DNA of 64,000 nucleotides from Rhizobiales bacterium Y(2018) (GTDB lineage: Bacteria; Pseudomonadota; Alphaproteobacteria; Rhizobiales; Aestuariivirgaceae): positions 1 through 64,000 of the forward strand of contig SCPD01000022.1 of assembly GCA_005502925.1 (NCBI GenBank), in the 5' to 3' direction. The number at the start of each line of letters is the position of its first letter. Within the stretch, counting starts at the first letter, position 1. The position numbers were made by a program, and so were the translations under genes. The notes beneath the pieces are model-generated. The model saw only the letters and a list, made by a program, of their open reading frames with translations, ran no database searches and was not told the origin of the DNA. Of the stretch, positions 1 through 64,000 are shown in pieces.

Positions 1-93
1 GCCCTCGCTCACAAACTTCTCGTTCGCCTCAACGCAAAAGCACGCGAAGCGCGAGCTCAACTCGCAAATACAACTTGACTGCCCAGATAGTCG

Positions 94-110
94 CTCCCCG
101 CAAGGGGGAG
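94..110. terminator. GC-rich hairpin downstream of the S15 hydrolase gene
   Basis: Six-base arms CTCCCC (94-99) and GGGGAG (105-110) flank the loop GCAAG. The hairpin lies just past the stop codon of the minus-strand gene that ends at 121. There is no T-tract on the minus strand, so it may be a weak terminator or an intergenic palindrome. Nothing else is recognisable in 1-120. Confidence 0.4.
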
Positions 111-120
111 GGAGGAATAA

Positions 121-1947
121 CTAGCCGATCACCGGAACAATCAGATGCGATGGACGCTCGGCATCATGGAAGATCGTCTGTGTCGCCTTGACCGACGGTC
201 CCGGACTGCCGCCGCGATTGCGGTTGCGTTCGAATTTGGGGAAGTCGGCCGAGGAGATGTCGAGCCTGAGGCGATGGCCGGCGGTGAAACGGTTGGCCGT
301 CGCCCACATGTCGATCTCGAAGCTATAGACCTGTCCCGGCTTAAGCAGCGCGGTCTCGTCCTTGGCAAGCGGCCGGTAGCGGGTGCGCAGCACGCCATTC
401 TGCAATTGGATGGCGCGACCGTCCGGAAACACATCGCTGAGCCGTCCGTAAAGATCCGTCTCGGGCGCCGATGAGCTGGCATAAAGGATGAGCCGCAACG
501 GCCCCACCACATCGAGATCGTGGGCCAAGACGTCGCTCGTATAGGTGACGACATCGCCACGCTGCTGAACCTCCGAGACATCGACGCTGCCGGCGCGATA
601 GACCGCCGACAGGATGCTGCCGCCGAGCGTCGGGGTCGGATCGTCGGGATCATAGGTGTAAGTGTCGGCGGCCGATGAAGCCGGCGGATCATCGACGAGC
701 CGTCCCTCCGCCCCGAGATAGAGCCGTCGCTCCTGCGCTTCCGGCGGCGGCCAGGCTTCGGCCGTCCGCCATTCATTGGCGCCCATCAGATAATAGGTGA
801 CGGGCGGAATTTCCCGCGTCTTGCCCTCCCTGATCGATCCATACCAATGGAGCAGCAATTCGAGATTTTCACCCGAGCGATAAGTACGCCGCAAGGCGGC
901 ATGCTCGGCCTCGCCCTCATGATAGCCCGGCACATTATGGGCGCTTGGCGTGATCAGAATCCGGCTCGCGCGCGCTTGCGGGGTGCCTTTCCGCGTCAGT
1001 TGCGTAAAACTTTCGAGCGCGTCGCCGAGGCACCAGTCGTACCAGCCCGTCACCATGAGGGCCGGCGCATGGATGGCGGCACAAAGCTCAGCCACGCCGG
1101 CACGCGGCAGCATCAGCGCATCCGGGTCGACGACCGGACCGAAAAGCGGATTGAGCTTGGTGGTGCTGACGAAGGTGATGGTGTCCTCACCGAGCGCCTC
1201 TTTCAGGAAGCGCACCCGCCCGACCGGATCGAGGCTGTTATAGTGCTTCCACAGCCAGTCCCAACGCTCAGCCTCCGAGAGCATCTCGAGCTGCGGGAAA
1301 CGCGCCTTGACGGTGTCGGGCAAGGGCGAATGCAAAGGATCATTGAAATAGCCGGTCGCCCAGGTCTCGTCCCTCATCTGCGCTTCGAGCAGAGCGCGGT
1401 CGACCTTCACCTTGTCCTTGCCTTTGCCGACGGTGCGCGAATAGGCATTGAGGAACATGTGGAAGCGCACGCCGTGGCTGGGCGCGATGCCGACGCCTGC
1501 GACTTCCGGCATCGTGGCGGTCATCTTCGGGTTGGTCGCCATGCAGAATTGCGTGCCGCCATCATAGGAGCCGCCCATCGCGCCGATGAAGCCGTCGCAC
1601 CAGGGCTGCCCCGCCACCCAGTCGACGAAGTCGTAGCTGTCCTCGCCCTCATGGACATAGAAGTCCCAGCTGTCCGGCTCACTGTCGCCGGTGCCGCGTA
1701 CATCCTGGCAGATCACGACATAACCGCGCTGCGCCAGCGCCAGGGAGATCTCGGCATAGCGCGCTTTGCCATAGGGGCTGCGCACCGCAATGACCGGCGC
1801 GGGTGTCTTGGGCGGCAGATGCAGATGCGCCGCGAGCCTGACCCCGTCGCGCATGGTGACGAATTGGGTTTCCTGGCGGATCGCCTCCACCGGAAAAAGC
1901 GCCGGCGTGGTGATCTCGCCGGCGAGCGCGGCGCGGAATCTGTCCAT
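121..1947 (-). CDS. CocE/NonD-type alpha/beta hydrolase (peptidase S15 family)
   Basis: Predicted cytoplasmic serine hydrolase of the X-Pro dipeptidyl-peptidase/cocaine-esterase family, acting on an amide or ester bond. The nucleophile elbow GGSYDG lies near residue 127, after the oxyanion-type stretch DVRGTGDS. The C-terminal third is the jelly-roll PepX_C domain, as in CocE and glutaryl-7-ACA acylases. Length of about 608 aa is normal. It is the last gene of a minus-strand operon with a peptide ABC importer and an M19 peptidase, so a role in hydrolysing an imported peptide-like compound is inferred. I use the ATG at 1947, one base past the previous stop; a GTG at 1956 would overlap that gene. 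The exact substrate cannot be read from sequence. Confidence 0.88.
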   Translation of the reverse strand: MDRFRAALAGEITTPALFPVEAIRQETQFVTMRDGVRLAAHLHLPPKTPAPVIAVRSPYGKARYAEISLALAQRGYVVICQDVRGTGDSEPDSWDFYVHEGEDSYDFVDWVAGQPWCDGFIGAMGGSYDGGTQFCMATNPKMTATMPEVAGVGIAPSHGVRFHMFLNAYSRTVGKGKDKVKVDRALLEAQMRDETWATGYFNDPLHSPLPDTVKARFPQLEMLSEAERWDWLWKHYNSLDPVGRVRFLKEALGEDTITFVSTTKLNPLFGPVVDPDALMLPRAGVAELCAAIHAPALMVTGWYDWCLGDALESFTQLTRKGTPQARASRILITPSAHNVPGYHEGEAEHAALRRTYRSGENLELLLHWYGSIREGKTREIPPVTYYLMGANEWRTAEAWPPPEAQERRLYLGAEGRLVDDPPASSAADTYTYDPDDPTPTLGGSILSAVYRAGSVDVSEVQQRGDVVTYTSDVLAHDLDVVGPLRLILYASSSAPETDLYGRLSDVFPDGRAIQLQNGVLRTRYRPLAKDETALLKPGQVYSFEIDMWATANRFTAGHRLRLDISSADFPKFERNRNRGGSPGPSVKATQTIFHDAERPSHLIVPVIG

Positions 1948-1948
1948 C

Positions 1949-2923
1949 TCACGCACCCCAGATGCGCTCGAAGACGGTGAGGAAGTTCTCGCCGAGCACG
2001 CCCCTCACCTCATCGTCCGAGAAGCCGCGCGACTTGAGAGCGGCGCGGACATTTCCGGCCTCGGCATGGCTCGCGATACCGACCGGAAACTGCCAGGGCG
2101 GCATCGGAATATAACGTTCGTCATAGCCGAAATAGACATAGTCGTCCTCGTCCTCTTCGGCGAAATCGAAACCCAAGCCGACATGCTCGATGCCGACGAG
2201 ATCGGCCATATAGGCGACATGGTCGATCAGCATGTCGAGCGTCGCCTGCTTGTCACGGGTGAGGAAAAACGGCGCCGCACAGACACCAATGGCGCCGCCC
2301 GATGCCGCCACTGCGCGGATGAGATCGTCGGACACATTACGTGGCGTGTCGAGCAAGGCGCGCGCATTGGCATGGGTGACGACGACGGGGCGCGTCGCCG
2401 CTTCCGTCGCCTCGAGCGCGGTGCGGGCTCCCGCATGCGAGAGATCGACCGCCAGGGCGAGATCCTCCATGCGGCGGATCACCTTGCGGCCGAACTTGCT
2501 CAAGCCCGCATCGGTCGGCTCGAAGCAGCCATCGCCCAGCCGGTTGCGCGAATTATAGGTGAGCTGCATGGCGCGCAGGCCCACATCGTGAAACACATTG
2601 AGGAAGTCGAGCTCGTCCTCGATCGGATCGGCGCCCTGGAAATGAAACACGATCGCCGTCTCGCCCGCCGCTTTCGCCGCCCTGATATCGGCGACCGACC
2701 GTGCAATCCTGATCTTCTGCTTGCGCGCCCGCTCGATCTCGAGCCAGTTGGCGATGATCTCCATCGTGGTGCGGAAATCCTCGATGGCGCCGGCCGAGGT
2801 GAAGACCGCATCGATGCCACCGGCCACAATGCCCGGCAGAATTTTGCCGAGCTCGCGCGGCTGCAGCATCGGCGCCGTCGCATCCAGATAGATCGTCTTT
2901 TCGGGCGAGGTTTCGGCTCTCAT
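1949..2923 (-). CDS. M19 (membrane/renal dipeptidase-like) peptidase, variant metal site
   Basis: A 324-aa TIM-barrel dipeptidase of the amidohydrolase superfamily. The ATG at 2923 overlaps the TGA of the upstream ATPase gene (ATGA), showing translational coupling. Family landmarks are QLTYNSRN, DLSHAG and a THANARAL segment, so the two downstream metal-binding histidines remain. The N-terminal HxD pair expected in classical M19 enzymes is replaced by LDATAP, and the bridging glutamate position reads FQG instead of xEG. This matches an M19 subgroup with a modified binuclear site. Placement after a peptide importer suggests it cleaves an imported dipeptide or related amide. Length is normal for bacterial M19. 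Confidence 0.85.
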   Translation of the reverse strand: MRAETSPEKTIYLDATAPMLQPRELGKILPGIVAGGIDAVFTSAGAIEDFRTTMEIIANWLEIERARKQKIRIARSVADIRAAKAAGETAIVFHFQGADPIEDELDFLNVFHDVGLRAMQLTYNSRNRLGDGCFEPTDAGLSKFGRKVIRRMEDLALAVDLSHAGARTALEATEAATRPVVVTHANARALLDTPRNVSDDLIRAVAASGGAIGVCAAPFFLTRDKQATLDMLIDHVAYMADLVGIEHVGLGFDFAEEDEDDYVYFGYDERYIPMPPWQFPVGIASHAEAGNVRAALKSRGFSDDEVRGVLGENFLTVFERIWGA

Positions 2924-3921
2924 GATCGGCTGTTTCCTTGTTGATGCTTGGAATGTTCGGCAAGCCAGCAGCGCGCGAAGCGTCCCTCGCCCGCCGGGAA
3001 AGCGGGCGGCTGCTCTTCGGCGCAAGAACGCAGGCGCGCCGGGCAGCGCGGCTCGAAGGCGCAGCCCGCCGGCAAGGAAGCGAGATCGGGCGGGCGCCCG
3101 GCAATGGTCTGGAGCCCCTCCTCGACGCGCCGATCGATGCGCGGCACGGCATTGAGAAGTGCCCGCGTATAGGGATGCTCAGGGTTAGCGAAGACCTGCG
3201 CCGTCGGCCCCGCTTCGACGATGCGGCCGGCATACATTACGAGCACCCGCGTGCAGAAGCGCGAGACGAGCGCGATATTATGCGAGATGAGGAGGATGGC
3301 GGTGCCCGTCTCCTTGTTCATGCGGCCGAGCAGTCCCATGATCTGGGCCTGCACGGTCACGTCGAGCGCCGTGGTCGGCTCGTCCGCGATGAGGAGCTTC
3401 GGCGCATTGGCCATGCCGATAGCGATCACCACGCGCTGGCGCATGCCGCCCGAATATTGATGCGGGTAATCCCGCGCCCGTGCTTCCGGATCGGGAATAC
3501 GCACGCCTTGCAGCATCTCGACCGAACGGCGCCAGGATTGCGCCGGTGTGACCCGGTGATGCGCCTCGACCGTCTCGGCGACCTGACGGCCGATGCGCAG
3601 CACCGGATTGAGCGAGGCGGAGGGATCCTGGAAGATCATGCCGATCTCGTTGCCGCGCACCTCGCGCATCTCGGCTTCGGAAAGCCCGATCAGGTTACGA
3701 CCATTGAGGGCGATGCGGCCGCCGGTGATGCGGCCGGGTTTCGGGATGAGCTGCAGCATCGACAGTGCCAGCATGGATTTGCCGGACCCCGATTCCCCGA
3801 CAATGCCGACCACTTCGCCTGGCGCTACGCTGAAGGAAAGGCCGTCCACCGCCTTCACCTCGCCGCGCCGGCTGGGGATGCGCACGCGCAGATCGTCGAT
3901 CTGGAGCAAAGGCGCCGACAT
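2920..3921 (-). CDS. Peptide ABC importer ATP-binding protein, DppD/OppD type
   Basis: A 333-aa cytoplasmic ATPase that powers the Dpp/Opp-type importer of this operon. It shows Walker A GESGSGKS near residue 42, a Q-loop at FQDP, signature YSGGMRQR, Walker B LLIADEP and an H-loop LLISHN. A C-terminal oligopeptide/dipeptide extension carries the cysteine-rich motif CAFEPRCPARLRSC, which in this family binds a [4Fe-4S] cluster or metal. It overlaps its neighbours by 1 and 4 bases. The pair with the next ATPase gives the heterodimer usual for peptide importers. Confidence 0.93.
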   Translation of the reverse strand: MSAPLLQIDDLRVRIPSRRGEVKAVDGLSFSVAPGEVVGIVGESGSGKSMLALSMLQLIPKPGRITGGRIALNGRNLIGLSEAEMREVRGNEIGMIFQDPSASLNPVLRIGRQVAETVEAHHRVTPAQSWRRSVEMLQGVRIPDPEARARDYPHQYSGGMRQRVVIAIGMANAPKLLIADEPTTALDVTVQAQIMGLLGRMNKETGTAILLISHNIALVSRFCTRVLVMYAGRIVEAGPTAQVFANPEHPYTRALLNAVPRIDRRVEEGLQTIAGRPPDLASLPAGCAFEPRCPARLRSCAEEQPPAFPAGEGRFARCWLAEHSKHQQGNSRS

Positions 3922-4919
3922 CAGGCAGCTCCTTTCAGCAAGGGCGACGTGGAAAGCAGCGGCGCGATCTCGTCGGAGAAATGACAGGCGGCCAAATGCC
4001 CGCCTTCTCCCGTGGACACCGGAGCCTGCGTCGCGCAGCGTTCCGGATGGCCGAGCTTGCCGCTGAGCCAGCAGCGTGTGTGGAAGCGGCAGCCGCCCGG
4101 CACGCGGGACGGCGACGGCGGATCGCCGGCGAGCAGGAAGTCCTCGGCCACCGGCGACGGTCCGCTGCCGAGTGTCGGAACGGAGGAGAGCAAGGCGACC
4201 GTATAAGGATGGCGTGGTGCCGAGAAAAGCTGCTCGGTCTCGGCGATCTCGACGATGCGGCCGAGATACATCACGGCGACGCGGCTCGCCATCTGCCGCA
4301 CCACCGCGAGGTCATGCGAAATGAAGACATAAGTCAGCCGCAGGCGGCGCTGCAGGTCGATCAGCAGATTGACGATCTGCGCCTGGATCGAGACATCGAG
4401 CGCGCTCAAGGGCTCGTCGCAGATGATAAGCTTCGGCTCGCAGGCAAGCGCCCGGGCGATGCCGATGCGCTGGCGCTGGCCGCCGGAGAATTCGCGCGGG
4501 AGACGCTGCGCCATGTCGGCGCCGAGCCCGACCATGTCGAGCAGCTCGGCGACCCGTTTCTGGCGTGTCGCCCGGTCGACGCCGGCGATAAGCAGAGGCT
4601 CGCCGACGATCTCGCCCACCCGCTGGCGCGGATCGAGGCTGGCATAAGGATCCTGGAAGACCATCTGCAATTGCCGGCGCGCCTGGCGCAATTGCCGGTC
4701 ACTCAGCGCCGTAAGCTCGGCGCCGTTGAAGGTGACCTTGCCGCTCGTCGGCCGTTGCAGGAGCGCCAGCGAGCGTCCGAGCGTGGTCTTGCCGCAGCCC
4801 GATTCGCCGACGATCGCCAGCGTCTCGCCCGGCGCCACGGTGAGGCTCACGCCGTCGACGGCACGCACCGCGTTGAAGCGGACTTCGATGTCGCGGGCTT
4901 CGAGCAGGATCTCGCTCAT
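3921..4919 (-). CDS. Peptide ABC importer ATP-binding protein, DppF/OppF type
   Basis: A 332-aa second ATPase of the peptide importer. It has Walker A GESGCGKT near residue 37, a FQDPYASLDPR Q-loop segment typical of DppF/OppF, signature FSGGQRQR, Walker B LIICDEP and switch histidine FISHD. The C-terminal motif CRFHTRCWLSGKLGHPERC is the family cysteine cluster. Its stop overlaps the start of the DppD-like gene and its start overlaps the end of the permease gene. Here the DppF-like gene precedes the DppD-like gene, the reverse of the E. coli dpp order. Confidence 0.93.
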   Translation of the reverse strand: MSEILLEARDIEVRFNAVRAVDGVSLTVAPGETLAIVGESGCGKTTLGRSLALLQRPTSGKVTFNGAELTALSDRQLRQARRQLQMVFQDPYASLDPRQRVGEIVGEPLLIAGVDRATRQKRVAELLDMVGLGADMAQRLPREFSGGQRQRIGIARALACEPKLIICDEPLSALDVSIQAQIVNLLIDLQRRLRLTYVFISHDLAVVRQMASRVAVMYLGRIVEIAETEQLFSAPRHPYTVALLSSVPTLGSGPSPVAEDFLLAGDPPSPSRVPGGCRFHTRCWLSGKLGHPERCATQAPVSTGEGGHLAACHFSDEIAPLLSTSPLLKGAA

Positions 4920-5866
4920 GTGGCGGCTCCCCGCGACGCGCTGACCGCCGGATCGAGCAGGTCACGCAGGGCATCGCCCACCACATTGAGGGCGAGCAGC
5001 GTCAGGCCGATGGCGAGCGCCGGAAAGACCAGGAGATGCGGATAGGACTGGATCGATTGCGCCCCGGAGGCGATCATCGTGCCCCAGCTCGGCGTCGGCG
5101 GATCGATACCGACGCCGATGAAGCTCAGACCCGCTTCGAGCAGGATCGCATTGGGCACGACGAAGGTGACGGCGATCAGGATGACCGGCAGCGTGTTGGG
5201 CAGGAGATGCTTGCGGATGATGAACCAATGGGAAGCGCCGGCGAGCCGGCAGGCCAGCACATATTCGGCATGTTTGAGCGAGAGCACCTGGGCGCGCACC
5301 AGGCGCGATGTGGTGACCCAGCCGGTGAGGCCCAGCGTGAGCAGCACGCCCAGAAGCCCGCCCGAGAGGCGATAGGCTTCCGCGAGCGGCGCCATCCAGC
5401 CGCTCGCATCGCCGCCGAGCTGACCCTTGATCAGCGCCGCGAACAAGATGGCGAACAACGTGTCGGGAAAGGCATACATGCTGTCGACGAAACGCATGAT
5501 GGCATTGTCGATGAAGCCGCCGGCATAGGCCGCGATCGTGCCGACCAGCACACCGATCGCCACCGCGATGATGGTCGAGGCGACGGCGACGGTGAGCGAT
5601 ACCCGGGCGCCGACAGCGAGGCGCGCCACCATATCGCGCCCGAGCGCATCGGTGCCGAGCCAGTATTTGAGCGACGGCCCGGAATTGCGCACCAGCACAT
5701 TCTGGCGATAGGCGTCATGCGGCAGGAAGGACGAGAACAGCGCCAGCGCCAGCACCAGCAGCAGGAAGGCAAGGGCGAGGCTCAGCGCCGGATTATGCCG
5801 GATGAAGCGCCACAGCCGGGTCACCATCCCGGCATCGCGCGGCGGGGCGAGATCGAGGACGCTCAT
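4916..5866 (-). CDS. Peptide ABC importer permease, DppC/OppC type
   Basis: A 316-aa inner-membrane permease with about six membrane segments. The N-terminal OppC_N region (HNPALSLALAF, first helix) is followed by the family motif GTDALGRDM and the BPD_transp_1 domain. The EAA-type loop lies around CRLAGASHWFIIRKHLLPN. It partners the DppB-like permease and overlaps it by four bases, forming the membrane channel of the importer. Length and domain order are normal. Confidence 0.93.
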   Translation of the reverse strand: MSVLDLAPPRDAGMVTRLWRFIRHNPALSLALAFLLLVLALALFSSFLPHDAYRQNVLVRNSGPSLKYWLGTDALGRDMVARLAVGARVSLTVAVASTIIAVAIGVLVGTIAAYAGGFIDNAIMRFVDSMYAFPDTLFAILFAALIKGQLGGDASGWMAPLAEAYRLSGGLLGVLLTLGLTGWVTTSRLVRAQVLSLKHAEYVLACRLAGASHWFIIRKHLLPNTLPVILIAVTFVVPNAILLEAGLSFIGVGIDPPTPSWGTMIASGAQSIQSYPHLLVFPALAIGLTLLALNVVGDALRDLLDPAVSASRGAAT

Positions 5867-6801
5867 CGGCCCTGCTCCAGGCGCGCGCGCGGGTCGAGCA
5901 GGAAATAGGACAGGTCGACCAGCAGATTGATCACCACCACGATCACCGCATAGATGAGCGTGGTGCCGATGATGACGGGATAATCGCGCGCCGCGATGGC
6001 GAGTACGAAATAGCGTCCGAAGCCCGGTATGCCGGCGATCGATTCGACGAAGAAGGACCCGACCAGCACATAGGCGGCATAGGAGCCGGCGACGGTGATC
6101 GCGGGGATGAGGGCGTTACGGCCCATATGATGGATGATGATCGGCAGCGGCTTCATGCCTTTGGCGCGTGCGGTGCGCACGAAATCGAGATTCATCACTT
6201 CCAGCATGCTGGTGCGGAAGCAGCGGATGACGGCGGCGAGCGGCGCCAGCGCCAGCGAGAAGATCGGCACCAGCGACGAGGCGGTGAAGAGACCTTTCCA
6301 GCCGAAGGTCGGCACCAGGCCCAGGCCCACGCCGAGAGAGACGATCAGGATCGAGGTCACGACATAGGTCGGCATGGAGATGCCGAGCGTGCTGATCATG
6401 CGGATGAGCCCGTCGACGGCCGGATGCCTGGTCAAGGCCGCCAGGGCGCCGAGCGGCAGGCCGAGAAGGACGGCGAGCAGCATCGCGGCGGCGCCGAGCT
6501 TGAGCGAGACGGGCAGGAAACGCGCGACGATGTCGTTCACCGACTGGGTGCGGTCGCGATAGGACGGACCGAAGTCACCCCGCAGTGCGTTCCACAGATA
6601 GCTCGTATATTGCACGTAAAGCGGCTTATCGAGATTGTATTTGGCATCGAGCACCGCCTTGATCGACGGCTCGATCGGCCGGTTGCCGCCCGAATCCCAG
6701 GGCGATCCCGGCGTCGCATGGGCGATGAAGAACACCAACGTATAGGCGATCAGCAAAGTGGGGATCGCGGACAGAATGCGTTTGATCAGAAAGGAAAGCA
6801 T
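5863..6801 (-). CDS. Peptide ABC importer permease, DppB/OppB type
   Basis: A 312-aa permease. The first membrane segment is followed by ARHATPGSP-like family sequence (FIAHATPGSPWDSGGN), then a periplasmic loop and the BPD_transp_1 domain with its EAA-type loop at RTARAKGMKPLPIIIHHM. The C-terminus carries the OppB-type ending DLSYFLLDPRARL. It is separated from the upstream binding-protein gene by 207 bases that hold a REP-like palindrome (6865-6979). Confidence 0.93.
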   Translation of the reverse strand: MLSFLIKRILSAIPTLLIAYTLVFFIAHATPGSPWDSGGNRPIEPSIKAVLDAKYNLDKPLYVQYTSYLWNALRGDFGPSYRDRTQSVNDIVARFLPVSLKLGAAAMLLAVLLGLPLGALAALTRHPAVDGLIRMISTLGISMPTYVVTSILIVSLGVGLGLVPTFGWKGLFTASSLVPIFSLALAPLAAVIRCFRTSMLEVMNLDFVRTARAKGMKPLPIIIHHMGRNALIPAITVAGSYAAYVLVGSFFVESIAGIPGFGRYFVLAIAARDYPVIIGTTLIYAVIVVVINLLVDLSYFLLDPRARLEQGR

Positions 6802-6864
6802 AATCGCACCCTGCCCGCCAAATCCTTAGAGCGTGACGACCTTGGCATAAACCATCTCTTGAAA

Positions 6865-6979
6865 CACCCTCATGCTGAGGTGCGAGCGAAGCGAGCCTCG
6901 AAGCATCCATCAGGATAATGCGAGGATGCTGCATCAGCCCCTTCGAGGCCCGCCTTCGGCGGGCACCTCAGGGTGAGGG
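6865..6979. repeat. REP-like nested palindromic element (about 115 bp)
   Basis: The element starts CACCCTCATGCTGAGGTGC and ends with a near-perfect inverted copy (GCACCTCAGGGTGAGGG). Inside, CCTCGAAGCATCC (6896-6908) faces GGATGC and CCCTTCGAGG (6924-6948). This layout matches intergenic palindromes widespread in Rhizobiales. It sits exactly between the binding-protein gene and the first permease gene, where it could stabilise or attenuate the mRNA. The rest of 6802-7008 shows no gene. Confidence 0.75.
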
Positions 6980-7008
6980 TAGTGAGACGATTCAAACCGA
7001 TCACGCCC

Positions 7009-8601
7009 CTATTTAAAGGCAGCCTCGCCGATATGATACATGTTGAGCACGCCCTCATGGGCGAGCCCCTGCACATCGGGCTTCACCATCCACAGATCGG
7101 TCGGATTCTGCAGCGCGGTCATCGGCTGCTCCTCCTCAAGGATCTTGTTGGCCTGGCGATAGAGCTCGGCGCGCTTGGCGGGATCGGTCTCGGCATCCGC
7201 CTTCTTGACGATCTCGGCGAAAGCTTCATTGGTGAAGTGGTTCTGGCGCGGATCGGCGGTGACGAGATCGCCGAACCAGTTGGCGGGATCGGCATAGTCC
7301 GACCACCAGCCATTGATCATGATGTCGTATTTCTCGGTCTTGCGCGTCTGCACCCAGGCGCGGAAGGCATTGGCTTCCAACACATTGATATTGGCCTGGA
7401 TGCCGAGATTGTCGGCCCACATCTGCTGCAGCAACTGTGCGATGAGCGGGCGCTCGCGCGTCGAGGTGGTCGAGATGGTGAATTGCGGCAAGCCTTTGCC
7501 ATCCGGGAAGCCGGCATCGGCGAGAAGCTTCTTGGCGTCCTCGATCGAGCCTTTGAGCGCATCGGCCGTGTTGCTGCCGGGGATCGATTCGGGGACGATC
7601 GTGGTGGCGATGCGGTTGGTGCCGTCGCTGACCGCGGTGACGATGGCCTGCCGGTCGATGACGAGCGCCAGCGCATGGCGCACGCGTTTGTCGTTCCACG
7701 GCGCCTGCCGCATGTCGAACTGCACCCATTCGGTGGCGGCGAGCGCGAAGGGATCGAGTTGCTTGCCGAGATCGGCATCGCCGCGGATGCGTGCGATGTC
7801 CTGCGAGGGCACGCAGGTGGTGAAGTCGATCTCATCCGCCTCATAGGCGCGTAATTGCGCGGTGCATTGATCGCCCGACGCGATCGTCATCTCGATGCGC
7901 GGAATGGCGGGTTTCTGGCCGCCATAATGCGGATTGGCCTCCATCACGATCGACTGATCGTTGACGCGGCTCACGAGCTTATAGGGACCGTTGGAGAGCA
8001 TGTGCTCGGGCGCCACCCATTTCTCGCCGAATTCCTCGACCACCGCCTTGGGCACCGGCGTCAGATAGGGCAGCGCCAGCTTGGCGCGGAATTGCGGCGC
8101 CGGCAGCGCCGTCACGACCTCGAACGTATACTCGCCGGTCGCCTTGATGCCGACCTTCTCGGCGTCGGTGAGCGTGCCCTTATTGTAGTCCATGGCGTTT
8201 TCAACATCGCTCAGGAAGCTCGCGGTCTCGCTGCCAGTCTTGGGATCGAGGATGCGCTTCCACGAATAGACCCAGTCGGCGGCGGTGACCGGCTGGCCGT
8301 TCGACCATTTGTAATCGGGATTGAGCGCGATCTTCCAGGTGCGGCCATCGGGGGCGAGCTCGATGCTCTTGGCCTGCAGCAGCACGAGATTGCCGTCCTT
8401 GTCGGTGCGCGCCAAGGGCTGGAAGAGCTGCGCATTGACATAGATGGCGAAGTCGGCGGCGAGATTGGGATCCATGTAGCGCGGCTCACCGACGATCATG
8501 CGGAAGGCGCTCTTGTCGCTGGCGGCGTCTACCGGGCCGGCCAGCGCGGTGGTGAACAGCGCCGCAACGGCGAAAGCCTTGAGGACATGTGATTTCAGCA
8601 T
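7009..8601 (-). CDS. Peptide ABC importer solute-binding protein, OppA/DppA type (SBP family 5)
   Basis: A 530-aa periplasmic receptor that delivers peptides to the downstream permeases. The start ATG at 8601 follows a GGGGAGAG ribosome site. Residues 1-26 form a Sec signal peptide ending LAGPVDAAS. Family landmarks include an OppA-like DWVYSWKR segment, RRALALAIDR-like KRVRHALALVIDR, and a conserved C-terminal EEEQPMTALQNPTDLWMV region, close to OppA of enterobacteria. It is the first gene of the importer operon; the 111-base gap upstream probably holds the promoter, downstream of a LysR gene on the same strand. Confidence 0.93.
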   Translation of the reverse strand: MLKSHVLKAFAVAALFTTALAGPVDAASDKSAFRMIVGEPRYMDPNLAADFAIYVNAQLFQPLARTDKDGNLVLLQAKSIELAPDGRTWKIALNPDYKWSNGQPVTAADWVYSWKRILDPKTGSETASFLSDVENAMDYNKGTLTDAEKVGIKATGEYTFEVVTALPAPQFRAKLALPYLTPVPKAVVEEFGEKWVAPEHMLSNGPYKLVSRVNDQSIVMEANPHYGGQKPAIPRIEMTIASGDQCTAQLRAYEADEIDFTTCVPSQDIARIRGDADLGKQLDPFALAATEWVQFDMRQAPWNDKRVRHALALVIDRQAIVTAVSDGTNRIATTIVPESIPGSNTADALKGSIEDAKKLLADAGFPDGKGLPQFTISTTSTRERPLIAQLLQQMWADNLGIQANINVLEANAFRAWVQTRKTEKYDIMINGWWSDYADPANWFGDLVTADPRQNHFTNEAFAEIVKKADAETDPAKRAELYRQANKILEEEQPMTALQNPTDLWMVKPDVQGLAHEGVLNMYHIGEAAFK

Positions 8602-8712
8602 TTTCTCTCCCCAGTTGATCCGGCCTTGTGGATGGCCGATGCTTGGCGACCATAGGGACGGCTTAATTTCATTTCTAATACTTATTTGCGTCGGATTGAG
8701 GCCCATTAGGCA

Positions 8713-9615
8713 TCAATATTCCGATGGATTCGCCACCACTTCACGGGTCACTTTCACGAAATTTTCGAGGATCCGCGATTTGAGATCGGGGTGCCACGCG
8801 GCCACCGAAACGACGATCGGCGGCTTCTCCGCCAGCGGCCGCATGACCACGTCGCGGCGCTCCTTGACCCAGGCGGCGTCGATATAGATCGAGACCCCCA
8901 TGCCGGCGGCCACGAGATTGACGATGCTGTCGCTGTGCGAGGCCTCCTGCGCGACACGCGGCAGGAACCCCGCCGCCATGCAATAGGCATTGACCACGTC
9001 GAGGAAGGACTGCCAGCCGGCCGATGCGCCGGTGACGAAGGGCTCATTGGCGAGGCTCGCTATGGCGATCGACTTCTGGTTGGCGAGGTGGTGGCCCTTG
9101 GGCAGGAGGCAGACCAGCCTTTCCTTGCGCAGCACCTGATGCGACAGGCCGCCGACCAGATGCGCCCCGGTGAGGAAGCCGATATCGAGGCGGCGCTTGC
9201 GGATGGCGTCCGCCATTTCCGGCGACGACATCGAGCGCAGATTGACGCTGATATCGGGATAACGCGAACGGAAGCGCATGATGATCGGCGGCAGCGCGTC
9301 ATTGATGGCGAAATCGTTGAAGCCGACATTGAGCGTGCCGAGCTCGCCGCTTTCGAAGCGCTGCGCATTGCGGATGGCGGCGGTGAGATGCTCCAGCATC
9401 TCGCGCGCCTCGGCAAGGAACGAGCTCCCGGTCGGCGTCAGCTTCACGCTGCGGGTCGAGCGCTCGAACAGCGTCACTCCCATCAGGCTTTCCATGTCGC
9501 GGATGGTGCGGCTCAAGGCCGGCTGCGCCACATTGAGCCGCTCCGCCGCGCGCCGGAAATTCAGATCCTCAGCGACGGCGACAAAGGCGCGCAAATGGCG
9601 GATTTCGATCGACAT
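8713..9615 (-). CDS. LysR-family transcriptional regulator
   Basis: A 300-aa LysR regulator. The start ATG at 9615 gives MSIEIRHLRAFVAV, the standard N-terminus; the upstream reading frame (MMPPGHLY) adds nothing conserved. The winged HTH spans residues 1-60 (FRRAAERLNVAQPALSRTIR) and the effector-binding domain follows from about 90. It lies upstream of and codirectional with the peptide importer operon and divergent from a second LysR gene, sharing a 96-base intergenic region. Control of the importer and of itself is inferred from position only. Confidence 0.9.
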   Translation of the reverse strand: MSIEIRHLRAFVAVAEDLNFRRAAERLNVAQPALSRTIRDMESLMGVTLFERSTRSVKLTPTGSSFLAEAREMLEHLTAAIRNAQRFESGELGTLNVGFNDFAINDALPPIIMRFRSRYPDISVNLRSMSSPEMADAIRKRRLDIGFLTGAHLVGGLSHQVLRKERLVCLLPKGHHLANQKSIAIASLANEPFVTGASAGWQSFLDVVNAYCMAAGFLPRVAQEASHSDSIVNLVAAGMGVSIYIDAAWVKERRDVVMRPLAEKPPIVVSVAAWHPDLKSRILENFVKVTREVVANPSEY

Positions 9616-9711
9616 GGCCGCGAGCTTATATAGATGCCCGGGCGGCATCAATCGGCCTTACATAAATCTTTGCCCGCTATGAATGTGCTCTGCGTCGCAT
9701 TACAACGGGAC

Positions 9712-10608
9712 ATGGCCAGATTCGACTGGGACGATCTGCGATACATACTCGCCGTCGCCGCGGCGGGATCGCTCGCGGGCGCCGCGCGCAGCCTCGGTGT
9801 CAACCACACGACGGTGCTGCGCCGCATCGGCGCTTTCGAGACGACACACGGCTTGCGTCTCTTCGAGCGCCTGCCATCGGGTTATGAACTCACCGCCGGC
9901 GGTGAGGAACTGATCGCCACCGCACGTAACATCGACGCCACCGTCACCGATCTCGAACGCAAGCTCGCCGGACAGGATCTGCGGCTGTCCGGCACGGTGC
10001 GCGTCACCACCACCGACACGCTGATGGGATCGATCCTGCCGGAGATCCTCAAAGATTTCCGCGACGCGCATCCGGGTATCGAGATCGAGATCGCCATCTC
10101 CAACGCCTTCCTCAATCTGACCAGGCGCGATGCCGATGTGGCGATCAGGCCGGCCAAGAATCCGCCCGAGACGCTGGTCGGCCGGCGCGTCGCCAAGGTC
10201 GCCTTTGCGATCTATGGTGGGCGCCGCTACCTCGCCCGGCGCAAGGCGAAAGACCTCCCGGCGCATCGCTGGATCCTGCCCGATGACAGCCTCGCCAACA
10301 CCGCCGCCGCGCAGTGGCTCGCCGCCGAACTGCCGGAGGTCGAGGTGGCGTTGCGCACCGATTCCTTCCTGGCCGCCGCGCAAGCGGCGCGTGCCGGCAT
10401 CGGCCTCGCGGTGCTGCCCTGCTATCTGGGCGACTCCCTGTCCGACCTTGTCCGCGTCGAGGAACCGGTTGCCGCCATGGAGACGGCGCTATGGATATTG
10501 ACCCATGAGGATCTGAAGCCGGTCGCGCGCATCCGCGCCTTCACCGATTTCGCGGCCGAGGCTTTCAAGGAACGCCGCGCTCTGCTCGAAGGCAAGGCGC
10601 CCCATTAG
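9712..10608 (+). CDS. LysR-family transcriptional regulator
   Basis: A 298-aa LysR regulator starting MARFDWDDLRYILAV, with HTH residues around GAARSLGVNHTTVLRRI and a short effector domain of the type found in regulators with the DW-DLRY N-terminus. The ATG at 9712 aligns with family starts; an upstream in-frame ATG at 9679 would add eleven residues. It precedes the GST-transporter-dehydratase gene run by 101 bases on the same strand and may regulate it. Confidence 0.88.
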   Translation: MARFDWDDLRYILAVAAAGSLAGAARSLGVNHTTVLRRIGAFETTHGLRLFERLPSGYELTAGGEELIATARNIDATVTDLERKLAGQDLRLSGTVRVTTTDTLMGSILPEILKDFRDAHPGIEIEIAISNAFLNLTRRDADVAIRPAKNPPETLVGRRVAKVAFAIYGGRRYLARRKAKDLPAHRWILPDDSLANTAAAQWLAAELPEVEVALRTDSFLAAAQAARAGIGLAVLPCYLGDSLSDLVRVEEPVAAMETALWILTHEDLKPVARIRAFTDFAAEAFKERRALLEGKAPH

Positions 10609-10610
10609 CA

Positions 10611-10673
10611 GCCTGTGCATTTTCGCAGACTGATCAGGCATAATCCCAGATAGAATTGCGCTCAAGCACAGGC
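10611..10673. promoter_or_regulatory. Long-spaced inverted repeat upstream of the GST gene
   Basis: GCCTGTGC (10611-10618) and GCACAGGC (10666-10673) are perfect 8-base inverted arms 47 bases apart in the 101-base gap between the LysR gene and the GST gene. They could form an mRNA stem or be paired operator half-sites. No riboswitch consensus was recognised in this gap. Confidence 0.35.
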
Positions 10674-10709
10674 CATTTCCGGTTCAGCCGCATTCTTCGG
10701 AGAACCGCA

Positions 10710-11342
10710 ATGACGCCTATCGATCTCTATACCTATCAGACGCCGAACGGCCACAAGGCCTCGATCATGCTCGAGGAGACGGGCCTGCCCTACCGGGTCC
10801 ATGTCGTCGATCTCGATTCCGGCCATCAGCATCGCGAGAGCTTCCGGGCGCTCAGCCCCAATGGCAAGATTCCGGTGATCGTCGATCCCGATCGTGGCCG
10901 CACCGTCTTCGAATCGGGCGCCATCCTCTTCTATCTGGCAGAGCGCGCCGGCAAGCTGCAGCCCGAGACGCCCGAGGAGGCGAGCCTCACTTTGCAATGG
11001 AGCCTGTTCCAGGCCGCGCATCTGGGACCGATGATCGGCCAGCTCTGGCATTTCAAGGTCTTCGCCGACCAAAAGCTTCCCTATGCGATCGAGCGTTATG
11101 AACGCGAGACCACACGCCTTCTTCAGGTCCTCGACGGCGAATTGGCCAAGCGCGATTTTCTCGCCGGCGATCGCTACGGCATTGCCGACATCATGGCCTG
11201 GCCGTGGATCAATGCGCTACCGATCCTCGGCCGCAATCTCATGGCGACGCCTTACCTCGAAGGCTGGCACGCCCTCATCGCCAAACGCCCCGCGGTTCAG
11301 CGCGGTGTCGCCATCCCTGAGCTCGACGCCGAAGCCGCCTGA
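10710..11342 (+). CDS. Glutathione S-transferase family protein (YfcG/Nu-class-like)
   Basis: A 210-aa two-domain GST: thioredoxin-fold residues 1-80 with the glutathione-binding SNAIL-like motif ESGAILFYL, then an all-helical C-terminal domain from about 90. The N-terminal TPNGHKASIMLEE is characteristic of the YfcG/YghU group, which in E. coli acts as disulfide-bond oxidoreductase rather than a classic transferase. The ATG at 10710 follows a GGAGAA ribosome site. It heads a plus-strand run of closely spaced genes ending at 16106. A role in thiol or aldehyde detoxification is inferred. Confidence 0.88.
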   Translation: MTPIDLYTYQTPNGHKASIMLEETGLPYRVHVVDLDSGHQHRESFRALSPNGKIPVIVDPDRGRTVFESGAILFYLAERAGKLQPETPEEASLTLQWSLFQAAHLGPMIGQLWHFKVFADQKLPYAIERYERETTRLLQVLDGELAKRDFLAGDRYGIADIMAWPWINALPILGRNLMATPYLEGWHALIAKRPAVQRGVAIPELDAEAA

Positions 11343-11365
11343 TCTCCTCAACCGGAATCCCAGTC

Positions 11366-12286
11366 ATGGAAAGTCTCTTCATTCCCCTGGCGCTGATCGC
11401 CGGCGGCCTTCTTACCGTCCAGGCCGGCGCCAATGGCCAGCTCGCCAAAGCGGTGGCGAGCCCCTTCGCCGCGACGACCATCCAGGTCTTCATCGCTGGC
11501 CTTCTGCTGCTTCTCATCGCGGCCTTCACCGGAACCGTGACGGCATTCGGCCGATTGCCCGAGGCGCCGTGGTGGCATCTCGTGGGCGGCATCGCGACGG
11601 CGCTTTATGTGGCCTCGACCATCCTGCTGTTTCCGCGCCTGGGTGCCGTGGTGAGCGTCGGCCTCTTCATCGCCGGCCAGATGGTGGCTTCACTTGGCCT
11701 CGACACGCTAGGCCTGCTCGGCATAGCGCCGAAACTCATGACAACGGCCGCGCTCCTCGGCACGCTCGCGGTGCTGCTGGGTGCAGTGGCGATCGTCTTC
11801 GGCCAGAAGGGCGCGGCGCGCGATCTGTCTTTGGGCAAGCTCGGCTGGATTTTGCTGGCACTGATCGCCGGCGCCGTGCTGCCGATCCAGGGCGCCGTCA
11901 ACGGCCTACTGCGCGCTGATCTCGGCGCGCCGTTCCCGGTCGGCGCCTTCAGCTTCGCCATCGCGACACTGTCGATGCTGATCGTGCTGCCGACGGCGCT
12001 GCTCGCCGGCACGCCCAGGCCGCAGCTCTCCGGCCTCTCCGCCATGCCTTGGTGGGGCTGGATCGGCGCCATCTGCGGCGCGACCTATGTCACCACCATG
12101 TTCACCGCGATCCCGGTGATCGGTGCCGCCACCACGGTCGGCCTGACCGTCGCCGGCCAGCAGGTGACCTCGCTCTTCGTCGACCGCCAGGGCTGGTTCC
12201 GCCTCCCGAAGCGGGAAATCTCCGCCTTGCGTTTCGCTGGCGTGGCCCTGCTCCTCGCCGGCGTCGCCATCATCAAATTCCTCTGA
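11366..12286 (+). CDS. YdcZ/DUF606-type DMT-superfamily membrane transporter, tandem domains
   Basis: A 306-aa integral membrane protein with about ten hydrophobic segments, built of two YdcZ (DUF606) halves: residues 1-145 contain [21 protein letters not shown] and residues 155-306 the matching [18 protein letters not shown]. Single-domain homologues are about 150 aa, so this is the fused, duplicated form, consistent with inverted-dimer EmrE-type ancestry. It stands directly before an SMR exporter gene (11-base gap), so two drug/metabolite-type exporters are cotranscribed. Substrate unknown. Confidence 0.85.
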
Positions 12287-12297
12287 GGGAGATCACC

Positions 12298-12615
12298 ATG
12301 GCATGGCTGCTTCTCATCGGCGCCGGTCTGCTCGAGATCATCTGGGCGATCGCGCTCAAATACACTGGCGGCTTCACGCGCCTCGGGCCGAGTATCATCG
12401 GCATCACCGCGGCGGTGGTGAGCTTCATCATGCTCACTTTGGCGCTGAAGACTCTCCCCGTCGGCACTGCCTATGCCATCTGGGTGGGCATCGGCGCGCT
12501 CGGCGTCGCTCTGGCCGGCATCTTCGTTTTCGGCGACAACGCGTCGCCGCTGAGATTGAGCCTGCTCGGCCTGATCCTGATCGGCATCATCGGCCTCAAG
12601 GTGATCGAGACGTGA
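12298..12615 (+). CDS. sugE: SMR-family guanidinium exporter Gdx (SugE)
   Basis: A 105-aa four-helix small multidrug resistance protein. It carries the Gdx/SugE hallmarks: [18 protein letters not shown] (essential glutamate near residue 13), [19 protein letters not shown] and a C-terminal [11 protein letters not shown]. These follow E. coli SugE almost position by position and differ from EmrE-type multidrug transporters. The ATG at 12298 has a GAGGGAGAT ribosome site. Gdx proteins export guanidinium in exchange for protons (family knowledge). No guanidine riboswitch is visible upstream of the operon. A ureohydrolase and a DUF1989 protein lie 4 kb away. Confidence 0.92.
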
Positions 12616-12635
12616 TATCTATCTCATTGATTTGC

Positions 12636-12665
12636 GCATCGGATTGTCCGAAAACCGGTGCACAC
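12636..12665. repeat. Partial copy of a Rhizobiales intergenic palindrome
   Basis: GCATCGGATTGTCCGAAAACC begins at 12636 and resembles one arm of the element at 16108-16148 (GCATCGGTCCGAAAA). Here the inverted partner arm is missing. It fills most of the 55-base gap between sugE and the dehydratase gene, which is too short for a cobalamin riboswitch. Confidence 0.5.
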
Positions 12666-12670
12666 CCGCT

Positions 12671-14947
12671 ATGTCAGATCAAAACTCGAAACCGCCCCTC
12701 CCCAACCGCTGGCAGCGCTTCAACCAATGGGACAAGCGTCCCTTGCGCCTGGACCGATTTGCCCGCGAGGACGCCAAGAACGGCTTTGCCGCGACCAACA
12801 GCCCAGCGGATCCGAAGCCTTCCCTAAAGATATCTCAAGGAAAGGTCGTCCAGCTGGACGGCGTCGCCGAAGCGGATTTCGACCTCATCGACGAATTCAT
12901 CGCCCGCCATCATATCGACTTGTCGGTCGCGCCTGAGGCCATGGCGCTTGACGCGCGCGACTTCGCCCGCAGCCTCGTCGACATCAACATACCGAGGAGC
13001 GAGCTCACCCGCTTGGCCAAGGGCATGACGCCGGCCAAGCTGGCGGAGGTGATGGGCCATCTCTCGACCGTCGAATTGATGTTCGCGCAGACGAAATTGC
13101 GCGCCCGCCGCACACCCGCCAACCAGGCCCATGTCACCAACGCCAAGGACGACCCGCTCCAGCTCGCCGCCGATTCGGCGACCGCCGTCGCGCTCGGCTT
13201 CGACGAGATCGAAACCACCATGCGCGTCGCGAGCAATGGCTGGGCCAATGCGCTGGGTTGCGTGGTCGGCGCCGCGGTCGGCCGCGGCGGCGTGCTCTTT
13301 CAATGCTCGATCGAGGAGGCCGAAGAGCTCACCATCGGCATGGCCGGCTTCACCTCCTATGCCGAGACGGTCTCGGTCTATGGCACCGAGGGCTCCTTCA
13401 TCGACGGCGACGACACGCCCTGGTCGAAAGCGTTTCTCACCACCGCCTATGCCGCGCGCGGCATCAAGGCGCGCTGCACCTCGGGCGGCGGCTCGGAATT
13501 GCTGATGGGTTATCACGACGCCCATTCGATCCTTTATCTCGAGGCCCGCTGCCTGTGCCTGCAGCGCGGCATGGGCGTGCAGGGCACGCAGAATGGCGGC
13601 ATCGACGGCGCACCGCTCACCTATTCTGTCCCGGGCGGCGGCCGCGAGATCTTCGCCGAAAACGTCATGGCCGCCCTTCTCGATCTCGAATGCGCCAGCG
13701 GCAACGATACGCGCGCTTCCTCCTCCGAGATCCGCGTCGGCGCCAAGATCATGCCGGCGCTGGTATCCGGCACCGACTTCATCTGCTCGGGCTTCGGCTC
13801 CATCCTCTCTTACGACAATTCCTTCGCCGCCTCGCTGTTCAATGGCGAGGAGATCGAGGACTTCCTGGCGCTGCAGCGCGATTTCGTGGTCGAGGGCGGC
13901 TTGACGCCCTTGACCGAGGACCGCGCCCTCGATGTGCGCCGCCGTGCCGTCGATGCGGTCGCCGCCGTGATGGAGGAGCTGGGTCTCGCCCAACCGCGCG
14001 ATGATCAGAAAGCGAGCGTCGTCTTCGCCTCGGGTTCGCTCGAGACCGACACCTTCTCGGCCGGCGAAGTCGTGGCAATCAGCCGGAAGATCAAGGATAG
14101 CGGCATCACCGCGACCGATGTGATCAAGGCACTGCATAAGCGTGGCTTCGTCGAGGAGGCGCGCAATCTCCTGTCAATGCTGCGCCTGCGTGTCGCCGGC
14201 GACCATCTGCAGACCGCCGCCATCATTCGCGACGGCAGGATCCTGAGCGCGATCAACGATCCCAATGACTATGCTGGCCCCGGAACCGGCTACCGGATCT
14301 CGGAAGAGCGCTGGCGCGAGATCTCCCAGATGCGCGACAGCATCGGCCGCAGCGACGTCTTCGGCCTCGGCGCCAGGCCGCATGATGGCAATTCCGCCTA
14401 TGCCTTGATCCCGGCGGGCTCGGCCGCGCTCGGCCGCGACGAAAAGGAAGTCGTCATCGGCCTCAGCCCCGCCTGGGGCATCGACATTCACGAGACCACC
14501 GCCGGGCACAAGCTCTCCGATGTGCTCGACGCCCTCATCAGCGGCATCGAAAACGCAGGCGGCACCTACCGGGTGGTGCGCGTGCGCCATACCGCCGACA
14601 CGTCCTTCCTTGGCCTCACCGCGGCGCGACTGTCGGGCTCGGGCTACGGCATCGGCATCCAGGCCAAGGGCACCGCCGTCATCCATCAGAAGGACCGCTA
14701 CCCGCATATGAATGTGGAATTGTTCTCGATGGCCCCGATCACCAGCCTCGATCACTATCACAGGCTCGGCGCCAATGCGGCACGCTTCGCCGCCGGTGAA
14801 AATCCTGAGCCCGTGCTCGTCGCCTATAATGGCGAGGCACTGCTCGCCAAACATCACGTCAAGACGGCGCTGCTCTTCGCCGCCGAGACCGGCGCCACCG
14901 ATCCTTCCGCCTTGCCTGAGGAACTCCGCCTGGAGCGCCACACATGA
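12671..14947 (+). CDS. B12-dependent diol/glycerol dehydratase, fused large and medium subunits
   Basis: A 758-aa protein that fuses what are separate alpha (PduC/DhaB1, about 555 aa) and beta (PduD/DhaB2) subunits in enteric bacteria. Residues 1 to about 560 are the adenosylcobalamin TIM-barrel subunit, with KMTPAK-like GMTPAKLAEVMG, RRTPANQAHVTN and SGGGSELLMGY. Residues about 575-758 form the medium subunit (GLSPAWGIDIHETTAGHKL, SGSGYGIGIQAKGTAVIHQ). The enzyme converts 1,2-diols or glycerol to aldehydes. The ATG at 12671 has only a weak ribosome site. The small subunit follows with a 4-base overlap. No reactivase, aldehyde dehydrogenase or microcompartment gene lies in this window. Confidence 0.92.
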   Translation: MSDQNSKPPLPNRWQRFNQWDKRPLRLDRFAREDAKNGFAATNSPADPKPSLKISQGKVVQLDGVAEADFDLIDEFIARHHIDLSVAPEAMALDARDFARSLVDINIPRSELTRLAKGMTPAKLAEVMGHLSTVELMFAQTKLRARRTPANQAHVTNAKDDPLQLAADSATAVALGFDEIETTMRVASNGWANALGCVVGAAVGRGGVLFQCSIEEAEELTIGMAGFTSYAETVSVYGTEGSFIDGDDTPWSKAFLTTAYAARGIKARCTSGGGSELLMGYHDAHSILYLEARCLCLQRGMGVQGTQNGGIDGAPLTYSVPGGGREIFAENVMAALLDLECASGNDTRASSSEIRVGAKIMPALVSGTDFICSGFGSILSYDNSFAASLFNGEEIEDFLALQRDFVVEGGLTPLTEDRALDVRRRAVDAVAAVMEELGLAQPRDDQKASVVFASGSLETDTFSAGEVVAISRKIKDSGITATDVIKALHKRGFVEEARNLLSMLRLRVAGDHLQTAAIIRDGRILSAINDPNDYAGPGTGYRISEERWREISQMRDSIGRSDVFGLGARPHDGNSAYALIPAGSAALGRDEKEVVIGLSPAWGIDIHETTAGHKLSDVLDALISGIENAGGTYRVVRVRHTADTSFLGLTAARLSGSGYGIGIQAKGTAVIHQKDRYPHMNVELFSMAPITSLDHYHRLGANAARFAAGENPEPVLVAYNGEALLAKHHVKTALLFAAETGATDPSALPEELRLERHT

Positions 14948-15357
14948 GCGACATCTCCTATCCGGTAATGGACTCCGCTGCCGACAAGCTCACCACGGCG
15001 ACCGGCAAGAAGCTGAGCGATCTCACGCTGGAGAATGTGCTGGCCGGAACCGTCACCGCCGCCGACTTCTCGATCACACGGGAAGCGCTGCTGCTGCAGG
15101 CTGAAGTGGCGCGTCTCGCCTCGCGCCGGACGCTCGCCGAGAATTTCGAACGCGCTTCGGAACTGGTCGGCGTGCCCAATGAGACCATCTTCGAGATCTA
15201 CGAACTGCTGCGGCCGGGCCGGGCCGCGAGTGCCGATGTGCTCAAGGAGCGCGCCCGGCATATGCGCAGCGTCTATGGCGCGAACCGCATCGCCACCTTC
15301 CTCGAGGAAGCCGCCGCCGCTTATGAGCGCCGCTCCTTGTTTCGCCGGCGTTATTGA
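14944..15357 (+). CDS. B12-dependent diol/glycerol dehydratase small subunit (PduE/DhaB3-like)
   Basis: A 137-aa gamma subunit of the dehydratase. The start ATG overlaps the TGA of the fused large-medium gene. Conserved stretches are YPVMDSAADKL, GKKLSDLTLENVLAG and DFSITREALLLQAE near the N-terminus, then the arginine-rich NFERASELVGVPNE and LLRPGRA. Length is slightly below enteric PduE (about 170 aa) because the disordered N-terminal extension that targets microcompartments is absent. This fits a free cytoplasmic enzyme. Confidence 0.92.
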   Translation: MSDISYPVMDSAADKLTTATGKKLSDLTLENVLAGTVTAADFSITREALLLQAEVARLASRRTLAENFERASELVGVPNETIFEIYELLRPGRAASADVLKERARHMRSVYGANRIATFLEEAAAAYERRSLFRRRY

Positions 15358-15365
15358 GGACCGTC

Positions 15366-16106
15366 ATGGATTTCTCCGGCAAGACCGTTCTTCTCACCGG
15401 CGCCACCTCAGGCATAGGCTTGTCCATCGCCAAGGCATTCGCCGCGCACGGCGCCGATCTCGTTTTGACCGGACGGCGCCAACTGCCCGAGATGCCAAGC
15501 GGCAGCGGGCGCACCGTCTTCATCGCCGCCGACATCACGGCCCCTGAAACGCCGGCCCGCCTCGTCGCCGAAACGATCGAGCGCTTCGGCAAGCTCGACA
15601 TTCTGGTGAACAATGCCGGTATCCTGTTCCGCGGCGACGCGCTCGCCTGCACCGATGAGGAATGGGAGCGCACACTCGCCACCAATGTGACCGCGGCCTT
15701 TCGCCTGTCGCGCGCGGCGCTCGCCGTGATGAAACCGCGCCGCAGCGGCGTGATCGTCAATATCGCATCCGACTGGGGCCTCGTCGGCGCCCGCAACGCG
15801 GTCGCCTATGGCGTGAGCAAGGGCGCTTTGGTGCAGCTCACCCGCTCGATGGCGCTCGATCATGCCCGTGACGGCATCCGCGTGAACGCCGTCTGTCCGG
15901 GCGATACCGACACCGGCATGCTCGACAGCGCGACTGACGGCGCCGATCGCAAACAAAAGCTTGCCGAGCTCGGCGCCGCCATTCCGCTCGGCCGGGTCGG
16001 ACGGCCTGAAGAGGTCGCCCATGCGGTTTGTTATCTGAGCTCCGACGAAGCCTCTTTCATCACCGGTGCTGCGCTCGCAGTCGATGGCGGCAACAGCGCC
16101 GGATAG
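15366..16106 (+). CDS. SDR-family NAD(P)-dependent oxidoreductase
   Basis: A 246-aa classical short-chain dehydrogenase: cofactor motif TGATSGIG near residue 11, NNAG near 83, catalytic serine in NIASDWG and YGVSK active-site Tyr/Lys, then the PG motif VCPGDTDTGM. Start at the ATG at 15366, nine bases after the dehydratase small-subunit stop, with GAGGA as ribosome site. Being last in the dehydratase gene run, it may reduce the aldehyde product or oxidise the parent alcohol; this is inference from position. Confidence 0.88.
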   Translation: MDFSGKTVLLTGATSGIGLSIAKAFAAHGADLVLTGRRQLPEMPSGSGRTVFIAADITAPETPARLVAETIERFGKLDILVNNAGILFRGDALACTDEEWERTLATNVTAAFRLSRAALAVMKPRRSGVIVNIASDWGLVGARNAVAYGVSKGALVQLTRSMALDHARDGIRVNAVCPGDTDTGMLDSATDGADRKQKLAELGAAIPLGRVGRPEEVAHAVCYLSSDEASFITGAALAVDGGNSAG

Positions 16107-16107
16107 A

Positions 16108-16148
16108 GCATCGGTCCGAAAAGTGCGAAGCGGTTTTCGGACCGATGC
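16108..16148. terminator. Perfect intergenic palindrome, probable bidirectional terminator
   Basis: Fifteen-base arms GCATCGGTCCGAAAA (16108-16122) and TTTTCGGACCGATGC (16134-16148) are exact inverted copies with an 11-base loop. It lies between convergent genes ending at 16106 and 16164. The A- and T-runs at the inner ends and its repeated occurrence (partial copy at 12636) identify it as a common Rhizobiales intergenic element. Confidence 0.75.
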
Positions 16149-16163
16149 GCAAACAATGAACTC

Positions 16164-16763
16164 CTACGACAAAATCTGGTAATGCGCCTCGACCGTTTTG
16201 CCGCTGTTCACCGGCAGGATGTCCTGCGGACAGGCTGACATGGCGACGATGCAGTCGATCTGTGCGCGCAGCACGACATAATCGCCGGGGCTCGAGACCG
16301 GCTCGCCCCAGACGATCTTGCCGTCCGATGCCACCGGGATATTCATCCACAGATTGAGCGGCGCCGGTACGTCGGGCGGCACCAGGCCGATCTGGCGCAT
16401 CGCGGCATGGAGATTGTCGGTGCAATTGTCGTGATATTCGGTGCAGCCGAGCAGCCCATAGCGATAGTCGTCGCAGGACGCGATCAGCGTGTCATGAACG
16501 CCGGGCGAGGTGTCCTCTTCGAAAAAGAGGATCGAGCGGCGCCGGTTGGTATGAAGATGCTCCCCTTTCTTCGGGAAGATCGAGCCGGTGAGCGGGCGCG
16601 AATGTTCATGCGACATGAATTCGCGCAGATCCTCGGCATTGAAGGCCCAGGTGTCGACCACCTGATGGCCATGCGTATTGATGATCTTGATGGCCTGACC
16701 CTTGCTGAGCCGGCAGGCCCGGCCCTTGCGGGCCGGCACAGTCATGATCTCGCTGACGGTCAT
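16164..16763 (-). CDS. DUF1989 (urea carboxylase-associated) family protein
   Basis: A 199-aa single-domain DUF1989 protein. Recognisable blocks are KGQAIKIINTHGHQVVDTW near the N-terminus, the HTNRRRSILFFEEDTSPG segment, and the cysteine/histidine-rich CDDYRYGLLGC plus YHDNCTDN. These Cys/His residues are metal-ligand candidates. Members of the family include the CgdA/CgdB subunits of carboxyguanidine deiminase, which normally occur as a pair beside urea carboxylase; here only one DUF1989 gene exists and no carboxylase is nearby. It is translationally coupled (ATGA) to an agmatinase-family gene, suggesting action on a guanidino- or urea-derived compound. Confidence 0.87.
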   Translation of the reverse strand: MTVSEIMTVPARKGRACRLSKGQAIKIINTHGHQVVDTWAFNAEDLREFMSHEHSRPLTGSIFPKKGEHLHTNRRRSILFFEEDTSPGVHDTLIASCDDYRYGLLGCTEYHDNCTDNLHAAMRQIGLVPPDVPAPLNLWMNIPVASDGKIVWGEPVSSPGDYVVLRAQIDCIVAMSACPQDILPVNSGKTVEAHYQILS

Positions 16764-17722
16764 TTCTTCTTTCCCCGCTCCTCGAAGATGTAGCCGATGA
16801 AATTCAGGAGCACCTGCGCGGCGAGGAAGCCGGTGATGCCGGAAGGATCATAGGCGGGCGCCACCTCGACGAGATCGACGCCGACGACATTGCCACGTTT
16901 GACCAGGCCCTGCAGAATTTCCATCACTTCGTAATAGAGGAAGCCGCCATGGCTGGGCGTGCCGGTGCCGGGCGCAATCGAGGGATCGAAGCCGTCGATG
17001 TCGATCGTCACATAATAGCGGGCCCCTTGAGGAATCTTGTCGAGCACGCCTTGCGTGCCGAGACGGCGCGCCTGGCGCACCGACAGTATGGACGAGCCCC
17101 GGGCGCGCGCATCCTCATAGCCCTCCTTGGCGGTGGAAGAGACATTGCGGATGCCGATCTGGGTGAGACCGGTCACATGCGACTGCTCGGCGGCGCGGCG
17201 CATCGGATTGCCGTGGCCTTCGCGCACACCATGGCGCACATCGACGAAATCGAGATGGGCGTCGATCTGCACGATATGGATGGGCCCATTTTCGCTGAAG
17301 GCGCGCACGCAGGGAATGTTGATGGCGTGGTCGCCGCCCAGCACGAGAGGCATGGCGCCGCGTTCGAGAATCTTGCGCACCGCGAGCTCGGCATTGGCAT
17401 GGCTGCGCGCCGTGTCGGTATGGATCATGTCGGCATCGCCGACATCGACGATACGCACCTTGTCGAGCGGCAGATAGGTGACGTCGTCCTCATGGTCATA
17501 GGCGCCGCCATGGCCGAAAGAGAACAAGGTCGAGGCCTCGCGGATGGCGCGGGGGCCGAAACGGGCGCCGGAGCGGTATTGCGTGCCCATGTCATAGGGA
17601 ATGCCGAGCACCGCCACATCGGCGTCGATCGTATTCCAGTCGGTGCAGATCGGCCTTTTGCCGAACGTGCAGTGCCCCACAAATGGCAGGTCGAGCCTGC
17701 CGCTTTCATAACCATGTGCCAT
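16760..17722 (-). CDS. Agmatinase/arginase-family ureohydrolase
   Basis: A 320-aa binuclear-manganese (or nickel) ureohydrolase that cleaves a guanidino group to urea plus amine. Metal ligands are visible: GGDH (His132), DAHLD (Asp154, His156, Asp158) and DIDGFDP (Asp241, Asp243). The segment after it is GTGTPSHGG. Substrate could be agmatine, guanidinobutyrate, guanidinopropionate or guanidine itself; sequence alone does not decide. The coupled DUF1989 gene, the Gdx exporter 4 kb away and the divergent amino-acid importer point to guanidino-compound metabolism. A LysR gene lies 95 bases upstream on the same strand. Confidence 0.9.
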   Translation of the reverse strand: MAHGYESGRLDLPFVGHCTFGKRPICTDWNTIDADVAVLGIPYDMGTQYRSGARFGPRAIREASTLFSFGHGGAYDHEDDVTYLPLDKVRIVDVGDADMIHTDTARSHANAELAVRKILERGAMPLVLGGDHAINIPCVRAFSENGPIHIVQIDAHLDFVDVRHGVREGHGNPMRRAAEQSHVTGLTQIGIRNVSSTAKEGYEDARARGSSILSVRQARRLGTQGVLDKIPQGARYYVTIDIDGFDPSIAPGTGTPSHGGFLYYEVMEILQGLVKRGNVVGVDLVEVAPAYDPSGITGFLAAQVLLNFIGYIFEERGKKK

Positions 17723-17817
17723 GATCAGATCCCATCTTTTGTTTTGCCGGCCACTTCGCCACGGAACGTTGCGATGAAAAAGCTGAATTTAGTGACGATC
17801 ATATCGATTTTGTCGAT

Positions 17818-18759
17818 CTAACGACGCCCGGCGCCCCCCGCCTTGGCCGGCCGGCGGCCGTCCTGCGCATGGACGCCCTGCGCCAGGAGCTCCTGGATGA
17901 ACAGCCGCTGCAAAGGCGAGTTCGACCTGTCGCTCTTGGTCACGATCACGAAAGGCCGCACGATGCGGGTCGCGGGCGACATCAAAGCCCGCATCTGATC
18001 GAGCGCCACCCAGTGATGGGCGTAATGCTCGGGCAGATAGCCGATGAATTCACCGCTCAGGATGAAGGCGGCCTGCGCCTCCATGTTATTGGCATAGGCG
18101 CGCACTTTCGCCTTCCTGAAATGGTGCAGTTCGCGGTTGTTGGCATAGGGCCTGACGACGAAGGCGTTCTGCTCGATCTCGCCCCGCGCCGGCTCCCGGC
18201 CGAACAGCGGATGGAGATGGCCGCAATAGAGCGAATGCAGCTCCTCGTGGAAGACGGTCTGGTCGAATCCGTCCGGGATGTCGAGACGCGGGATCACCGC
18301 CATGTCGAGCCCACCGGTGGCGATCTGGCTCATCAGCACGTCGGGCGCCGTCACCGTCAACTTGATCTCGACATCGGGTGAGGCCTTCACGCACTGGCGG
18401 ATCACCGTCGGGAAGGAAAAGCGCGGATCGGTGATGGTGTTGTCCACCATGCCGACCCGGAGCGTGCCGACGAGCCGGTGATGCAGCTCGCCCAAAATGC
18501 CTTCGAAAGCCGAGATGGAGGCGACGAGCGCCTTGGACCCTTCATAGACGGAACGTCCACGCTCGGTGAGGACGAAACCCTTGCGGCCGCGCCGGCATAG
18601 ATCGAAGCCGAGCCGTTCCTCGAGCGCCCGCAGGTGGAAGCTCACCGTCGACTGGCTCATGCCGAGGGCGAACTGCGTGCCGAGGAAGCTGCCATGCTCG
18701 GCCAGCGCCCGGAATACGGTCAGGGAACGGAGATCGCTGGGTGAAAAACGCATGGGCAT
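17818..18759 (-). CDS. LysR-family transcriptional regulator
   Basis: A 313-aa LysR protein. The HTH region reads FRALAEHGSFLGTQFALGMSQSTVSFHLRALEERL (residues about 16-50), followed by the linker helix and an effector domain. Starts at 18759 or two codons later are both possible. It stands between the ureohydrolase operon (same strand, downstream) and a divergent amino-acid ABC importer at 18918, so it may control both from the 158-base intergenic region, where several T/A-rich dyads lie but no clear operator stands out. Confidence 0.9.
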   Translation of the reverse strand: MPMRFSPSDLRSLTVFRALAEHGSFLGTQFALGMSQSTVSFHLRALEERLGFDLCRRGRKGFVLTERGRSVYEGSKALVASISAFEGILGELHHRLVGTLRVGMVDNTITDPRFSFPTVIRQCVKASPDVEIKLTVTAPDVLMSQIATGGLDMAVIPRLDIPDGFDQTVFHEELHSLYCGHLHPLFGREPARGEIEQNAFVVRPYANNRELHHFRKAKVRAYANNMEAQAAFILSGEFIGYLPEHYAHHWVALDQMRALMSPATRIVRPFVIVTKSDRSNSPLQRLFIQELLAQGVHAQDGRRPAKAGGAGRR

Positions 18760-18917
18760 CGGATCCTTGAAAGAGCGGCCACCGGCATTCTGGCAGAGTT
18801 GATGTTCATATCAAAGAAATCGATATGAGGCGCAGCAACTTCGTGTTTTTTGCAATGACCGCCTCTGCTTGGATGCGATCCGCCGCAAAGCCAATTCATA
18901 AATCAGGGTGGAACCAC

Positions 18918-19775
18918 ATGCTTAATCCGTTGCACATGCCCTTTGCCCGCACTTTCGTCATCGCCGCCGGTCTCGCCGCCTCCTGCATCGCTCCGGCCGC
19001 GGCCGAGGATCTCCTCGACGGCATCAAGGCCAAGGGCACCTTCACCGTCGCCACCGAGGCGCGTTTCCCGCCTTTCGAATTCGTCGAGAACGGCCAGATC
19101 GTCGGCTATTCGGCCGATATGATGGCGGAGGTGATGAAGGCGCTTCCAGATGTCAAGCTCGAGCGTCTCGACCTGCCCTGGCAGGGCGTGCTGCCCGGCC
19201 TCGCCGCCAAACGCTTCGACTATGTCGTGACCTCGGTCACCGTCACCAAGGAGCGCTATGACACTTATCATCTGAGCCTGCCGGTCGCCGATGCGACTAT
19301 GGCGATCCTGAAGCGCAAGGACGATACATCGATCACCAAGCCCGAGGATATCGCCGGCAAGACCGTGGGCTCGCAGACGGGCTCGGCTCAGCTTCAGGCG
19401 CTCGAGGCTTTTGCTGCCGAGCTGAACGGCAAGGGCACGCCCATCGCCGGCACCAAGACCTATGTCGATTTCAGCGAGGCCTATGCCGATCTGGGCGCCG
19501 GGCGTCTCGACGCCGTCGTCAACAGCCTGCCCAACCTGCTCGAGGCGGCGCGCCAACGTCCCGATGTCTTCGAAGTGGTGCTGCCGACCTTCGGTCCCAA
19601 GACCTATTTCTCCTGGGCCGGCCGCAAGGATGAGGACAGCGCCGCACTCAACACGCTGATCGACGCCGAGCTGCGCAAGCTGGGGGAAAGCGGCAAGCTC
19701 GCCGAGCTGCAGAAGAAATGGTTCGGCGCGACGATGGAGCTGCCGACCGACAAGCTGCCCGAACCGGCAAAGTGA
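18918..19775 (+). CDS. Polar amino-acid ABC importer solute-binding protein (SBP family 3)
   Basis: A 285-aa periplasmic receptor. Residues 1-29 form a signal peptide ending APAAAEDL. The mature part starts IKAKGTFTVATEARFPPFEF, the standard family-3 opening, followed by VGYSADMM and GVLPGLAAKRFDYVVTSVTVTKER. The ATG at 18918 follows AGGGTGGA. First gene of a four-gene importer (SBP, two permeases, ATPase). The link to a divergent LysR and a ureohydrolase suggests a basic or guanidino amino acid as ligand, but this is inference. Confidence 0.92.
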   Translation: MLNPLHMPFARTFVIAAGLAASCIAPAAAEDLLDGIKAKGTFTVATEARFPPFEFVENGQIVGYSADMMAEVMKALPDVKLERLDLPWQGVLPGLAAKRFDYVVTSVTVTKERYDTYHLSLPVADATMAILKRKDDTSITKPEDIAGKTVGSQTGSAQLQALEAFAAELNGKGTPIAGTKTYVDFSEAYADLGAGRLDAVVNSLPNLLEAARQRPDVFEVVLPTFGPKTYFSWAGRKDEDSAALNTLIDAELRKLGESGKLAELQKKWFGATMELPTDKLPEPAK

Positions 19776-19795
19776 GTGCTCCCCTCGCCCCACGG

Positions 19796-19813
19796 CACTC
19801 CACCCGTGGAGTG
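19796..19813 (+). terminator. Hairpin between binding-protein and permease genes
   Basis: Arms CACTCCA (19796-19802) and TGGAGTG (19807-19813) with a CCCG loop, inside the 55-base gap between the SBP gene and the first permease. There is no T-run, so transcript stabilisation or partial attenuation is likelier than full termination. Confidence 0.45.
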
Positions 19814-19830
19814 AGGGAACTCAGCCCCCG

Positions 19831-20490
19831 ATGATCGATCTCATCGTCAAATATGCGCCCTCCCTGTTCCAGGGCATCGTGATGACCGTCTTCATCTCGG
19901 GCGCGGCCATCCTGCTGGGGGCCGTTCCGGCGCTCGGTCTCGCTTTCGGGCTCATCTCAAGGAACCGGACCTTGCGCGCTTTCTGCGCGCTCTATCGCAG
20001 CTTCTGGCGCGGCACGCCCATTCTCGTCCAGTTGCTCCTTGTCTTCTATCTCCTGCCGCTCATCGGCATCAATGTGCCGCCGGTGCTCGCCGCGATACTC
20101 GCTCTCGCGCTCAACACCACCGCCTTCCAGGCCGAAATCTACCGTGCCGGCCTCAATGCCATTCCGGCGGGTCAGATCGAGGCGGCGCGCATGCTGGGCA
20201 TCGGCACCGCGGCGATCCGCCGGCGCATCCTGGTGCCGCAGACCATTCGCCTGGTGCTGCCGGCGCTCGTCAGCGAAATCGTCATCATCATCAAGAACTC
20301 CTCGCTCGTCTCGGTCATCGCCGTCACCGAGGTGACGCGCGTCAGCCAGCAGATGGCGTCCAACTCTTTCCGACCGCTCGAAAGTTATGTCGCGGCCGGC
20401 GTCATCTATCTCATCATCTGCTTCCTGGTCGCTCTCTTGGGCCTTGTTTTCGAGCGGCTCTTAAGCCGCCGGGGAGGTGTCTCGTCATGA
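19831..20490 (+). CDS. Amino-acid ABC importer permease (HisM/GlnP family)
   Basis: A 219-aa permease with about five membrane helices and the His/Glu/Gln/Arg permease signature: FWRGTPILVQLLL near residue 55, [31 protein letters not shown] (EAA loop, about 90-125). Overlaps the second permease by 4 bases. Forms a heterodimeric channel with it. Confidence 0.92.
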   Translation: MIDLIVKYAPSLFQGIVMTVFISGAAILLGAVPALGLAFGLISRNRTLRAFCALYRSFWRGTPILVQLLLVFYLLPLIGINVPPVLAAILALALNTTAFQAEIYRAGLNAIPAGQIEAARMLGIGTAAIRRRILVPQTIRLVLPALVSEIVIIIKNSSLVSVIAVTEVTRVSQQMASNSFRPLESYVAAGVIYLIICFLVALLGLVFERLLSRRGGVSS

Positions 20491-21128
20491 GCTTCATCGA
20501 GACCTACACGCCCCTTCTTCTATCCGGCCTATGGGCCACAATACGCATCTGCTTCCTGGCGACGCTCCTCGCTCTTCCTCTGGGCCTCGGCGTGACTCTC
20601 CTGCTGCGCCGGCCTGGGCGCGCGCTGCCGGCCCTGGCCCGCCTCTATGTCGAAGTGATGCGCGGCACGCCGATCCTCGTCGTGCTCTTTCTTCTCTACT
20701 ATGGCGGCCCGAGCATCGGCCTCGTGCTCGAGGCGGAGCCGGTGGGCATATTGGGTCTCGGTCTTTATGGCGCCGGCTACTTCGCCGAAATCTTCCGCGC
20801 CGGCCTGCAATCGATACCGCAGGGCCAGCGCGAGGCAGCGCGCATGCTGGGCATTCCGAGCTGGCGCATTCTCCTGCGCATCGAGCTGCCGCAGATGCTG
20901 CGCCTGGTGACGCCACCGGTCATCAATCAGATCATCGTGCTCATCAAGGAATCCGCCGCGCTTTCGATCATCACCGTCGCGGAACTCACCAAGATCGGTG
21001 CCCAGATCGCCAATGAGACATTCGCCGTCATCGAACCCTATCTCGCGGTTGCGCTGCTTTATTGGCTCCTGATCGAACTCATCGCTTTGGCCGGCCATTG
21101 GCTGGAGCGCAAGGCGAAGCATGGTTGA
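20487..21128 (+). CDS. Amino-acid ABC importer permease (HisQ/GlnP family)
   Basis: A 213-aa permease, second half of the heterodimeric channel. Signature [13 protein letters not shown] near residue 55 and EAA loop [19 protein letters not shown] near 115. The ATG at 20487 overlaps the end of the previous gene. Same domain length and topology as its partner, from which it probably arose by duplication. Confidence 0.92.
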
Positions 21129-21139
21129 AGGAAGAAGAC

Positions 21140-21931
21140 ATGAAGCCTGAAGCCACCGACAAGCCGCTGATCGAGATACGCAACCTGCGCAAGCGCTTCG
21201 GAACGATCGAGGTGCTGAAAGGCATCGATCTCGCCATCCACCGCAGCGAGGTTCTCTGCGTCATTGGGCCGTCGGGTTCTGGCAAGAGCACGCTCCTGCG
21301 CAGCATCGCTTTTCTCGAAGCCTATGACGAGGGCAGCGTCACCTTCGAGGACCGCCTCATCGGCTATCGCGAGGAGAACGGCAGGCGCAGGCGCGCCGGC
21401 GAACGCGAGCTCAATGCCGACCGCTCGGGCTTCGGCATGGTGTTCCAGCATTTTCATCTCTGGCCGCATATGTCGGTGATGGAGAACGTGACCGAGGCTT
21501 TGCGCGTCGTGAAAGCTCTCGGCCGCGCCGAGGCCGAGCAGATCGGCCGGGAAATGCTGGACAAGGTCGGCATTGCCGCCCATGCCGCGAAATATCCCGA
21601 GCAATTGTCGGGCGGTCAGAAGCAGCGCGTCGCCATCGCCCGGGCGCTCGCCATGAAGCCGCGCGTGATGCTGTTCGACGAGCCGACCTCGGCGCTCGAT
21701 CCCGAGCTCGTCGGCGAAGTGCTGGCCGTGATGAAGCAGCTGGCGCAGGAAGGCATGACCATGATGGTCGTGACCCATGAAATGGGCTTCGCTGCCCATG
21801 TCGCCGACACCGTGGTCTTCATGGATCAGGGCCGCATCGTCGAAAGAGGCGACCCCGGCGCCACTTTTGCCGATCCAAAAAGCGACCGACTCAGGCAATT
21901 CTTGAATACCTGGCGCGAGCGCTCGATCTGA
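21140..21931 (+). CDS. Amino-acid ABC importer ATP-binding protein (HisP/GlnQ family)
   Basis: A 263-aa ATPase: Walker [10 protein letters not shown] near residue 45, Q-loop [12 protein letters not shown] (typical of polar amino-acid importers), signature LSGGQKQR, Walker [15 protein letters not shown] and H-loop VTHEM. The ATG at 21140 has a GAAGGAAGAA ribosome site. Last gene of the importer; an intrinsic terminator follows 18 bases after the stop. Confidence 0.93.
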
Positions 21932-21948
21932 GCAAGCAGACAGATAAA

Positions 21949-21973
21949 GGAAGAGGCCTCAACGGCCTCTTCC
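21949..21973. terminator. Intrinsic terminator between convergent genes
   Basis: Perfect ten-base arms GGAAGAGGCC (21949-21958) and GGCCTCTTCC (21964-21973), loop TCAAC, between the importer ATPase and the DoxX gene. Works in either direction. Confidence 0.85.
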
Positions 21974-21983
21974 ATTCGAAGTG

Positions 21984-22409
21984 TTATCCCTTGCGCGCGT
22001 CGAGGCTGAGTGCACCGCCACCAAAGGCGACGAGCTGCAGGAGGCCGCCGGCCATGGCGATGTTCTTGAAGAAGTGGATGAACTGGTTCTGGTCGCCGAG
22101 ATTGCCATGGAAGGCGAAGGCGGTGACGACACTGAACAGCGCCAGGGCGCCGGCGACCCAGCGGGTCTTGAAACCAACGATCAGCGCGATGCCGCCCACG
22201 ACTTCGACCGCAACAGCGATGGCGAAGGCGACGGGCGCCAAAGGCAGGCCGGCCGCCTCGATATAGCCGATCGTGCCGGACATGGCGGTGAGCTTGGACA
22301 GGCCGGAAAGGATGAAGATTGCGCTGATGAGGACGCGGCCCAGGACCGCGGCGACATTGGCCGATGTGAGCGTGGTCGAATTGCCATTGAGCGCGGTGGC
22401 GACAGACAT
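21984..22409 (-). CDS. DoxX family membrane protein
   Basis: A 141-aa protein with four membrane helices. DoxX landmarks: LGRVLISAIFILSGLSKL near residue 24, the glycine-rich VGGIALIVGFKTRW and HFFKNIAMAGGLLQLVAFGGG at the C-terminus. The ATG at 22409 follows GAGGAAG. Family members are linked to quinone/thiosulfate redox and oxidative stress; the role here is unknown. It stands alone, convergent to the amino-acid importer. Confidence 0.88.
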   Translation of the reverse strand: MSVATALNGNSTTLTSANVAAVLGRVLISAIFILSGLSKLTAMSGTIGYIEAAGLPLAPVAFAIAVAVEVVGGIALIVGFKTRWVAGALALFSVVTAFAFHGNLGDQNQFIHFFKNIAMAGGLLQLVAFGGGALSLDARKG

Positions 22410-22519
22410 GATGACTTCCTCAGACACTTGAGGCGGCGCAACACCATGAAGCGCCTGCCGTTGGCCTGTATCTGGCGCGGCGCGTTCGATCTAACAATCC
22501 GAATAATATCGATCAATAT

Positions 22520-22536
22520 GTTCTAAAAAATAGAAC
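22520..22536. promoter_or_regulatory. A/T-rich palindrome upstream of the DoxX gene
   Basis: GTTCTA (22520-22525) and TAGAAC (22531-22536) flank AAAAA. It lies six bases past the SMP-30 gene stop and 111 bases before the DoxX start, both minus strand. It could be a terminator for the first or an operator for the second. Confidence 0.4.
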
Positions 22537-22541
22537 AACCT

Positions 22542-23435
22542 CTACCGCCACTTGAAGCGCGGTTCCGGCAGGCCGGTGACCCCGGCCCGGACGGCGAACA
22601 GACTGCCGGCCTGCGGCTGGCTCTCGAGTCCGGTACTGGGGCGGATCGAGGTCACATAGATAATGTCGAGCTTGTCGCCGCCGAAAGCGAGCATGCTCGG
22701 CTTGGCGACCGGCAGCGCGATGCGACGGTCGACGATGCCGTCCGGGGTGAAGCGGACGATCTCCCAGCCGTCATTGCCGGCCATCCAGTAGCAGCCATCG
22801 GCGTCGACAGCGCCACCATCGGGGCGTCCCGGCATGTCCCTGGTATCGACGAAGACGCGCCGGTTGCGGATCTGGCCGTCATCCGGGTCGAGATCCCAGG
22901 CCCAGATGGTGCGCACCGCCTTGAAGCTGTCGGAATGATAAAGCGTGCGCCCGTTGGGGCTGAAGGCGAGCCCGTTGGCGACGAAAAGTCCGCCCGTCAT
23001 GCGCGTGCAGCGCTGGTCGCCGTCGAAACGATAGAGCGAGCCTTTCGGTCCCGACGGATCGACCGGATCTTCCATGCTGCCGACCCAGAAGCGGCCTTGC
23101 CGGTCGCAGCGCCCGTCATTCAGACGGTTATTCGGGAGATGCGGCTCCGGCTGGACCAGCGGCGTCGTTTGTCCGGTCCGGAGATCGAAGCGCGCCAGGC
23201 CGGATTTGAGCGCCACCAGCACACTGCCATCGTCGGTCAGCGCGAAGGAGCCGATCGGCTCGGACAGGGCCCAGATCCGGTTGACGCCCGTCTCGGGCTC
23301 GAAACGGTTGAGTCGTCCGGTATAGATGTCGATCCAGTAGAGGGCTTTCTCCTCGCCGCACCAGACCGGGCATTCGCCGAGCTCGGCCCTGATGTCGAGC
23401 ACGCAGTCGACCTCGGGCTTGCGCATGCCCGCCAT
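22542..23435 (-). CDS. SMP-30/gluconolactonase family lactonase
   Basis: A 297-aa six-bladed beta-propeller of the SMP-30/gluconolactonase/LRE family, which hydrolyses aldono- or aldarolactones. Metal-site signatures are GECPVW (Glu near residue 20), PNNRLNDGRCDRQGRFW (Asn/Asp, about 105-120) and the late GRPDGGAVDADGCYW with an Asp ligand. The ATG overlaps the TGA of the ABC ATPase by one base, so it is part of the 29326-22542 operon. With uronate dehydrogenase in the same putative regulon, a role in opening an aldarolactone is plausible. Confidence 0.88.
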   Translation of the reverse strand: MAGMRKPEVDCVLDIRAELGECPVWCGEEKALYWIDIYTGRLNRFEPETGVNRIWALSEPIGSFALTDDGSVLVALKSGLARFDLRTGQTTPLVQPEPHLPNNRLNDGRCDRQGRFWVGSMEDPVDPSGPKGSLYRFDGDQRCTRMTGGLFVANGLAFSPNGRTLYHSDSFKAVRTIWAWDLDPDDGQIRNRRVFVDTRDMPGRPDGGAVDADGCYWMAGNDGWEIVRFTPDGIVDRRIALPVAKPSMLAFGGDKLDIIYVTSIRPSTGLESQPQAGSLFAVRAGVTGLPEPRFKWR

Positions 23436-25186
23436 CAGCCCTCGACCTCGCTTGTATAACGGATGCGCTGGGTCTTGCCGCGCAGGCGCGGGTCGGGCTT
23501 CGGGATCGCCGAGATCAGCGAGCGTGTATAGGCGTGGCTCGGCCGGTCGCATACCGTGTCGGTGTCGCCAATCTCGACGATGCGGCCGCGATGCATGACC
23601 GCCACCCGGTCGCACATATAGCGGATCACTCCGATGTCATGGCCGATGAAGATGAAGCTCATTTCAAACTCGCGGCACAGGCCGAGCAGGAGATCGAGCA
23701 TATGGGCGCGCAGCGAAACGTCAAGCGCCGAGGTGGCCTCATCGGCGACGATGAGCTCGGGCCTGAGCGCGATGGTGCGGGCGATGCCGATGCGCTGGCG
23801 CTGGCCGCCGCTGAAGGCATGCGGATACCGCCACATGGCTTCGCGCGGCAGGCCGACACGCTCCAGAAGTCCCGCCACCTCAGCTTCGAGCGCACGCCTG
23901 TCGGTCATCCCGTGATTGAGCAAGGGCTCGGCGATCACCTGGAAAACGGTCATGCGCGGGTTGAGCGAGGAAAACGGATCCTGGAAGATCATCCGCATCT
24001 TGCGCCAATAGGGCTTGACCGCTGACTTCGGCAGGGCCGCGAGATCGGCGGGCTCCGCGCCGCGCCCTTTGAAGACAATGCGCCCCGAGCTCGGATCGAG
24101 GACGCGCAGGACGCAGCGCCCGAGCGTGGTCTTGCCCGAGCCGCTCTCGCCGACGATGCCCAGGACCTCACCGCGCTTGAGCGTAAAGCTCACATCGTCC
24201 AGCGCCTTGACTGGCGGCTCCTTCGGCGCGCGGCTGAAGAAACGCCGCCGCGCTTCGAAATTCATGGAAACATTGGAGACTTCCAATATGGCATCGTCAT
24301 TCGAGAGCTTCGGCGCCGGCCCGGCGCGGTGCGAACGCCGTTCGAGCGCCCTGACCGAGGCCAGAAGCCTTTGTGTATAAGGGTGTTTCGGCGCGAAGAA
24401 GATATCGTTCACCGGGCCGTGCTCGACCACTTCGCCCATATACATCACGGTCACGTCGTCGGCGATCTCGGCGACGACGCCCATATCATGGGTGATGAAC
24501 ATCAGCGCCATGCCGTGACGCTGCTGCAGGCCTTTCATCAGATCGAGGATCTCGGCCTGGGTGGTGACGTCGAGCGCCGTCGTCGGCTCGTCGGCGATGA
24601 CGAGCTTGGGCTCGCAGATCAGCGCCATCGCGGTCATGGCGCGCTGGCGCATGCCGCCCGAGAACTCGAACGGATAGGCGTCGATGCTGCGCTCCGGACG
24701 CGGGATCTTCACTTGCGCCAGAACCTCGATGGCGCGTTCGCGCGCTTCCTTTTTGCCGATCCGCCGGTGCAGCTGGATGGTCTCCATGATCTGCTGGCCG
24801 ATCGTATGCACCGGGCTCAGGCTCGACATCGGCTCCTGGAAGATCATGCTGATGTCGCGCCCACGTACCGAACGGATCTGTCGTCCCTTGGGATCGAGCG
24901 CGGCAAGGTCGATCACCTCGCGGCCGGCGCCGGCGCCATGCAGCAGCACCTGCCCCTTCATGATGCGCCCGGGCTTCGGAACGATATTGAGGATCGAGCG
25001 CGCGGTGATGCTCTTGCCGCTGCCGCTTTCACCGACGATGCAATGGGTCCGGCCACGCCTGAGCGTCAGGTTCAGATCTTCGACCGCCTTGATCACCTGC
25101 TTGCCGGTATCGAACCAGGTCGAGAGGTCCTTTACTTCGACGACGATGTCATTTTCTTGGGGTGGCATCGGGGGAACGGATGTCAT
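23435..25186 (-). CDS. Two-domain ABC ATP-binding protein (DppD-DppF fusion, GsiA-like)
   Basis: A 583-aa fusion of two peptide-type ATPases. The first domain has Walker A GESGSGKS near residue 52 and signature FSGGMRQR; the second has Walker A GESGSGKT near 345 and signature FSGGQRQR. It thus supplies both ATPase sites of the importer in one chain, as in GsiA of the glutathione importer. Coupled by overlap to the permease gene upstream and to the SMP-30 gene downstream. Confidence 0.93.
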   Translation of the reverse strand: MTSVPPMPPQENDIVVEVKDLSTWFDTGKQVIKAVEDLNLTLRRGRTHCIVGESGSGKSITARSILNIVPKPGRIMKGQVLLHGAGAGREVIDLAALDPKGRQIRSVRGRDISMIFQEPMSSLSPVHTIGQQIMETIQLHRRIGKKEARERAIEVLAQVKIPRPERSIDAYPFEFSGGMRQRAMTAMALICEPKLVIADEPTTALDVTTQAEILDLMKGLQQRHGMALMFITHDMGVVAEIADDVTVMYMGEVVEHGPVNDIFFAPKHPYTQRLLASVRALERRSHRAGPAPKLSNDDAILEVSNVSMNFEARRRFFSRAPKEPPVKALDDVSFTLKRGEVLGIVGESGSGKTTLGRCVLRVLDPSSGRIVFKGRGAEPADLAALPKSAVKPYWRKMRMIFQDPFSSLNPRMTVFQVIAEPLLNHGMTDRRALEAEVAGLLERVGLPREAMWRYPHAFSGGQRQRIGIARTIALRPELIVADEATSALDVSLRAHMLDLLLGLCREFEMSFIFIGHDIGVIRYMCDRVAVMHRGRIVEIGDTDTVCDRPSHAYTRSLISAIPKPDPRLRGKTQRIRYTSEVEG

Positions 25187-26340
25187 TGCCGGTAGGGATC
25201 CGCGGCATCACGCAAGCCGTCGCCGACGAAATTGAGGGCCAGCACGGCGATCACCACCGCTACGCCCGGCGCGAAGAGCCAGGGCGCGGTGACGATCGAA
25301 CGGATATTCTGGGCTTCTTGCAGCAGAACACCCCAGCTCACGATCGGCGGCTGCAGACCGAGACCGAGAAAGCTCAAAGCGGTCTCGGCCAGGATCATAG
25401 CCGGGATGGCAAGGCTGACCTCGGCGATGATGTGGCTGACGAAGGACGGCGCCATATGGCGGAAGATGATGCGCGGCTCGCTCGCCCCATCGAGGCGCGC
25501 CGCGGTGACGAAATCCTCCGTGCGCAGCGACAGGAAGCGGCCGCGGATGACGCGCGCCAGGTTGGTCCAGCCGATGAGCGACAGGATCAGCGTGATGGCG
25601 AAATAGATCCGCAATGGCGGCCAGTTGTTCGGCATCGCGGCGGCGAGGCCGAGCCACAAAGGCGTCGTCGGCAAGGACAGGATGAATTCGATGACGCGCT
25701 GGATGACATTGTCGATCATGCCACCCTTGTAGCCCGATATGCCGCCGAGGATGATGCCGAGGACCAGGCTCAGCGCCACGCCGACCAGGCCGATCGACAT
25801 CGAGATGCGGGTGCCATAGGTGATGCGGCTCAGCATGTCACGGCCGAGCCGGTCGGCGCCGAGCAGGAACATCGGATCGCCCTTCTTGACCGGCCCGAAG
25901 AGCTTGGTCTCGAGCGTGAAGAGCCCGCCCCACATCGGATAGGGATCGGATTTGACGAAGAGTCCGACCGGGTATTTCACATTTTCGTCGATGGTGAAGA
26001 CGCGGCGCAGCGCCGTCTGCTCGATCGTGACCTTGTAGCCATGCACATAGGGGCGGAACACCAGGCTGCCCGCTTCGTCGCTGTCGAAGAAATGCAGCCG
26101 CTGCGGCGGCGCATAGGTATAGCGCGGCGTGAAGGCATTGGGTGAGAACGGCGCCAGAAACTCGCAGAAAATGCCGACGATGGCGATGAACAGAAGCACA
26201 TAGGTGCTTGCCATGGCGAGGCGGTGCCGGCGGAACTGCCACCACATGAGGCGCCATTGCGAGGCGGAATCGCGTTGCGGCGTCACCGCGCCGGCGGCGG
26301 GCGTCTCGGCTTCGGGCAAAGTGGCGGGGCTAGTTGTCAT
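25183..26340 (-). CDS. ABC importer permease, DppC type with enlarged first loop
   Basis: A 385-aa permease, about 80 residues longer than standard DppC. The extra length lies between the first membrane segment (about residues 35-60) and the family motif GADRLGRDM (near 165), giving a large periplasmic loop rich in aromatic residues. The BPD_transp_1 domain with EAA-type loop AARLDGASEPRIIFRHM follows. Long-loop DppC proteins accompany long SBP family-5 receptors, as in the YejABEF-like and oligosaccharide systems. Confidence 0.9.
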   Translation of the reverse strand: MTTSPATLPEAETPAAGAVTPQRDSASQWRLMWWQFRRHRLAMASTYVLLFIAIVGIFCEFLAPFSPNAFTPRYTYAPPQRLHFFDSDEAGSLVFRPYVHGYKVTIEQTALRRVFTIDENVKYPVGLFVKSDPYPMWGGLFTLETKLFGPVKKGDPMFLLGADRLGRDMLSRITYGTRISMSIGLVGVALSLVLGIILGGISGYKGGMIDNVIQRVIEFILSLPTTPLWLGLAAAMPNNWPPLRIYFAITLILSLIGWTNLARVIRGRFLSLRTEDFVTAARLDGASEPRIIFRHMAPSFVSHIIAEVSLAIPAMILAETALSFLGLGLQPPIVSWGVLLQEAQNIRSIVTAPWLFAPGVAVVIAVLALNFVGDGLRDAADPYRQ

Positions 26341-27316
26341 AACGGATACGCGGATCGACGAAAGCGAGGAGGATATCGGACAACAGCGTGCCGATGAGGA
26401 CGAGGACGCATTGGAACATGATGAGCGCGCCGCCCAGATACATGTCCTGCGTCTTGAGCGCCTGGATCAGGATCGGCCCCGAGGTGGGCAGGCTCAGCAC
26501 GCTCGACACGATGACATCGCCCGAAACCAGCACCGGCAGCACCCATCCCACCGTCGAGATGAAAGGATTGAGCGCGACGCGGGTCGGATAGCGCAGGATG
26601 AGGGTCGTCTCCGGCAGGCCCTTGGCGCGGCCGGTTTCGACATAGGGCTTGCCGAGCTCGTCGAGCAGATTGGCGCGCATGATGCGCACCAAAGCGGCGA
26701 TGCCCGCGACCCCCAGCACGACTACCGGGATCCACAGATGCTGCACGAGGTCGATAACTCTCGCAAAGCTCCAGGGCGCATTGACGAAATCGGGCGAGAA
26801 CAGCCCGCCGACCGAATAGCCGAGGAATTCGACCGAGAGATACATGACGACGAGGGCGAGCAGGAAGCTCGGCGTCGCCATGCCGAGGAAACTGAGGAAG
26901 GTGACGACATAATCGCCGATGCTGTATTGTCGCACGGCGGAGAAGATGCCGACCGGGAAGGCGACGAGCCACACGAAAGCGAGGGTGCAGAAGGCAACCA
27001 GCGTCGTCATGCCGAGCCGGTCCCAGATGATGTCGGAAACGGGCGAGCGGTATTCGAAGCTCATGCCGAGATCGCCCTTGAGCGCATTGCCGACCCAGGT
27101 GAAATACTGGACGACCATCGGCTGGTCGAGGCCGTAGCGCAGGCGCAGCGCATCGAGCGTGGCACTGTCCGCCGGCGATCCTGAAGTCGCGAGATCCGCC
27201 GCATAGCTGGTGACGAAGTCGCCCGGCGGCAATTGGATGATCACGAAGGCGACGACGGTCACCGCGAAGAACGACGGAAACATCCAGAGCAGGCGGCGGA
27301 GGATAAAACCGAGCAT
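26330..27316 (-). CDS. ABC importer permease, DppB type
   Basis: A 328-aa permease starting MLGFILRRLLWMFPSFF at the ATG at 27316, with the family segment VIIQLPPGDFV in the first periplasmic loop and EAA-type loop ETGRAKGLPETTLILRY near residue 225. Overlaps the next permease by 11 bases. The gap to the binding-protein gene upstream holds a strong hairpin. Confidence 0.92.
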   Translation of the reverse strand: MLGFILRRLLWMFPSFFAVTVVAFVIIQLPPGDFVTSYAADLATSGSPADSATLDALRLRYGLDQPMVVQYFTWVGNALKGDLGMSFEYRSPVSDIIWDRLGMTTLVAFCTLAFVWLVAFPVGIFSAVRQYSIGDYVVTFLSFLGMATPSFLLALVVMYLSVEFLGYSVGGLFSPDFVNAPWSFARVIDLVQHLWIPVVVLGVAGIAALVRIMRANLLDELGKPYVETGRAKGLPETTLILRYPTRVALNPFISTVGWVLPVLVSGDVIVSSVLSLPTSGPILIQALKTQDMYLGGALIMFQCVLVLIGTLLSDILLAFVDPRIRYDN

Positions 27317-27338
27317 GACTACACAATCTTGAAACGAG

Positions 27339-27371
27339 GGCACCGGCCGATGCAAAGCACCGGCCGGTGCC
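27339..27371 (-). terminator. Strong hairpin between binding-protein and permease genes
   Basis: Perfect ten-base arms GGCACCGGCC (27339-27348) and GGCCGGTGCC (27362-27371), 13-base loop, in the 69-base gap downstream of the SBP gene on the minus strand. No T-run follows, so partial attenuation or 3-prime-end protection of the SBP message is likelier than full termination. Confidence 0.65.
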
Positions 27372-27385
27372 ATCCTATGCCGATA

Positions 27386-29326
27386 TCAGCGCGGCGGGTC
27401 GAAGTAATATTGCTCCGTATTGCTGGCCACCGGGCTCGGATAGGTCCAGGCGAACGGCCGCGGATAGACATTGTGCAGGTTGTTCTTGACCGCGGCGAAC
27501 AGCGGACCCGGCGAATTGATGCCGATCGCATAGAACTCGTCCGCCGCGATGTTGAGCAGCTGCTGCATCAGTTCGTTCTGCTTGGCCACGTCCGCCGAGC
27601 GCAGGATATCGCGATAGAGGTCCATCTGCTTCTTGGCCGCAGCCGAGGGCTCCTCGCCCGCCTTGCCGCCCGAGGCGTACCAATTGCCCCACGGCACCGC
27701 GAACAGGGTTTCGTTCCAGAACGGGAAGTAGAAGGTCGGCTCGAACAGCGCGTCACCCATGCCGCCGCTGCCGAGGAACACGGCCGCATCATGCTCATTG
27801 GCATCCTTGCGGTCGTAGAACAGCGTGCGGTCGACGGTCTGCACCTTCGCATCGACGCCGACCGCCTGCCAGTATTGGGCCGTGAGCTGGGTCGAGTCGA
27901 GGAAGTCGCCGAGCGCCGGGATCACCATGATGTTGAAGGTGATGCGCTTGCCGTCCGGTCCGAGACGGAAGCCCTCGCTGTCCTTCTTGGGGAAGGCCTT
28001 GTCGAGATGCTCGTTCGCCTTGGCGACGTCGTATTCCGTATATTGCTTGGCGAGCCGCTCATTGTAATAGGGCGACTCCTTGCGCGGCGCCGCCTGCCAC
28101 GGTTCACCCTGCCCGACAAAGGCGGCATCGATGATTGCCTGCCGGTCGATGGCGTAGCTGAGGCCGATACGGAAGTCCTTGTTGTTGAAGATCTCATGCT
28201 TCACCGGATCCTTATGGGTCAGGTTGAAGGAGATGATCGTCGTGTTCATGTCGGCATTGGGCCCATCGGAAAGATGGATCTGCGCCTTCTCCGCCGCATC
28301 GGCAAATACCGCGCGGTTGGCATTGGCGTTCACATGGCGATCCTGATAGTCGATCTCGCCATTCACCACCTTGAGCACCAGCGTCTGCTTGTCGGCATTC
28401 ACCGAAACGCTCAGATCGTCGATATAGGGAAGCTGGTTGCCCTCCGGATCGACCTTGAAATAATAGGGATTGCGCTTGAGCGTCACGAGCGTGGCGCCGC
28501 CGATATAGGGGTCCTTGATGACCCAGGGCTCCATGGTCGGCCGGTCGGGATTCTGCCAGCGTTCATTGGCTTCGGTGTCGACGGCGCATTTCTTGATGAA
28601 CAGTTCCGTCCAGTTGGCGACCCCGGCTTCCTTGATCAGCGCGTCCAGGCCGTCCTTGTTATAGGTCGGCTGGAACTGCGAGCAATAATGCTTCGCCATC
28701 ATCGTCATCTGCACGCCATAGACGCTGGCGAGCTTCTGCGGGAACACGCCATAGGGCTCTTTGAACGTGATCTTGAAGGTCTTGTCGTCGATCTTCTCGA
28801 ACTTGCCCGCCTCGCCGCCGCTCATCAGCCAGTCGACGCCATTCGCCAGCAATTCCTTGTTGCCGGCGATGTCATTGATGAAGAAGCCGATATCGTCGCT
28901 GGTGAAAGGCTTGCCGTCCGACCATTTCAGGCCGTCGCGCAGCTTGATCGTATATTCCTTGGCGTCGGCGCTGTTGGTGATTTCGGCCGCGAGATTGGGG
29001 ATCACCTTGCCGCTCCATTCGCGGTCCCAGGCGAGCAGCGGTTCGTAGCCCGCCATGCGGAAGAGCCAGTTGCGGTCAGAGCCGCCGACCATGCCGGAGC
29101 GCCAGGTACCGCCATATTTGCCGACCTTCTCGACCGGCGTGACGATGCGCGGATCTTTCGGCAGTCTTTCGGCAACCGGCGGCAAGGTGCCGGCCTTGAC
29201 GAGCTCGTCGAGCATCGGCGCCTGCTTGTATTCGACCGCCAAGGCCGCGGTCGTGCCGAGGCAGAGCGCGCCGAAGGCGGCAAGCAGGCCGCTTATTTTT
29301 GGTCGGGTTATCCCGGAACTCCTCAC
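27386..29326 (-). CDS. Large ABC solute-binding protein, SBP family 5 (oligosaccharide/oligopeptide type)
   Basis: A 646-aa periplasmic receptor, about 100 residues longer than OppA. I use the GTG at 29326, seven bases after AGGGAGGA; it gives MRSSGITRPKISGLLAAFG, a signal peptide ending AALAVEY. The mature start APMLDELVKAGTLPPVAERL with VGKYGGTW is characteristic of the AgpA-like, carbohydrate-linked branch of SBP family 5. It heads the operon that continues through two permeases, a fused ATPase and an SMP-30 lactonase. Operator-like element A lies 88 bp upstream. Confidence 0.9.
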   Translation of the reverse strand: MRSSGITRPKISGLLAAFGALCLGTTAALAVEYKQAPMLDELVKAGTLPPVAERLPKDPRIVTPVEKVGKYGGTWRSGMVGGSDRNWLFRMAGYEPLLAWDREWSGKVIPNLAAEITNSADAKEYTIKLRDGLKWSDGKPFTSDDIGFFINDIAGNKELLANGVDWLMSGGEAGKFEKIDDKTFKITFKEPYGVFPQKLASVYGVQMTMMAKHYCSQFQPTYNKDGLDALIKEAGVANWTELFIKKCAVDTEANERWQNPDRPTMEPWVIKDPYIGGATLVTLKRNPYYFKVDPEGNQLPYIDDLSVSVNADKQTLVLKVVNGEIDYQDRHVNANANRAVFADAAEKAQIHLSDGPNADMNTTIISFNLTHKDPVKHEIFNNKDFRIGLSYAIDRQAIIDAAFVGQGEPWQAAPRKESPYYNERLAKQYTEYDVAKANEHLDKAFPKKDSEGFRLGPDGKRITFNIMVIPALGDFLDSTQLTAQYWQAVGVDAKVQTVDRTLFYDRKDANEHDAAVFLGSGGMGDALFEPTFYFPFWNETLFAVPWGNWYASGGKAGEEPSAAAKKQMDLYRDILRSADVAKQNELMQQLLNIAADEFYAIGINSPGPLFAAVKNNLHNVYPRPFAWTYPSPVASNTEQYYFDPPR

Positions 29327-29413
29327 TGGTAGTCCTCCCTGGTTATTTATTGTGGAATTCGGCAGTGCGGCGAATACGCTTACATGTCGGCGGCCCACTG
29401 TCAAGAAATCATC

Positions 29414-29431
29414 AACTTGTCAGTCATCTTT
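29414..29431 (-). promoter_or_regulatory. Operator-like element A (SBP/importer operon)
   Basis: On the plus strand AACTTGTCAGTCATCTTT, first of five related copies. Its AAC edge faces the SBP gene and lies 88 bases upstream of the GTG start. The core resembles the TTGTC-N-GACA half-dyad favoured by FCD-type GntR regulators such as the one at 34721. Confidence 0.65.
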
Positions 29432-29538
29432 TGCGAAGCGGGCTCTAAGCCAATCCGCTCTTAAAAACCGGGCGTTTTTGCTGGTTTTCGTGACTTTGTG
29501 AAGCAAGGCGCTGAAAAACCGTTGAATCTTGATCGCAC

Positions 29539-29556
29539 AAAGATGTAAGACAAGTT
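29539..29556 (+). promoter_or_regulatory. Operator-like element B (deaminase-RraA operon)
   Basis: AAAGATGTAAGACAAGTT on the plus strand, which is AACTTGTCTTACATCTTT on the minus strand. The AAC edge faces the deaminase gene, 35 bases before its ATG. Together with element A it brackets the 264-base divergent intergenic region; apart from these two elements I see no other feature there. Confidence 0.65.
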
Positions 29557-29590
29557 AGAGAAAACCAACGGCAGGGACGGTTCAGGAGCC

Positions 29591-30907
29591 ATGACCACCA
29601 TCGATTTGACGTCCATCGGGACCTTCGCGCTCGACCGCACGGTGAAAGGCATGCCGGGCGATCTGGCCCCCACCGCCCTCAAGGACATCGGCAAATACGG
29701 CTGGAACGTGCTGCGTGAGGACCTGCCTCTGCCGCTCGCCGTCATGCGCGAAAGCGCCATCGCCCATAACAGCGCCTGGATGCGGCGTTATCTCGAGGCC
29801 ACCGGCGCCGATATCGCGCCGCATGGCAAGACGACGATGAGCCCGCAACTTTTCGCCCGCCAGGTGAAGGACGGCGCCTGGGCGATCACCATCGGATCGG
29901 TCGAGCAGCTGCAGGTGGCGCGGCAATTCGGCTTCCAGCGCCTCCTCCTCGCCAACCAGCCGGTCGGCGCCAAGTCGCAGCGCTACATTGTCGATGAGCT
30001 CAAGCGCGACAAGCAATTCGACTTCTATTGCTTCGTCGATTCGGTCGATCTCGTCCGCCAGCTCAGCGCCGTCGCGCGCGACGGCAAGCTCGATCGCCCC
30101 ATCCAGGTGATTATCGAAGGCGGCTTTGCCGGCGGCCGCACCGGTTGCCGCACGCTTGAAGAGGCGCTCGCGGTGGCGCGCGCCGTCAAGGCTGCCGCCC
30201 CTTATCTCTCCTTGCGTGGCGTCGGCGGCTATGAAGGCTTGCTGCGCCGGCCCTCTCCCGATGAATCGGCCAAGGTGGTCGACGGCTTCCTCACTTTCCT
30301 TCTCGACATCGCTCTGGGCTGCGACCGTGAGGATCTGTTCGGCGACGGCGAAGTCCTGCTGACCGCCGGCGGCACCGTCTTCTACGATCTGGTGACCCGG
30401 CATTTCGGCGCGGCGAAGATGTCACGTCCTGTCCGCGTCGTGCTGCGCTGCGGCTGCTACATCACCCATGATTCGGCGAGCTACGTGGCGCATTTCGAGC
30501 AGCTGCGCGCCCGCAATGGCTGGGTCGACGATCTGGGCCCGGGCCCCCAGGCAGCCCTCGAAGTGTGGGCCTATGTGCAATCGCGCCCAGAGCCCGGCAA
30601 GGCGCTCCTCACCGTCGGACGGCGCGACATCTCCTTCGATTCCGCCATGCCGACGCCGCTCAAATGGCTGCGCCCCGCACCTGGCGTCACCGCCGCCGAT
30701 CTGCGTCCGATGGGGGCCGATCATGTGGTGACCGGGCTCAACGACCAGCATTGCCACCTCAAGATCCCGGAGACGAGCCCGCTCGCCGTCGGCGACATGG
30801 TGGCCTTCGGCATCTCGCATCCCTGCACCACCTTCGACAAATGGCAGGTCATTTGCGTCGTCGACGACGACTACAATGTCGTCTCGGCCATCCGCACGTT
30901 TTTCTGA
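29591..30907 (+). CDS. PLP-dependent amino-acid deaminase/aldolase (D-serine dehydratase/D-threonine aldolase-like, fold type III)
   Basis: A 438-aa enzyme with an alanine-racemase-like N-terminal barrel. The PLP lysine lies in PHGKTTMS (Lys80). The C-terminal domain has DQHCHLKI and SHPCTTFDKW, the His/Cys zinc site of DSD1-like eukaryotic-type D-serine dehydratases and D-threo-3-hydroxyaspartate dehydratases. Expected reaction: removal of water and ammonia from a beta-hydroxy D-amino acid to a 2-oxo acid, or retro-aldol cleavage. It is cotranscribed with an RraA-family gene, and a RidA gene lies in the neighbouring operon, fitting enamine/imine chemistry. Confidence 0.87.
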   Translation: MTTIDLTSIGTFALDRTVKGMPGDLAPTALKDIGKYGWNVLREDLPLPLAVMRESAIAHNSAWMRRYLEATGADIAPHGKTTMSPQLFARQVKDGAWAITIGSVEQLQVARQFGFQRLLLANQPVGAKSQRYIVDELKRDKQFDFYCFVDSVDLVRQLSAVARDGKLDRPIQVIIEGGFAGGRTGCRTLEEALAVARAVKAAAPYLSLRGVGGYEGLLRRPSPDESAKVVDGFLTFLLDIALGCDREDLFGDGEVLLTAGGTVFYDLVTRHFGAAKMSRPVRVVLRCGCYITHDSASYVAHFEQLRARNGWVDDLGPGPQAALEVWAYVQSRPEPGKALLTVGRRDISFDSAMPTPLKWLRPAPGVTAADLRPMGADHVVTGLNDQHCHLKIPETSPLAVGDMVAFGISHPCTTFDKWQVICVVDDDYNVVSAIRTFF

Positions 30908-30936
30908 TCCGATCCCAGCAACCAGGAAGCCTCACG

Positions 30937-31653
30937 ATGAGCCCCGAACCCCTTTCCCCCGAAACCCGCAGCCTGCTGTCTGAGATCAGCACCGCCACGC
31001 TGACCTCGCAGCTGATGGCGCGCGGCTTGCGCAACACTTTCATGCAGAAGGTGCACCGTCTCACCACCGGCGGCCCGTCCATGGTCGGTGAAGCCTTCAC
31101 GCTGCGCTATATACCGGCGCGCGAGGACATCGACGTGTCGGCCGTCTTCGAGGACCGCAACCACCCGCAGCGCAAGGCGGTCGAGACCATCCCTTCGGGC
31201 CATGTGCTGGTCATCGACTGCCGCCAGGATATCCGCGCCGCCGGCGCCGGAAGCATTCTCGTCACCCGCACGATGATGAAGGGCGCCGCGGGCGTCGTCA
31301 CCGATGGCGGCTTGCGCGATTCGCCCACCATCGAAGCCTTGGATTATCCGGTCTATTGCGGCGGCCGCTCCGCCCCCACCAATCTGACGCGTCATCATGC
31401 GGTCGACATCAATGTGCCGATCGGCTGCGGCGATGTGCCGGTCTATCCGGGCGATATCATTGTCGGCGACCGCGAGGGCGTGGTGGTCATTCCACGCCAT
31501 CTCGCCGACGAGGTGGCAAAACAGGGCAAAGAACAGACGCTGATGGAGGACTTCGTCACCGAACGTGTTCTCGCCGGGCAGTCGACCTTCGGTCTCTATC
31601 CGCCCAATGCCGAGACGCTGGCGGCCTTCGAGGCCTGGAAGAAGCAGCGCTGA
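30937..31653 (+). CDS. RraA-family protein (HMG/CHA aldolase or oxaloacetate decarboxylase type)
   Basis: A 238-aa RraA/MenG-fold protein. The ATG at 30937 follows an AGGAAG ribosome site. Active-site features of the aldolase branch are visible: DCRQDIRAAGAGSILVTR, then GAAGVVTDGGLRDSP with the RD pair, and the later GDREGVVVIP. Enzymes of this family split 4-hydroxy-4-methyl-2-oxoglutarate or decarboxylate oxaloacetate. Being coupled to a beta-hydroxy-amino-acid deaminase, it may process the 2-oxo acid formed. The name regulator of RNase E activity does not apply with confidence here. Confidence 0.87.
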   Translation: MSPEPLSPETRSLLSEISTATLTSQLMARGLRNTFMQKVHRLTTGGPSMVGEAFTLRYIPAREDIDVSAVFEDRNHPQRKAVETIPSGHVLVIDCRQDIRAAGAGSILVTRTMMKGAAGVVTDGGLRDSPTIEALDYPVYCGGRSAPTNLTRHHAVDINVPIGCGDVPVYPGDIIVGDREGVVVIPRHLADEVAKQGKEQTLMEDFVTERVLAGQSTFGLYPPNAETLAAFEAWKKQR

Positions 31654-31716
31654 GGATCATCTTCGCTCCCGCAGGCAAAGCTGGCCGGGGCGCGTCGCGA
31701 GCCCCTCCCTCATTTC

Positions 31717-31742
31717 CCCTTCTCCCGCTTGCGGGAGAAGGG
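31717..31742. terminator. Rhizobiales-type palindrome, bidirectional terminator
   Basis: Arms CCCTTCTCCCGC (31717-31728) and GCGGGAGAAGGG (31731-31742) are exact inverted copies separated by TT. The element lies between convergent genes ending at 31653 and 31797 and matches a very common rhizobial intergenic palindrome. Confidence 0.75.
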
Positions 31743-31796
31743 AAACCAAGGAAGGCCTTATGTGCTTCGAAGAATCTCCAGAGAGGAAACCCCGCC

Positions 31797-34031
31797 TCAC
31801 ACCACGTGATCGCCGAGCTTCGGGAAGGTCTCGTGGCCCCAGATCTGTCTTTCGCGGATGATCGCCTTCGGCCGCTCCGGATTGACGCTCTCGAATTCAC
31901 GCGCGATGCGGTGGCCGTCGAAGATCGCGTCCGCCAGGTAGCGTGGCGCCAGGCAATCGCCTGACCGTACTACCGTTTCGAGGCCGGCCTCCTGCCAGCG
32001 CGGCTTGAGCGCCATCACGCCATCATAGAGCTCGGTCTTCGCTTCACGCGATGTGCACAGGATCACGCTGTCGCAGTCGAGGATTTCGACCGCATCGCCG
32101 AGCCGGCGCGGATAGACGCCGGTCTGCGGCGTGGTGGTGCGCCGCGACCCGTCGCGATAGCGGTCATAGAGCACAACCTCGACGCCATTGCCCGCCTTCT
32201 CGACTTTGTCGACCCAGTGGCCGGTTCGTTCCTTGATACCCTTCTCACGCAGCATGCGGCGCAGATTGTAGCCCTCAAGGGTGAGCGCCGTCATCGGCGC
32301 GACGGTTTCGAGATGCGTCACCAGAGTTACCTGCTTGCCCTGGTCGGCGAGAACCTCGGCGATGCTGATGCCCATGAAATACCCGTCCGAATCGAGCACC
32401 ACGACGCGATCGCCGATCACCTTGCCAGCGAAGAACTGCTCCGGCGTGACGAAGTGATCGAGCGTCGCATCGATGCCTGGAATTGTGTCGGGCCCGCTGG
32501 CGCCGAGCCCGTTGCCGGCCCAGCGGGCGCCCGTCGCCAGCACGACGCGCCGAGCGCCGTAATCGAGGATGTCTTCCGCCGTGACGAGGCCGGTGCCGCG
32601 CATCACCGTCACATTGGGCATGCGCGCGATCTGGCTTTCGCGATAATCATAGACGCGGCCCCATTCGGCAAGGCCAGGCAGCCGCACGACGTCACGCAGA
32701 TGGCCGCCGAGCTGTTCCTTCGCCTCGACGAGATGCACCTCATAGCCGCGCTTGCCGAGTACGCGGGCACATTCGAGACCGGACGGCCCCGCGCCCACCA
32801 CCAGCACCATTTCGGGATTGGGCGTGGGCTCGAAGCGCTCCGGGTGCCAGCCGCGGCGATATTCCTCGAGCGCCGTCGGATTCTGCGTACAGATGATCAT
32901 GTTGTTGAGATTGAAGCGCGATACGCAGGCATTGCAGCCGATGCATTCGCAGATGTCCTCGACACGGCCTTCGTCGATCTTGCGCGGCAGCCACGGATCG
33001 GCGATCGAAGGCCGCGCCGCGCCGATGATATCGAGCTGGCCGGAGCGGATCACCCGCACCATTTCATCGGGCTCGGTGAAACGTCCGACACCCACCACCG
33101 GCACCTTGGCGATGCGTTTGACTTCGGTGTTCCACGGCGACTGATGGTTCGATTTGTAGAAGCGCGAGGGACCTGAATCCTCGCCCCACATATCCTCGCC
33201 CGAGCCGCCGATGATGATGTCCCACATGTCGACGAGACCGAGCTTGGTGATGTACTCGACGAAAGCCAGGCCTTCGTCATGGAGCTCGAGCCCCCAGGGC
33301 CCGGCGAGGTCGTCGATCGAGATGCGCGTCGCCACCGCACAGTGATCTCCGGCGACCTTCTTCAGCCGTTCCAGCGCCTCGACCCAGAAGCGGGCGCGAT
33401 TCTCGAACGAGCCACCATAGCCGTCGGTACGGCGGTTGAAATGGCGCGACAGCGCGTGCACCGGGAAGACGCCGGCGGCGCCATGAATATAGAGGATGTC
33501 GAAACCGGCATCCTTGGCGCGCCGCGCCGCGTCCTCATACATCTGCATGATGCGGGCGATGTCTTCCTCGGTCGCCGCATAGGTATAGACCTTGGGCGTG
33601 CCGCCGGATGGAAAGCGGTCGAAGGCGGCCGCCACATAGCGGCTCCACAGATTGTCCTTGACCCCGCCGGCACCGAGCTCGACACCGGCAAGCGCCCCCC
33701 ATTTATGGACCTCGTCCACCATGTGGCGATGGTTGATGACGTCGCCCTCGTCCCACATCGTCGTGTTGGTCGAGGTGGACTGGTTGATCTCCGGATGGAT
33801 CGAGCAGGATTCGGTCGACAACCCGCCCCAGCCGCCTTCCGCCTTCACGGCGCGATGGCCGGCATTCGAGCCGGGGCGCGGATGGCCGGCGCCGGTGCAT
33901 TGCGGAACCTGATAGAAGCGGTTCTTCATCACCTTGGGACCGATGCGGATCGGCTCGAACAGCAGATCGTAGCGCGGATCGCGCCGGCGCGGCGCCGTGC
34001 CGGTCGGGTGGGCTGCCGGTGCCTGGGTCAT
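31797..34031 (-). CDS. Trimethylamine-dehydrogenase-like FMN/[4Fe-4S]/FAD oxidoreductase
   Basis: A 744-aa flavoprotein. Residues 20 to about 365 are an Old-Yellow-Enzyme barrel, followed by the iron-sulfur loop CIGCNACVSRF with a fourth Cys in MIICTQNPT, then ADP-binding and FAD/NADH domains. It tracks trimethylamine dehydrogenase (729 aa) closely: the cysteine that binds FMN covalently is kept (VPQC, Cys45). The TMA-binding Tyr60 position is Ser75, and the Tyr169/His172 positions are His183/Ala186, while the VDMWD Trp/Asp are kept. It is probably an N-demethylase or amine dehydrogenase for a different, bulkier substrate. Overlaps the RidA gene by 4 bases. Confidence 0.88.
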   Translation of the reverse strand: MTQAPAAHPTGTAPRRRDPRYDLLFEPIRIGPKVMKNRFYQVPQCTGAGHPRPGSNAGHRAVKAEGGWGGLSTESCSIHPEINQSTSTNTTMWDEGDVINHRHMVDEVHKWGALAGVELGAGGVKDNLWSRYVAAAFDRFPSGGTPKVYTYAATEEDIARIMQMYEDAARRAKDAGFDILYIHGAAGVFPVHALSRHFNRRTDGYGGSFENRARFWVEALERLKKVAGDHCAVATRISIDDLAGPWGLELHDEGLAFVEYITKLGLVDMWDIIIGGSGEDMWGEDSGPSRFYKSNHQSPWNTEVKRIAKVPVVGVGRFTEPDEMVRVIRSGQLDIIGAARPSIADPWLPRKIDEGRVEDICECIGCNACVSRFNLNNMIICTQNPTALEEYRRGWHPERFEPTPNPEMVLVVGAGPSGLECARVLGKRGYEVHLVEAKEQLGGHLRDVVRLPGLAEWGRVYDYRESQIARMPNVTVMRGTGLVTAEDILDYGARRVVLATGARWAGNGLGASGPDTIPGIDATLDHFVTPEQFFAGKVIGDRVVVLDSDGYFMGISIAEVLADQGKQVTLVTHLETVAPMTALTLEGYNLRRMLREKGIKERTGHWVDKVEKAGNGVEVVLYDRYRDGSRRTTTPQTGVYPRRLGDAVEILDCDSVILCTSREAKTELYDGVMALKPRWQEAGLETVVRSGDCLAPRYLADAIFDGHRIAREFESVNPERPKAIIRERQIWGHETFPKLGDHVV

Positions 34032-34501
34032 GGTGCGATTTCCACGATGGCTTCGACCTCGACGCCGACGCCGCGCGGCAGGGTGGCGACGCCGATGGCG
34101 CTGCGCGCATGCCGGCCGGCCTCGCCGAAGACTTCCATCAGCAGCTCCGAGGCGCCATTGGCGACGCTCGAGGCATCGATGAAGGACGGCGCGGCATTGA
34201 CGAAGACAGTGAGCTTCAGGAAGCGCTTCACCCGGTCGATGCGGCCGTCAAGTGCCTCTTCGAGCTGGACCAGGAGGTTGAGCGCGCACAGCCGCGCCGC
34301 CTTGTAGCCGTCTTCATTGCTGAGCGTGTCGCCGAGGCGGCCCTTGAACATGATCTCATCGCCGCGCCGGGGGATCTGTCCCGACATGAAGACGAGATTG
34401 CCCATCGTGGCGGCCTGGAGAAAGAAGGCCGAACCCGGCTTGGCGACGGGCGGCAGCTCCGCACCGAGGGCGGCGAGGCGGTCCTTGAAATTCACGCTCA
34501 T
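34028..34501 (-). CDS. RidA (YjgF) family enamine/imine deaminase-like protein
   Basis: A 157-aa RidA-family protein of the subgroup with an ALGAELPPV opening. Conserved blocks: FVMSGQIPRRGDE near residue 37, NLLVQLEEALDG, VFVNAAPSFIDA, and the C-terminal GVATLPRGVGVEVEAI. The arginine of the classic active site (RxAVGVxxLP) is present as ARSAIGVATLP. It starts at ATG 34501 and is coupled to the TMADH-like gene. RidA proteins hydrolyse reactive enamine/imine intermediates, which both the flavoprotein and the PLP deaminase of this region could release. Confidence 0.87.
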   Translation of the reverse strand: MSVNFKDRLAALGAELPPVAKPGSAFFLQAATMGNLVFMSGQIPRRGDEIMFKGRLGDTLSNEDGYKAARLCALNLLVQLEEALDGRIDRVKRFLKLTVFVNAAPSFIDASSVANGASELLMEVFGEAGRHARSAIGVATLPRGVGVEVEAIVEIAP

Positions 34502-34588
34502 AATATAGAGTTCCTGTCAGGTGATAGAGGATTCGTCGGCAGCCCCCCTGGGCGAGGCCCGATCTTGCGTTACGGCGCAGTAATTGTA

Positions 34589-34606
34589 AACTTATCTGAC
34601 ATCTTT
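34589..34606 (-). promoter_or_regulatory. Operator-like element C (RidA-TMADH operon and gntR)
   Basis: AACTTATCTGACATCTTT on the plus strand. Its AAC edge lies 88 bases before the RidA start, the same distance as elements A and D to their genes. The element is shared with the divergent GntR gene (start 34721), so autoregulation is likely. The rest of the 219-base gap shows no gene; GTTCCTGTCAGGTGAT at 34510 is a weak partial match. Confidence 0.65.
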
Positions 34607-34720
34607 GAGCAAGCCATCCTTTGGGGGACTTGCACAAGATCAGGCGATGCTGCAAACACGGACGAGTTGCAACCGGCGCGAATAACGCGCGACAGAACGT
34701 GAAAGACGGGAGACAGGGAT

Positions 34721-35473
34721 TTGGCTCGCAAATCCAGCGAAAAGCCGCGCAGTAAAGCGGACTGGCAGGTGCAGTCACCGAGCCGGCCATCGCGCCTTGC
34801 CGACCAGCTCTATGGCCAGATCCTCGACCGCATCGTCTCGGGTGCGCTGCCCGAAGGCGAGAAGCTGCCGTCGGAGAGCCAGCTCTGCGAGCTCTACAGC
34901 GTGTCGCGGCCGGTGGTGCGCGAGGCCCTGTCGCGTCTGCAGGCCGACCGCGTCGTGATTTCACGCCATGGCTCCGGCACCTTCGTGCAGCGCCGCCCCA
35001 ACCAGGCCTTCTCGCTCCTGGCGCCGATCGACGACATTGCCGGACTGATGCGCTGCATGGAATTCCGCATCGGGCTCGAGGGCGAAGCGGCCTTTCTCGC
35101 CGCCACAAGGCGCACCGAGGCCGATCTCGACCGCATGAAGCGCGCCTTCGACGAGCTTGAGAAAGTCATTGCCCGGGGCGAGGTCGGCAGCGAAGCCGAT
35201 CAGGCCTTCCATGTGGCGATCGGCGCCGCCGCCCAGAACCAGCTCTTCGTGCAGATGATGGAAGTGCTCTCCGAGCATACGTTGCGCGGCATGGAGCTTG
35301 CCCGCACCTTGTCGTTGCGCCAGAGCACACGGCGCCTGCAGCTCGTCCAGCAGGAGCACAGCCGCATCCTCGCCGCGATCGCCGCCGAGGAACCGGAAGA
35401 AGCCCGCAACGCCATGCGCACCCATATCGACAATGCCAGGCTGCGCGTGCTCAGCGACAGTATCGAGCCGTAA
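34721..35473 (+). CDS. GntR-family (FadR/FCD subfamily) transcriptional regulator
   Basis: A 250-aa regulator. No in-frame ATG exists at the start; TTG at 34721 follows GGGAGACAGGG and gives MARKSSEKPRS. The winged HTH is residues 20-95 (LPSESQLCELYSVSRPVVREALSRL). The C-terminal all-helical FCD domain (about 105-245) keeps the metal/ligand residues in DQAFHVAI, EHSRILAAI and MRTHIDNAR. FCD regulators respond to organic or sugar acids and release DNA on binding. The five similar elements around it make it the best candidate for controlling the 22542-38244 gene set. Confidence 0.9.
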   Translation: MARKSSEKPRSKADWQVQSPSRPSRLADQLYGQILDRIVSGALPEGEKLPSESQLCELYSVSRPVVREALSRLQADRVVISRHGSGTFVQRRPNQAFSLLAPIDDIAGLMRCMEFRIGLEGEAAFLAATRRTEADLDRMKRAFDELEKVIARGEVGSEADQAFHVAIGAAAQNQLFVQMMEVLSEHTLRGMELARTLSLRQSTRRLQLVQQEHSRILAAIAAEEPEEARNAMRTHIDNARLRVLSDSIEP

Positions 35474-35477
35474 GGAT

Positions 35478-36392
35478 CTACGCAGCCTTGGCCAGCGCCG
35501 CGTCATGCATCTGCAGCTGGCGCGCCACCGGGGCGACCCGCGCCCGTTCGGTATCATCGAGATTGGACAGCAGCGGCAGGATCGGCCCCATATCGGCGAT
35601 GCCGGCAAGCGTCACTCCGTCATGCAGCACGCGGGTCGGATTGATCCCGTCGCGCTCATTTTCGAACGGCAGGAATATCTCGCGCAGGCGCTGCGCTTCG
35701 TCATAGGCCTCCGCTTTCAGCGCCGCGAGCAGCGCGCTCGACAGCCGGGGCGCGATCGCCACCGACCCCGAAGTGAAGCCTCGAAGCCCGAATTGCCGCC
35801 AATGCTGGATCGCCGGCCGCTCGCCAATGCCGCTGATGATGCGTGACCGGTCGACCGCCGTGACGAGCTGGCTCAGATAGGGATCGCGGCCCGGATCATC
35901 GCGCACGATCGCATATTTGATCGCGCTGACCAGGCCCTTGTCACAGAGCCGCGCCACCGAGGCCACCGAGAGATAGTTCTCCGCTTTCAAATAGAGGATG
36001 ACCGGCTTGCCCAACGCATCGGCGAAACGGCTGATGCCGTCGGCGGTGCCGGCGTCGGTCGAAAACCCGCTGGCCGGCAGGACCATCGCGGTCGGGAACG
36101 GCCTCTCACGCAGATACCGCGCCTGGTCCATGAGCTTGCCGAAATCGGGACCGGCCGAGGGAATGATCCAGCTCGAAGGCTGGGCGAGCTCGAGCAGCAT
36201 GTCGAGCACGCGCGGATAGTCGCTCAAGCCCAGGTGATAGAAATTGGCGTTGCCGCCATACATCAGCGTCGAGACGCCGCCCGCTTCGAGATGGCGGATG
36301 AGCGCCGCATTGGCTTTGATGTTGAGGGTCAGGTCGGCGTTGCGGGCCAGCGGCGGTACCGCCACGACCGATTTTCCCGGATCACTATGCAC
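35478..36392 (-). CDS. Dihydrodipicolinate synthase family lyase/dehydratase
   Basis: A 304-aa class-I aldolase-like barrel. The Schiff-base lysine is in SAIKYAI (about residue 160) and the catalytic tyrosine in VILYLKAENY. The GTxGE phosphate/carboxylate loop of classic members is replaced by YGGNANFYHLG, so the substrate differs from pyruvate/aspartate-semialdehyde. Relatives include 5-dehydro-4-deoxyglucarate dehydratase and hydroxyproline-pathway deaminase. Start is GTG at 36392 after GAGGAAAAG. Operator-like element D lies 88 bases upstream. Convergent to gntR with a 4-base gap. Confidence 0.82.
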   Translation of the reverse strand: MHSDPGKSVVAVPPLARNADLTLNIKANAALIRHLEAGGVSTLMYGGNANFYHLGLSDYPRVLDMLLELAQPSSWIIPSAGPDFGKLMDQARYLRERPFPTAMVLPASGFSTDAGTADGISRFADALGKPVILYLKAENYLSVASVARLCDKGLVSAIKYAIVRDDPGRDPYLSQLVTAVDRSRIISGIGERPAIQHWRQFGLRGFTSGSVAIAPRLSSALLAALKAEAYDEAQRLREIFLPFENERDGINPTRVLHDGVTLAGIADMGPILPLLSNLDDTERARVAPVARQLQMHDAALAKAA

Positions 36393-36479
36393 AGGCTTTT
36401 CCTCGTCGCAGAGATGATGGTTGCAAGAAGCGACGCCAGTCCTAGCCCGTCAGCCGCTCACAAGTCAACCCAAGACATA

Positions 36480-36497
36480 AACTTGTCTTACGTCTTT
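36480..36497 (-). promoter_or_regulatory. Operator-like element D (DHDPS-family gene)
   Basis: AACTTGTCTTACGTCTTT on the plus strand, AAC edge 88 bases before the GTG of the DHDPS-family gene. It overlaps the last codons and the stop of the amidohydrolase gene at 36488, so it is an internal site that gives the DHDPS gene its own control point. Confidence 0.62.
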
Positions 36498-37321
36498 TGC
36501 ACGGAAATGTCGAACAGGCGCGCCGCCGTCCCGCCCATGACCAGTTCCTTGTCGGCCGCGCCGAGGTCCGGGAAATCCGCGCCCCATTGAATGAGCTTTT
36601 CGTAAGCGCATATGTTCGCCGCCCCCGGATAGTCCGAGCCATACATGAGACGCTCCGCCCCGAAACGAGACAGAACAGAGCGATAGAAGGCGACGACATC
36701 GGGAAATGGATAGGCGGTCTTCGTATCTTCCGCCGTGCAGAGCAGCTTGAAATAGATATTCGGATGCGCCGCCAGAAGATCGAGATAGGGCGCGGCATCG
36801 GTCCGCGCATGAATGTCCGGTCCCAGATAATCGACGATCAAAGGCAGGGAGCGATGCTGCACCGCCAGCCGGGCGATCACCGGCGCCTGCTCGATATCCA
36901 TCTGAAAGGCGACGGAAACCCCCATTTCCTCAGCGGTATCGAAAAGGCTTTGATAGTCGGGTCCGGCGAGCCTGGTGACATCGCCGCGCAGGATCGTGTT
37001 GAGGCGCAAGCCGCCGCCAAGCCCTTTGGCGATGAGATCGAGGAAATCCTCCCGCGGCGTCGTCGAGCGCAAATCGACGAGGCCGACGCCGATGAAGCGA
37101 TCGGGCGCCGCCTTGAGGCTATCGATCAGATAGCTGTGATCGCGGCCATAGACGCTGGGCTGCACCAGGATCGCCTTGTCGACCTCTGCGCGCGCCATGT
37201 CGGCGAGCAGCCTCTCCACCGGGGCGGCATAGGTCGGCGGCGGCACATGGGCGAGCAGCGGCTGCCACGGATAGGCAATGGGATCGCTGGACCAGACATG
37301 CAGGTGGGAATCGACGATCAT
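36488..37321 (-). CDS. Amidohydrolase-family (PDC/fuconolactone lactonase-like) hydrolase
   Basis: A 277-aa metal-dependent TIM-barrel hydrolase of the amidohydrolase_2 family. The HxH motif is at the start (DSHLHVW), the middle has GGLRLNT and LPLIVDYLG, and the end carries YGSDYPGAAN with the conserved aspartate. The ATG at 37321 gives MIVDSHLHVW, the usual family start. Family members hydrolyse lactones such as 2-pyrone-4,6-dicarboxylate, fuconolactone or galactarolactone, which fits the divergent uronate dehydrogenase gene. The gap to udh holds operator-like element E and a degenerate second copy at 37342-37356. Confidence 0.85.
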   Translation of the reverse strand: MIVDSHLHVWSSDPIAYPWQPLLAHVPPPTYAAPVERLLADMARAEVDKAILVQPSVYGRDHSYLIDSLKAAPDRFIGVGLVDLRSTTPREDFLDLIAKGLGGGLRLNTILRGDVTRLAGPDYQSLFDTAEEMGVSVAFQMDIEQAPVIARLAVQHRSLPLIVDYLGPDIHARTDAAPYLDLLAAHPNIYFKLLCTAEDTKTAYPFPDVVAFYRSVLSRFGAERLMYGSDYPGAANICAYEKLIQWGADFPDLGAADKELVMGGTAARLFDISVQKT

Positions 37322-37377
37322 GGTGCCTCGGGAGACGATGCGATTTGTCACATCTTGAAGGATGGCGACCAGCATAT

Positions 37378-37395
37378 AAACTCGCCTGACAAGTT
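37378..37395 (+). promoter_or_regulatory. Operator-like element E (udh)
   Basis: On the minus strand AACTTGTCAGGCGAGTTT; its AAC edge faces udh, 40 bases before the ATG. It is the least conserved copy on its right side. A shorter match, GATTTGTCACATCTT (37342-37356), lies 21 bases before the amidohydrolase start in the opposite orientation. Confidence 0.55.
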
Positions 37396-37434
37396 TGTCC
37401 AAGCACAGATCACAAAAACCGGGACCTTTCCACC

Positions 37435-38244
37435 ATGACCGATACCCGCCCGACCCTCTTCACCGGCGCCGCCGGGATTCTCGGCCGCTGGCTGAGGCCC
37501 CGGCTCGTCGAGAAATATGGGCGCATACGCTCCTCCGATGTCGTCGAATTCGGCCCGGCGCTGCCCGGCGAGGAGATCGTCATCGCCGATCTCGCCGATG
37601 CGGCGGCGGTGGACAGCATGGTGGCAGGCGTCGGACGGATCATCCATTTCGGCGGCATCTCTTACGAGACGACGTTCGACCGTATCCTCCAGTCCAATAT
37701 CGCCGGCACCTATAATGTCTTCGAGGCGGCGCGCCGTCATGATGCCGGCCCCATCGTCTATTCGAGCTCCAACCACGCCATCGGCTTCTACACCCGCGAC
37801 GACCGGCTCGATGCTAGCGTCCCGCAGCGCCCGGACTCGCTCTATGGCGTCTCCAAGGCCTTCGGCGAGGACCTGGCGAGCTTCTTCGCTGACAAATACG
37901 GCATGGACATCGCCTGCCTGCGCATCGGCACGGCCAGGCCCGATCCCACGGATGTGCGCCAGCTCTCGACCTGGCAGAGCTATGAAGATCTGCTGCGCAT
38001 GATCGAAGCCTGCTTCGAAGCGCCGAAGCTCGGCTGCACCATTCTTTATGGGGTGTCGAACAACGACCGGCGCTGGTGGAGCAACGAGCTCGCCCCCCAT
38101 GTCGACTACCGCCCGCAGGACAATGCCGAGACTTTCGCCGCCAAGCTGATCCCCGACGGCGACAAACGTGATCTCAGCGACCCGGCGGTCAAATATCAGG
38201 GTGGTGTTTTCGTCGCCGACGGCTACGCACCCAAACGACGCTAA
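37435..38244 (+). CDS. udh: Uronate dehydrogenase
   Basis: A 269-aa NAD-dependent extended-SDR enzyme. It matches Agrobacterium Udh through GGISYETTFDRILQSNIAGTYN, the SSNHAIGFY segment with catalytic serine, YGVSKAFGE, RIGTARP, and the C-terminal YRPQDNAETF. The Rossmann motif is GAAGILGRW near residue 10. Reaction: oxidation of glucuronate or galacturonate to the aldaro-1,5-lactone, first step of oxidative uronate breakdown. The lactone could then be opened by the adjacent amidohydrolase or the SMP-30 protein. The stop codon overlaps that of the convergent LysR gene. Confidence 0.9.
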   Translation: MTDTRPTLFTGAAGILGRWLRPRLVEKYGRIRSSDVVEFGPALPGEEIVIADLADAAAVDSMVAGVGRIIHFGGISYETTFDRILQSNIAGTYNVFEAARRHDAGPIVYSSSNHAIGFYTRDDRLDASVPQRPDSLYGVSKAFGEDLASFFADKYGMDIACLRIGTARPDPTDVRQLSTWQSYEDLLRMIEACFEAPKLGCTILYGVSNNDRRWWSNELAPHVDYRPQDNAETFAAKLIPDGDKRDLSDPAVKYQGGVFVADGYAPKRR

Positions 38245-39152
38245 ATCGCTTCGACCTGTTGGCGAAAGCGCGCGATGAGCCACGACCCGGCGGGTCCGGG
38301 CGGCGTATCGGCGCGATAGATCGCATCGAACCGGTAGGCGCCGCCCGTCATGTCGGGCAGATCGAGGCGCACGAGACGTCCGGAAGCGAGATCTTCCTCG
38401 ATCATCGGGAGCGGCATGTTTCCCCAGCCGATGCCTTCCCGGAGCAGCATGTGCTTGGAGCCGAGGTCGGCGAGCTTCCAGGTCCTGGGGCTGAGCACCG
38501 CGAAATTGAGCCCCTGGGTCAAGGGCGAGCGGTCGGTGAGGACGAGTTGGGTGTGCTGGCGCGCCTCGCCGGGATCGATGGGCCCGCTCCTGGCGAGTGG
38601 ATGATCCGGCGCCGCGACGGGAATGAGCGTGACCGATCCGACGCCCATCCGTTCGACGCCCGCCACGCCGGCATCGCCCGGCAGCGGCCCGCTGACGCCG
38701 ATCACCGCCACCCGGTCGAGCACCAACTGGCTGACGGCGCCGAGCGCTTCCATATGGAGGGAAAGCGCCACCGTCGGGAATTCCTCCCGAAACGCCTTCA
38801 GGGCGTCGACGATGCGCGCCGCCGGCAGCATGACATCGAGCGCCAGATGGATCTCCGCCTCGAGACCGTGCAAGAGTCCTTTGACCTTGGCGCGTAGCCC
38901 GTCGATGCCGTTCCACACACCGCGCGCCTCCGACAATACGGCGCGGCCGGCTTCCGTCAGCTGCGGCTTGCGGGTCGTTTCACGGTCGAACAGCGACACG
39001 CCGAGCTGCGCTTCGAGATTGGCGATGGAATAGCTGATCACCGACGTCGCCCGGCCCAGCTTGCGCGACGCGGCGGCAAAGCTTCCAAGGTCGACCACGG
39101 TGAGAAAGACCCGCAGCTGGTCGAGCGTCGGCGTGCCGGGATCGGAGCTCAT
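38241..39152 (-). CDS. LysR-family transcriptional regulator
   Basis: A 303-aa LysR protein. HTH residues about 18-40 (SFAAASRKLGRATSVISYSIANLEAQLG), effector domain from about 90. Divergent from the F420-reductase-like gene at 39258 across a 105-base gap, which it probably controls. It is convergent with udh, the two stop codons sharing the bases CTAA at 38241-38244. Confidence 0.9.
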   Translation of the reverse strand: MSSDPGTPTLDQLRVFLTVVDLGSFAAASRKLGRATSVISYSIANLEAQLGVSLFDRETTRKPQLTEAGRAVLSEARGVWNGIDGLRAKVKGLLHGLEAEIHLALDVMLPAARIVDALKAFREEFPTVALSLHMEALGAVSQLVLDRVAVIGVSGPLPGDAGVAGVERMGVGSVTLIPVAAPDHPLARSGPIDPGEARQHTQLVLTDRSPLTQGLNFAVLSPRTWKLADLGSKHMLLREGIGWGNMPLPMIEEDLASGRLVRLDLPDMTGGAYRFDAIYRADTPPGPAGSWLIARFRQQVEAI

Positions 39153-39257
39153 ATCTATTTCCTCGAACGTTTTGCTGCACTTTATACAGCTTTTCGTCCT
39201 AGTCCACCCGGCCTAGCTATTGGGTCACCATCAACTTTCTGATCCAGGAGCATCGAC

Positions 39258-39854
39258 ATGACCCATTCGATCATCGGTTCGGGCCGCATCGGCGCGGCCG
39301 TTGCCCGGCAATTTGCCCGCGCCGGCCTTGATATCCTCATCGCCAACAAACGCGGCGCCGAGTCGCTCGCCGATCTCGTGCGTGAGCTCGGCCCTCATAT
39401 AAAACCGGCGCCGCTTGCCGAGGTCCTTGCCGCCGACATCGTCTTCCTGGCTGTTCCCTATGATGCAATCGGCACAGTCACCGCGGGCGTGACAGACTGG
39501 AAGGGGAGGATCATCATCGATGCAACCAACGCGATCGACTATCCGGCTTTCACGCCGCGCGATCTTGGCGGGCGGCCGTCAAGCGATATCATTGCAGCTT
39601 CTTTGAAAGGCGCTCGCGTGGTGAAGGCCTTCAATACGCTGCCCGCCGCCATTCTGGCGCAGGATCCTGCCGAAGGCCCAGGCCGGCGCGTGCTCTTCGT
39701 CTCCGGCGACGATGCGGCGGCCAATGCGCAAGTGGCGAGCCTGATCGAAAAACTGGGATTCGCGCCGATCCTGCTCGGCAAGGTCGCCGAGGGCGGACGC
39801 CTCCAGCAGTTCGGCGCGCCGTTGGTGGCGCAGAACTTCATCAAGGCTGGCTAG
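39258..39854 (+). CDS. NADPH-dependent F420 reductase-like dinucleotide-binding protein
   Basis: A 198-aa Rossmann protein of the F420_oxidored/NAD-binding class: GSGRIGAAVARQFARAG near residue 7, then ANKRGAES, DIVFLAVPYDAI and VKAFNTLPA. Bacterial homologues without F420 are annotated as NADP oxidoreductases of unknown substrate. The ATG at 39258 follows CCAGGAG. Divergent LysR regulator upstream suggests inducible redox detoxification. Its TAG overlaps the stop of the convergent SnoaL-like gene. Confidence 0.87.
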   Translation: MTHSIIGSGRIGAAVARQFARAGLDILIANKRGAESLADLVRELGPHIKPAPLAEVLAADIVFLAVPYDAIGTVTAGVTDWKGRIIIDATNAIDYPAFTPRDLGGRPSSDIIAASLKGARVVKAFNTLPAAILAQDPAEGPGRRVLFVSGDDAAANAQVASLIEKLGFAPILLGKVAEGGRLQQFGAPLVAQNFIKAG

Positions 39855-40273
39855 CGCGGGGGCAAGGCGCCAAGCTGCTGCAGGAGCGAATAAAGATTGG
39901 CGACACCCCAGTGTTCGCTGATCTTGCCGTTTCTGACGCGCATGGCGTCGACGGTTTCGAATTGGATCTTCCGGCCGGTCGGGGCAATGCCGAGGAACGT
40001 TCCCGTATGGGTGCCGTGATAGGTCTTGAAGGTCGTGACCAGATCGCCCTCCGCCGCCTGCCAATGGATGACGGCATGAAAATCCGGGAAGGCTTCGCGT
40101 AAGGCCCGATAGAGGCCGCGCACGCCTTCCTTGTCCGGCACCATATTGGGCTGCGGGGTGTGATCGACGAAATCATCGGCGAAGAGCTGATCAAAAAGGA
40201 CGAAATCGCCCTTGCCCTGCACGTCTTCGGTATTGCGGCGGACGATCGCTTTGGCCTCGGCGCTGCTTGTCAT
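39851..40273 (-). CDS. SnoaL-like/ester cyclase family protein
   Basis: A 140-aa alpha-plus-beta barrel of the NTF2/SnoaL type. Family signs: VLFDQLFADDFVDHTPQPNM near residue 25, FHAVIHWQAAEGDLVTTFKTYHGTHTGTFLGI and GRKIQFETVDAMRVRNGKISEHW. The ATG at 40273 has GAGGA five bases upstream; the in-frame ATG at 40285 lies inside that ribosome site region and is less likely. Probably binds or cyclises a small hydrophobic or quinoid substrate. Last gene of a minus-strand run starting at 43938. Confidence 0.83.
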   Translation of the reverse strand: MTSSAEAKAIVRRNTEDVQGKGDFVLFDQLFADDFVDHTPQPNMVPDKEGVRGLYRALREAFPDFHAVIHWQAAEGDLVTTFKTYHGTHTGTFLGIAPTGRKIQFETVDAMRVRNGKISEHWGVANLYSLLQQLGALPPR

Positions 40274-40367
40274 GGCTGTCCTCATTCAAGTGACGTGACT
40301 ATCATTCCGAGAAATCCGCGCCAGCCTGATTTGATCGAAGCTAATGTTCGACAGGATCGGCAAGCTG

Positions 40368-41657
40368 TCATCGCCTGGCGAATTCCTCGCCGGCGATGAC
40401 CATCGCATCCTGCACCGCGGGATAGCCGACATAAGGCAGCAGATTGAGCAAGACCTCGATGATCTCCGCGCGGCTGGCGCCGACATTCAGCGCCGCGTTG
40501 ATATGGACTCGCAAGGGCGTTTCGGCGTTCTTGGTCGCTTTCGCCGCCAGGGCGGCGCAGGCGGAGAGCTCGCGTGTCTTGGCGTCGATGCCCGGGCGAT
40601 GGAAAATGTCGCCATATGAATGATCGACGATCATCGCGCCGATCTCGGGGGCGATGTCGTCGAAGCTGTTGACGACAGCCTCGCCAACCGCGCCGGATGT
40701 CTTTGCCAGGGCCTCCAGGCCGCGCCGCCGGCGCAACGTATCAGCCTCCGGGTGAAGCCCGTCGAGCGACAGCTCCTTGTCCTCGAATGACTCTCCACTC
40801 GCCGGAGTGAGCGCGGCGCCGAGCGCGGCGAAGGCGTTGAGGGCAGTCGGGAATCCGGCATAGACGCAAAGCTGCATCATCGCCTCGGTGGCGTGCGTTG
40901 CCGTCGCGCCATTCGCCAGCGCGGCGCGCAGATGCCTTGCAAGCGCATAGGTCCGGTTGCCGGCCACGGCCAGCATGCTGGCGATGGCCAGGTGTTTGGT
41001 TGCGGCGTCCATGCCTCGTCTCGACGCCACGTCGCCATAAAAGAACTCCACCGTCCAGCGCGCCAGTTCCGGTGAGATGCTCCGCAGGTGGCTGAGATGC
41101 CGCACGGCATCACCCCCCAGCTCGGCTTGAATGAAACGGACTCCGCGGGCAAAGCGGTCAGGCTCGGATCCGGCCGGCTCGGCTGCATCGATCTTGATAC
41201 CGCGCTCGGCAAAAATCTCCCGCACGATACCGATGGCGTTGATCGCCACCGGAAATCCCAGTGTCGCCGTCGCGAGCATCAGGAGCTCCGCCAGGTCGCC
41301 CGGCGTTCCGCCGGCATTGAGCAGGCCATCCATATGGAAACGCAGTTGCGGCTGGGCCGATCCGAGCACCATCACCGCGCTCACGGTACAGATCTGCCGC
41401 GTCCGAAGATCGAGGCCGGGACGCGAGAGAATGTCGCCATAGGGAAAGGTGACGGTGAAACTCGCCATGTCCGGAGATATCCGGGCAAGACGATTGATCG
41501 GCCCATCGAAATCGGCACCACCGATCTTGCGTAGGACGTCCAGCCCGCGTGTATAGCGTTCATTCTCGGTCATGATCTCATTCCCTGAAGCTTCGCAGCC
41601 TGCCGCGATCGTACCTGCGGCAAGCAGCATCGTGCGTCGTCGGTCGAGCGTTCTCAT
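40368..41657 (-). CDS. Carboxymuconolactone decarboxylase family protein with three CMD repeats
   Basis: A 429-aa protein made of three CMD domains: about residues 35-155, 165-285 and 300-429. Each has the repeat YGDI-x2-RPG-x-D-x2-T(R/K), then a helix with conserved His and GFPxAxNA. Typical CMD proteins carry one or two copies. No CxxC peroxidase motif is seen. From the ATG at 41657 the N-terminus is DRRRTMLLAAGTIAAGC, a Tat-like signal with possible lipoprotein cysteine. A second ATG at 41573 with AGGGA upstream would give a 401-aa cytoplasmic form. Function unknown; grouped with quinone/electrophile-type redox genes. Confidence 0.82.
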   Translation of the reverse strand: MRTLDRRRTMLLAAGTIAAGCEASGNEIMTENERYTRGLDVLRKIGGADFDGPINRLARISPDMASFTVTFPYGDILSRPGLDLRTRQICTVSAVMVLGSAQPQLRFHMDGLLNAGGTPGDLAELLMLATATLGFPVAINAIGIVREIFAERGIKIDAAEPAGSEPDRFARGVRFIQAELGGDAVRHLSHLRSISPELARWTVEFFYGDVASRRGMDAATKHLAIASMLAVAGNRTYALARHLRAALANGATATHATEAMMQLCVYAGFPTALNAFAALGAALTPASGESFEDKELSLDGLHPEADTLRRRRGLEALAKTSGAVGEAVVNSFDDIAPEIGAMIVDHSYGDIFHRPGIDAKTRELSACAALAAKATKNAETPLRVHINAALNVGASRAEIIEVLLNLLPYVGYPAVQDAMVIAGEEFARR

Positions 41658-41658
41658 G

Positions 41659-42009
41659 TCAGCGCTCCCGATAGAAGATCATGCCGCCATGATGAAGAAC
41701 GTCGTTCTCGACGAAGGTGCCGTCGGCGGTGAAGCCGGTATCGTCCCAATAGTCGATGTGATTGCCGCGCACTTCGTAGCGGCCCTGATAGGCGCTCTTG
41801 CGCTTGCCGCGCGCCTCGTCATAGCGGCCATTGGGCAGAAGCTCCTGGCGGATATGGCCGTCGGCGGTGACCCACATGCCGATATAGGGATGCTGTGTCA
41901 TGATATCCTCTTTCTGGGCAATGAGTTGAACGGCGCTGGCAGGCGCCGGCATCAGCAAGGCCGTCACCGTCAGCAGACACGCTGCCATGAGAAATTTGTG
42001 CTGTGTCAT
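41659..42009 (-). CDS. Atu4866-family small protein, possible secreted form
   Basis: A 116-aa protein whose residues 37-116 match the Atu4866 family (MTQHPYIGMWVTADG, QELLPNGRYDEARG, YWDDTGFTADG, HHGGMIFY), a small beta-barrel of unknown function first seen in Agrobacterium. Residues 1-26 look like a signal peptide (LMAACLLTVTALLMPAPASA). An in-frame ATG at 41901 with AGAGGA five bases upstream would give the canonical 80-aa cytoplasmic protein. It sits two bases before the triple-CMD gene, with which it must be cotranscribed. Confidence 0.8.
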   Translation of the reverse strand: MTQHKFLMAACLLTVTALLMPAPASAVQLIAQKEDIMTQHPYIGMWVTADGHIRQELLPNGRYDEARGKRKSAYQGRYEVRGNHIDYWDDTGFTADGTFVENDVLHHGGMIFYRER

Positions 42010-42013
42010 CGGA

Positions 42014-42748
42014 TCAGAACGGGCTGGCGGTGGGGCGGACGATGATCTCGCTCACATCGACCTCGTCCGGCTGTTCGATGGCATAACCGATGGCGCGGGC
42101 TATGGCATCGGCCGGGATGGCGATACGGCGGAAGGCCTTCATTTCGTCACGGCCCGCCGCGTCCGAAATGCTGTCGGCAAGCTCGGACTCGGTGACGCCC
42201 GGCGACACGACGGTGACGCGGATCTTGTCGGTCTCCTGCCTGAGTCCGTCCGAGATCGCCCGGACCGCGAATTTGGTGGCGCAATAGACCGCCGCCGTCG
42301 GCGACACCGCATGGCCGCCGATCGAAGAGAGATTGATGATCTGGCCCGATCCTCGCGCCGCCATGCTCGGCAGCGCCACGGCGATGCCGTGCAGGACGCC
42401 CTTGATATTGACGTCGATCATCCGGTTCCACTCATCGACCTTGAGCGCGGCCAATGGCGACAGCGGCATCACGCCGGCATTGTTCACCAGAACATCGAGG
42501 CGCCCGAATTCGGCCTTGGCGAATCCGATGAAGGTTTTCATGTCGTCCAGGCTGACGACATCGAGCGCGCGGATACGAACCGAGCCGCCCTTTTCGGCAA
42601 TGGCCTTGGCGAGGGCTTCGAGACGGTCGGTGCGCCTTGCACCGAGAACGACATGCGCCCCTTTTGCCGCGAGAAACCGCGCGGTTGCCTCGCCGATGCC
42701 GCTCGAAGCGCCGGTGATGGCGACGACCTTGTCTTTGATACCGGACAT
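42014..42748 (-). CDS. SDR-family oxidoreductase
   Basis: A 244-aa classical SDR: TGASSGIG near residue 12, NNAG near 88, INLSSIGG with catalytic serine and YCATKFA. It resembles the clavulanate/serine dehydrogenase-like SDRs (VVLGARRTDRLEALA). The ATG at 42748 follows an AAGGAA site. It is in a minus-strand run with Atu4866 (4-base gap) and the ABM gene upstream. Confidence 0.9.
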   Translation of the reverse strand: MSGIKDKVVAITGASSGIGEATARFLAAKGAHVVLGARRTDRLEALAKAIAEKGGSVRIRALDVVSLDDMKTFIGFAKAEFGRLDVLVNNAGVMPLSPLAALKVDEWNRMIDVNIKGVLHGIAVALPSMAARGSGQIINLSSIGGHAVSPTAAVYCATKFAVRAISDGLRQETDKIRVTVVSPGVTESELADSISDAAGRDEMKAFRRIAIPADAIARAIGYAIEQPDEVDVSEIIVRPTASPF

Positions 42749-42809
42749 GATGAATTCCTTTTTCGTGTTCATGGATGAGATCAGAAGCGCCAAGGCGCCG
42801 GGGTCGAGA

Positions 42810-43094
42810 TCATGGCGAAGCGCCGGAGATCGAGCTCGCCCTCGACCAGGCCGGGACGCGCGTGATGAAGTCCTGCATATGCGGCAAGGCGAAATGCGCC
42901 GCGAGATCGCCGGCCGAGCGCCAGTTTTCATAGACGCACCAGCTGTCGGGATCGTTAGCCGATCGGTGCAGGTCGTAATTGATGCAACCCGGTTCCTGGC
43001 GCGACGGCTCGACGAGAGCGAGAAGCCGCCGGCCCAGCTCTTCCGATTGCCGCGCTTTGGCGCGAATGAAGGCGATATTGGTCACGTTCGACAT
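42810..43094 (-). CDS. Antibiotic-biosynthesis (quinol) monooxygenase-like protein, apparent 3-prime frameshift
   Basis: A 94-aa ABM-fold protein: TNIAFIRAKARQSEELGRR, EPSRQEPGCINYDL, then SWCVYENWRSAGDLAAHF and PHMQDFI, the usual cofactor-free monooxygenase/dimeric ferredoxin-like fold. The ATG at 43094 follows CCAGGAG. The last residues (PAWSRASSISGASP) do not fit the family. In the neighbouring frame the same DNA reads GLVEGELDLRRFAMIS, the expected family C-terminus, and stops at 42781. A one-base deletion between 42849 and 42857, real or a sequencing error, would explain this. Confidence 0.8.
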   Translation of the reverse strand: MSNVTNIAFIRAKARQSEELGRRLLALVEPSRQEPGCINYDLHRSANDPDSWCVYENWRSAGDLAAHFALPHMQDFITRVPAWSRASSISGASP

Positions 43095-43107
43095 GGGTAT
43101 CTCCTGG

Positions 43108-43938
43108 TTATCCTGGGAAGTCGGTGCTGAGTGTGAGGCTTTCCCACCGCCTGATATCTTCATCGAAGCGGTCGAGGCGGGCCTTGGTGCGCGTCAACGC
43201 ATCACTGCCGAGCAGGAGGTTGAGCGGCGGTTCGTCGGCATCCACAGCTTCAATGATCGCCGTGGCGCCGCGGCGGGGATCGCCCAGCTGCCGGCCACTG
43301 CGGGTCAGAAGCCCATCGACCGCCCGGCCGCTGGTGGCGGCATAGTCATCGATGCTGTGCGCTGTCCGGCGCGCCGAATGAGCCGACAGGAACGCGGTGC
43401 GGAAGGCGCCGGGTTGCACCAGGCTGACCCAGATGCCAAAGGGCGCGACTTCCTGCGCCAGGCTGTGCGACATCGCATCGAGCGCCGCCTTGGTCGCCGC
43501 ATAGAGGCCGGCACCGGGAGTAGAGGCGATGGCCTGGACCGATGAAATATTGACGATATGCCCACTGTTCTGGGCACGCAGAAACGGCAAGGCCGCCTTG
43601 ATGAGGGCGAGCGGACCGAAGAAATTGACGGCGAAGACCTGCTTGACCTCGTCTTCGCTGGCGCTTTCGACGGAACCCAGCAATCCATAGCCGGCATTGT
43701 TGACGATGACGTCGAGCCGGCCATGGCGGCCGAAAGCTACTTCGACTTGCCTGGCAATCTGCCGCTCATCCGCCATTTCGAGCGGCAGGACGGTCAGGCT
43801 CTCGCATCCCAGTCCGGCGGGCGGCTCACCATTGCGCGTGGTGCCGATCACCAGATCGCCCCGGTCGAGCACCGCCTGGGCGAGCGCGTGGCCGAGGCCG
43901 CGCGAGATGCCCGTGATGAGCCAGATTTTCTGAGCCAT
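43108..43938 (-). CDS. SDR-family oxidoreductase
   Basis: A 276-aa SDR: TGISRGLGHALAQ near residue 10, NNAGYGLLGSVE near 80, NISSVQA with catalytic serine and YAATKAALD. The N-terminal MAQKIWLITGISRGLG and C-terminal extension (about 30 residues) place it with SDRs annotated as oxidoreductase/retinol dehydrogenase-like. First gene of the minus-strand run ending at 39851. Its ribosome site lies inside a predicted leader hairpin (43948-43991). Confidence 0.9.
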   Translation of the reverse strand: MAQKIWLITGISRGLGHALAQAVLDRGDLVIGTTRNGEPPAGLGCESLTVLPLEMADERQIARQVEVAFGRHGRLDVIVNNAGYGLLGSVESASEDEVKQVFAVNFFGPLALIKAALPFLRAQNSGHIVNISSVQAIASTPGAGLYAATKAALDAMSHSLAQEVAPFGIWVSLVQPGAFRTAFLSAHSARRTAHSIDDYAATSGRAVDGLLTRSGRQLGDPRRGATAIIEAVDADEPPLNLLLGSDALTRTKARLDRFDEDIRRWESLTLSTDFPG

Positions 43939-43947
43939 GGGATTGTC

Positions 43948-43991
43948 CCTTCGCTTGCGACGGAAACTTCTTCCGTCCTGTCGAAGGGAAA
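43948..43991 (-). promoter_or_regulatory. Leader hairpin that sequesters the SDR ribosome binding site
   Basis: Nested inverted repeats: outer arms TCCCTTCG and CGAAGGGA (43948-43955 and 43984-43991) and inner arms GACGGAA and TTCCGTC (43961-43967 and 43973-43979). On the minus-strand mRNA the outer 3-prime arm contains GAAGGGA, the ribosome site seven bases before the ATG at 43938. The rest of the gap 43939-44076 shows no gene. Confidence 0.55.
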
Positions 43992-44076
43992 ATTAAGCAG
44001 GCATGGCGCCGATGATAATCGGCGGAAATCCGGACGGGCTTTTCAGTCCAGCCACATAATCGCAGCGGCGGAGAGA

Positions 44077-44979
44077 TCAGGCTTTCACGGCATGCGCCTT
44101 GACGAAATCGATGAAGGCGCGCAAGGCCGGCGCCATCTGACGCTGCTGGGGATAACAGATATAGAAGCCTGGGAACGGCGCCGAAAAGTCCTCCAGCAAG
44201 GGAACTAATCGTCCCGCATCGATCAGCGGCCGCAATTCCTGCTCGACCCAGAAGCCGATGCCCATGCCCTCGAGCGCCGCATCGATGACCATCATATGCT
44301 CGCTGAGGATCAGCGGGCCATCGACCTCGACCTCGAACCAGCTGCCATCGGTGAAGAACTCCCAATTATAGGGCATCACCCGGCCGGGCCAGCGCCAGCG
44401 CAGGCACTTGTGCTGGAGCAGATCCTTCGGCGTCTCGGGGCGGCCATGGCGGGCGACATAATCGGGGGACGCGACGGCGATCTGGCGCATGTCGCCACCC
44501 AGACGGACGCCGACCATGTCCTTCTCGATCACCTCACCCAGGGTGAAGCCGACATCGAAGCCCCCGGCGACGAGATCGGTGATCGTGTCGTCGATGAGAA
44601 TATCGAGCTTGATGTCGGGATAGGCGCGGTGGAATTCGGCCAATATCGGCGCCACATGCCTCCTGAAAGCATGCCTGAGGCAACGGACCCGCACGATGCC
44701 CGCTGGATTCTCACGAAAATGCCCGACATCGGCGAGCGCCGCATCGAGCTCCGCCAAAGCCGGCCTGATACGCAGCAGCAAGCGCTCGCCGGCCTCGGTG
44801 AGCGCCACGCTGCGTGTCGTGCGGTGCAGCAGCCGCACGCCGAGGCGCTCCTCGAAGCTGCGGATGATCTGGCTGAGCGATGAGGGCGACAGGCCTAGCT
44901 GCTCGGCCGCCTTGGAGAAGCTGCCCTGCTCGGCGACCGCGACAAACGCACGAAGATCATTGTTACTATTGGCCCGCAT
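44077..44979 (-). CDS. LysR-family transcriptional regulator
   Basis: A 300-aa LysR protein: HTH about residues 16-38 (QGSFSKAAEQLGLSPSSLSQIIRSFEERLG), then HRTTRSVALTEAGERLL, the common continuation in this subgroup. It lies upstream of the 43938-39851 redox gene run on the same strand and divergent from an SDR gene at 45134. Regulation of both is inferred from position. Confidence 0.9.
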   Translation of the reverse strand: MRANSNNDLRAFVAVAEQGSFSKAAEQLGLSPSSLSQIIRSFEERLGVRLLHRTTRSVALTEAGERLLLRIRPALAELDAALADVGHFRENPAGIVRVRCLRHAFRRHVAPILAEFHRAYPDIKLDILIDDTITDLVAGGFDVGFTLGEVIEKDMVGVRLGGDMRQIAVASPDYVARHGRPETPKDLLQHKCLRWRWPGRVMPYNWEFFTDGSWFEVEVDGPLILSEHMMVIDAALEGMGIGFWVEQELRPLIDAGRLVPLLEDFSAPFPGFYICYPQQRQMAPALRAFIDFVKAHAVKA

Positions 44980-45133
44980 TCATCTTACCCGACCGACTAT
45001 GCCTTTATGTCTCTCAGCCTAAACAAGCCATTCGGCTTATAGCGGATTAATATCCAGAGCTCACCTCCTTAGCTTTGGCGTGTCCAAGGGGCGCCCGCCG
45101 GCACCCAATGCAACAACAGCCAAGGAGACGAAC

Positions 45134-45892
45134 ATGTCGAACGTCAATAGCGTGAATGAAGTGGAGGGCAAGGTTGCCATCGTGACGGGCGCCGCCAGCG
45201 GCATCGGCCGTGCCATCGCGGAACTTCTCCATGCCCGCGGCGCCAAGGTGGTGGCCGAGGACATCAATCCGGAAGTCGAGGCGCTGGCGAAGCCCGGCAT
45301 GGTGCCCTTCGTCGCCGATGTTTCGCGCGAAGACAGCGCGGTCAGGGCCGTGGCCCTGGCGCAGGAGAGCTTCGGCAAGCTCGACATATTGGTGAACAAT
45401 GCCGCGCGCATCATGAACAAGCTCGTGGTCGACATGACCCGCGCCGATTGGGAGGCGATCATGTCGGTGAATGTGACCGGCGCATTCCTGCATTCACGCG
45501 AGGCCATGAAGGCGATGATTCCGAACAAGTCAGGTGTGATCGTCAACATCGCCTCCTATGCCGCTTATTTCGCCTTCCCGGAAATATCGGCCTATACGGC
45601 GTCCAAGGGCGCGCTGGTGCAGCTCACCCGCACCTTGGCACTCGAGGCGATCGACCACGGCATTCGCGTCAATGCCATCGGCTCAGGCGATGTGGTCACC
45701 AATATCTGGGCCGGCAGGCTGGCGAATGGACCGGAATTCCTTGCCGATCACGGCCGCAAGGCGCCGATCGGGCGCGCCGCCGAAGCGCGGGAGATCGCCG
45801 AACTCGTGGCCTTCCTGGCCTCCGACCGGGCGAGCTTCATGGTCGGCGCGGTCGTCATGGCCGATGGCGGCATGAGCGTGAAGATCGGCTAG
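45134..45892 (+). CDS. SDR-family oxidoreductase
   Basis: A 252-aa classical SDR: TGAASGIG near residue 19, NNAARIMN (variant of NNAG) near 93, NIASYAAYF and YTASKGALV. C-terminal GAVVMADGGMS is the usual family ending. The ATG at 45134 follows AAGGAG. Monocistronic, divergent from the LysR gene, and followed by a perfect terminator hairpin. Confidence 0.9.
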   Translation: MSNVNSVNEVEGKVAIVTGAASGIGRAIAELLHARGAKVVAEDINPEVEALAKPGMVPFVADVSREDSAVRAVALAQESFGKLDILVNNAARIMNKLVVDMTRADWEAIMSVNVTGAFLHSREAMKAMIPNKSGVIVNIASYAAYFAFPEISAYTASKGALVQLTRTLALEAIDHGIRVNAIGSGDVVTNIWAGRLANGPEFLADHGRKAPIGRAAEAREIAELVAFLASDRASFMVGAVVMADGGMSVKIG

Positions 45893-45900
45893 TGAACCAG

Positions 45901-45930
45901 CGCCGGTAGTGGCTCCCGCCACTACCGGCG
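45901..45930. terminator. Terminator between convergent genes
   Basis: Perfect twelve-base arms CGCCGGTAGTGG (45901-45912) and CCACTACCGGCG (45919-45930), loop CTCCCG, between genes ending at 45892 and 45957. Confidence 0.8.
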
Positions 45931-45956
45931 GAAGCTGCATCAGATCCGTAATGTCA

Positions 45957-47165
45957 TCACTTCTCGCCTGTGGCGCTTCTGTCCAGAGCCCGCGCCTCGA
46001 TCCAGCCACTTACCCTGCCGGCATCCCGACGCAGCTCAGCGCGGCGAGTTTTGTCCCGCCATTTGGTGCCCTCCGCCCGACCGGGCGGCATCCTCTCGAG
46101 ATGTTGCTTCATCTCGTCATAAGAGAGGAAATACGACTCTACCCGCACCTGCTTCCTGACGAGCGCTTCCTCCCAGGATCTCTCCCGCCGCAGCCGTCGG
46201 CCTTCGATCGAGGTCACGATAAATCCAGCCGGGTCGTCGCAAGTACGCACGCAGACAATGGGGCGATGCCGGGCCGCGGCCGGCCAGAATTGTCGAAAGT
46301 CATTGGCCAGAAGTCCTTGGTAATTTCCATGTGCGTTTATGTCGGTGACATGCGCCTCCATGGCGAGGATGGTTGCAATGAGTCCGTATCGGCCGCCGGC
46401 CAGGACCAGGATATCACGACACACCACGATGTCTTCGGCGCAGATCAGCGGCAGGAAACCCTCGTCATAAAGCGGATCGAAACTTGCCTCGAAGCTGTAG
46501 GCATGTCCAACTTCGCCATATGAAGTACCATCAAGCACCCACACACATTTGCTTACACCCATCATGCCGACCGTCCGCGAGAGGACGGCAAATCGGCCAT
46601 CCCAATAGGCTGCCGCTTCGATTGTCTCGTAGGTACCGTGGTTAGGCAGTTTAATGCGTGATGGGCCTTGCGCCCCCGCATCCGTCAGCTCAAAGATCAG
46701 GAGCCATTTTGGCATCACGATATTGTCGAGGGCCAGCAGTCTGTCCTCTTGAATGGCAAGTGCGTCGATATCCTTTTCGCAAGGCAAGGTAAGCCAGGCC
46801 GCATTTCCGCGCGGCGGAGCTGCATCCTCGCAGGGCAAGGTCACCCAAGATGCATCGGCGTTCCAAGTGTCGGTTGCGAGCAGCGTCCTGCCGCCGGCCG
46901 CCACAAAGAGCCAGTTTCGCCAGACAACCAGATCAAAGGGACGCGATTTGGCTGGCAACGAAATCGACCAGTGCTTGCCGCTTTCGGGCTCAAAGAAATG
47001 AACCGCCGGATCTGGACGGCAAACAAAGATCAAGCACCCTTGATGCCTGATCGTTCTGGTGACCGCAGGTATGGCAAGGTCGACATGAGGTCGATAGCCG
47101 CCATCTCTTTCGACAAAACCAAAGGTTGAACTGCCCTGAGGTGCCAGAAATGCAACACGCTCCAT
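45957..47165 (-). CDS. Hypothetical protein, possible beta-propeller
   Basis: A 402-aa protein that I do not recognise. ATG at 47165 has AAAGGGAG eight bases upstream. The first 330 residues alternate short hydrophobic strands with aromatic turns (HFFEPESGKHWSISLP, LVVWRNWLFVAAGG, IQEDRLLALDN, YWDGRFAVLSRT), like repeated propeller blades. A short internal duplication reads WVTLPCEDAAPP and WLTLPCEKD. The last 70 residues are very charged (Arg/Glu/Lys). Base composition is visibly less GC-rich and codon choice differs from neighbours, which suggests recent transfer. No signal peptide. Confidence 0.7.
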   Translation of the reverse strand: MERVAFLAPQGSSTFGFVERDGGYRPHVDLAIPAVTRTIRHQGCLIFVCRPDPAVHFFEPESGKHWSISLPAKSRPFDLVVWRNWLFVAAGGRTLLATDTWNADASWVTLPCEDAAPPRGNAAWLTLPCEKDIDALAIQEDRLLALDNIVMPKWLLIFELTDAGAQGPSRIKLPNHGTYETIEAAAYWDGRFAVLSRTVGMMGVSKCVWVLDGTSYGEVGHAYSFEASFDPLYDEGFLPLICAEDIVVCRDILVLAGGRYGLIATILAMEAHVTDINAHGNYQGLLANDFRQFWPAAARHRPIVCVRTCDDPAGFIVTSIEGRRLRRERSWEEALVRKQVRVESYFLSYDEMKQHLERMPPGRAEGTKWRDKTRRAELRRDAGRVSGWIEARALDRSATGEK

Positions 47166-47213
47166 GAAATCGCTCCCTTTCCAGTCGAGCGATTCATAAT
47201 TGCCAAAACGGGC

Positions 47214-47233
47214 ATTGCAATAGGAATTGCAAT
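47214..47233. promoter_or_regulatory. Tandem ATTGCAAT palindromes
   Basis: Two perfect copies of the palindrome ATTGCAAT (47214-47221 and 47226-47233), twelve bases apart centre to centre, 49-68 bases upstream of the orphan gene start at 47165. Likely an operator for a dimeric regulator. This gap (47166-47260) is A/T-rich compared with the window. Confidence 0.45.
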
Positions 47234-47260
47234 CTTAAATTGATGTTACGACAAATTGTT

Positions 47261-48397
47261 TTACCGCCGGAACGCCTTGAGCCGGTCGATGCGCCGCTTC
47301 CCCTCAGCCGTCTCGCGCATGTCGAGAAAATCGGTGAAGGTGAAGACGCAGAGCCCGTCCGCCTCGCTTTTTTCGAGGCCGTCGACCATGGAAATGAACT
47401 CGTCGGTGGAGAGGTCCGTGGCGCGGCCACGGTTCGCATGCATGCCGTTCAGATAAAGCGCGCTGCCCTGGATGGTCGAGACCGTGGTCAATCCGCTGCG
47501 CCGTTTGACGTCATTGGCGATCTCGGCCGGCCATGTCGGCGGCCGCCTGAGGATCTGATGATAGGCCATGACCTCGAAGACATCGGCCACCTCTTTCAGC
47601 CGCGCCGGGCTCTGGCCGAAGACTTCTTCGACCACATTGTTGAAATCGGACAGGAAAAAGGGCAGCGTGTTGATGGCGATCTTGACGTCGGGCTTGATCG
47701 TCCGGAGTGCATCGCGGATGCGCCCGACTGCCGCGACCGTGACACCGCATTTCCAGTCGCGCCACGCGGCCTTGTGGTCTTTGACGATGAGCGCCGCCGC
47801 CGCGATCGGATCGTTGAGCGGCACATCGATGCCCGTCCCCGCGCGGAACCGCGCCAGCGTGCCTGAGCCGTAGCAATAATCCGGCATTTCGGCGCGCTTC
47901 ACATCGGGAAGCCAGATCTCCCAGAAACCCGGCCAGCGGATAAAGCCCAGATGCACGCCGTCCGGCTCGAGAATCCGTGTCGCATTTTCGAGCAACGCCA
48001 GCTTGTGGTCGATATTGGGCTTCCGGTCGGGCGGCAGGCCGATATACCAGTCGGTCTTGCCTTCGCGTTTGCCGAACTGGTCGATCGGCAGGAGATCCTG
48101 GTGGGCCGCGATGAAGTTCGGGTCGAAGCCGATATTGATGCTGGCGAAATAGGAAATGCCGCGTGCTTTCAGCGCATCGCGGAAGGCGCGGTCGTTCAGC
48201 GTCGCGAAACGCGCTTTTTCTTCCGCCGTCACCTCGCTTTCGATCGCGGTGTCCTGCATCGGCAGGATCTTGCTCTGCGCCATGACATAGGTGACGCCCA
48301 TGGCGCTGAGGATGTCGGCGGCTTGCTCCGGCTCGAGCCGATGGCGCAGATACCAGACATTGTCATAGATCTTCATTCCGACGCGCGGATCAAACAT
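47261..48397 (-). CDS. Putative TIM-barrel glycoside-hydrolase-like protein
   Basis: A 378-aa cytoplasmic protein from the ATG at 48397. It starts MKIYDNVWYLRHRL-like after MFDPRVG, and alternates strand motifs with helices: GVTYVMAQSKILP, ISYFASINIGFDPN, VHLGFIRWPGFWEIW, VKIAINTLPFFLSDF, FEVMAYHQILRRPPTWP and ADGLCVFTFTDFLD. This pattern resembles barrel glycosidases/deacetylases, but no catalytic pair can be assigned with confidence. It follows a ribose-type ABC importer on the same strand, so a carbohydrate or cyclitol substrate is likely. No function should be named from sequence alone. Confidence 0.65.
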   Translation of the reverse strand: MFDPRVGMKIYDNVWYLRHRLEPEQAADILSAMGVTYVMAQSKILPMQDTAIESEVTAEEKARFATLNDRAFRDALKARGISYFASINIGFDPNFIAAHQDLLPIDQFGKREGKTDWYIGLPPDRKPNIDHKLALLENATRILEPDGVHLGFIRWPGFWEIWLPDVKRAEMPDYCYGSGTLARFRAGTGIDVPLNDPIAAAALIVKDHKAAWRDWKCGVTVAAVGRIRDALRTIKPDVKIAINTLPFFLSDFNNVVEEVFGQSPARLKEVADVFEVMAYHQILRRPPTWPAEIANDVKRRSGLTTVSTIQGSALYLNGMHANRGRATDLSTDEFISMVDGLEKSEADGLCVFTFTDFLDMRETAEGKRRIDRLKAFRR

Positions 48398-48429
48398 GGA
48401 CTCGAGACCTTCAGAAAACGAGGAAATAT

Positions 48430-48453
48430 GCCGGCCGGGATGAACCGGCCGGC
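48430..48453 (-). terminator. Hairpin downstream of the ribose-type SBP gene
   Basis: Nine-base arms GCCGGCCGG (48430-48438) and CCGGCCGGC (48445-48453) with loop GATGAA, between the SBP gene and the TIM-barrel gene. No T-run; probably an attenuator or mRNA stabiliser. Confidence 0.6.
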
Positions 48454-48525
48454 CGTCGCGCGGGAGGCCCGGCGGAGATGTACCCCCACTCTCCACCAGG
48501 CGTCGCGCGACTTATTTGAGTTATT

Positions 48526-49482
48526 TCACCACTCGCCCTTGAACTCATTCACATTGGCGGAAGTGATTTTCGGCATCGGGATGATGTTGCGCTTTTCGGC
48601 GAGCTTCTCGCCCTTGGCGAGCTTCACCGCGAAATCGAGCGCCTGCTTGGCGTCGGTCGTCGGCGACTGGTCCATCGTGCCATACATCAGCCCGTCGCGG
48701 ATCGCCTTCAGCCCGTTGATCGTGCCGCCGGTGCCGACGACCTTGATGTCGCCACGGCCGGCCGCCTTGAAGACCTCGGCCGCCGCCGCGCCCGTATTGT
48801 CGTCCTGCGCGAAGACGCCCTTGAGCTGGTCGCCATGCGCGGTGAGGAAGGCCTGCGCCACGTCCTTCGCCTTGACCGGATTCCAGTCGGCCGTCTGCGA
48901 GCCGATGATGGTGATCTTGGAATTGAGCTTGGCGAGACCGTCCTTCAGGCCTTGCGTGCGCAACAACGTGGTGCTCTGGCCGGGCGAGCCTTCGATGATG
49001 GCGATGGCGCCTTCACCTTTCAGCGCGTCGTTCAAAAGCTCCGCCGCGATCACGCCTTGCACATAATCATCGGGACCCGAATAGCCGGCGAGCAGCTTCT
49101 GGCCTGCTTCCGACGGCTCGTTCGACACGGCAAGGATCGGGATGCCGGCATCGGCCGCTTTTTTCAGCGCCGGAACCACCGCATTGCCGTCGAGCGAGGT
49201 GACGAGCAGCACATTCACTTTGCGGTTGACGAGCGTCGCGATATCGCTGCTCTGCTTGGCGATGTCGCCATCGGCGCTGAGCGTCACCACTTCGACGCCC
49301 TCCATGCCCTTGCCCGCGGCTTCGAGGGCATTGGTCACGGCGGCGATGTAAGGCCAGCCGAGATTGGGCTGCGAATGGCCGATTACGATCTTCTCCGCCG
49401 CGGCGGCATAGGACGTGGCGGCCATGAAGGAAGCGAAGGCCGCGACCGCGACCCGTCTTGAGATTTTCAAACTGACTGACAT
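48526..49482 (-). CDS. Sugar ABC importer solute-binding protein (RbsB/XylF type)
   Basis: A 318-aa periplasmic receptor. ATG at 49482 with GGAGAGGAAAG upstream; signal peptide residues 1-28 (VAVAAFASFMAATSYAAAAEKI). Peripla_BP_4 features: VIGHSQPNLGWPYIAAV, VLLVTSLDGNAVVPALKKAADAGIPILAVSN, GEGAIAIIEGSPGQSTTLLRTQGLKDGL and VFAQDDNTGAAAAEVFKAAG. Ligand is expected to be a sugar or polyol but is not identifiable. It is the fourth gene after the ATPase and two permeases. Confidence 0.92.
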   Translation of the reverse strand: MSVSLKISRRVAVAAFASFMAATSYAAAAEKIVIGHSQPNLGWPYIAAVTNALEAAGKGMEGVEVVTLSADGDIAKQSSDIATLVNRKVNVLLVTSLDGNAVVPALKKAADAGIPILAVSNEPSEAGQKLLAGYSGPDDYVQGVIAAELLNDALKGEGAIAIIEGSPGQSTTLLRTQGLKDGLAKLNSKITIIGSQTADWNPVKAKDVAQAFLTAHGDQLKGVFAQDDNTGAAAAEVFKAAGRGDIKVVGTGGTINGLKAIRDGLMYGTMDQSPTTDAKQALDFAVKLAKGEKLAEKRNIIPMPKITSANVNEFKGEW

Positions 49483-49512
49483 GAATCTTTCCTCTCCAAA
49501 CAAGTTTACACT

Positions 49513-49528
49513 GGCCGGTTCGCCGGCC
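49513..49528 (-). terminator. Small hairpin between permease and SBP genes
   Basis: Arms GGCCGG (49513-49518) and CCGGCC (49523-49528) around a TTCG loop (CGAA on the minus-strand mRNA), in the 66-base gap upstream of the SBP gene. With the downstream hairpin it brackets the SBP message. Confidence 0.45.
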
Positions 49529-49548
49529 GCGGCGGCTTCTTTTCTTTC

Positions 49549-50478
49549 TCAACGCGGCCGCGCGCGCTGCAGCAGGCCTTCCACCACGACCAGGGCGAAC
49601 AGCAGCCCGCCGATGGTCATGCGTTGGTAGTAGGAAGGCACACCAAGAAGGTTCATGACGTTGATGAGACAGCCGACGAAGAGAAGGCCGCACAAAGCGC
49701 CCATGATCGAGCCCTCGCCGCCGCGCAACGAGGCGCCACCGATGAGAGCGGCGGCCGCGGCGGTGAGCGGGGTCATCTCGCCGACGATCGGCGATCCGGT
49801 GCCGAGCCGAGCCGCGAGCAGCAGGCCGGCAAAGGCCGCGAGCGCGCCGCTTAGCATGTAGCATTCGATCTTGAGACGGTTGACCTTGAGCCCGGTCATC
49901 TGCGCGGCGCGCTCATCGGCGCCCACCGCATAAGCATGCCGGCCCCAGGGCCGGTGATAGAGCAGCACATGGGCGGCGAGCATGACGACGATCATGATGA
50001 GGAAGGCGTAAGGCAAGGGATCGCCTTGGCCGAGCGCCAAGAAGGTATCGTCGAGGCCGACGACGGGGCGCGTGTCGGTGTAAGCGAGCGTGGCGCCGCG
50101 CACCATCACCATCATGGCGAGCGTGGCGATGAAGGGATTGATGCGGAGCCGGGTGACGAGCGTGCCGCTCAAGAAGCCGGAGATGCCGCCCGCGATCAGA
50201 GCGCCCAATGCGGCCGGCACGATACCGAAAGGCAACAGCACCACCGCGGTGACGCCGCCCATCGCCATCACCGCACCGACCGAGAGATCGAAGCCACCGG
50301 CGATCATCACGATGGTCATGCCGGCGACGATGAGGCCGTCTGTCGAGATCGATTCGGCGAGCGTGCGCAGATTGCCGAGCGACCAGAAGCCGTCGACAAA
50401 CGTGGCGAGCAGCAGAAGCGGAATGAGCGGCGGCTTGACGAACAGCCGGAGCGTCAGCGGAGAGAGCGTGACCTGCAT
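49549..50478 (-). CDS. Sugar ABC importer permease (RbsC family)
   Basis: A 309-aa permease with about nine membrane helices and the RbsC signature AGGFDLSVGAVMAMGG near residue 65, then TRLRINPFIATLAMMVMVRG and a late GGASLRGGEGSI. Two bases after the previous permease stop. With its neighbour it forms a heterodimeric channel; most ribose-type systems use one permease. Confidence 0.92.
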   Translation of the reverse strand: MQVTLSPLTLRLFVKPPLIPLLLLATFVDGFWSLGNLRTLAESISTDGLIVAGMTIVMIAGGFDLSVGAVMAMGGVTAVVLLPFGIVPAALGALIAGGISGFLSGTLVTRLRINPFIATLAMMVMVRGATLAYTDTRPVVGLDDTFLALGQGDPLPYAFLIMIVVMLAAHVLLYHRPWGRHAYAVGADERAAQMTGLKVNRLKIECYMLSGALAAFAGLLLAARLGTGSPIVGEMTPLTAAAAALIGGASLRGGEGSIMGALCGLLFVGCLINVMNLLGVPSYYQRMTIGGLLFALVVVEGLLQRARPR

Positions 50479-50480
50479 GA

Positions 50481-51428
50481 TCAGCTCCGCGCCCTTTGCC
50501 AGGAATAGAAGGCGACGGCGGCGGTGAGCACGACGCCCTGGACCAGGAGCTGCACCGGATATTGGTAGTTGAGGATGGTCATCACATTGGTGATGACGGC
50601 GATGACCCAGATGGCGGCGGCGGTGTCGGCGGGCCGGCCGACGCCGCCGGTGAGACTGGTGCCGCCGAGTACGGCGGCGGTCAGCGCCGGGAATTCATAG
50701 CCGCGGATGGCGGTCGGATCGAGATTGCCGACGAGCGAGGCGATGAGGACGCCGGCAAGTGCCGCCAGCATGCCCGATATCACATAGGTGGCGATGCCGG
50801 TGCGCACCACCTTGACGCCGGCGCGCCGCGCCGCCTCGATGTCGCCGCCCAGTGCATAGACATGGCGGCCGAAGACGGTGCTGCTCATCATGACGGAGAG
50901 CGCAATGACAAGACCGAGGAAGATGTAGACCGAATAGGGAATGCCGAGGAGCCGCGCCCGCGACAGCGAAACGAAGATCTCGCTCATATTGTCGGCGCGC
51001 ACATGCTGGCCCGAGACGAGCGCCAGCACCGCGCCGATGACCAGGAACTGCATGCCGATGGTGGCGACGATGGAATTGGCGCCGGCGCGATAGACGGCGA
51101 GCCCGTTGACGAGGCCGATCATGCCGCCGAGGGCGACCGGCAGCAGGATGGCGAGAGCCGTGCTGGTACCATCGGCCGGATTGAGCAGCAGCGCCATGAC
51201 CGCGGCCATCATCACCGTGGCGCCGGTCGACAGATCGAACTGCCCCCCGATGAGCACGATGGTCATGCCGAGCGCCACGATGCCGGTGATGACGCCCTGC
51301 TGCAGCACCGCGGCGATATTGGCCGGCGACAGGAACGGCCCCGACAGCAGCGACGCGCCGATTACCAGAACCAGCAGCACCGGCCAGATCGGTGTGACGA
51401 AGCGCCATGGGGTGGACGCGGCCGTCAT
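50481..51428 (-). CDS. Sugar ABC importer permease (RbsC family)
   Basis: A 315-aa permease, partner of the next one. RbsC signature GGQFDLSTGATVMMAAV near residue 62, YRAGANSIVATIGMQFLV near 120 and GGTSLTGGVG near 255. Overlaps the ATPase gene by 4 bases. Two unequal permeases in one importer suggest a non-ribose polyol or autoinducer-type substrate. Confidence 0.92.
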   Translation of the reverse strand: MTAASTPWRFVTPIWPVLLVLVIGASLLSGPFLSPANIAAVLQQGVITGIVALGMTIVLIGGQFDLSTGATVMMAAVMALLLNPADGTSTALAILLPVALGGMIGLVNGLAVYRAGANSIVATIGMQFLVIGAVLALVSGQHVRADNMSEIFVSLSRARLLGIPYSVYIFLGLVIALSVMMSSTVFGRHVYALGGDIEAARRAGVKVVRTGIATYVISGMLAALAGVLIASLVGNLDPTAIRGYEFPALTAAVLGGTSLTGGVGRPADTAAAIWVIAVITNVMTILNYQYPVQLLVQGVVLTAAVAFYSWQRARS

Positions 51429-52186
51429 TTCACGGCGCCGTTGGCGTCGAGCTTGCGGCCGCGGATGATCATGTCCACGACCTCGTCTTCATTCGTGTCC
51501 TTGGCGGTGAGCGCGCCGACGAGCTCGCCATTCTTGAGGACGACGATGCGGTCGGCGAGGCGCAGCACGTCGCGCACATCGTGGCTGATCAGCAGGATGC
51601 CGATGCCTTGGGCACGCAACCGTTTGATGAGCTCGCCGACCTGCGCGGTCTCATGCGGTCCAAGCGCCGCAGTCGGCTCATCCATGATCAGGAGCTGCAC
51701 CTGGAAATGAATGGCGCGCGCAATGGCGATCGCCTGGCGCTGGCCGCCCGACATCTGGCGCACCGGGCGCTCGATATCGGTGAAATTGGGATTGAGGTCG
51801 GCAAGTGCCTTCTTCGCTTCCTCGGCCATCTTTTTCTTGTCGAGGAAGCCGAAGCGGGTGCGCAGCTCGCGGCCCAGGAAGAAGTTGGCGGGCGCGTCGA
51901 GATTATCGGCGAGCGCCAGCGTCTGATAGATCGTCTCGATGGCGTAGAGGCGGGCATCGGACGGCGACGTGAAAGCAACCGGCTTGCCGCCGACACGGAT
52001 TTCGCCCGAGGACGGCGGGAAGACGCCGGAGAGGATCTGCGCCAGCACCGACTTGCCGGCGCCATTATGGCCGACCAGCGCCACGACCTCGCCGGGCCGG
52101 ACTGAAAGATCGACGCCCTTCAGCGCGCGGACGCCGCCGAATTGCTTCGTGATGCCGACAAGATCGACCAAGGCGCCGTCAGTCAT
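51425..52186 (-). CDS. Sugar ABC importer ATP-binding protein, single domain (FrcA/XylG-half type)
   Basis: A 253-aa single-domain ATPase: Walker A GHNGAGKS near residue 40, Q-loop TIYQTLALADNLDAPANFFLGRE, signature MSGGQRQA, Walker B LLIMDEPTAALGP and H-loop LLISHDVRDVL. Most ribose-type importers use a double-domain ATPase; single-domain forms such as FrcA assemble as a homodimer. First gene of the operon; a divergent ROK regulator starts 94 bases away. Confidence 0.92.
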   Translation of the reverse strand: MTDGALVDLVGITKQFGGVRALKGVDLSVRPGEVVALVGHNGAGKSVLAQILSGVFPPSSGEIRVGGKPVAFTSPSDARLYAIETIYQTLALADNLDAPANFFLGRELRTRFGFLDKKKMAEEAKKALADLNPNFTDIERPVRQMSGGQRQAIAIARAIHFQVQLLIMDEPTAALGPHETAQVGELIKRLRAQGIGILLISHDVRDVLRLADRIVVLKNGELVGALTAKDTNEDEVVDMIIRGRKLDANGAVK

Positions 52187-52232
52187 GATGTCCCTTTCCG
52201 GCCCCGAGACTAAGAAAAGCCTGTACGCGAGT

Positions 52233-52251
52233 CAATAAATCAATTTCATTG
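52233..52251. promoter_or_regulatory. Putative ROK operator
   Basis: CAATAAATCAATTTCATTG is an imperfect 19-base palindrome (CAAT-N-AA ... TT-N-ATTG) in the 94-base divergent gap between the sugar importer and the ROK regulator, in an A/T-rich patch. Position suits control of both promoters. Confidence 0.5.
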
Positions 52252-52280
52252 TTTTACTTTAATAAGGTAAGCTTTTGATC

Positions 52281-53450
52281 ATGCTCGATGGAAATGCGTC
52301 GCCCCGTTCCGGCCTGTCCGCCAATTCCGCCAGCCGGGTCCGCCATCACAACCGGCGGGTCCTGCTCCATGCGCTGCGCCTGCAGGGCAGCCTGTCGCGT
52401 GCCGAGCTGGCGCGGGCGACGGGCCTGACCCCGCAGGCCATCGCCAATATCGTCGAGGACCTGATCGGCGCCGGGCTGGTGCGCGAGGCCGGACGGCGCA
52501 AGGCCAAGCGCGGCCAGCCGCCGATCGAGATCGAGATCGCCAAGGATGGCGGCTATGCGCTCGGCATCCGCATCGACACGACGCATTATCATGCCGTCGC
52601 CGCCGACCTCGCCGGTGACATCATCGAGACCCGCGAAGGCTCCGCGCCGGCCGATGGCGAATGGCTCGATTTCCTGAGCCGCATCTATTCGGATTTCGCC
52701 CAGCGTTTCGGCGCCGAGCGCTGTCTGGGCCTGGGGCTGGTAACGCCCGGCCCCTTCGACACGTCCTGGCCGGGCGTGCCGACACCGGGCGCCGTCTCTG
52801 CCTTGCAAAGCCGCGCCATCGCCGAGCAGCTCGCCGAGAAGACCGGCAGCGACGTGCTGCTCGAGAATGACGCGACCGCCGCCGCTTTGGGCGAGAAGCT
52901 CTATGGCGAGGCACGCAATCTCAACGATTTTTTCTATGTCTTCATCGGTGAAGGCGTCGGCGGCGGCATCGTCATCAGGGCCGAGCCCTATCGCGGCAAT
53001 CGCGGCAATGCCGGCGAATTCGGCCATGCCATCATCGATCCCCACGGACCTCAATGTTATTGCGGCAATCGCGGTTGCCTCGGCCAATATCTCTCCCTGA
53101 GCGCCATGCGGCGCGACCTCGCTGACGCAGAGGCGCGGGGCGAAAACGCCGACGCCGCTTTGGAGGCCTGGATCGCGCGCGCCGGCGAAGCCCTCTCTCT
53201 GGGACTGACCACCGTCGAAAATCTCTTCGACCCCGAGACGATCATCATCGGCGGCGCCGCCCCGCCCGCTCTGCTCGAAAGGCTTGTCGCCAATTTGCGA
53301 AGCCTCAGACCGTCGGTCCGCCAGGATTTCGGCGCCGACCGCTTGCGCCTCTCGACGCTCGGCGAGCGCAGCGCTGCGCTTGGCGCCTCGGCGCTGCCAA
53401 TCCTGGCGGCAACGACCTCAGGCCCCGCGAACGAAGCTCAAAGAGTCTGA
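52281..53450 (+). CDS. ROK-family transcriptional regulator (NagC/XylR-like)
   Basis: A 389-aa regulator. Residues 15-75 form a winged HTH (LSRAELARATGLTPQAIANIVEDLIGAGL). The ROK domain follows with LENDATAAALGE, GEGVGGGIVI, GNAGEFGHAII and the zinc motif CYCGNRGCLGQY (about 255-266). The kinase aspartate region is LENDATA. I use ATG 52281; a TTG at 52275 has better spacing from AAGG (7 bases) and may be the true start. Divergent from the ribose-type importer, which it probably represses in the absence of its sugar ligand. Confidence 0.9.
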   Translation: MLDGNASPRSGLSANSASRVRHHNRRVLLHALRLQGSLSRAELARATGLTPQAIANIVEDLIGAGLVREAGRRKAKRGQPPIEIEIAKDGGYALGIRIDTTHYHAVAADLAGDIIETREGSAPADGEWLDFLSRIYSDFAQRFGAERCLGLGLVTPGPFDTSWPGVPTPGAVSALQSRAIAEQLAEKTGSDVLLENDATAAALGEKLYGEARNLNDFFYVFIGEGVGGGIVIRAEPYRGNRGNAGEFGHAIIDPHGPQCYCGNRGCLGQYLSLSAMRRDLADAEARGENADAALEAWIARAGEALSLGLTTVENLFDPETIIIGGAAPPALLERLVANLRSLRPSVRQDFGADRLRLSTLGERSAALGASALPILAATTSGPANEAQRV

Positions 53451-53458
53451 GACGAGAC

Positions 53459-54850
53459 TCAGCTTTGCGTCGCTTCCCCGAAATGGCCGAGAAAGCGGGC
53501 CCAGCTTCGAATCCCTTTGTGGAAGCTCGCGACATCATATTTTTCATTCGGCGAATGGATACGATCGTCATCAAGTCCGAAACCCATGAGGACCGTTTCG
53601 ATCCCGAGCAGGTCCTTGAACATGGCGACAACCGGGATGGAACCACCGCTGCCGACCATCACCGGCTCCGCTCCCCACTCCTCGACAAGCACGCGTCTCG
53701 CCACATCGACGCCGGAACATTTCGGATCCACCGTTGCCGCAGGCGTGAGATCCTGCGGCTCCAGATGGAAGCTGCAATCGGAGGGTAAGCGCTCTGCGAT
53801 GAATGATTTGAGATGATCGAGGATCGCGGTCGGATCCTGCTTTCCCACCAGCCGGAACGATAGTTTGGCGGTGGCCTCTGCCGGGATGATCGTCTTCGTG
53901 CCTTTCCCGGCATAGCCGCCATATATGCCGTTCACATCGAATGTCGGCTGGAATTGCGTCTGGTCGATCAGGTGCCGCCCGGTCTCCCCCGCCGACTGTG
54001 TGAGTCCCACCGGCCCCAGGAAATCCCTCGCGGTAAATCCCAGTTTCGACCACTGGTCCCTGACAGATGCCGCCACTTCCGGCACGCCGTCATAGAAATG
54101 CGGGATCGTGATGCGGTTGCGCTCATCCTTCATCGCTGCCAGGAGGCGGGTCAGAACATGAATAGCGTTCTCGGCGCCACCGCCATAAACGCCCGAATGT
54201 AAGTCCATCGCCGCGGCACGCACGGTCAACTCGGCCTGAACTAATCCGCGCAGCGACGTGACGATCGCCGGCGTCGCCGGGTCCCACATATTGGTGTCGC
54301 AGATGAGGGCGACATCGGCACCGAGCTCCGAGCGATGCCCGGCAATGAAATCGGCAAGAAAAGCGGAGCCGGTTTCTTCTGCCCCTTCGAAGATCATCGT
54401 GACATCGACGGGCAGCGCTCCTGTTACGGTCAGCCAGGCGCGACAGGCTTCGACGAAAGTGAGCAATTGCCCCTTGTCATCGGCACTGCCGCGCCCGACG
54501 ATGGTCCGGCCGCCGCGCGCATTCACGCCGAATTCAAGCGCGAAGGGATCGCTCTTCCAGTGCTCCAGCGGCTCGGCGGGCTGCACATCATAATGCCCGT
54601 AGAACAGCACGCTTCGCTTGTTGCCGGGCGCTGTCTTCCTGCACAGGACGATCGGCTTTCCACCGGTCTCATGGATGGAGCATTCGAAGTTCAGCTCGCG
54701 CAGGGTCTGCGCGAGCCAAGAAGCGGCTTTGGCACAAGCCCCGTCATAGGCGGCATCGGCCGAGACCGATGGGATACGGATCAGTTCGGACAAGCGGTCG
54801 AAAGCCGCCGCGAGCCGCTCATCCGCATGAGCGAGAACGGAATCGATCAT
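53459..54850 (-). CDS. M20-family metallopeptidase (dipeptidase/carnosinase-like)
   Basis: A 463-aa zinc peptidase. Metal and catalytic motifs are present: FYGHYDVQPAEP near residue 86, GRGSADDKGQ near 118, EGAEETGS near 152, CDTNMW near 180 and a late HSPNEKYD. The lid domain (about 190-340) has MDLHSGVYGG. The ATG at 54850 follows GGAG. It is the last gene after an M24 peptidase and an Ehu-like importer, all on the minus strand. Substrate probably a dipeptide or N-acyl amino acid. Confidence 0.9.
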   Translation of the reverse strand: MIDSVLAHADERLAAAFDRLSELIRIPSVSADAAYDGACAKAASWLAQTLRELNFECSIHETGGKPIVLCRKTAPGNKRSVLFYGHYDVQPAEPLEHWKSDPFALEFGVNARGGRTIVGRGSADDKGQLLTFVEACRAWLTVTGALPVDVTMIFEGAEETGSAFLADFIAGHRSELGADVALICDTNMWDPATPAIVTSLRGLVQAELTVRAAAMDLHSGVYGGGAENAIHVLTRLLAAMKDERNRITIPHFYDGVPEVAASVRDQWSKLGFTARDFLGPVGLTQSAGETGRHLIDQTQFQPTFDVNGIYGGYAGKGTKTIIPAEATAKLSFRLVGKQDPTAILDHLKSFIAERLPSDCSFHLEPQDLTPAATVDPKCSGVDVARRVLVEEWGAEPVMVGSGGSIPVVAMFKDLLGIETVLMGFGLDDDRIHSPNEKYDVASFHKGIRSWARFLGHFGEATQS

Positions 54851-54867
54851 GATGTCTCCGGACGTGG

Positions 54868-56037
54868 TCAGGCGATGACGAAGAGCTGGCGCGGCGACCG
54901 TGACAGCGACTCCACGCCGCTGTCGCCGACCAGGAAGGTTTCGCTGAGCACGTAGCCCCAGCCTTCCTGCTCCCACATTCCGCAGATCATGTGGAATGTC
55001 ATGTTGGGCACCAGCTCCGTTCGGTTTCCCGACTGCAGACTGGCCGTCCATTCGAGCCAATCGATACCGATGCTGTAGCCGAGCCGCGACGTCTTCTCGA
55101 ACCGGCTCGGCTTGATCACGGCGTCAAAGGCATCCCAGACATCGCCGCAGACCCGGCCGGGCCGCGCCGCTTCGACCGCCGCCTGCATGCCGGCGACCGT
55201 GACCTCGTGAAGATCGACCAGTTCCCGCGGCGGCTTGCCCAGCTGGATCGTGCGCGACACGCCGCTGACATAGCGAAATCTGCTGCCGCCGAGTTCCAGG
55301 GTCGTCGCCTGGCCAAGCTGATACGGCTCGTCGGTCCAGGTCAGATGCGGCGAGTCCGTCTTCGGCCCGATGCCGATATTGGGTTGAATGGCATGATCGC
55401 CGCCAAAGCCGGGGAGGCCCCTCGCCTGGGCGGCGAGAATAGCCGCTCCGACATCGCATTGCCGCACGCCGGGGCGAATGGCCTCGACCGCCGCCATGAT
55501 GGCGCTGTCGGCGATCTCGCCCGCCTGACGCATATAGACGATCTCGGCCGGCGACTTGATCAGGCGCAGCCAGGTCACCAGCCGCGTGCAATCGCCGATC
55601 GGATGGGCCGCTCCCGCATTGCAGAATTTATCCCAGGCCGACAGCGTGAGCTGGTAGGCTCCTTTCTCTAGAGCGATGCGACGGCGCAACAGGCTACGGC
55701 CGCGCATGAAGTCGAGCAGGAAGTCGGTCCCGTCCCCTTTCTCATTCGCGATCATGTCCTCCGGATAGCCAACGACATTCTCAGGTCTCATGAACGCTGT
55801 GTGGTAGGCGCATTTCACGTCCATCATGCGGGTGACGAAAATCGGCTCCTCCTGCTCGACATCGACGATAAGGCCCTGCGGCACATAGGCGGAAAGACCG
55901 GCATAGCCAGTGAGATAGTAGATATTGGAGGGATCCATGAGCACGGCAACATCGAAGCCGCGCCGTGTCATTTCGTGTTTCATTCGCGTCAGGCGGTCGA
56001 TGAATTCATGACGGGCGAAGGGCAGCTTGTTGGACAT
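54868..56037 (-). CDS. M24-family peptidase homologue, ectoine hydrolase (DoeA)/creatinase-like
   Basis: A 389-aa pita-bread protein. N-terminal domain (1-150) has VLMDPSNIYYLTGYAG; the catalytic domain starts KSPAEIVYMRQAGEIAD. The region FGGDHAIQPNIGIGPKTDSPHLTW is typical of the DoeA group. The usual M24 metal residues are replaced: first Asp by ELGGS, second Asp by YVSG, and the His of HGxG by LGYSIG. A metal-independent mechanism as in creatinase/ectoine hydrolase is therefore likely. ATG at 56037 has GGAGA five bases upstream. Clustered with an Ehu-like importer. Confidence 0.85.
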   Translation of the reverse strand: MSNKLPFARHEFIDRLTRMKHEMTRRGFDVAVLMDPSNIYYLTGYAGLSAYVPQGLIVDVEQEEPIFVTRMMDVKCAYHTAFMRPENVVGYPEDMIANEKGDGTDFLLDFMRGRSLLRRRIALEKGAYQLTLSAWDKFCNAGAAHPIGDCTRLVTWLRLIKSPAEIVYMRQAGEIADSAIMAAVEAIRPGVRQCDVGAAILAAQARGLPGFGGDHAIQPNIGIGPKTDSPHLTWTDEPYQLGQATTLELGGSRFRYVSGVSRTIQLGKPPRELVDLHEVTVAGMQAAVEAARPGRVCGDVWDAFDAVIKPSRFEKTSRLGYSIGIDWLEWTASLQSGNRTELVPNMTFHMICGMWEQEGWGYVLSETFLVGDSGVESLSRSPRQLFVIA

Positions 56038-56117
56038 TGATCTCTCCATTGACGATGACACAAAGCGGGGGCGTTCGGACCCGAAGGTCCGGCTGGATAA
56101 GCGAGGTGCCGTGATGG

Positions 56118-56774
56118 CTACCGGGGTATCTGCAAGCGCTGCTCGGCGTAGCGGGTGAGAAGCGCTCCTGCCGCGCTCATGAGAAGAAAGAAGATTCCCA
56201 CGAGCGTGACCGGTTCGACATATCTGAAGGTCTCGGCGGCAATCAGTTTCGCCGAAGCCATTAATTCGATGACGGCGATGGCCGACAGGAGTGGGGTCTC
56301 CTTGAACATCGCGATGAAGTAGTTCCCCATGGCCGGGACGATGGGCTGAATGGCTTGACGCAACACGACCAGCCTGAGTGTAAGCCATCGGTTGAGGCCG
56401 AGGGCCTTGGCCGCCTCCCATTGTCCCTTGGGAACCGCTTCGAATCCGGAACGATAGACCTCGGCCAGATAAGCGCCGTAATGGAGGCCGAGCGCAAGGA
56501 TGCCGGCGACCAGCGGCGGCAGGGTGATTCCGATCTTAGGCGCTAGAAAGAAGAGAAAGAAAATCTGCACCAGCAGCGGCGTGCTGCGGATGAACTCCGC
56601 CGTGAAGCGCACCGCCAGCGCAAGCCCACGGCCGCCATAACGGCGGGCCACGGCGGCCGCTAGTCCCACGATCATCGCAAGCGCGAAACCGCATATCGTT
56701 GCGAAGATCGTCGTCAACGCCGCCTTGGCGAGCAGCGGCATGATCGACAGGGCGAAGCCGAAATCGAAGATCAT
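56118..56774 (-). CDS. Amino-acid/ectoine-type ABC importer permease (EhuD-like)
   Basis: A 218-aa His/Glu/Gln/Arg family permease: FIRSTPLLVQIFFLFF near residue 62, GSGFEAVPKGQWEAAKALGL-type EAA loop (YRSGFEAVPKGQWEAAKALG) near 108. The ATG at 56774 overlaps the stop of the partner permease (ATGA). Confidence 0.88.
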   Translation of the reverse strand: MIFDFGFALSIMPLLAKAALTTIFATICGFALAMIVGLAAAVARRYGGRGLALAVRFTAEFIRSTPLLVQIFFLFFLAPKIGITLPPLVAGILALGLHYGAYLAEVYRSGFEAVPKGQWEAAKALGLNRWLTLRLVVLRQAIQPIVPAMGNYFIAMFKETPLLSAIAVIELMASAKLIAAETFRYVEPVTLVGIFFLLMSAAGALLTRYAEQRLQIPR

Positions 56775-57442
56775 GCGGCGCGCTCCGCCCGTGACGCGGT
56801 CTGGATGCCGCGCAGCCGGTAGCGCCGCTCCGCCGCGCGCGCCGGGACGACGATGATCTGCGAGAAAGCGAAATAGATCAGCAGCACCAGGCCATAGACG
56901 GTAATCGTGTCGAAGGTGCGTGCGTTGATCTGATAGCCCACAAAGGACAGATCCATGATCGAGATGAAGGAGACGACGGCAGTCGCCTTCATGCTTTCGA
57001 TGAGGAAATTTCCCCATTGCGGCAGCAGGAAGATGCAAGCCTGGGGCAGGATCACCTTGTGCAGTGTCACCCGGCGCGGCAAGCCCAGCGCCTTAGCCGC
57101 CTCCCATTGGCCGCGCGGCAGGGCGCTGATCGCGCCGCGGACCGCCTCCGCGCCATAGGCGCCGCTGTTGAGTGCGATCGCCGCCACACCGGCGGCAAAG
57201 GGATCGAGCGACAGGCCGAAACTCGGCAGGACATAATAGATCCAGAACAGCTGGACGAGAAGCGACGTGCCGCGGAAGATTTCCACGTAGAACCGGCTCA
57301 CCCCGCGCAGAAGGAAATTGGGGCTGGCGAGTCCCACGCCGCCGATCACGGCGAGCAGCGTCGCCAGGACCGCGGCGAAGGCCGTTATCTCCGCGGTCAC
57401 GGCAAGGCCGTGCAGGAGTTGCGACAGGTAGGAACCGGACAT
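56771..57442 (-). CDS. Amino-acid/ectoine-type ABC importer permease (EhuC-like)
   Basis: A 223-aa permease: FRGTSLLVQLFWIYYVLP near residue 58 and the EAA loop AVRGAISALPRGQWEAAKAL near 98. EhuC-type aromatic FWIYYVLP segment is present. ATG at 57442 is used, with only a weak ribosome site; translation may depend on the upstream SBP gene. The GLGL-type partner is EhuD-like. Confidence 0.88.
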   Translation of the reverse strand: MSGSYLSQLLHGLAVTAEITAFAAVLATLLAVIGGVGLASPNFLLRGVSRFYVEIFRGTSLLVQLFWIYYVLPSFGLSLDPFAAGVAAIALNSGAYGAEAVRGAISALPRGQWEAAKALGLPRRVTLHKVILPQACIFLLPQWGNFLIESMKATAVVSFISIMDLSFVGYQINARTFDTITVYGLVLLIYFAFSQIIVVPARAAERRYRLRGIQTASRAERAA

Positions 57443-57464
57443 CGGCGTGGACCCAGGGCGTGAG

Positions 57465-57497
57465 GCGAGATCGGCGGCGCATGTCCTCCGATCTCGC
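57465..57497 (-). terminator. Hairpin between SBP and permease genes
   Basis: Ten-base arms GCGAGATCGG (57465-57474) and CCGATCTCGC (57488-57497), 13-base loop, in the 64-base gap downstream of the SBP gene on the minus strand. Confidence 0.6.
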
Positions 57498-57506
57498 TCG
57501 GTCAGA

Positions 57507-58346
57507 TCAGGGCTGGCACTTTTCGGCGGCGGTCTTCGCGCCGGGAAGGTTCTCTTCGCCATAGCCCATAGGCTTCATTATCGTCATGAAATCGGTGCTG
57601 CCGATGAACGATTTCAACTTCTCATTGAAGGCTTGCCGGAGTTCCGCGTCATCCTTGCGGAATACGGTCGCCGAATAAGGCAGCCATTCCGGATTCATCG
57701 TGAAGTCGCTGACGATCTCCGCCTCGCCATTGCTTTTGCCGGCCAGATCGATGGAGGAGTTCACAGGAAGAGCCAGAGCGTCGGCCCGGCCGGTGACCAG
57801 CGCCTGCAGCAACGCCGGTGGATCCTGAAGCAGAAGAAGGCGTTCATCGGGCACGCCGGCGCGCTTGGCGAAGTCCGCTTCGGCCGACCCTGCCAGCAGA
57901 GCGAGCGTAGCACCCTTGCTGGCGGCATCCTCATAGCTGTGCAGGCCTTTGGGATTGCCCTTCAGCACGACAAAGGTTTCGGATCCCTTCCAGACCGGTT
58001 CCGAGAAAGCGACCTGCTCGCAGCGTTTCGGCAGGATATACATGTTGAGCACCAGATCCGACCGCTTGGCGAGCAGATTGGGAATGAGTGACGACCATTC
58101 GGTCATCACCGGTGTGATCTTGGTGACGCCCAGCTCCTTGAGGACCGCCGCGTTGAGATCCCAGTAGGTGCCCGCCGGCTTCCCCTGATCGTCGAGCGAC
58201 GAAACCGGCGGCTCGTGGAATATGGCGATGGTGACGCCGTTCTGGCGCGCCTCGTCCAACGTGAGCGCCAGGCCCGGCACGGCGCCGCTCGTCAATGCCC
58301 CCAGCAGGAAACAGACTCCCGCCGTTCCGTGTTTCAGGAATCGCAT
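57507..58346 (-). CDS. Amino-acid/ectoine-type ABC solute-binding protein (EhuB-like, SBP family 3)
   Basis: A 279-aa periplasmic receptor. The ATG at 58346 follows TTGGGAGGA; residues 1-27 form a signal peptide (GVCFLLGALTSGAVPGLAL). The mature part begins LDEARQNGVTIAIFHEPPVS and contains DLVLNMYILPKRCEQVAFSEP, the EhuB-type opening. First gene of the importer; no ATPase (EhuA) gene is present in the cluster. Divergent from the LysR gene at 58513. Confidence 0.88.
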   Translation of the reverse strand: MRFLKHGTAGVCFLLGALTSGAVPGLALTLDEARQNGVTIAIFHEPPVSSLDDQGKPAGTYWDLNAAVLKELGVTKITPVMTEWSSLIPNLLAKRSDLVLNMYILPKRCEQVAFSEPVWKGSETFVVLKGNPKGLHSYEDAASKGATLALLAGSAEADFAKRAGVPDERLLLLQDPPALLQALVTGRADALALPVNSSIDLAGKSNGEAEIVSDFTMNPEWLPYSATVFRKDDAELRQAFNEKLKSFIGSTDFMTIMKPMGYGEENLPGAKTAAEKCQP

Positions 58347-58512
58347 GTAATCCTCCCAATTTTTTTGACCGGAAAAGCCCTGTCTTTTCAACGCAGTGTC
58401 TTCAGGCCAGATTCGCCCCCGCTGCGATGTGCATACGATATTGGTGTCGCCGGAGTGACCGCAAATATTTATTAGTCGCCCAGCTATTCGAAATGGTTAT
58501 AGGCTGCCCGGA

Positions 58513-59433
58513 ATGAATATGCGGCAAATCGACGTTTTTCGCGCCATCATGACAGCGGGCTCCACCATTGTGGCGGCCCGACGCCTCGGAATCTCCCAGC
58601 CGGCGGTCAGCAAGCACCTCAAGGAGATCGAAGAATCCGTCCGGCTCACGCTCTTCGAACGCTCCGCCGGACGGCTTCTCCCAACGCCCGAAGCCAAGCT
58701 TCTCTTCGACCATGTCGACCGGATGGAAGTGGGGCTGAAGCAGATCAACCGCTTCGTCGACGATCTGCGTGAATCGCGCAAAGGCCGGCTGTCGATGATC
58801 GCGATGCCGCTGATGATGAACCGGCGCATCCCCGACCTGCTCGCGGCGTTCATGAAGCACCATCCGGAGATCAATGTGGTGCTGCACGCCCACGATGTGC
58901 CGCAGCTGTTTCACGCGGTTGCCCTGGGCGATGCGGATTTTGCAATAGATGTGTCCGGCCGTGAGCACGAAGATCTCAAGGCTGAGCCGTTGATCGATCT
59001 TCACATTGCCTGTGTGCTGCCCGAGGGGCACCGTCTCGCGTCCCGGGACGTCATCACCGCCGACGATCTTGCCGATGAGGATGTCATCCTCATCCGGAAT
59101 CTCGAACGCTACCCGCTGCTTCTCGAGCATGTAATGACGCCGTCGCGGGTCAAGTTCCGGCGCCGGATCGACGTCTTTCAATCGGTGCTCGGCTTTCAGC
59201 TCGCCGCGCGTGGTCTCGGCGTCGGCATCATCGACCTGTTGACCATTCACGACCTGCGCTATCCGGGCGTCGTGGCGGTCAGGTTCGAGCCGCTGACCAA
59301 ACTCGAGGTCGTCGTCATGACCTCGAAGCGATGGCCGACGTCGAAGGTGGCGAAGGCCTTTATCGAAAGCGCGAAAGAGCATTTTCGGGCGCTTGAGCCG
59401 ACACTGGCTTCGGTCTTCAGAAAATCGCCATAG
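58513..59433 (+). CDS. LysR-family transcriptional regulator
   Basis: A 306-aa LysR protein: MNMRQIDVFRAIMTAG start, HTH STIVAARRLGISQPAVSKHLKEIEE (residues about 16-42), effector domain from about 90. Divergent from the Ehu-like importer across 166 bases and 74 bases upstream of amiC on the same strand. Control of the importer is the simplest reading. Confidence 0.9.
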   Translation: MNMRQIDVFRAIMTAGSTIVAARRLGISQPAVSKHLKEIEESVRLTLFERSAGRLLPTPEAKLLFDHVDRMEVGLKQINRFVDDLRESRKGRLSMIAMPLMMNRRIPDLLAAFMKHHPEINVVLHAHDVPQLFHAVALGDADFAIDVSGREHEDLKAEPLIDLHIACVLPEGHRLASRDVITADDLADEDVILIRNLERYPLLLEHVMTPSRVKFRRRIDVFQSVLGFQLAARGLGVGIIDLLTIHDLRYPGVVAVRFEPLTKLEVVVMTSKRWPTSKVAKAFIESAKEHFRALEPTLASVFRKSP

Positions 59434-59507
59434 AACTGGACCTCTTCCCCTGAACCTCTGCTCTGTGCTTCAAAGGGCGTTCCGAGGCCTCATGAGGAAG
59501 ATCGATC

Positions 59508-60644
59508 GTGCCTGAAAGAAACGCGACCTGGCGCATTGGCGTTCTGTTTTCGCGCAACGGTGTCGCTTCCGTCACCGGAACCGAGCATTTCCTCGGCACC
59601 ACGCTGGCCGTCGAGGAGATCAACGCCAAAGGCGGCGTGCTCGGCCGCCTGATCGAGCCCGTCGCTTATGATCCGGGCGGTGAGCCCGAGCTCTACCGCG
59701 CTTTCGCCCGCAAGCTTCTGGTCGAGGACGAGATCAATGTCATTTTCGGCTGCTCCATGTCGGGCAGCCGCAAGGCGGTGCTGCCGATCGTCGAGCGCCA
59801 TAACGGTCTGCTCTGGTATCCTTCGATCTATGAAGGCTTCGAATTCTCCGAGAACGTCCTCTATACCGGCGCCACGCTGAACCAGAACACCTTCGCGCTC
59901 GCCGATTTCATCCTGCAGCGTTACGGCAAGCGCATCTTCATGGCGGGATCGGACTATATCTATCCACGCGAGTCCAACCGGGTGATGCGCGACCTGCTCG
60001 AATGCAAGGGCGGCCAGATCGTCGGCGAGCATTACGTGCCGCTGAAAGCCGACGAGAAGACTTTGCGCCAGCTGATGCGCAAGATCGACGAGGCCGAGGC
60101 CGATGCGGTCTTCTCGACCATCATCGGGCGCGGCGCGCGCCAGCTCTATGGCATGTATGCCGACGCCAAGATCGACCGCAGCAAGAGACCGATTGCCAGC
60201 CTCACTCTGGCGGAAGGCGAGATCCAGGTGATCGGGCCTGAGCGCTGCACCGGCCATGTCCTTTCCGCGCCTTACCTTGCCGCCGTCGAGAACGAGGAAA
60301 ACCAGCGTTTCGTGCGCGCGCTGCAGCAGCGTTTCGGCGCCGGCGCCATGGCCACCATGTGGTCGCAGACCGCCTATTCACAGATCCATCTCTTTGCCCG
60401 CGCTTTGGAGCTGGCGGAATCGCTCGACACCCACCGCCTCGGCCAGGCAGCACTGGCCGTCGAGTATCTCTCGCCCGAAGGCCGCCTCGCTTTCGACGAC
60501 AACCGCCATGTCTGGTCGACGCCGCGCATCGGCATCGCGCAGGAAGACGGACAGTTCGAGATCGCCTGGCAGTCGCAGGTGCCGATCAGGCCCGATCCCT
60601 ATCTCGCCTCCATCCGCTTCGAAGAACCGTGGCTCGAGAATTGA
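59508..60644 (+). CDS. amiC: AmiC-type ligand-sensing protein (amide receptor of the amidase operon)
   Basis: A 378-aa cytoplasmic member of the periplasmic-binding-protein superfamily: no signal peptide, start GTG at 59508 after GAGGAAG. Landmarks match AmiC/UrtA: RIGVLFSRNGVASVTGTEHFLG, VIFGCSMSGSRKAVLPIVE, LLWYPSIYEGFEFSENVLYTGA and GSDYIYPRESNRVMRDLL. In Pseudomonas, AmiC holds AmiR inactive until a small amide binds. The amiR gene follows eight bases after its stop. So the protein is a sensor, not a transport receptor; the separate SBP at 62331 has a signal peptide. Confidence 0.88.
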   Translation: MPERNATWRIGVLFSRNGVASVTGTEHFLGTTLAVEEINAKGGVLGRLIEPVAYDPGGEPELYRAFARKLLVEDEINVIFGCSMSGSRKAVLPIVERHNGLLWYPSIYEGFEFSENVLYTGATLNQNTFALADFILQRYGKRIFMAGSDYIYPRESNRVMRDLLECKGGQIVGEHYVPLKADEKTLRQLMRKIDEAEADAVFSTIIGRGARQLYGMYADAKIDRSKRPIASLTLAEGEIQVIGPERCTGHVLSAPYLAAVENEENQRFVRALQQRFGAGAMATMWSQTAYSQIHLFARALELAESLDTHRLGQAALAVEYLSPEGRLAFDDNRHVWSTPRIGIAQEDGQFEIAWQSQVPIRPDPYLASIRFEEPWLEN

Positions 60645-60651
60645 GGCCGCT

Positions 60652-61275
60652 TTGGCAAATCTGAAGCTCATCCTCGACGATCTGCGCCAGGCGAAAATTC
60701 TGGTCATCCATCCGCGCGACGACGACGGCGCCGCCCTCGTCGACCACCTGAAGCGGCTCGGCTGCGACGTGAAGGCCGTATGGCCGGCGCCCGCTTCCAT
60801 TCCCGCCGATACCGATGCCGTCTTCGTGCAGGTCGGTGAAACCAGCATCGAGGACCTGGCCACGCTGCTCGAAACGGCGAACACCGCCGTCATCGCCATC
60901 GTGACCTATGAAAGCCCGACCTCGCTCAAGGCGGTGATCGATCTCAACGCCCATGGCGTCCTGACCAAGCCGCTGCGCCAGCTGGGCGTGCTGACGCAAT
61001 TCGCGCTCGCCCGCTACCGCTTCAGCTATGAGGCGCGTCTCGCCAACAAGGTGAAGAAGCTCGAAGAGACGATGAAGGGCCGCCGCACCATCGAGAAAGC
61101 GGTGAAGATCCTGACCGCCATGAACGGTCTCGAAGAGGAAGCGGCCTATAAGCAGATCCGCGATCAGGCGACGGCGAAGCGCGTTGCGGTCGTGTCGGTG
61201 GCGGAAAGCATCATTGCCGCCAATGAAGCGATGCGCGCCTTCGGGCTCAAGATCACGAAGTCCGACGAGAGCTGA
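60652..61275 (+). CDS. amiR: AmiR-type ANTAR-domain antiterminator
   Basis: A 207-aa RNA-binding regulator. TTG at 60652 after GAGG gives MANLKLILDDL. Residues about 14-120 form a receiver-like domain without the phosphoacceptor pocket (ILVIHPRDDDGAALVDHL), then a coiled-coil linker and the ANTAR domain (about 135-195: RRTIEKAVKILTAMNGLEEEAAYKQIRDQA). The ANTAR domain binds tandem hexaloop hairpins in RNA and prevents intrinsic termination. Such hairpins and a terminator lie directly downstream (61329-61417), before the nitrilase gene. Confidence 0.9.
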   Translation: MANLKLILDDLRQAKILVIHPRDDDGAALVDHLKRLGCDVKAVWPAPASIPADTDAVFVQVGETSIEDLATLLETANTAVIAIVTYESPTSLKAVIDLNAHGVLTKPLRQLGVLTQFALARYRFSYEARLANKVKKLEETMKGRRTIEKAVKILTAMNGLEEEAAYKQIRDQATAKRVAVVSVAESIIAANEAMRAFGLKITKSDES

Positions 61276-61328
61276 GATTCACATACCGCTTGACTGCGCA
61301 TGGCAGCCATGTAACTTCATCGGCCAAC

Positions 61329-61360
61329 GAGCAGGTTTGCTCTTGCGGCAGGAATGCCGC
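61329..61360 (+). ncRNA. Tandem hexaloop hairpins, candidate AmiR (ANTAR) target
   Basis: Hairpin 1: GAGC, loop AGGTTT, GCTC (61329-61342). Hairpin 2: GCGGC, loop AGGAAT, GCCGC (61345-61360). The linker is two bases. Both loops start AGG. Known ANTAR targets are dual hexaloop hairpins with an invariant A at loop position 1 and G at position 4 as I recall; here G is at position 3, so the match is partial. Confidence 0.5.
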
Positions 61361-61379
61361 TCAAAATCTGGCTGGGTAG

Positions 61380-61417
61380 CCCTTGGTTCGCGGATGATTT
61401 CCGCGCCAGGGGTTTTT
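61380..61417 (+). terminator. Intrinsic terminator/attenuator before the nitrilase gene
   Basis: Outer stem CCCTTGG (61380-61386) with CCAGGGG (61406-61412), inner stem CGCGGA (61389-61394) with TCCGCG (61400-61405), loop TGATT, followed by TTTTT at 61413 and a second T-run. It ends seven bases before the GGAGGG ribosome site at 61425, so it would block transcription into the nitrilase gene unless antiterminated. Confidence 0.7.
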
Positions 61418-61434
61418 GCGTTTTGGAGGGTAGC

Positions 61435-62280
61435 TTGACGGCACAGGCGAAAGCACGACCGGCAGTAAAGGTTGCTTGCATTCAGTTCGAACCGGTCTTC
61501 GGCGATGTCGATGCCAATCTCGGCATGATGGAGAAGCACATCCGCAAAGCGCAGGCGCAAGGCGCGAGCGTAATGATCCTGCCCGAGCTCGCCGATACCG
61601 GCTATGTCTTCCACGACGTCGATGAGGTCGGCGCCCATGCGGGGCCCATCCCTGCGGGCCGCAGCGCCAAGCGACTCATCGCGCTGGCCGAGGAGCTCAA
61701 AGTCTACATCGCCAGCGGCCTCGCCGAGCGTGACGGCAAGAGCTTCTTCAACTCCGCCATCCTCTGCGGCCCCGACGGCTATATCGGCAAGTACCGCAAG
61801 ATCCATTTGTGGAATCGCGAGAAGCTCTATTTCGAGCCGGGCGATCTGGGCCTCCCCATCTTCGACACCGCCATCGGCAAGCTCGGCGTCGCCATCTGCT
61901 ATGACGGCTGGTTTCCCGAGACCTTCCGGCAGATGTCGCTCAAAGGCGTCGAGCTCGTCTTGATCCCGACCAATTGGGTGCCGATGCCGGGCCAGACCCG
62001 CGATATGGAGCCGATGGCCAACATCCTCCACAAGGCGGCGGCGCATTCCAATGCCCTCTATATCGCCTGCGCAGACCGCGTCGGCACCGAGCGCGGCCAG
62101 CCTTTCATCGGCTCGAGCCTGATCATCGGCCCGACCGGCCGGCCGATCGCCGGGCCTGCCAGCTATGACGGCGAAGAGATTCTGATCGCCGAAGTCACAC
62201 TCGATTCCGTCGCCGACAGCCGCAAGCTCAATGAGCGCAACGACGTGCTCGGCGACAGACGACCCGACGTCTACGGCTGA
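61435..62280 (+). CDS. Carbon-nitrogen hydrolase (nitrilase superfamily, aliphatic amidase-like)
   Basis: A 281-aa C-N hydrolase. The TTG at 61435, four bases after GGAGGG, gives MTAQAKARPAV; the frame is open upstream only because it crosses the leader. Catalytic Glu is in LPELADTG (about residue 49), Lys in GKYRKIHLW and Cys in VAICYDGWFPE. Substrate may be an aliphatic amide or nitrile-like compound. It lies behind an AmiR-type switch and ahead of an SBP and permease, so it likely hydrolyses the amide that AmiC senses. The family length is about 270-280 aa, as here. Confidence 0.88.
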   Translation: MTAQAKARPAVKVACIQFEPVFGDVDANLGMMEKHIRKAQAQGASVMILPELADTGYVFHDVDEVGAHAGPIPAGRSAKRLIALAEELKVYIASGLAERDGKSFFNSAILCGPDGYIGKYRKIHLWNREKLYFEPGDLGLPIFDTAIGKLGVAICYDGWFPETFRQMSLKGVELVLIPTNWVPMPGQTRDMEPMANILHKAAAHSNALYIACADRVGTERGQPFIGSSLIIGPTGRPIAGPASYDGEEILIAEVTLDSVADSRKLNERNDVLGDRRPDVYG

Positions 62281-62330
62281 AAGCCGGACGCACTCCAAGA
62301 AACTGCTGTCAACAACCTAGGGAGACGACC

Positions 62331-63479
62331 ATGGTAAGCAGGCTAATTCTCTTGACCCTCAGCACCGCTCTGGCGACCGGCGCCTTGGCGGACGAAGCCC
62401 CGATCAAGATCGGCATTCCGGTCGGACTGTCGGGCGCCAACAGTGTCGTGGCGCCGTCGGTGGTGCAATCGGCGGAGCTCGCGGTGGAGGAAATCAATGC
62501 GGCGGGCGGCGTGCTCGGTCGCAAGCTCGAGCTCGAAATCGCCGATGACGCCTCGGGCGCCGCCGGCGCACAGAAGGCCTTCGACGCGCTGGTCTTCCAG
62601 AAAGAAGTCAACGCCATCATCACCATGGAGACGAGTGCGGCCCGCAATGCCGGCCTGCCGATCATCTCCAAGGGCGACATCCCTTACATCTACACGTCCT
62701 TCTATGAAGGCCGCTCCTGCAATCCCAATCTCTTCGTCAATGCCTGGGTACCTGAGCAGCAGGTGCCGCCGGTCGTCGATCACTTCATGAAGTCCGAGAA
62801 GGCCAAGAAGTTCTTCCTGGTCGGCAGCGACTACGCCTTCGGCCGCGGCATGCTGCAATTCTCCCGCGCTTATATCGAAAAGGCGGGCGGCGAAGTCGTC
62901 GGCGAAGAATATCTGCCGATGGAAGGCACCGACTGGACGGCGATCATCTCCAAGCTGAAAAGCTCGGGCGCCGAGGCTCTCATCACCTCGACCGCCGGCG
63001 GCTCGCCCAATGTCACGCTCACCAAGCAGTTGCGCGGCGCCGGCGTGACCCTGCCCTATGGCAATCTCGCCGTCGATGAAGGCACGGCCAAGAGCATGGG
63101 CGCCGATGCGGCCGGCATCTTCATCTCGGCCTCTTACGTGACCTCGATCGACAGCCAGGCCAACAAGGACTTCCTGGCGGCGATGGGCAAGAAATTCGCC
63201 GGCGAGCTCCGGACGCCGAACGATCTCTCGGTGCCGCAATATGAAGGCGTCTATCTCTACAAGGCGGCGGTCGAGAAGGCCGGCTCCACCGACACCAAAG
63301 CGGTGCTCGCCGCCCTTGCCGAAGTCTCCTACACGGGTCCGCGTGGCACGGTGACGATGAACAAGCAGCATCACGCGCCCTTGACCATGTATCTGGGCCA
63401 GGTGCAGGAGGATGGTTCGGTGAAGATTGCCGGCACCTTCGAGAATGTCGATCCGGGCGAGCAGTGCCCTGGTCTCTGA
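62331..63479 (+). CDS. Amide/urea-type ABC solute-binding protein (Peripla_BP_5/UrtA-like)
   Basis: A 382-aa periplasmic receptor. Signal peptide residues 1-20 (LILLTLSTALATGALADEA). The mature part reads IKIGIPVGLSGANSVVAPSVVQSAELAVEEINAAGGVLGRKLEL-type family start and SDYAFGRGMLQFSRAYIEKAGG. ATG at 62331 has GGGAGACGACC upstream. It is the transport receptor of the operon, distinct from the cytosolic AmiC. A terminator-like hairpin follows before the permease. Confidence 0.9.
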   Translation: MVSRLILLTLSTALATGALADEAPIKIGIPVGLSGANSVVAPSVVQSAELAVEEINAAGGVLGRKLELEIADDASGAAGAQKAFDALVFQKEVNAIITMETSAARNAGLPIISKGDIPYIYTSFYEGRSCNPNLFVNAWVPEQQVPPVVDHFMKSEKAKKFFLVGSDYAFGRGMLQFSRAYIEKAGGEVVGEEYLPMEGTDWTAIISKLKSSGAEALITSTAGGSPNVTLTKQLRGAGVTLPYGNLAVDEGTAKSMGADAAGIFISASYVTSIDSQANKDFLAAMGKKFAGELRTPNDLSVPQYEGVYLYKAAVEKAGSTDTKAVLAALAEVSYTGPRGTVTMNKQHHAPLTMYLGQVQEDGSVKIAGTFENVDPGEQCPGL

Positions 63480-63495
63480 TATAGGGGAACAGCAG

Positions 63496-63522
63496 AGGGC
63501 GGCGGATATGAACCGCCGCCCT
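63496..63522 (+). terminator. Hairpin between SBP and permease genes
   Basis: Perfect ten-base arms AGGGCGGCGG (63496-63505) and CCGCCGCCCT (63513-63522), loop ATATGAA, followed by a short TT. In the 69-base gap after the SBP gene, as in five other importers here. Confidence 0.7.
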
Positions 63523-63548
63523 TTGCGTCAAAACCTTCGGGACAGTCG

Positions 63549-64000
63549 ATGATCCTTCTGCTCGATATTGTGACGACCGCGGCCATTCTGTTCGTCGTGG
63601 CCTCAGGCCTGCTGGCGATCTTCGGCGTGCTCAAGATCATCAATTTCGCCCATGGCGCCTGGCTGACGCTGGGCGGCTACTGCGCGGTGGTGACGACGGC
63701 GCTGGGCCTCGATCCGTGGACAGCGCTGCCACTGGCTTTCGTCGCCGGCGCGCTGCTGGGCGCCATCACCGAGATGGTCATCGTGCGCCCGCTCTATCGC
63801 CGCCCCCTCGATGCGATCCTCGCCACCTGGGGCCTCGGCATCATCATCGGTCAATTGATCACGCTGTGGTTCGGCCGCGACGTGCAGTTCACGCCCAATC
63901 TCCTTTCCGGCACTGTCGATATCTTCGGCGCCAGCTATTCGATCTATCGCCTGTTCACCATCGCCGCCGCTCTGATCATCGGCTGCGCCTTCGCTTTCCT
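63549..64000 (+). CDS. Branched-chain/urea-type ABC permease (LivH/UrtB family), cut by the window end
   Basis: The ATG at 63549 opens a frame that has no stop before the window ends; 150 residues are visible. It reads MILLLDIVTTAAILF, GLLAIFGVLKIINFAHGAWLTLGG (the family NFAHG motif), then IVRPLYRRPLDAILATWGLG and IIGQLITLWFG. It is the first permease of the amide/urea-type importer whose SBP precedes it. A second permease and two ATPases are expected beyond the window. Confidence 0.9.
   Translation, partial: MILLLDIVTTAAILFVVASGLLAIFGVLKIINFAHGAWLTLGGYCAVVTTALGLDPWTALPLAFVAGALLGAITEMVIVRPLYRRPLDAILATWGLGIIIGQLITLWFGRDVQFTPNLLSGTVDIFGASYSIYRLFTIAAALIIGCAFAF

Follow-up and report, generated by a model that had tools for sequence, protein, structure and literature searches.

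The window analysed here, a stretch of 64,000 nucleotides from Rhizobiales bacterium Y(2018) (contig SCPD01000022.1), carries at 22.5-38.2 kb a gene cluster punctuated by short palindromic elements, with the following features:

22542..23420, minus strand: SMP-30/gluconolactonase family protein (PF08450)
23435-25186, minus strand: importer ATPase (open reading frame in conserved order; family by sequence inspection)
25183-26340 and 26330-27373, minus strand: two importer permeases (open reading frames in conserved order; family by sequence inspection)
27386..29326, minus strand: SBP-5 solute-binding protein, relative of the pectin-binding SPH1118
29412..29432, plus strand: predicted operator of the SBP-5 importer operon, a 21-mer whose arrow faces left, toward the 29326 gene; all 6 genomes have a counterpart
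29538..29558, minus strand: predicted operator of the DSD-RraA operon; all 6 genomes have a counterpart, a weak one in G072 (score 15.5)
29591..30907, plus strand: PLP enzyme of D-serine deaminase type (DSD; PF14031, PF01168; PDB 3gwq, E 4e-94)
30937..31653, plus strand: RraA-like aldolase family protein (PF03737; NF006093 above cut-off)
31797..34031, minus strand: trimethylamine-dehydrogenase-type (TMADH-like) iron-sulphur flavoprotein (1djn, E 4.5e-218; residues)
34028..34501, minus strand: RidA-like protein (PF14588, PF01042)
34587..34607, plus strand: predicted operator between the RidA-TMADH operon and gntR; in 5 of 5 genomes having the divergon
34721..35473, plus strand: FCD-type GntR regulator (gntR), TTG start (Pfam GntR and FCD; orthologues 80-99%)
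35478..36392, minus strand: divergent DHDPS-superfamily lyase (3d0c, E 1.5e-10; weak KdgD matches; fold search with a weak model)
36478..36498, plus strand: predicted operator serving the DHDPS-family lyase gene; all 6 genomes have a counterpart
36488..37321, minus strand: Amidohydrolase-2 family protein, lactonase-like (PF04909; weak L-fuconolactonase match)
37341..37355, plus strand: auxiliary element CGATTTGTCACATCT, a possible half-site; equally far from the UDH operator in four of six genomes
37377..37397, minus strand: predicted operator of the uronate dehydrogenase (UDH) gene; counterpart in 6 of 6 genomes, relocated with the gene in 2
37435..38244, plus strand: predicted uronate dehydrogenase (3rft, E 7e-78)

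Five of these elements share one imperfect palindrome, AAACTTGTC-N-GACAAGTTT. Against the consensus AACTTGTCTKACATCTTT, the sites at 29414(+), 29539(-), 34589(+) and 36480(+) show 2, 0, 1 and 1 mismatches, respectively, and shuffled windows are expected to yield 0.01 matches. The site at 37378(-), AACTTGTCAGGCGAGTTT, is absent from the window matches because it differs at 5 positions; it is the most palindromic of the five, with 7 of 10 positions symmetric versus 5-6 in the other four. The original prediction of five elements at these positions is borne out, and within the window the same holds for the AAC edge said to face the next gene and for the distances of 35 and 40 bases given for two of the sites. 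The gene-facing arm of the operator is conserved and the opposite arm is mostly degenerate (relaxed at four of five sites in this strain), while flanking sequence differs from copy to copy. The 34589 site is also upstream of gntR, at a distance of 124 bp, and the operator at 36478..36498 shares bases with the amidohydrolase stop codon. That the amidohydrolase gene has a site of its own is ruled out by G072 and Bosea 117, where UDH lies elsewhere and the DNA scanned directly upstream of the amidohydrolase gene holds no match scoring at least 9. The shorter sixth match that had been reported at 37342 differs in core spacing, but a similar element stands at an equal distance from the UDH operator in four of six genomes; it is kept in G072 despite the moved UDH and is absent in G002 and Bosea 117. 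RraA (30937-31653) is a gene of its own.

The operator is rare elsewhere. No further copy of the originally proposed consensus occurs at up to 2 mismatches in the 7.1 Mb genome, and the two additional matches found at 3 mismatches carry no weight, since a reversed-consensus control yields 8 at up to 3. The motif is thus not common outside 22.5-38.2 kb, and the reading survives the scan proposed as a check on it. A second proposed check, conservation in related strains, likewise turned out in its favor: six genomes, ranging from Taklimakanibacter-like bacteria to Bosea sp. 117, retain the sites along with gntR and a further 12 genes of the cluster, and the sites persist through gene rearrangement. 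In two of the six (G072 and Bosea 117) the UDH gene has been relocated within the cluster with its operator still in front, and in Bosea 117 an operator also stands ahead of the relocated DSD gene. A position weight matrix (PWM) built from the five window sites only finds 5 matches in G072 and 6 in Bosea 117 at a score of at least 18, both strands counted, versus 0 in 30 random control runs for each; weak sites precede DSD in G072 (15.5) and gntR (19.2) and RraA (13.5) in Bosea 117. Among four genus-level genomes, 93 of 105 operator columns are invariant versus 281 of 609 in other intergenic sequence. In the same-genus genome G004 (87% complete), both the regulator (at E<=1e-40) and exact sites are missing. 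An element this short might in principle recur by chance or as a dispersed repeat, but the shuffles, the genome scan, the recovery of the relatives' sites by the PWM with its controls, and the differing flanks rule this out, leaving it a vanishingly small probability.

The protein encoded at 34721 is the main candidate for recognition of these sites. It combines an N-terminal GntR winged helix (PF00392, E 3.1e-22) with a C-terminal FCD domain (PF07729, E 6.6e-27), in which Asp160, His164, His213 and His235, presumably the ligand-metal site, are invariant and align with 2di3. Equivalents of the FadR contact residues are invariant across the six orthologues. The consensus operator contains TTGT-CNG-ACAA, that is, TKGT and ACMA boxes 3 nt apart, with single sites deviating in the far arm; it thereby fits the TKGT-N3-ACMA class of the FadR subfamily as given in the portion of Suvorova et al. 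2015 (PMC4494728) drawn on here, in keeping with the earlier claim that the core resembles FCD-type GntR operators. By the same portion of that source, the Gly at published position 59 of the regulator suits TGGT better than TTGT (PMC4494728). Given that the operator fits the FadR/FCD class and that gntR is the sole regulator gene of the cluster found in all six genomes, the GntR protein is very likely the binder, as was originally proposed. The sites might instead serve another regulator, either a second FCD protein encoded elsewhere, for which the 87 first-look GntR-family candidates in the genome leave room, or the LysR protein at 38241. Yet gntR is present in 6 of 6 clusters with a site upstream, a single protein of the genome matches the regulator at E<=1e-40, and the LysR gene, present in just one of five relatives within the DNA searched, is ruled out by its lack of conservation, all of which makes a different binder improbable. 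Taken whole, the proposal that the 34721-35473 protein uses the five elements as its operators, in one local catabolic regulon over 22.5-38.2 kb, has, by sequence comparison, a high probability.

Among the matches listed, the regulator falls below every NCBIfam equivalog cut-off, the best being LldR (129.9 of 311 bits), followed by PdhR (122.8/330), GlcC (95.5/301), UxuR (71.9/442) and ExuR (71.8/396). Its structure model has a mean pLDDT of 56.9. Homologues of the regulator adjoin sugar-acid genes. A simple scan of 14 loci, with homologues of 37-48% identity, gives no clear operator copy nearby. As far as the part of Suvorova et al. 2015 used here goes (PMC4494728), the system shares with FadR-subfamily regulons the FCD regulator, the TKGT/ACMA palindrome with 3 nt between GT and AC, double-site divergons and genes of sugar-acid type, and is unlike them in its one degenerate operator arm, its amine-metabolism genes and its failure to reach an equivalog cut-off. 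On pSymB of Sinorhizobium meliloti (L049), a 45% identical FadR-type regulator lies beside UDH (48%) and SMP-30 (34%) homologues; there a dihydroxy-acid dehydratase replaces DSD, TMADH and RidA, and a simple scan gives no clear copy of this operator.

How the regulator might act is suggested by the placement of its sites. The spacing of 88 bases to the start codon, noted originally for three sites, is exact in the window (88/88/88) but is not kept in relatives, where differing distances rule it out as a fixed rule: from site centre to start codon they are 96/100/98/98/126 for RidA (five genomes) and 96/96/97/92/115/131 for the lyase gene (six). For DSD they are 43/43/44/46/45 (five of six; the G072 start was not located) and for UDH 48/48/47/43/50/60 (six), these two sites standing 43-60 bp ahead of the start codon in the 11 cases, out of 12, that were measured. 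With promoter elements assigned by inspection, all 12 SBP-5 and lyase promoters have TTGAC 18-20 bp downstream of the operator axis, an arrangement that none of the 23 other site-promoter pairs shows. This geometry suggests two regulatory modes. A GntR dimer would bind AAACTTGTC-N-GACAAGTTT, and an inducing carboxylate, probably one of the pathway's sugar acids, would bind the FCD domain and alter DNA binding. At DSD and UDH repression fits, since the site is on or just downstream of the presumed promoter; at the importer and lyase genes activation would fit, since the site just upstream of the conserved TTGAC falls near -55, provided that this sequence is the -35 box. For catabolic FCD regulators, repression is the usual mode. 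Whether the protein is instead a plain repressor everywhere, released by inducer, with other promoters or looping accounting for the position upstream of TTGAC, is close to evenly balanced against activation, falling a little short of an even chance: the distance between the paired sites of the SBP5-DSD divergon is 126/126/126/125 bp among members of the genus, near whole helical turns (145 in G072), but the lyase gene has a single site, upstream of TTGAC, in six of six genomes.

What the regulon is for must be read from its enzymes. UDH matches solved uronate dehydrogenases over its full length (3rft, E 7.2e-78; 6mfh, E 2.8e-80), consistent with the predicted activity. The lyase at 35478, without a Pfam match, lies under the KdgD cut-off (26.8 of 373.95 bits) and is still of the DHDPS superfamily, its structure model (mean pLDDT 61.4) supporting the DHDPS fold only. 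The TMADH-like protein matches trimethylamine dehydrogenase (1djn) over its full length, keeping Trp264, Asp267, Cys30, which we take to be flavin-linking, and cysteines 345/348/351/364, taken to hold the 4Fe-4S cluster. Tyr60, Trp355, Tyr169 and His172 are replaced; as Trp264 alone is kept of what is presumably the aromatic substrate bowl (Tyr60/Trp264/Trp355) with Tyr169/His172, the protein at 31797 is, by its residues, a family relative and not a trimethylamine dehydrogenase. Its homologues of 47-54% identity (4 of 10 listed loci) share no cluster gene beyond generic matches to an ATPase, a GntR (25%) and a LysR (24%) protein. SPH1118 is described, in the parts of two reports used here, as a pectin-binding protein with an importer in Sphingomonas sp. 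A1 (PMC9314435, PMC7055323). The SBP-5 protein (27386) is identical to it at 235 of 604 residues and keeps Asn53, Arg57, Glu216, Trp594 and Arg466, with Arg438 replaced by Leu, Asp483 by Phe and Arg496 by Thr; four of the five galacturonate-contacting residues given in those parts are kept.

The importer, UDH, lactonase, PLP deaminase, TMADH-type enzyme with RidA, and keto-acid lyases together point to a system that takes up and oxidises a hexuronate-containing compound carrying an amine, a substrate that replaces the N-methylated amino acids first guessed at; the pathway may be new. UDH and lactonase would give an amino-aldaric acid, from which either a PLP enzyme (DSD-like or DgaE-like) or the TMADH-type enzyme with RidA would remove nitrogen to yield a keto-deoxy acid directly, replacing the usual aldarate dehydratase before KdgD-like or RraA-like lyases act last. 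In full, as a dedicated pathway for aminouronates or uronate-amine conjugates under one FCD-GntR that both represses and activates through two geometries, this is a tentative and rather doubtful proposal. Ordinary oxidative hexuronate catabolism, the amine enzymes being bystanders within the promoter set, is possible if somewhat unlikely. The likeness of SBP-5 to SPH1118, including the four retained galacturonate contacts, the closeness of UDH to solved enzymes and the sugar-acid genes beside regulator homologues speak for it, but the amine enzymes stand in six of six clusters with operators, DSD and a DgaE-family ammonia-lyase gene have an operator in common in Bosea 117, family profile searches recognised no aldarate dehydratase among the cluster genes, and SPH1118 Arg438 and Arg496 are lost in SBP-5. 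Literature searches returned nothing combining TMADH, uronate, RidA and GntR, nothing on aminouronates, nothing linking glucosaminate, dehydratase and D-threonine aldolase, and, judged by title, no fitting alphaproteobacterial GntR uronate regulon with TTGTC. The locus offers a mapped, testable regulon of regulator, operators and targets from a little-studied soil lineage, in which one operator unites enzymes rarely found together (UDH, a TMADH-type amine dehydrogenase, RidA and a PLP deaminase), a grouping that points to a definite class of substrate and a possible alternative to the oxidative uronate pathway.

Outside the cluster, 1-mismatch IUPAC matches lie in G000 (C32:368773) and G002 (C1:4778861), and a palindromic match in G003 (C8:413571). 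Of 145 relatives that lack a close regulator orthologue, four (G011, G013, G038 and G149) have a single exact IUPAC match apiece.

The five putative operators at 29414, 29539, 34589, 36480 and 37378, around the gntR gene at 34721-35473, are read here as belonging to a real, local and conserved regulon of which the FCD-type GntR protein is the predicted binder. Their positions were confirmed in the window, and the directed consensus originally assigned to them holds for four elements (0-2 mismatches; 0.01 matches expected in shuffled windows) and fails for the fifth, at 37378, which despite 5 mismatches is the best palindrome of the five. Pooled sites of six genomes (the source genome, three others at genus level, G072 and Bosea sp. 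117) give the shape AAACTTGTC-N-GACAAGTTT. Across them the arm facing the gene, AACTTGTC, is almost invariant; the far arm reads ACATCTTT, exactly or nearly, in four window sites; some sites of relatives have ACATGTTT or ACAGGTTT there, and the uronate dehydrogenase (UDH) site comes close to the full arm. The element thus appeared directed because the gene-facing arm is nearly constant and the far arm mostly degraded except at UDH. According to PMC4494728, FadR-subfamily operators follow a rule of TKGT/ACMA boxes in which GT and AC are separated by 3 nt, to which TTGT-CNG-ACAA conforms. At the lyase operator (36478-36498), the amidohydrolase stop codon (36488-36490) lies inside the site, so that coding end and operator have bases in common.

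The prospect that the motif might be common elsewhere was not borne out in the source genome (7.10 Mb, 37 contigs), which holds no further consensus match at up to 2 mismatches; two further matches at 3 mismatches carry no meaning, because the reversed control yields 8 there at up to 3. When an IUPAC consensus derived from these sites was searched at 0 mismatches in 150 relatives, the five orthologue-bearing genomes gave 17 matches, every one inside the locus, an outcome that the derivation of the consensus partly ensures; the other 145 gave a single match in each of four; the reversed control gave 11 over all 150. At one mismatch in the six genomes, two matches fell outside the clusters (one each in genomes G000 and G002), with 10 for the reversed control.

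Likewise, the predicted recurrence of the sites in relatives is found. Among 150 related genomes, the source included, 11 have a GntR match at E <= 1e-40, five of them orthologues at 82% identity or more; Bosea sp. 117, from a second genome collection, has an orthologue at 80%, and a same-genus draft (G004, 87% complete) gave no match at E <= 1e-40. All six loci, the window's included, contain all 13 cluster genes:

SMP-30, ATPase, two permeases, SBP-5 (importer solute-binding protein), DSD (PLP enzyme of D-serine deaminase type), RraA, TMADH-like (trimethylamine dehydrogenase), RidA, GntR, lyase, amidohydrolase, UDH

Scoring with a PWM derived only from the five window sites gave, at 18 or above, 5 matches for G072, 6 for Bosea 117, and 0 in 30 first-order random runs for each; matches on either strand enter these counts, in which a single palindrome may therefore appear twice. 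Operators recur in the relatives' clusters, and in the four genus-level genomes 93/105 operator columns are invariant versus 281/609 other columns, a comparison whose significance the relatedness of the sequences exaggerates. Sites of the SBP5-DSD divergon (29412-29558) lie 126, 126, 126 and 125 bp apart in these four, about 12 helical turns, and 145 bp apart in G072.

GntR is the sole regulator gene of the cluster common to all six genomes; of five relatives, only Aestuariivirga sp. YIM B02566 has the 38241 LysR gene within the DNA searched. Positions equivalent, by ungapped offset, to the DNA-contact residues of FadR are invariant in the six orthologues. Ser at the presumed published position 28 is compatible with TTGT, since Arg there avoids A/T, and Gly at published position 59 does not fit TTGT; evidence of this kind is weak.

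In the SBP-5 and lyase promoters, counting from the operator axis, TTGAC begins 18-20 nt downstream in 12/12 cases (six genomes each), as against 0/23 other site-promoter pairs, and is followed by CATGYAAGC in 6/6 SBP-5 promoters and, in lyase promoters, by CTAGGA in five and CTATGC in the sixth. If TTGAC, recognized by inspection, is the -35 box, the operator centre lies near -55, an activator-like place. From operator centre to start codon the distance is 43-46 bp at DSD in 5/6 genomes (the G072 start was not located) and 43-60 bp at UDH in 6/6, with TATAAA overlapping the UDH operator edge in 5/6; these positions, with promoter elements again judged by inspection, are compatible with repression. 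Start codons taken from alignment ends are uncertain for SBP-5 (G002, Taklimakanibacter lacteus, Bosea 117), RraA (Bosea 117) and DSD (G072). A CGATTTGTC[AG]CATCT-like element (37341-37355; L030:7669-7683 in G072) precedes the UDH operator by a constant distance in 4/6 genomes, including where UDH has moved, and is a possible auxiliary half-site.

In the REARRANGEMENT test, the whole genomes of G072 and Bosea 117, where UDH does not adjoin the amidohydrolase gene, were searched with patterns. Two of the matches have their centres 50 and 60 bp before the start codons of the relocated UDH genes, respectively, and one is 45 bp before the Bosea 117 DSD gene. The latter operator is also upstream of a divergent DgaE-family PLP ammonia-lyase gene (L031:6630-7805; 278.8 bits against a cut-off of 385.3), which is absent from the window's cluster. 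RraA in Bosea 117 is divergent from SBP-5, with a marginal site only (score 13.5). Adjoining the relocated UDH of G072 (L030:593-7648) are a LacI-type regulator, DUF1028, an ABC importer and an Amidohydro_1 gene, a set in which the operator scan gave no match except the one before UDH.

As to function, UDH aligns to solved uronate dehydrogenases across almost its full length, and the best solved relative of SBP-5 is the pectin-binding SPH1118 (235/604 aligned residues identical). Of five residues reported in PMC9314435 to contact galacturonate, four (Asn53, Arg57, Glu216, Trp594) are conserved and the fifth, Arg496, is replaced by Thr. In place of Arg438 of SPH1118 the window protein has Leu. 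The best solved relative of the PLP enzyme is a D-serine deaminase. Over its full length the flavoprotein is related to trimethylamine dehydrogenase; it retains the flavin and iron-sulphur cysteines, and Tyr60, Trp355, Tyr169 and His172 are replaced. The lyase (35478-36392), without a Pfam match at E 0.001, is by fold and weak similarity a distant DHDPS-superfamily member. PLP deaminases and amine dehydrogenases alike release imines and enamines, the compounds that RidA proteins hydrolyse. An amine-bearing hexuronate is the simplest substrate that would use all of these proteins; this putative combined pathway was not found in the open-access literature searched.

Five of 31 matching records were examined for the gene neighbours of GntR homologues, here proteins of 45-48% identity. 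In Sulfitobacter, Limimaricola and Roseibium the homologue adjoins RraA with TRAP, cupin and SDR-type genes, in Qingshengfaniella an enolase-superfamily gene and SMP-30, and in S. meliloti homologues of UDH, dihydroxy-acid dehydratase and SMP-30. By the neighbourhoods of these five records the kin of GntR belong with sugar acids, and what is new here is the amine half of the regulon.
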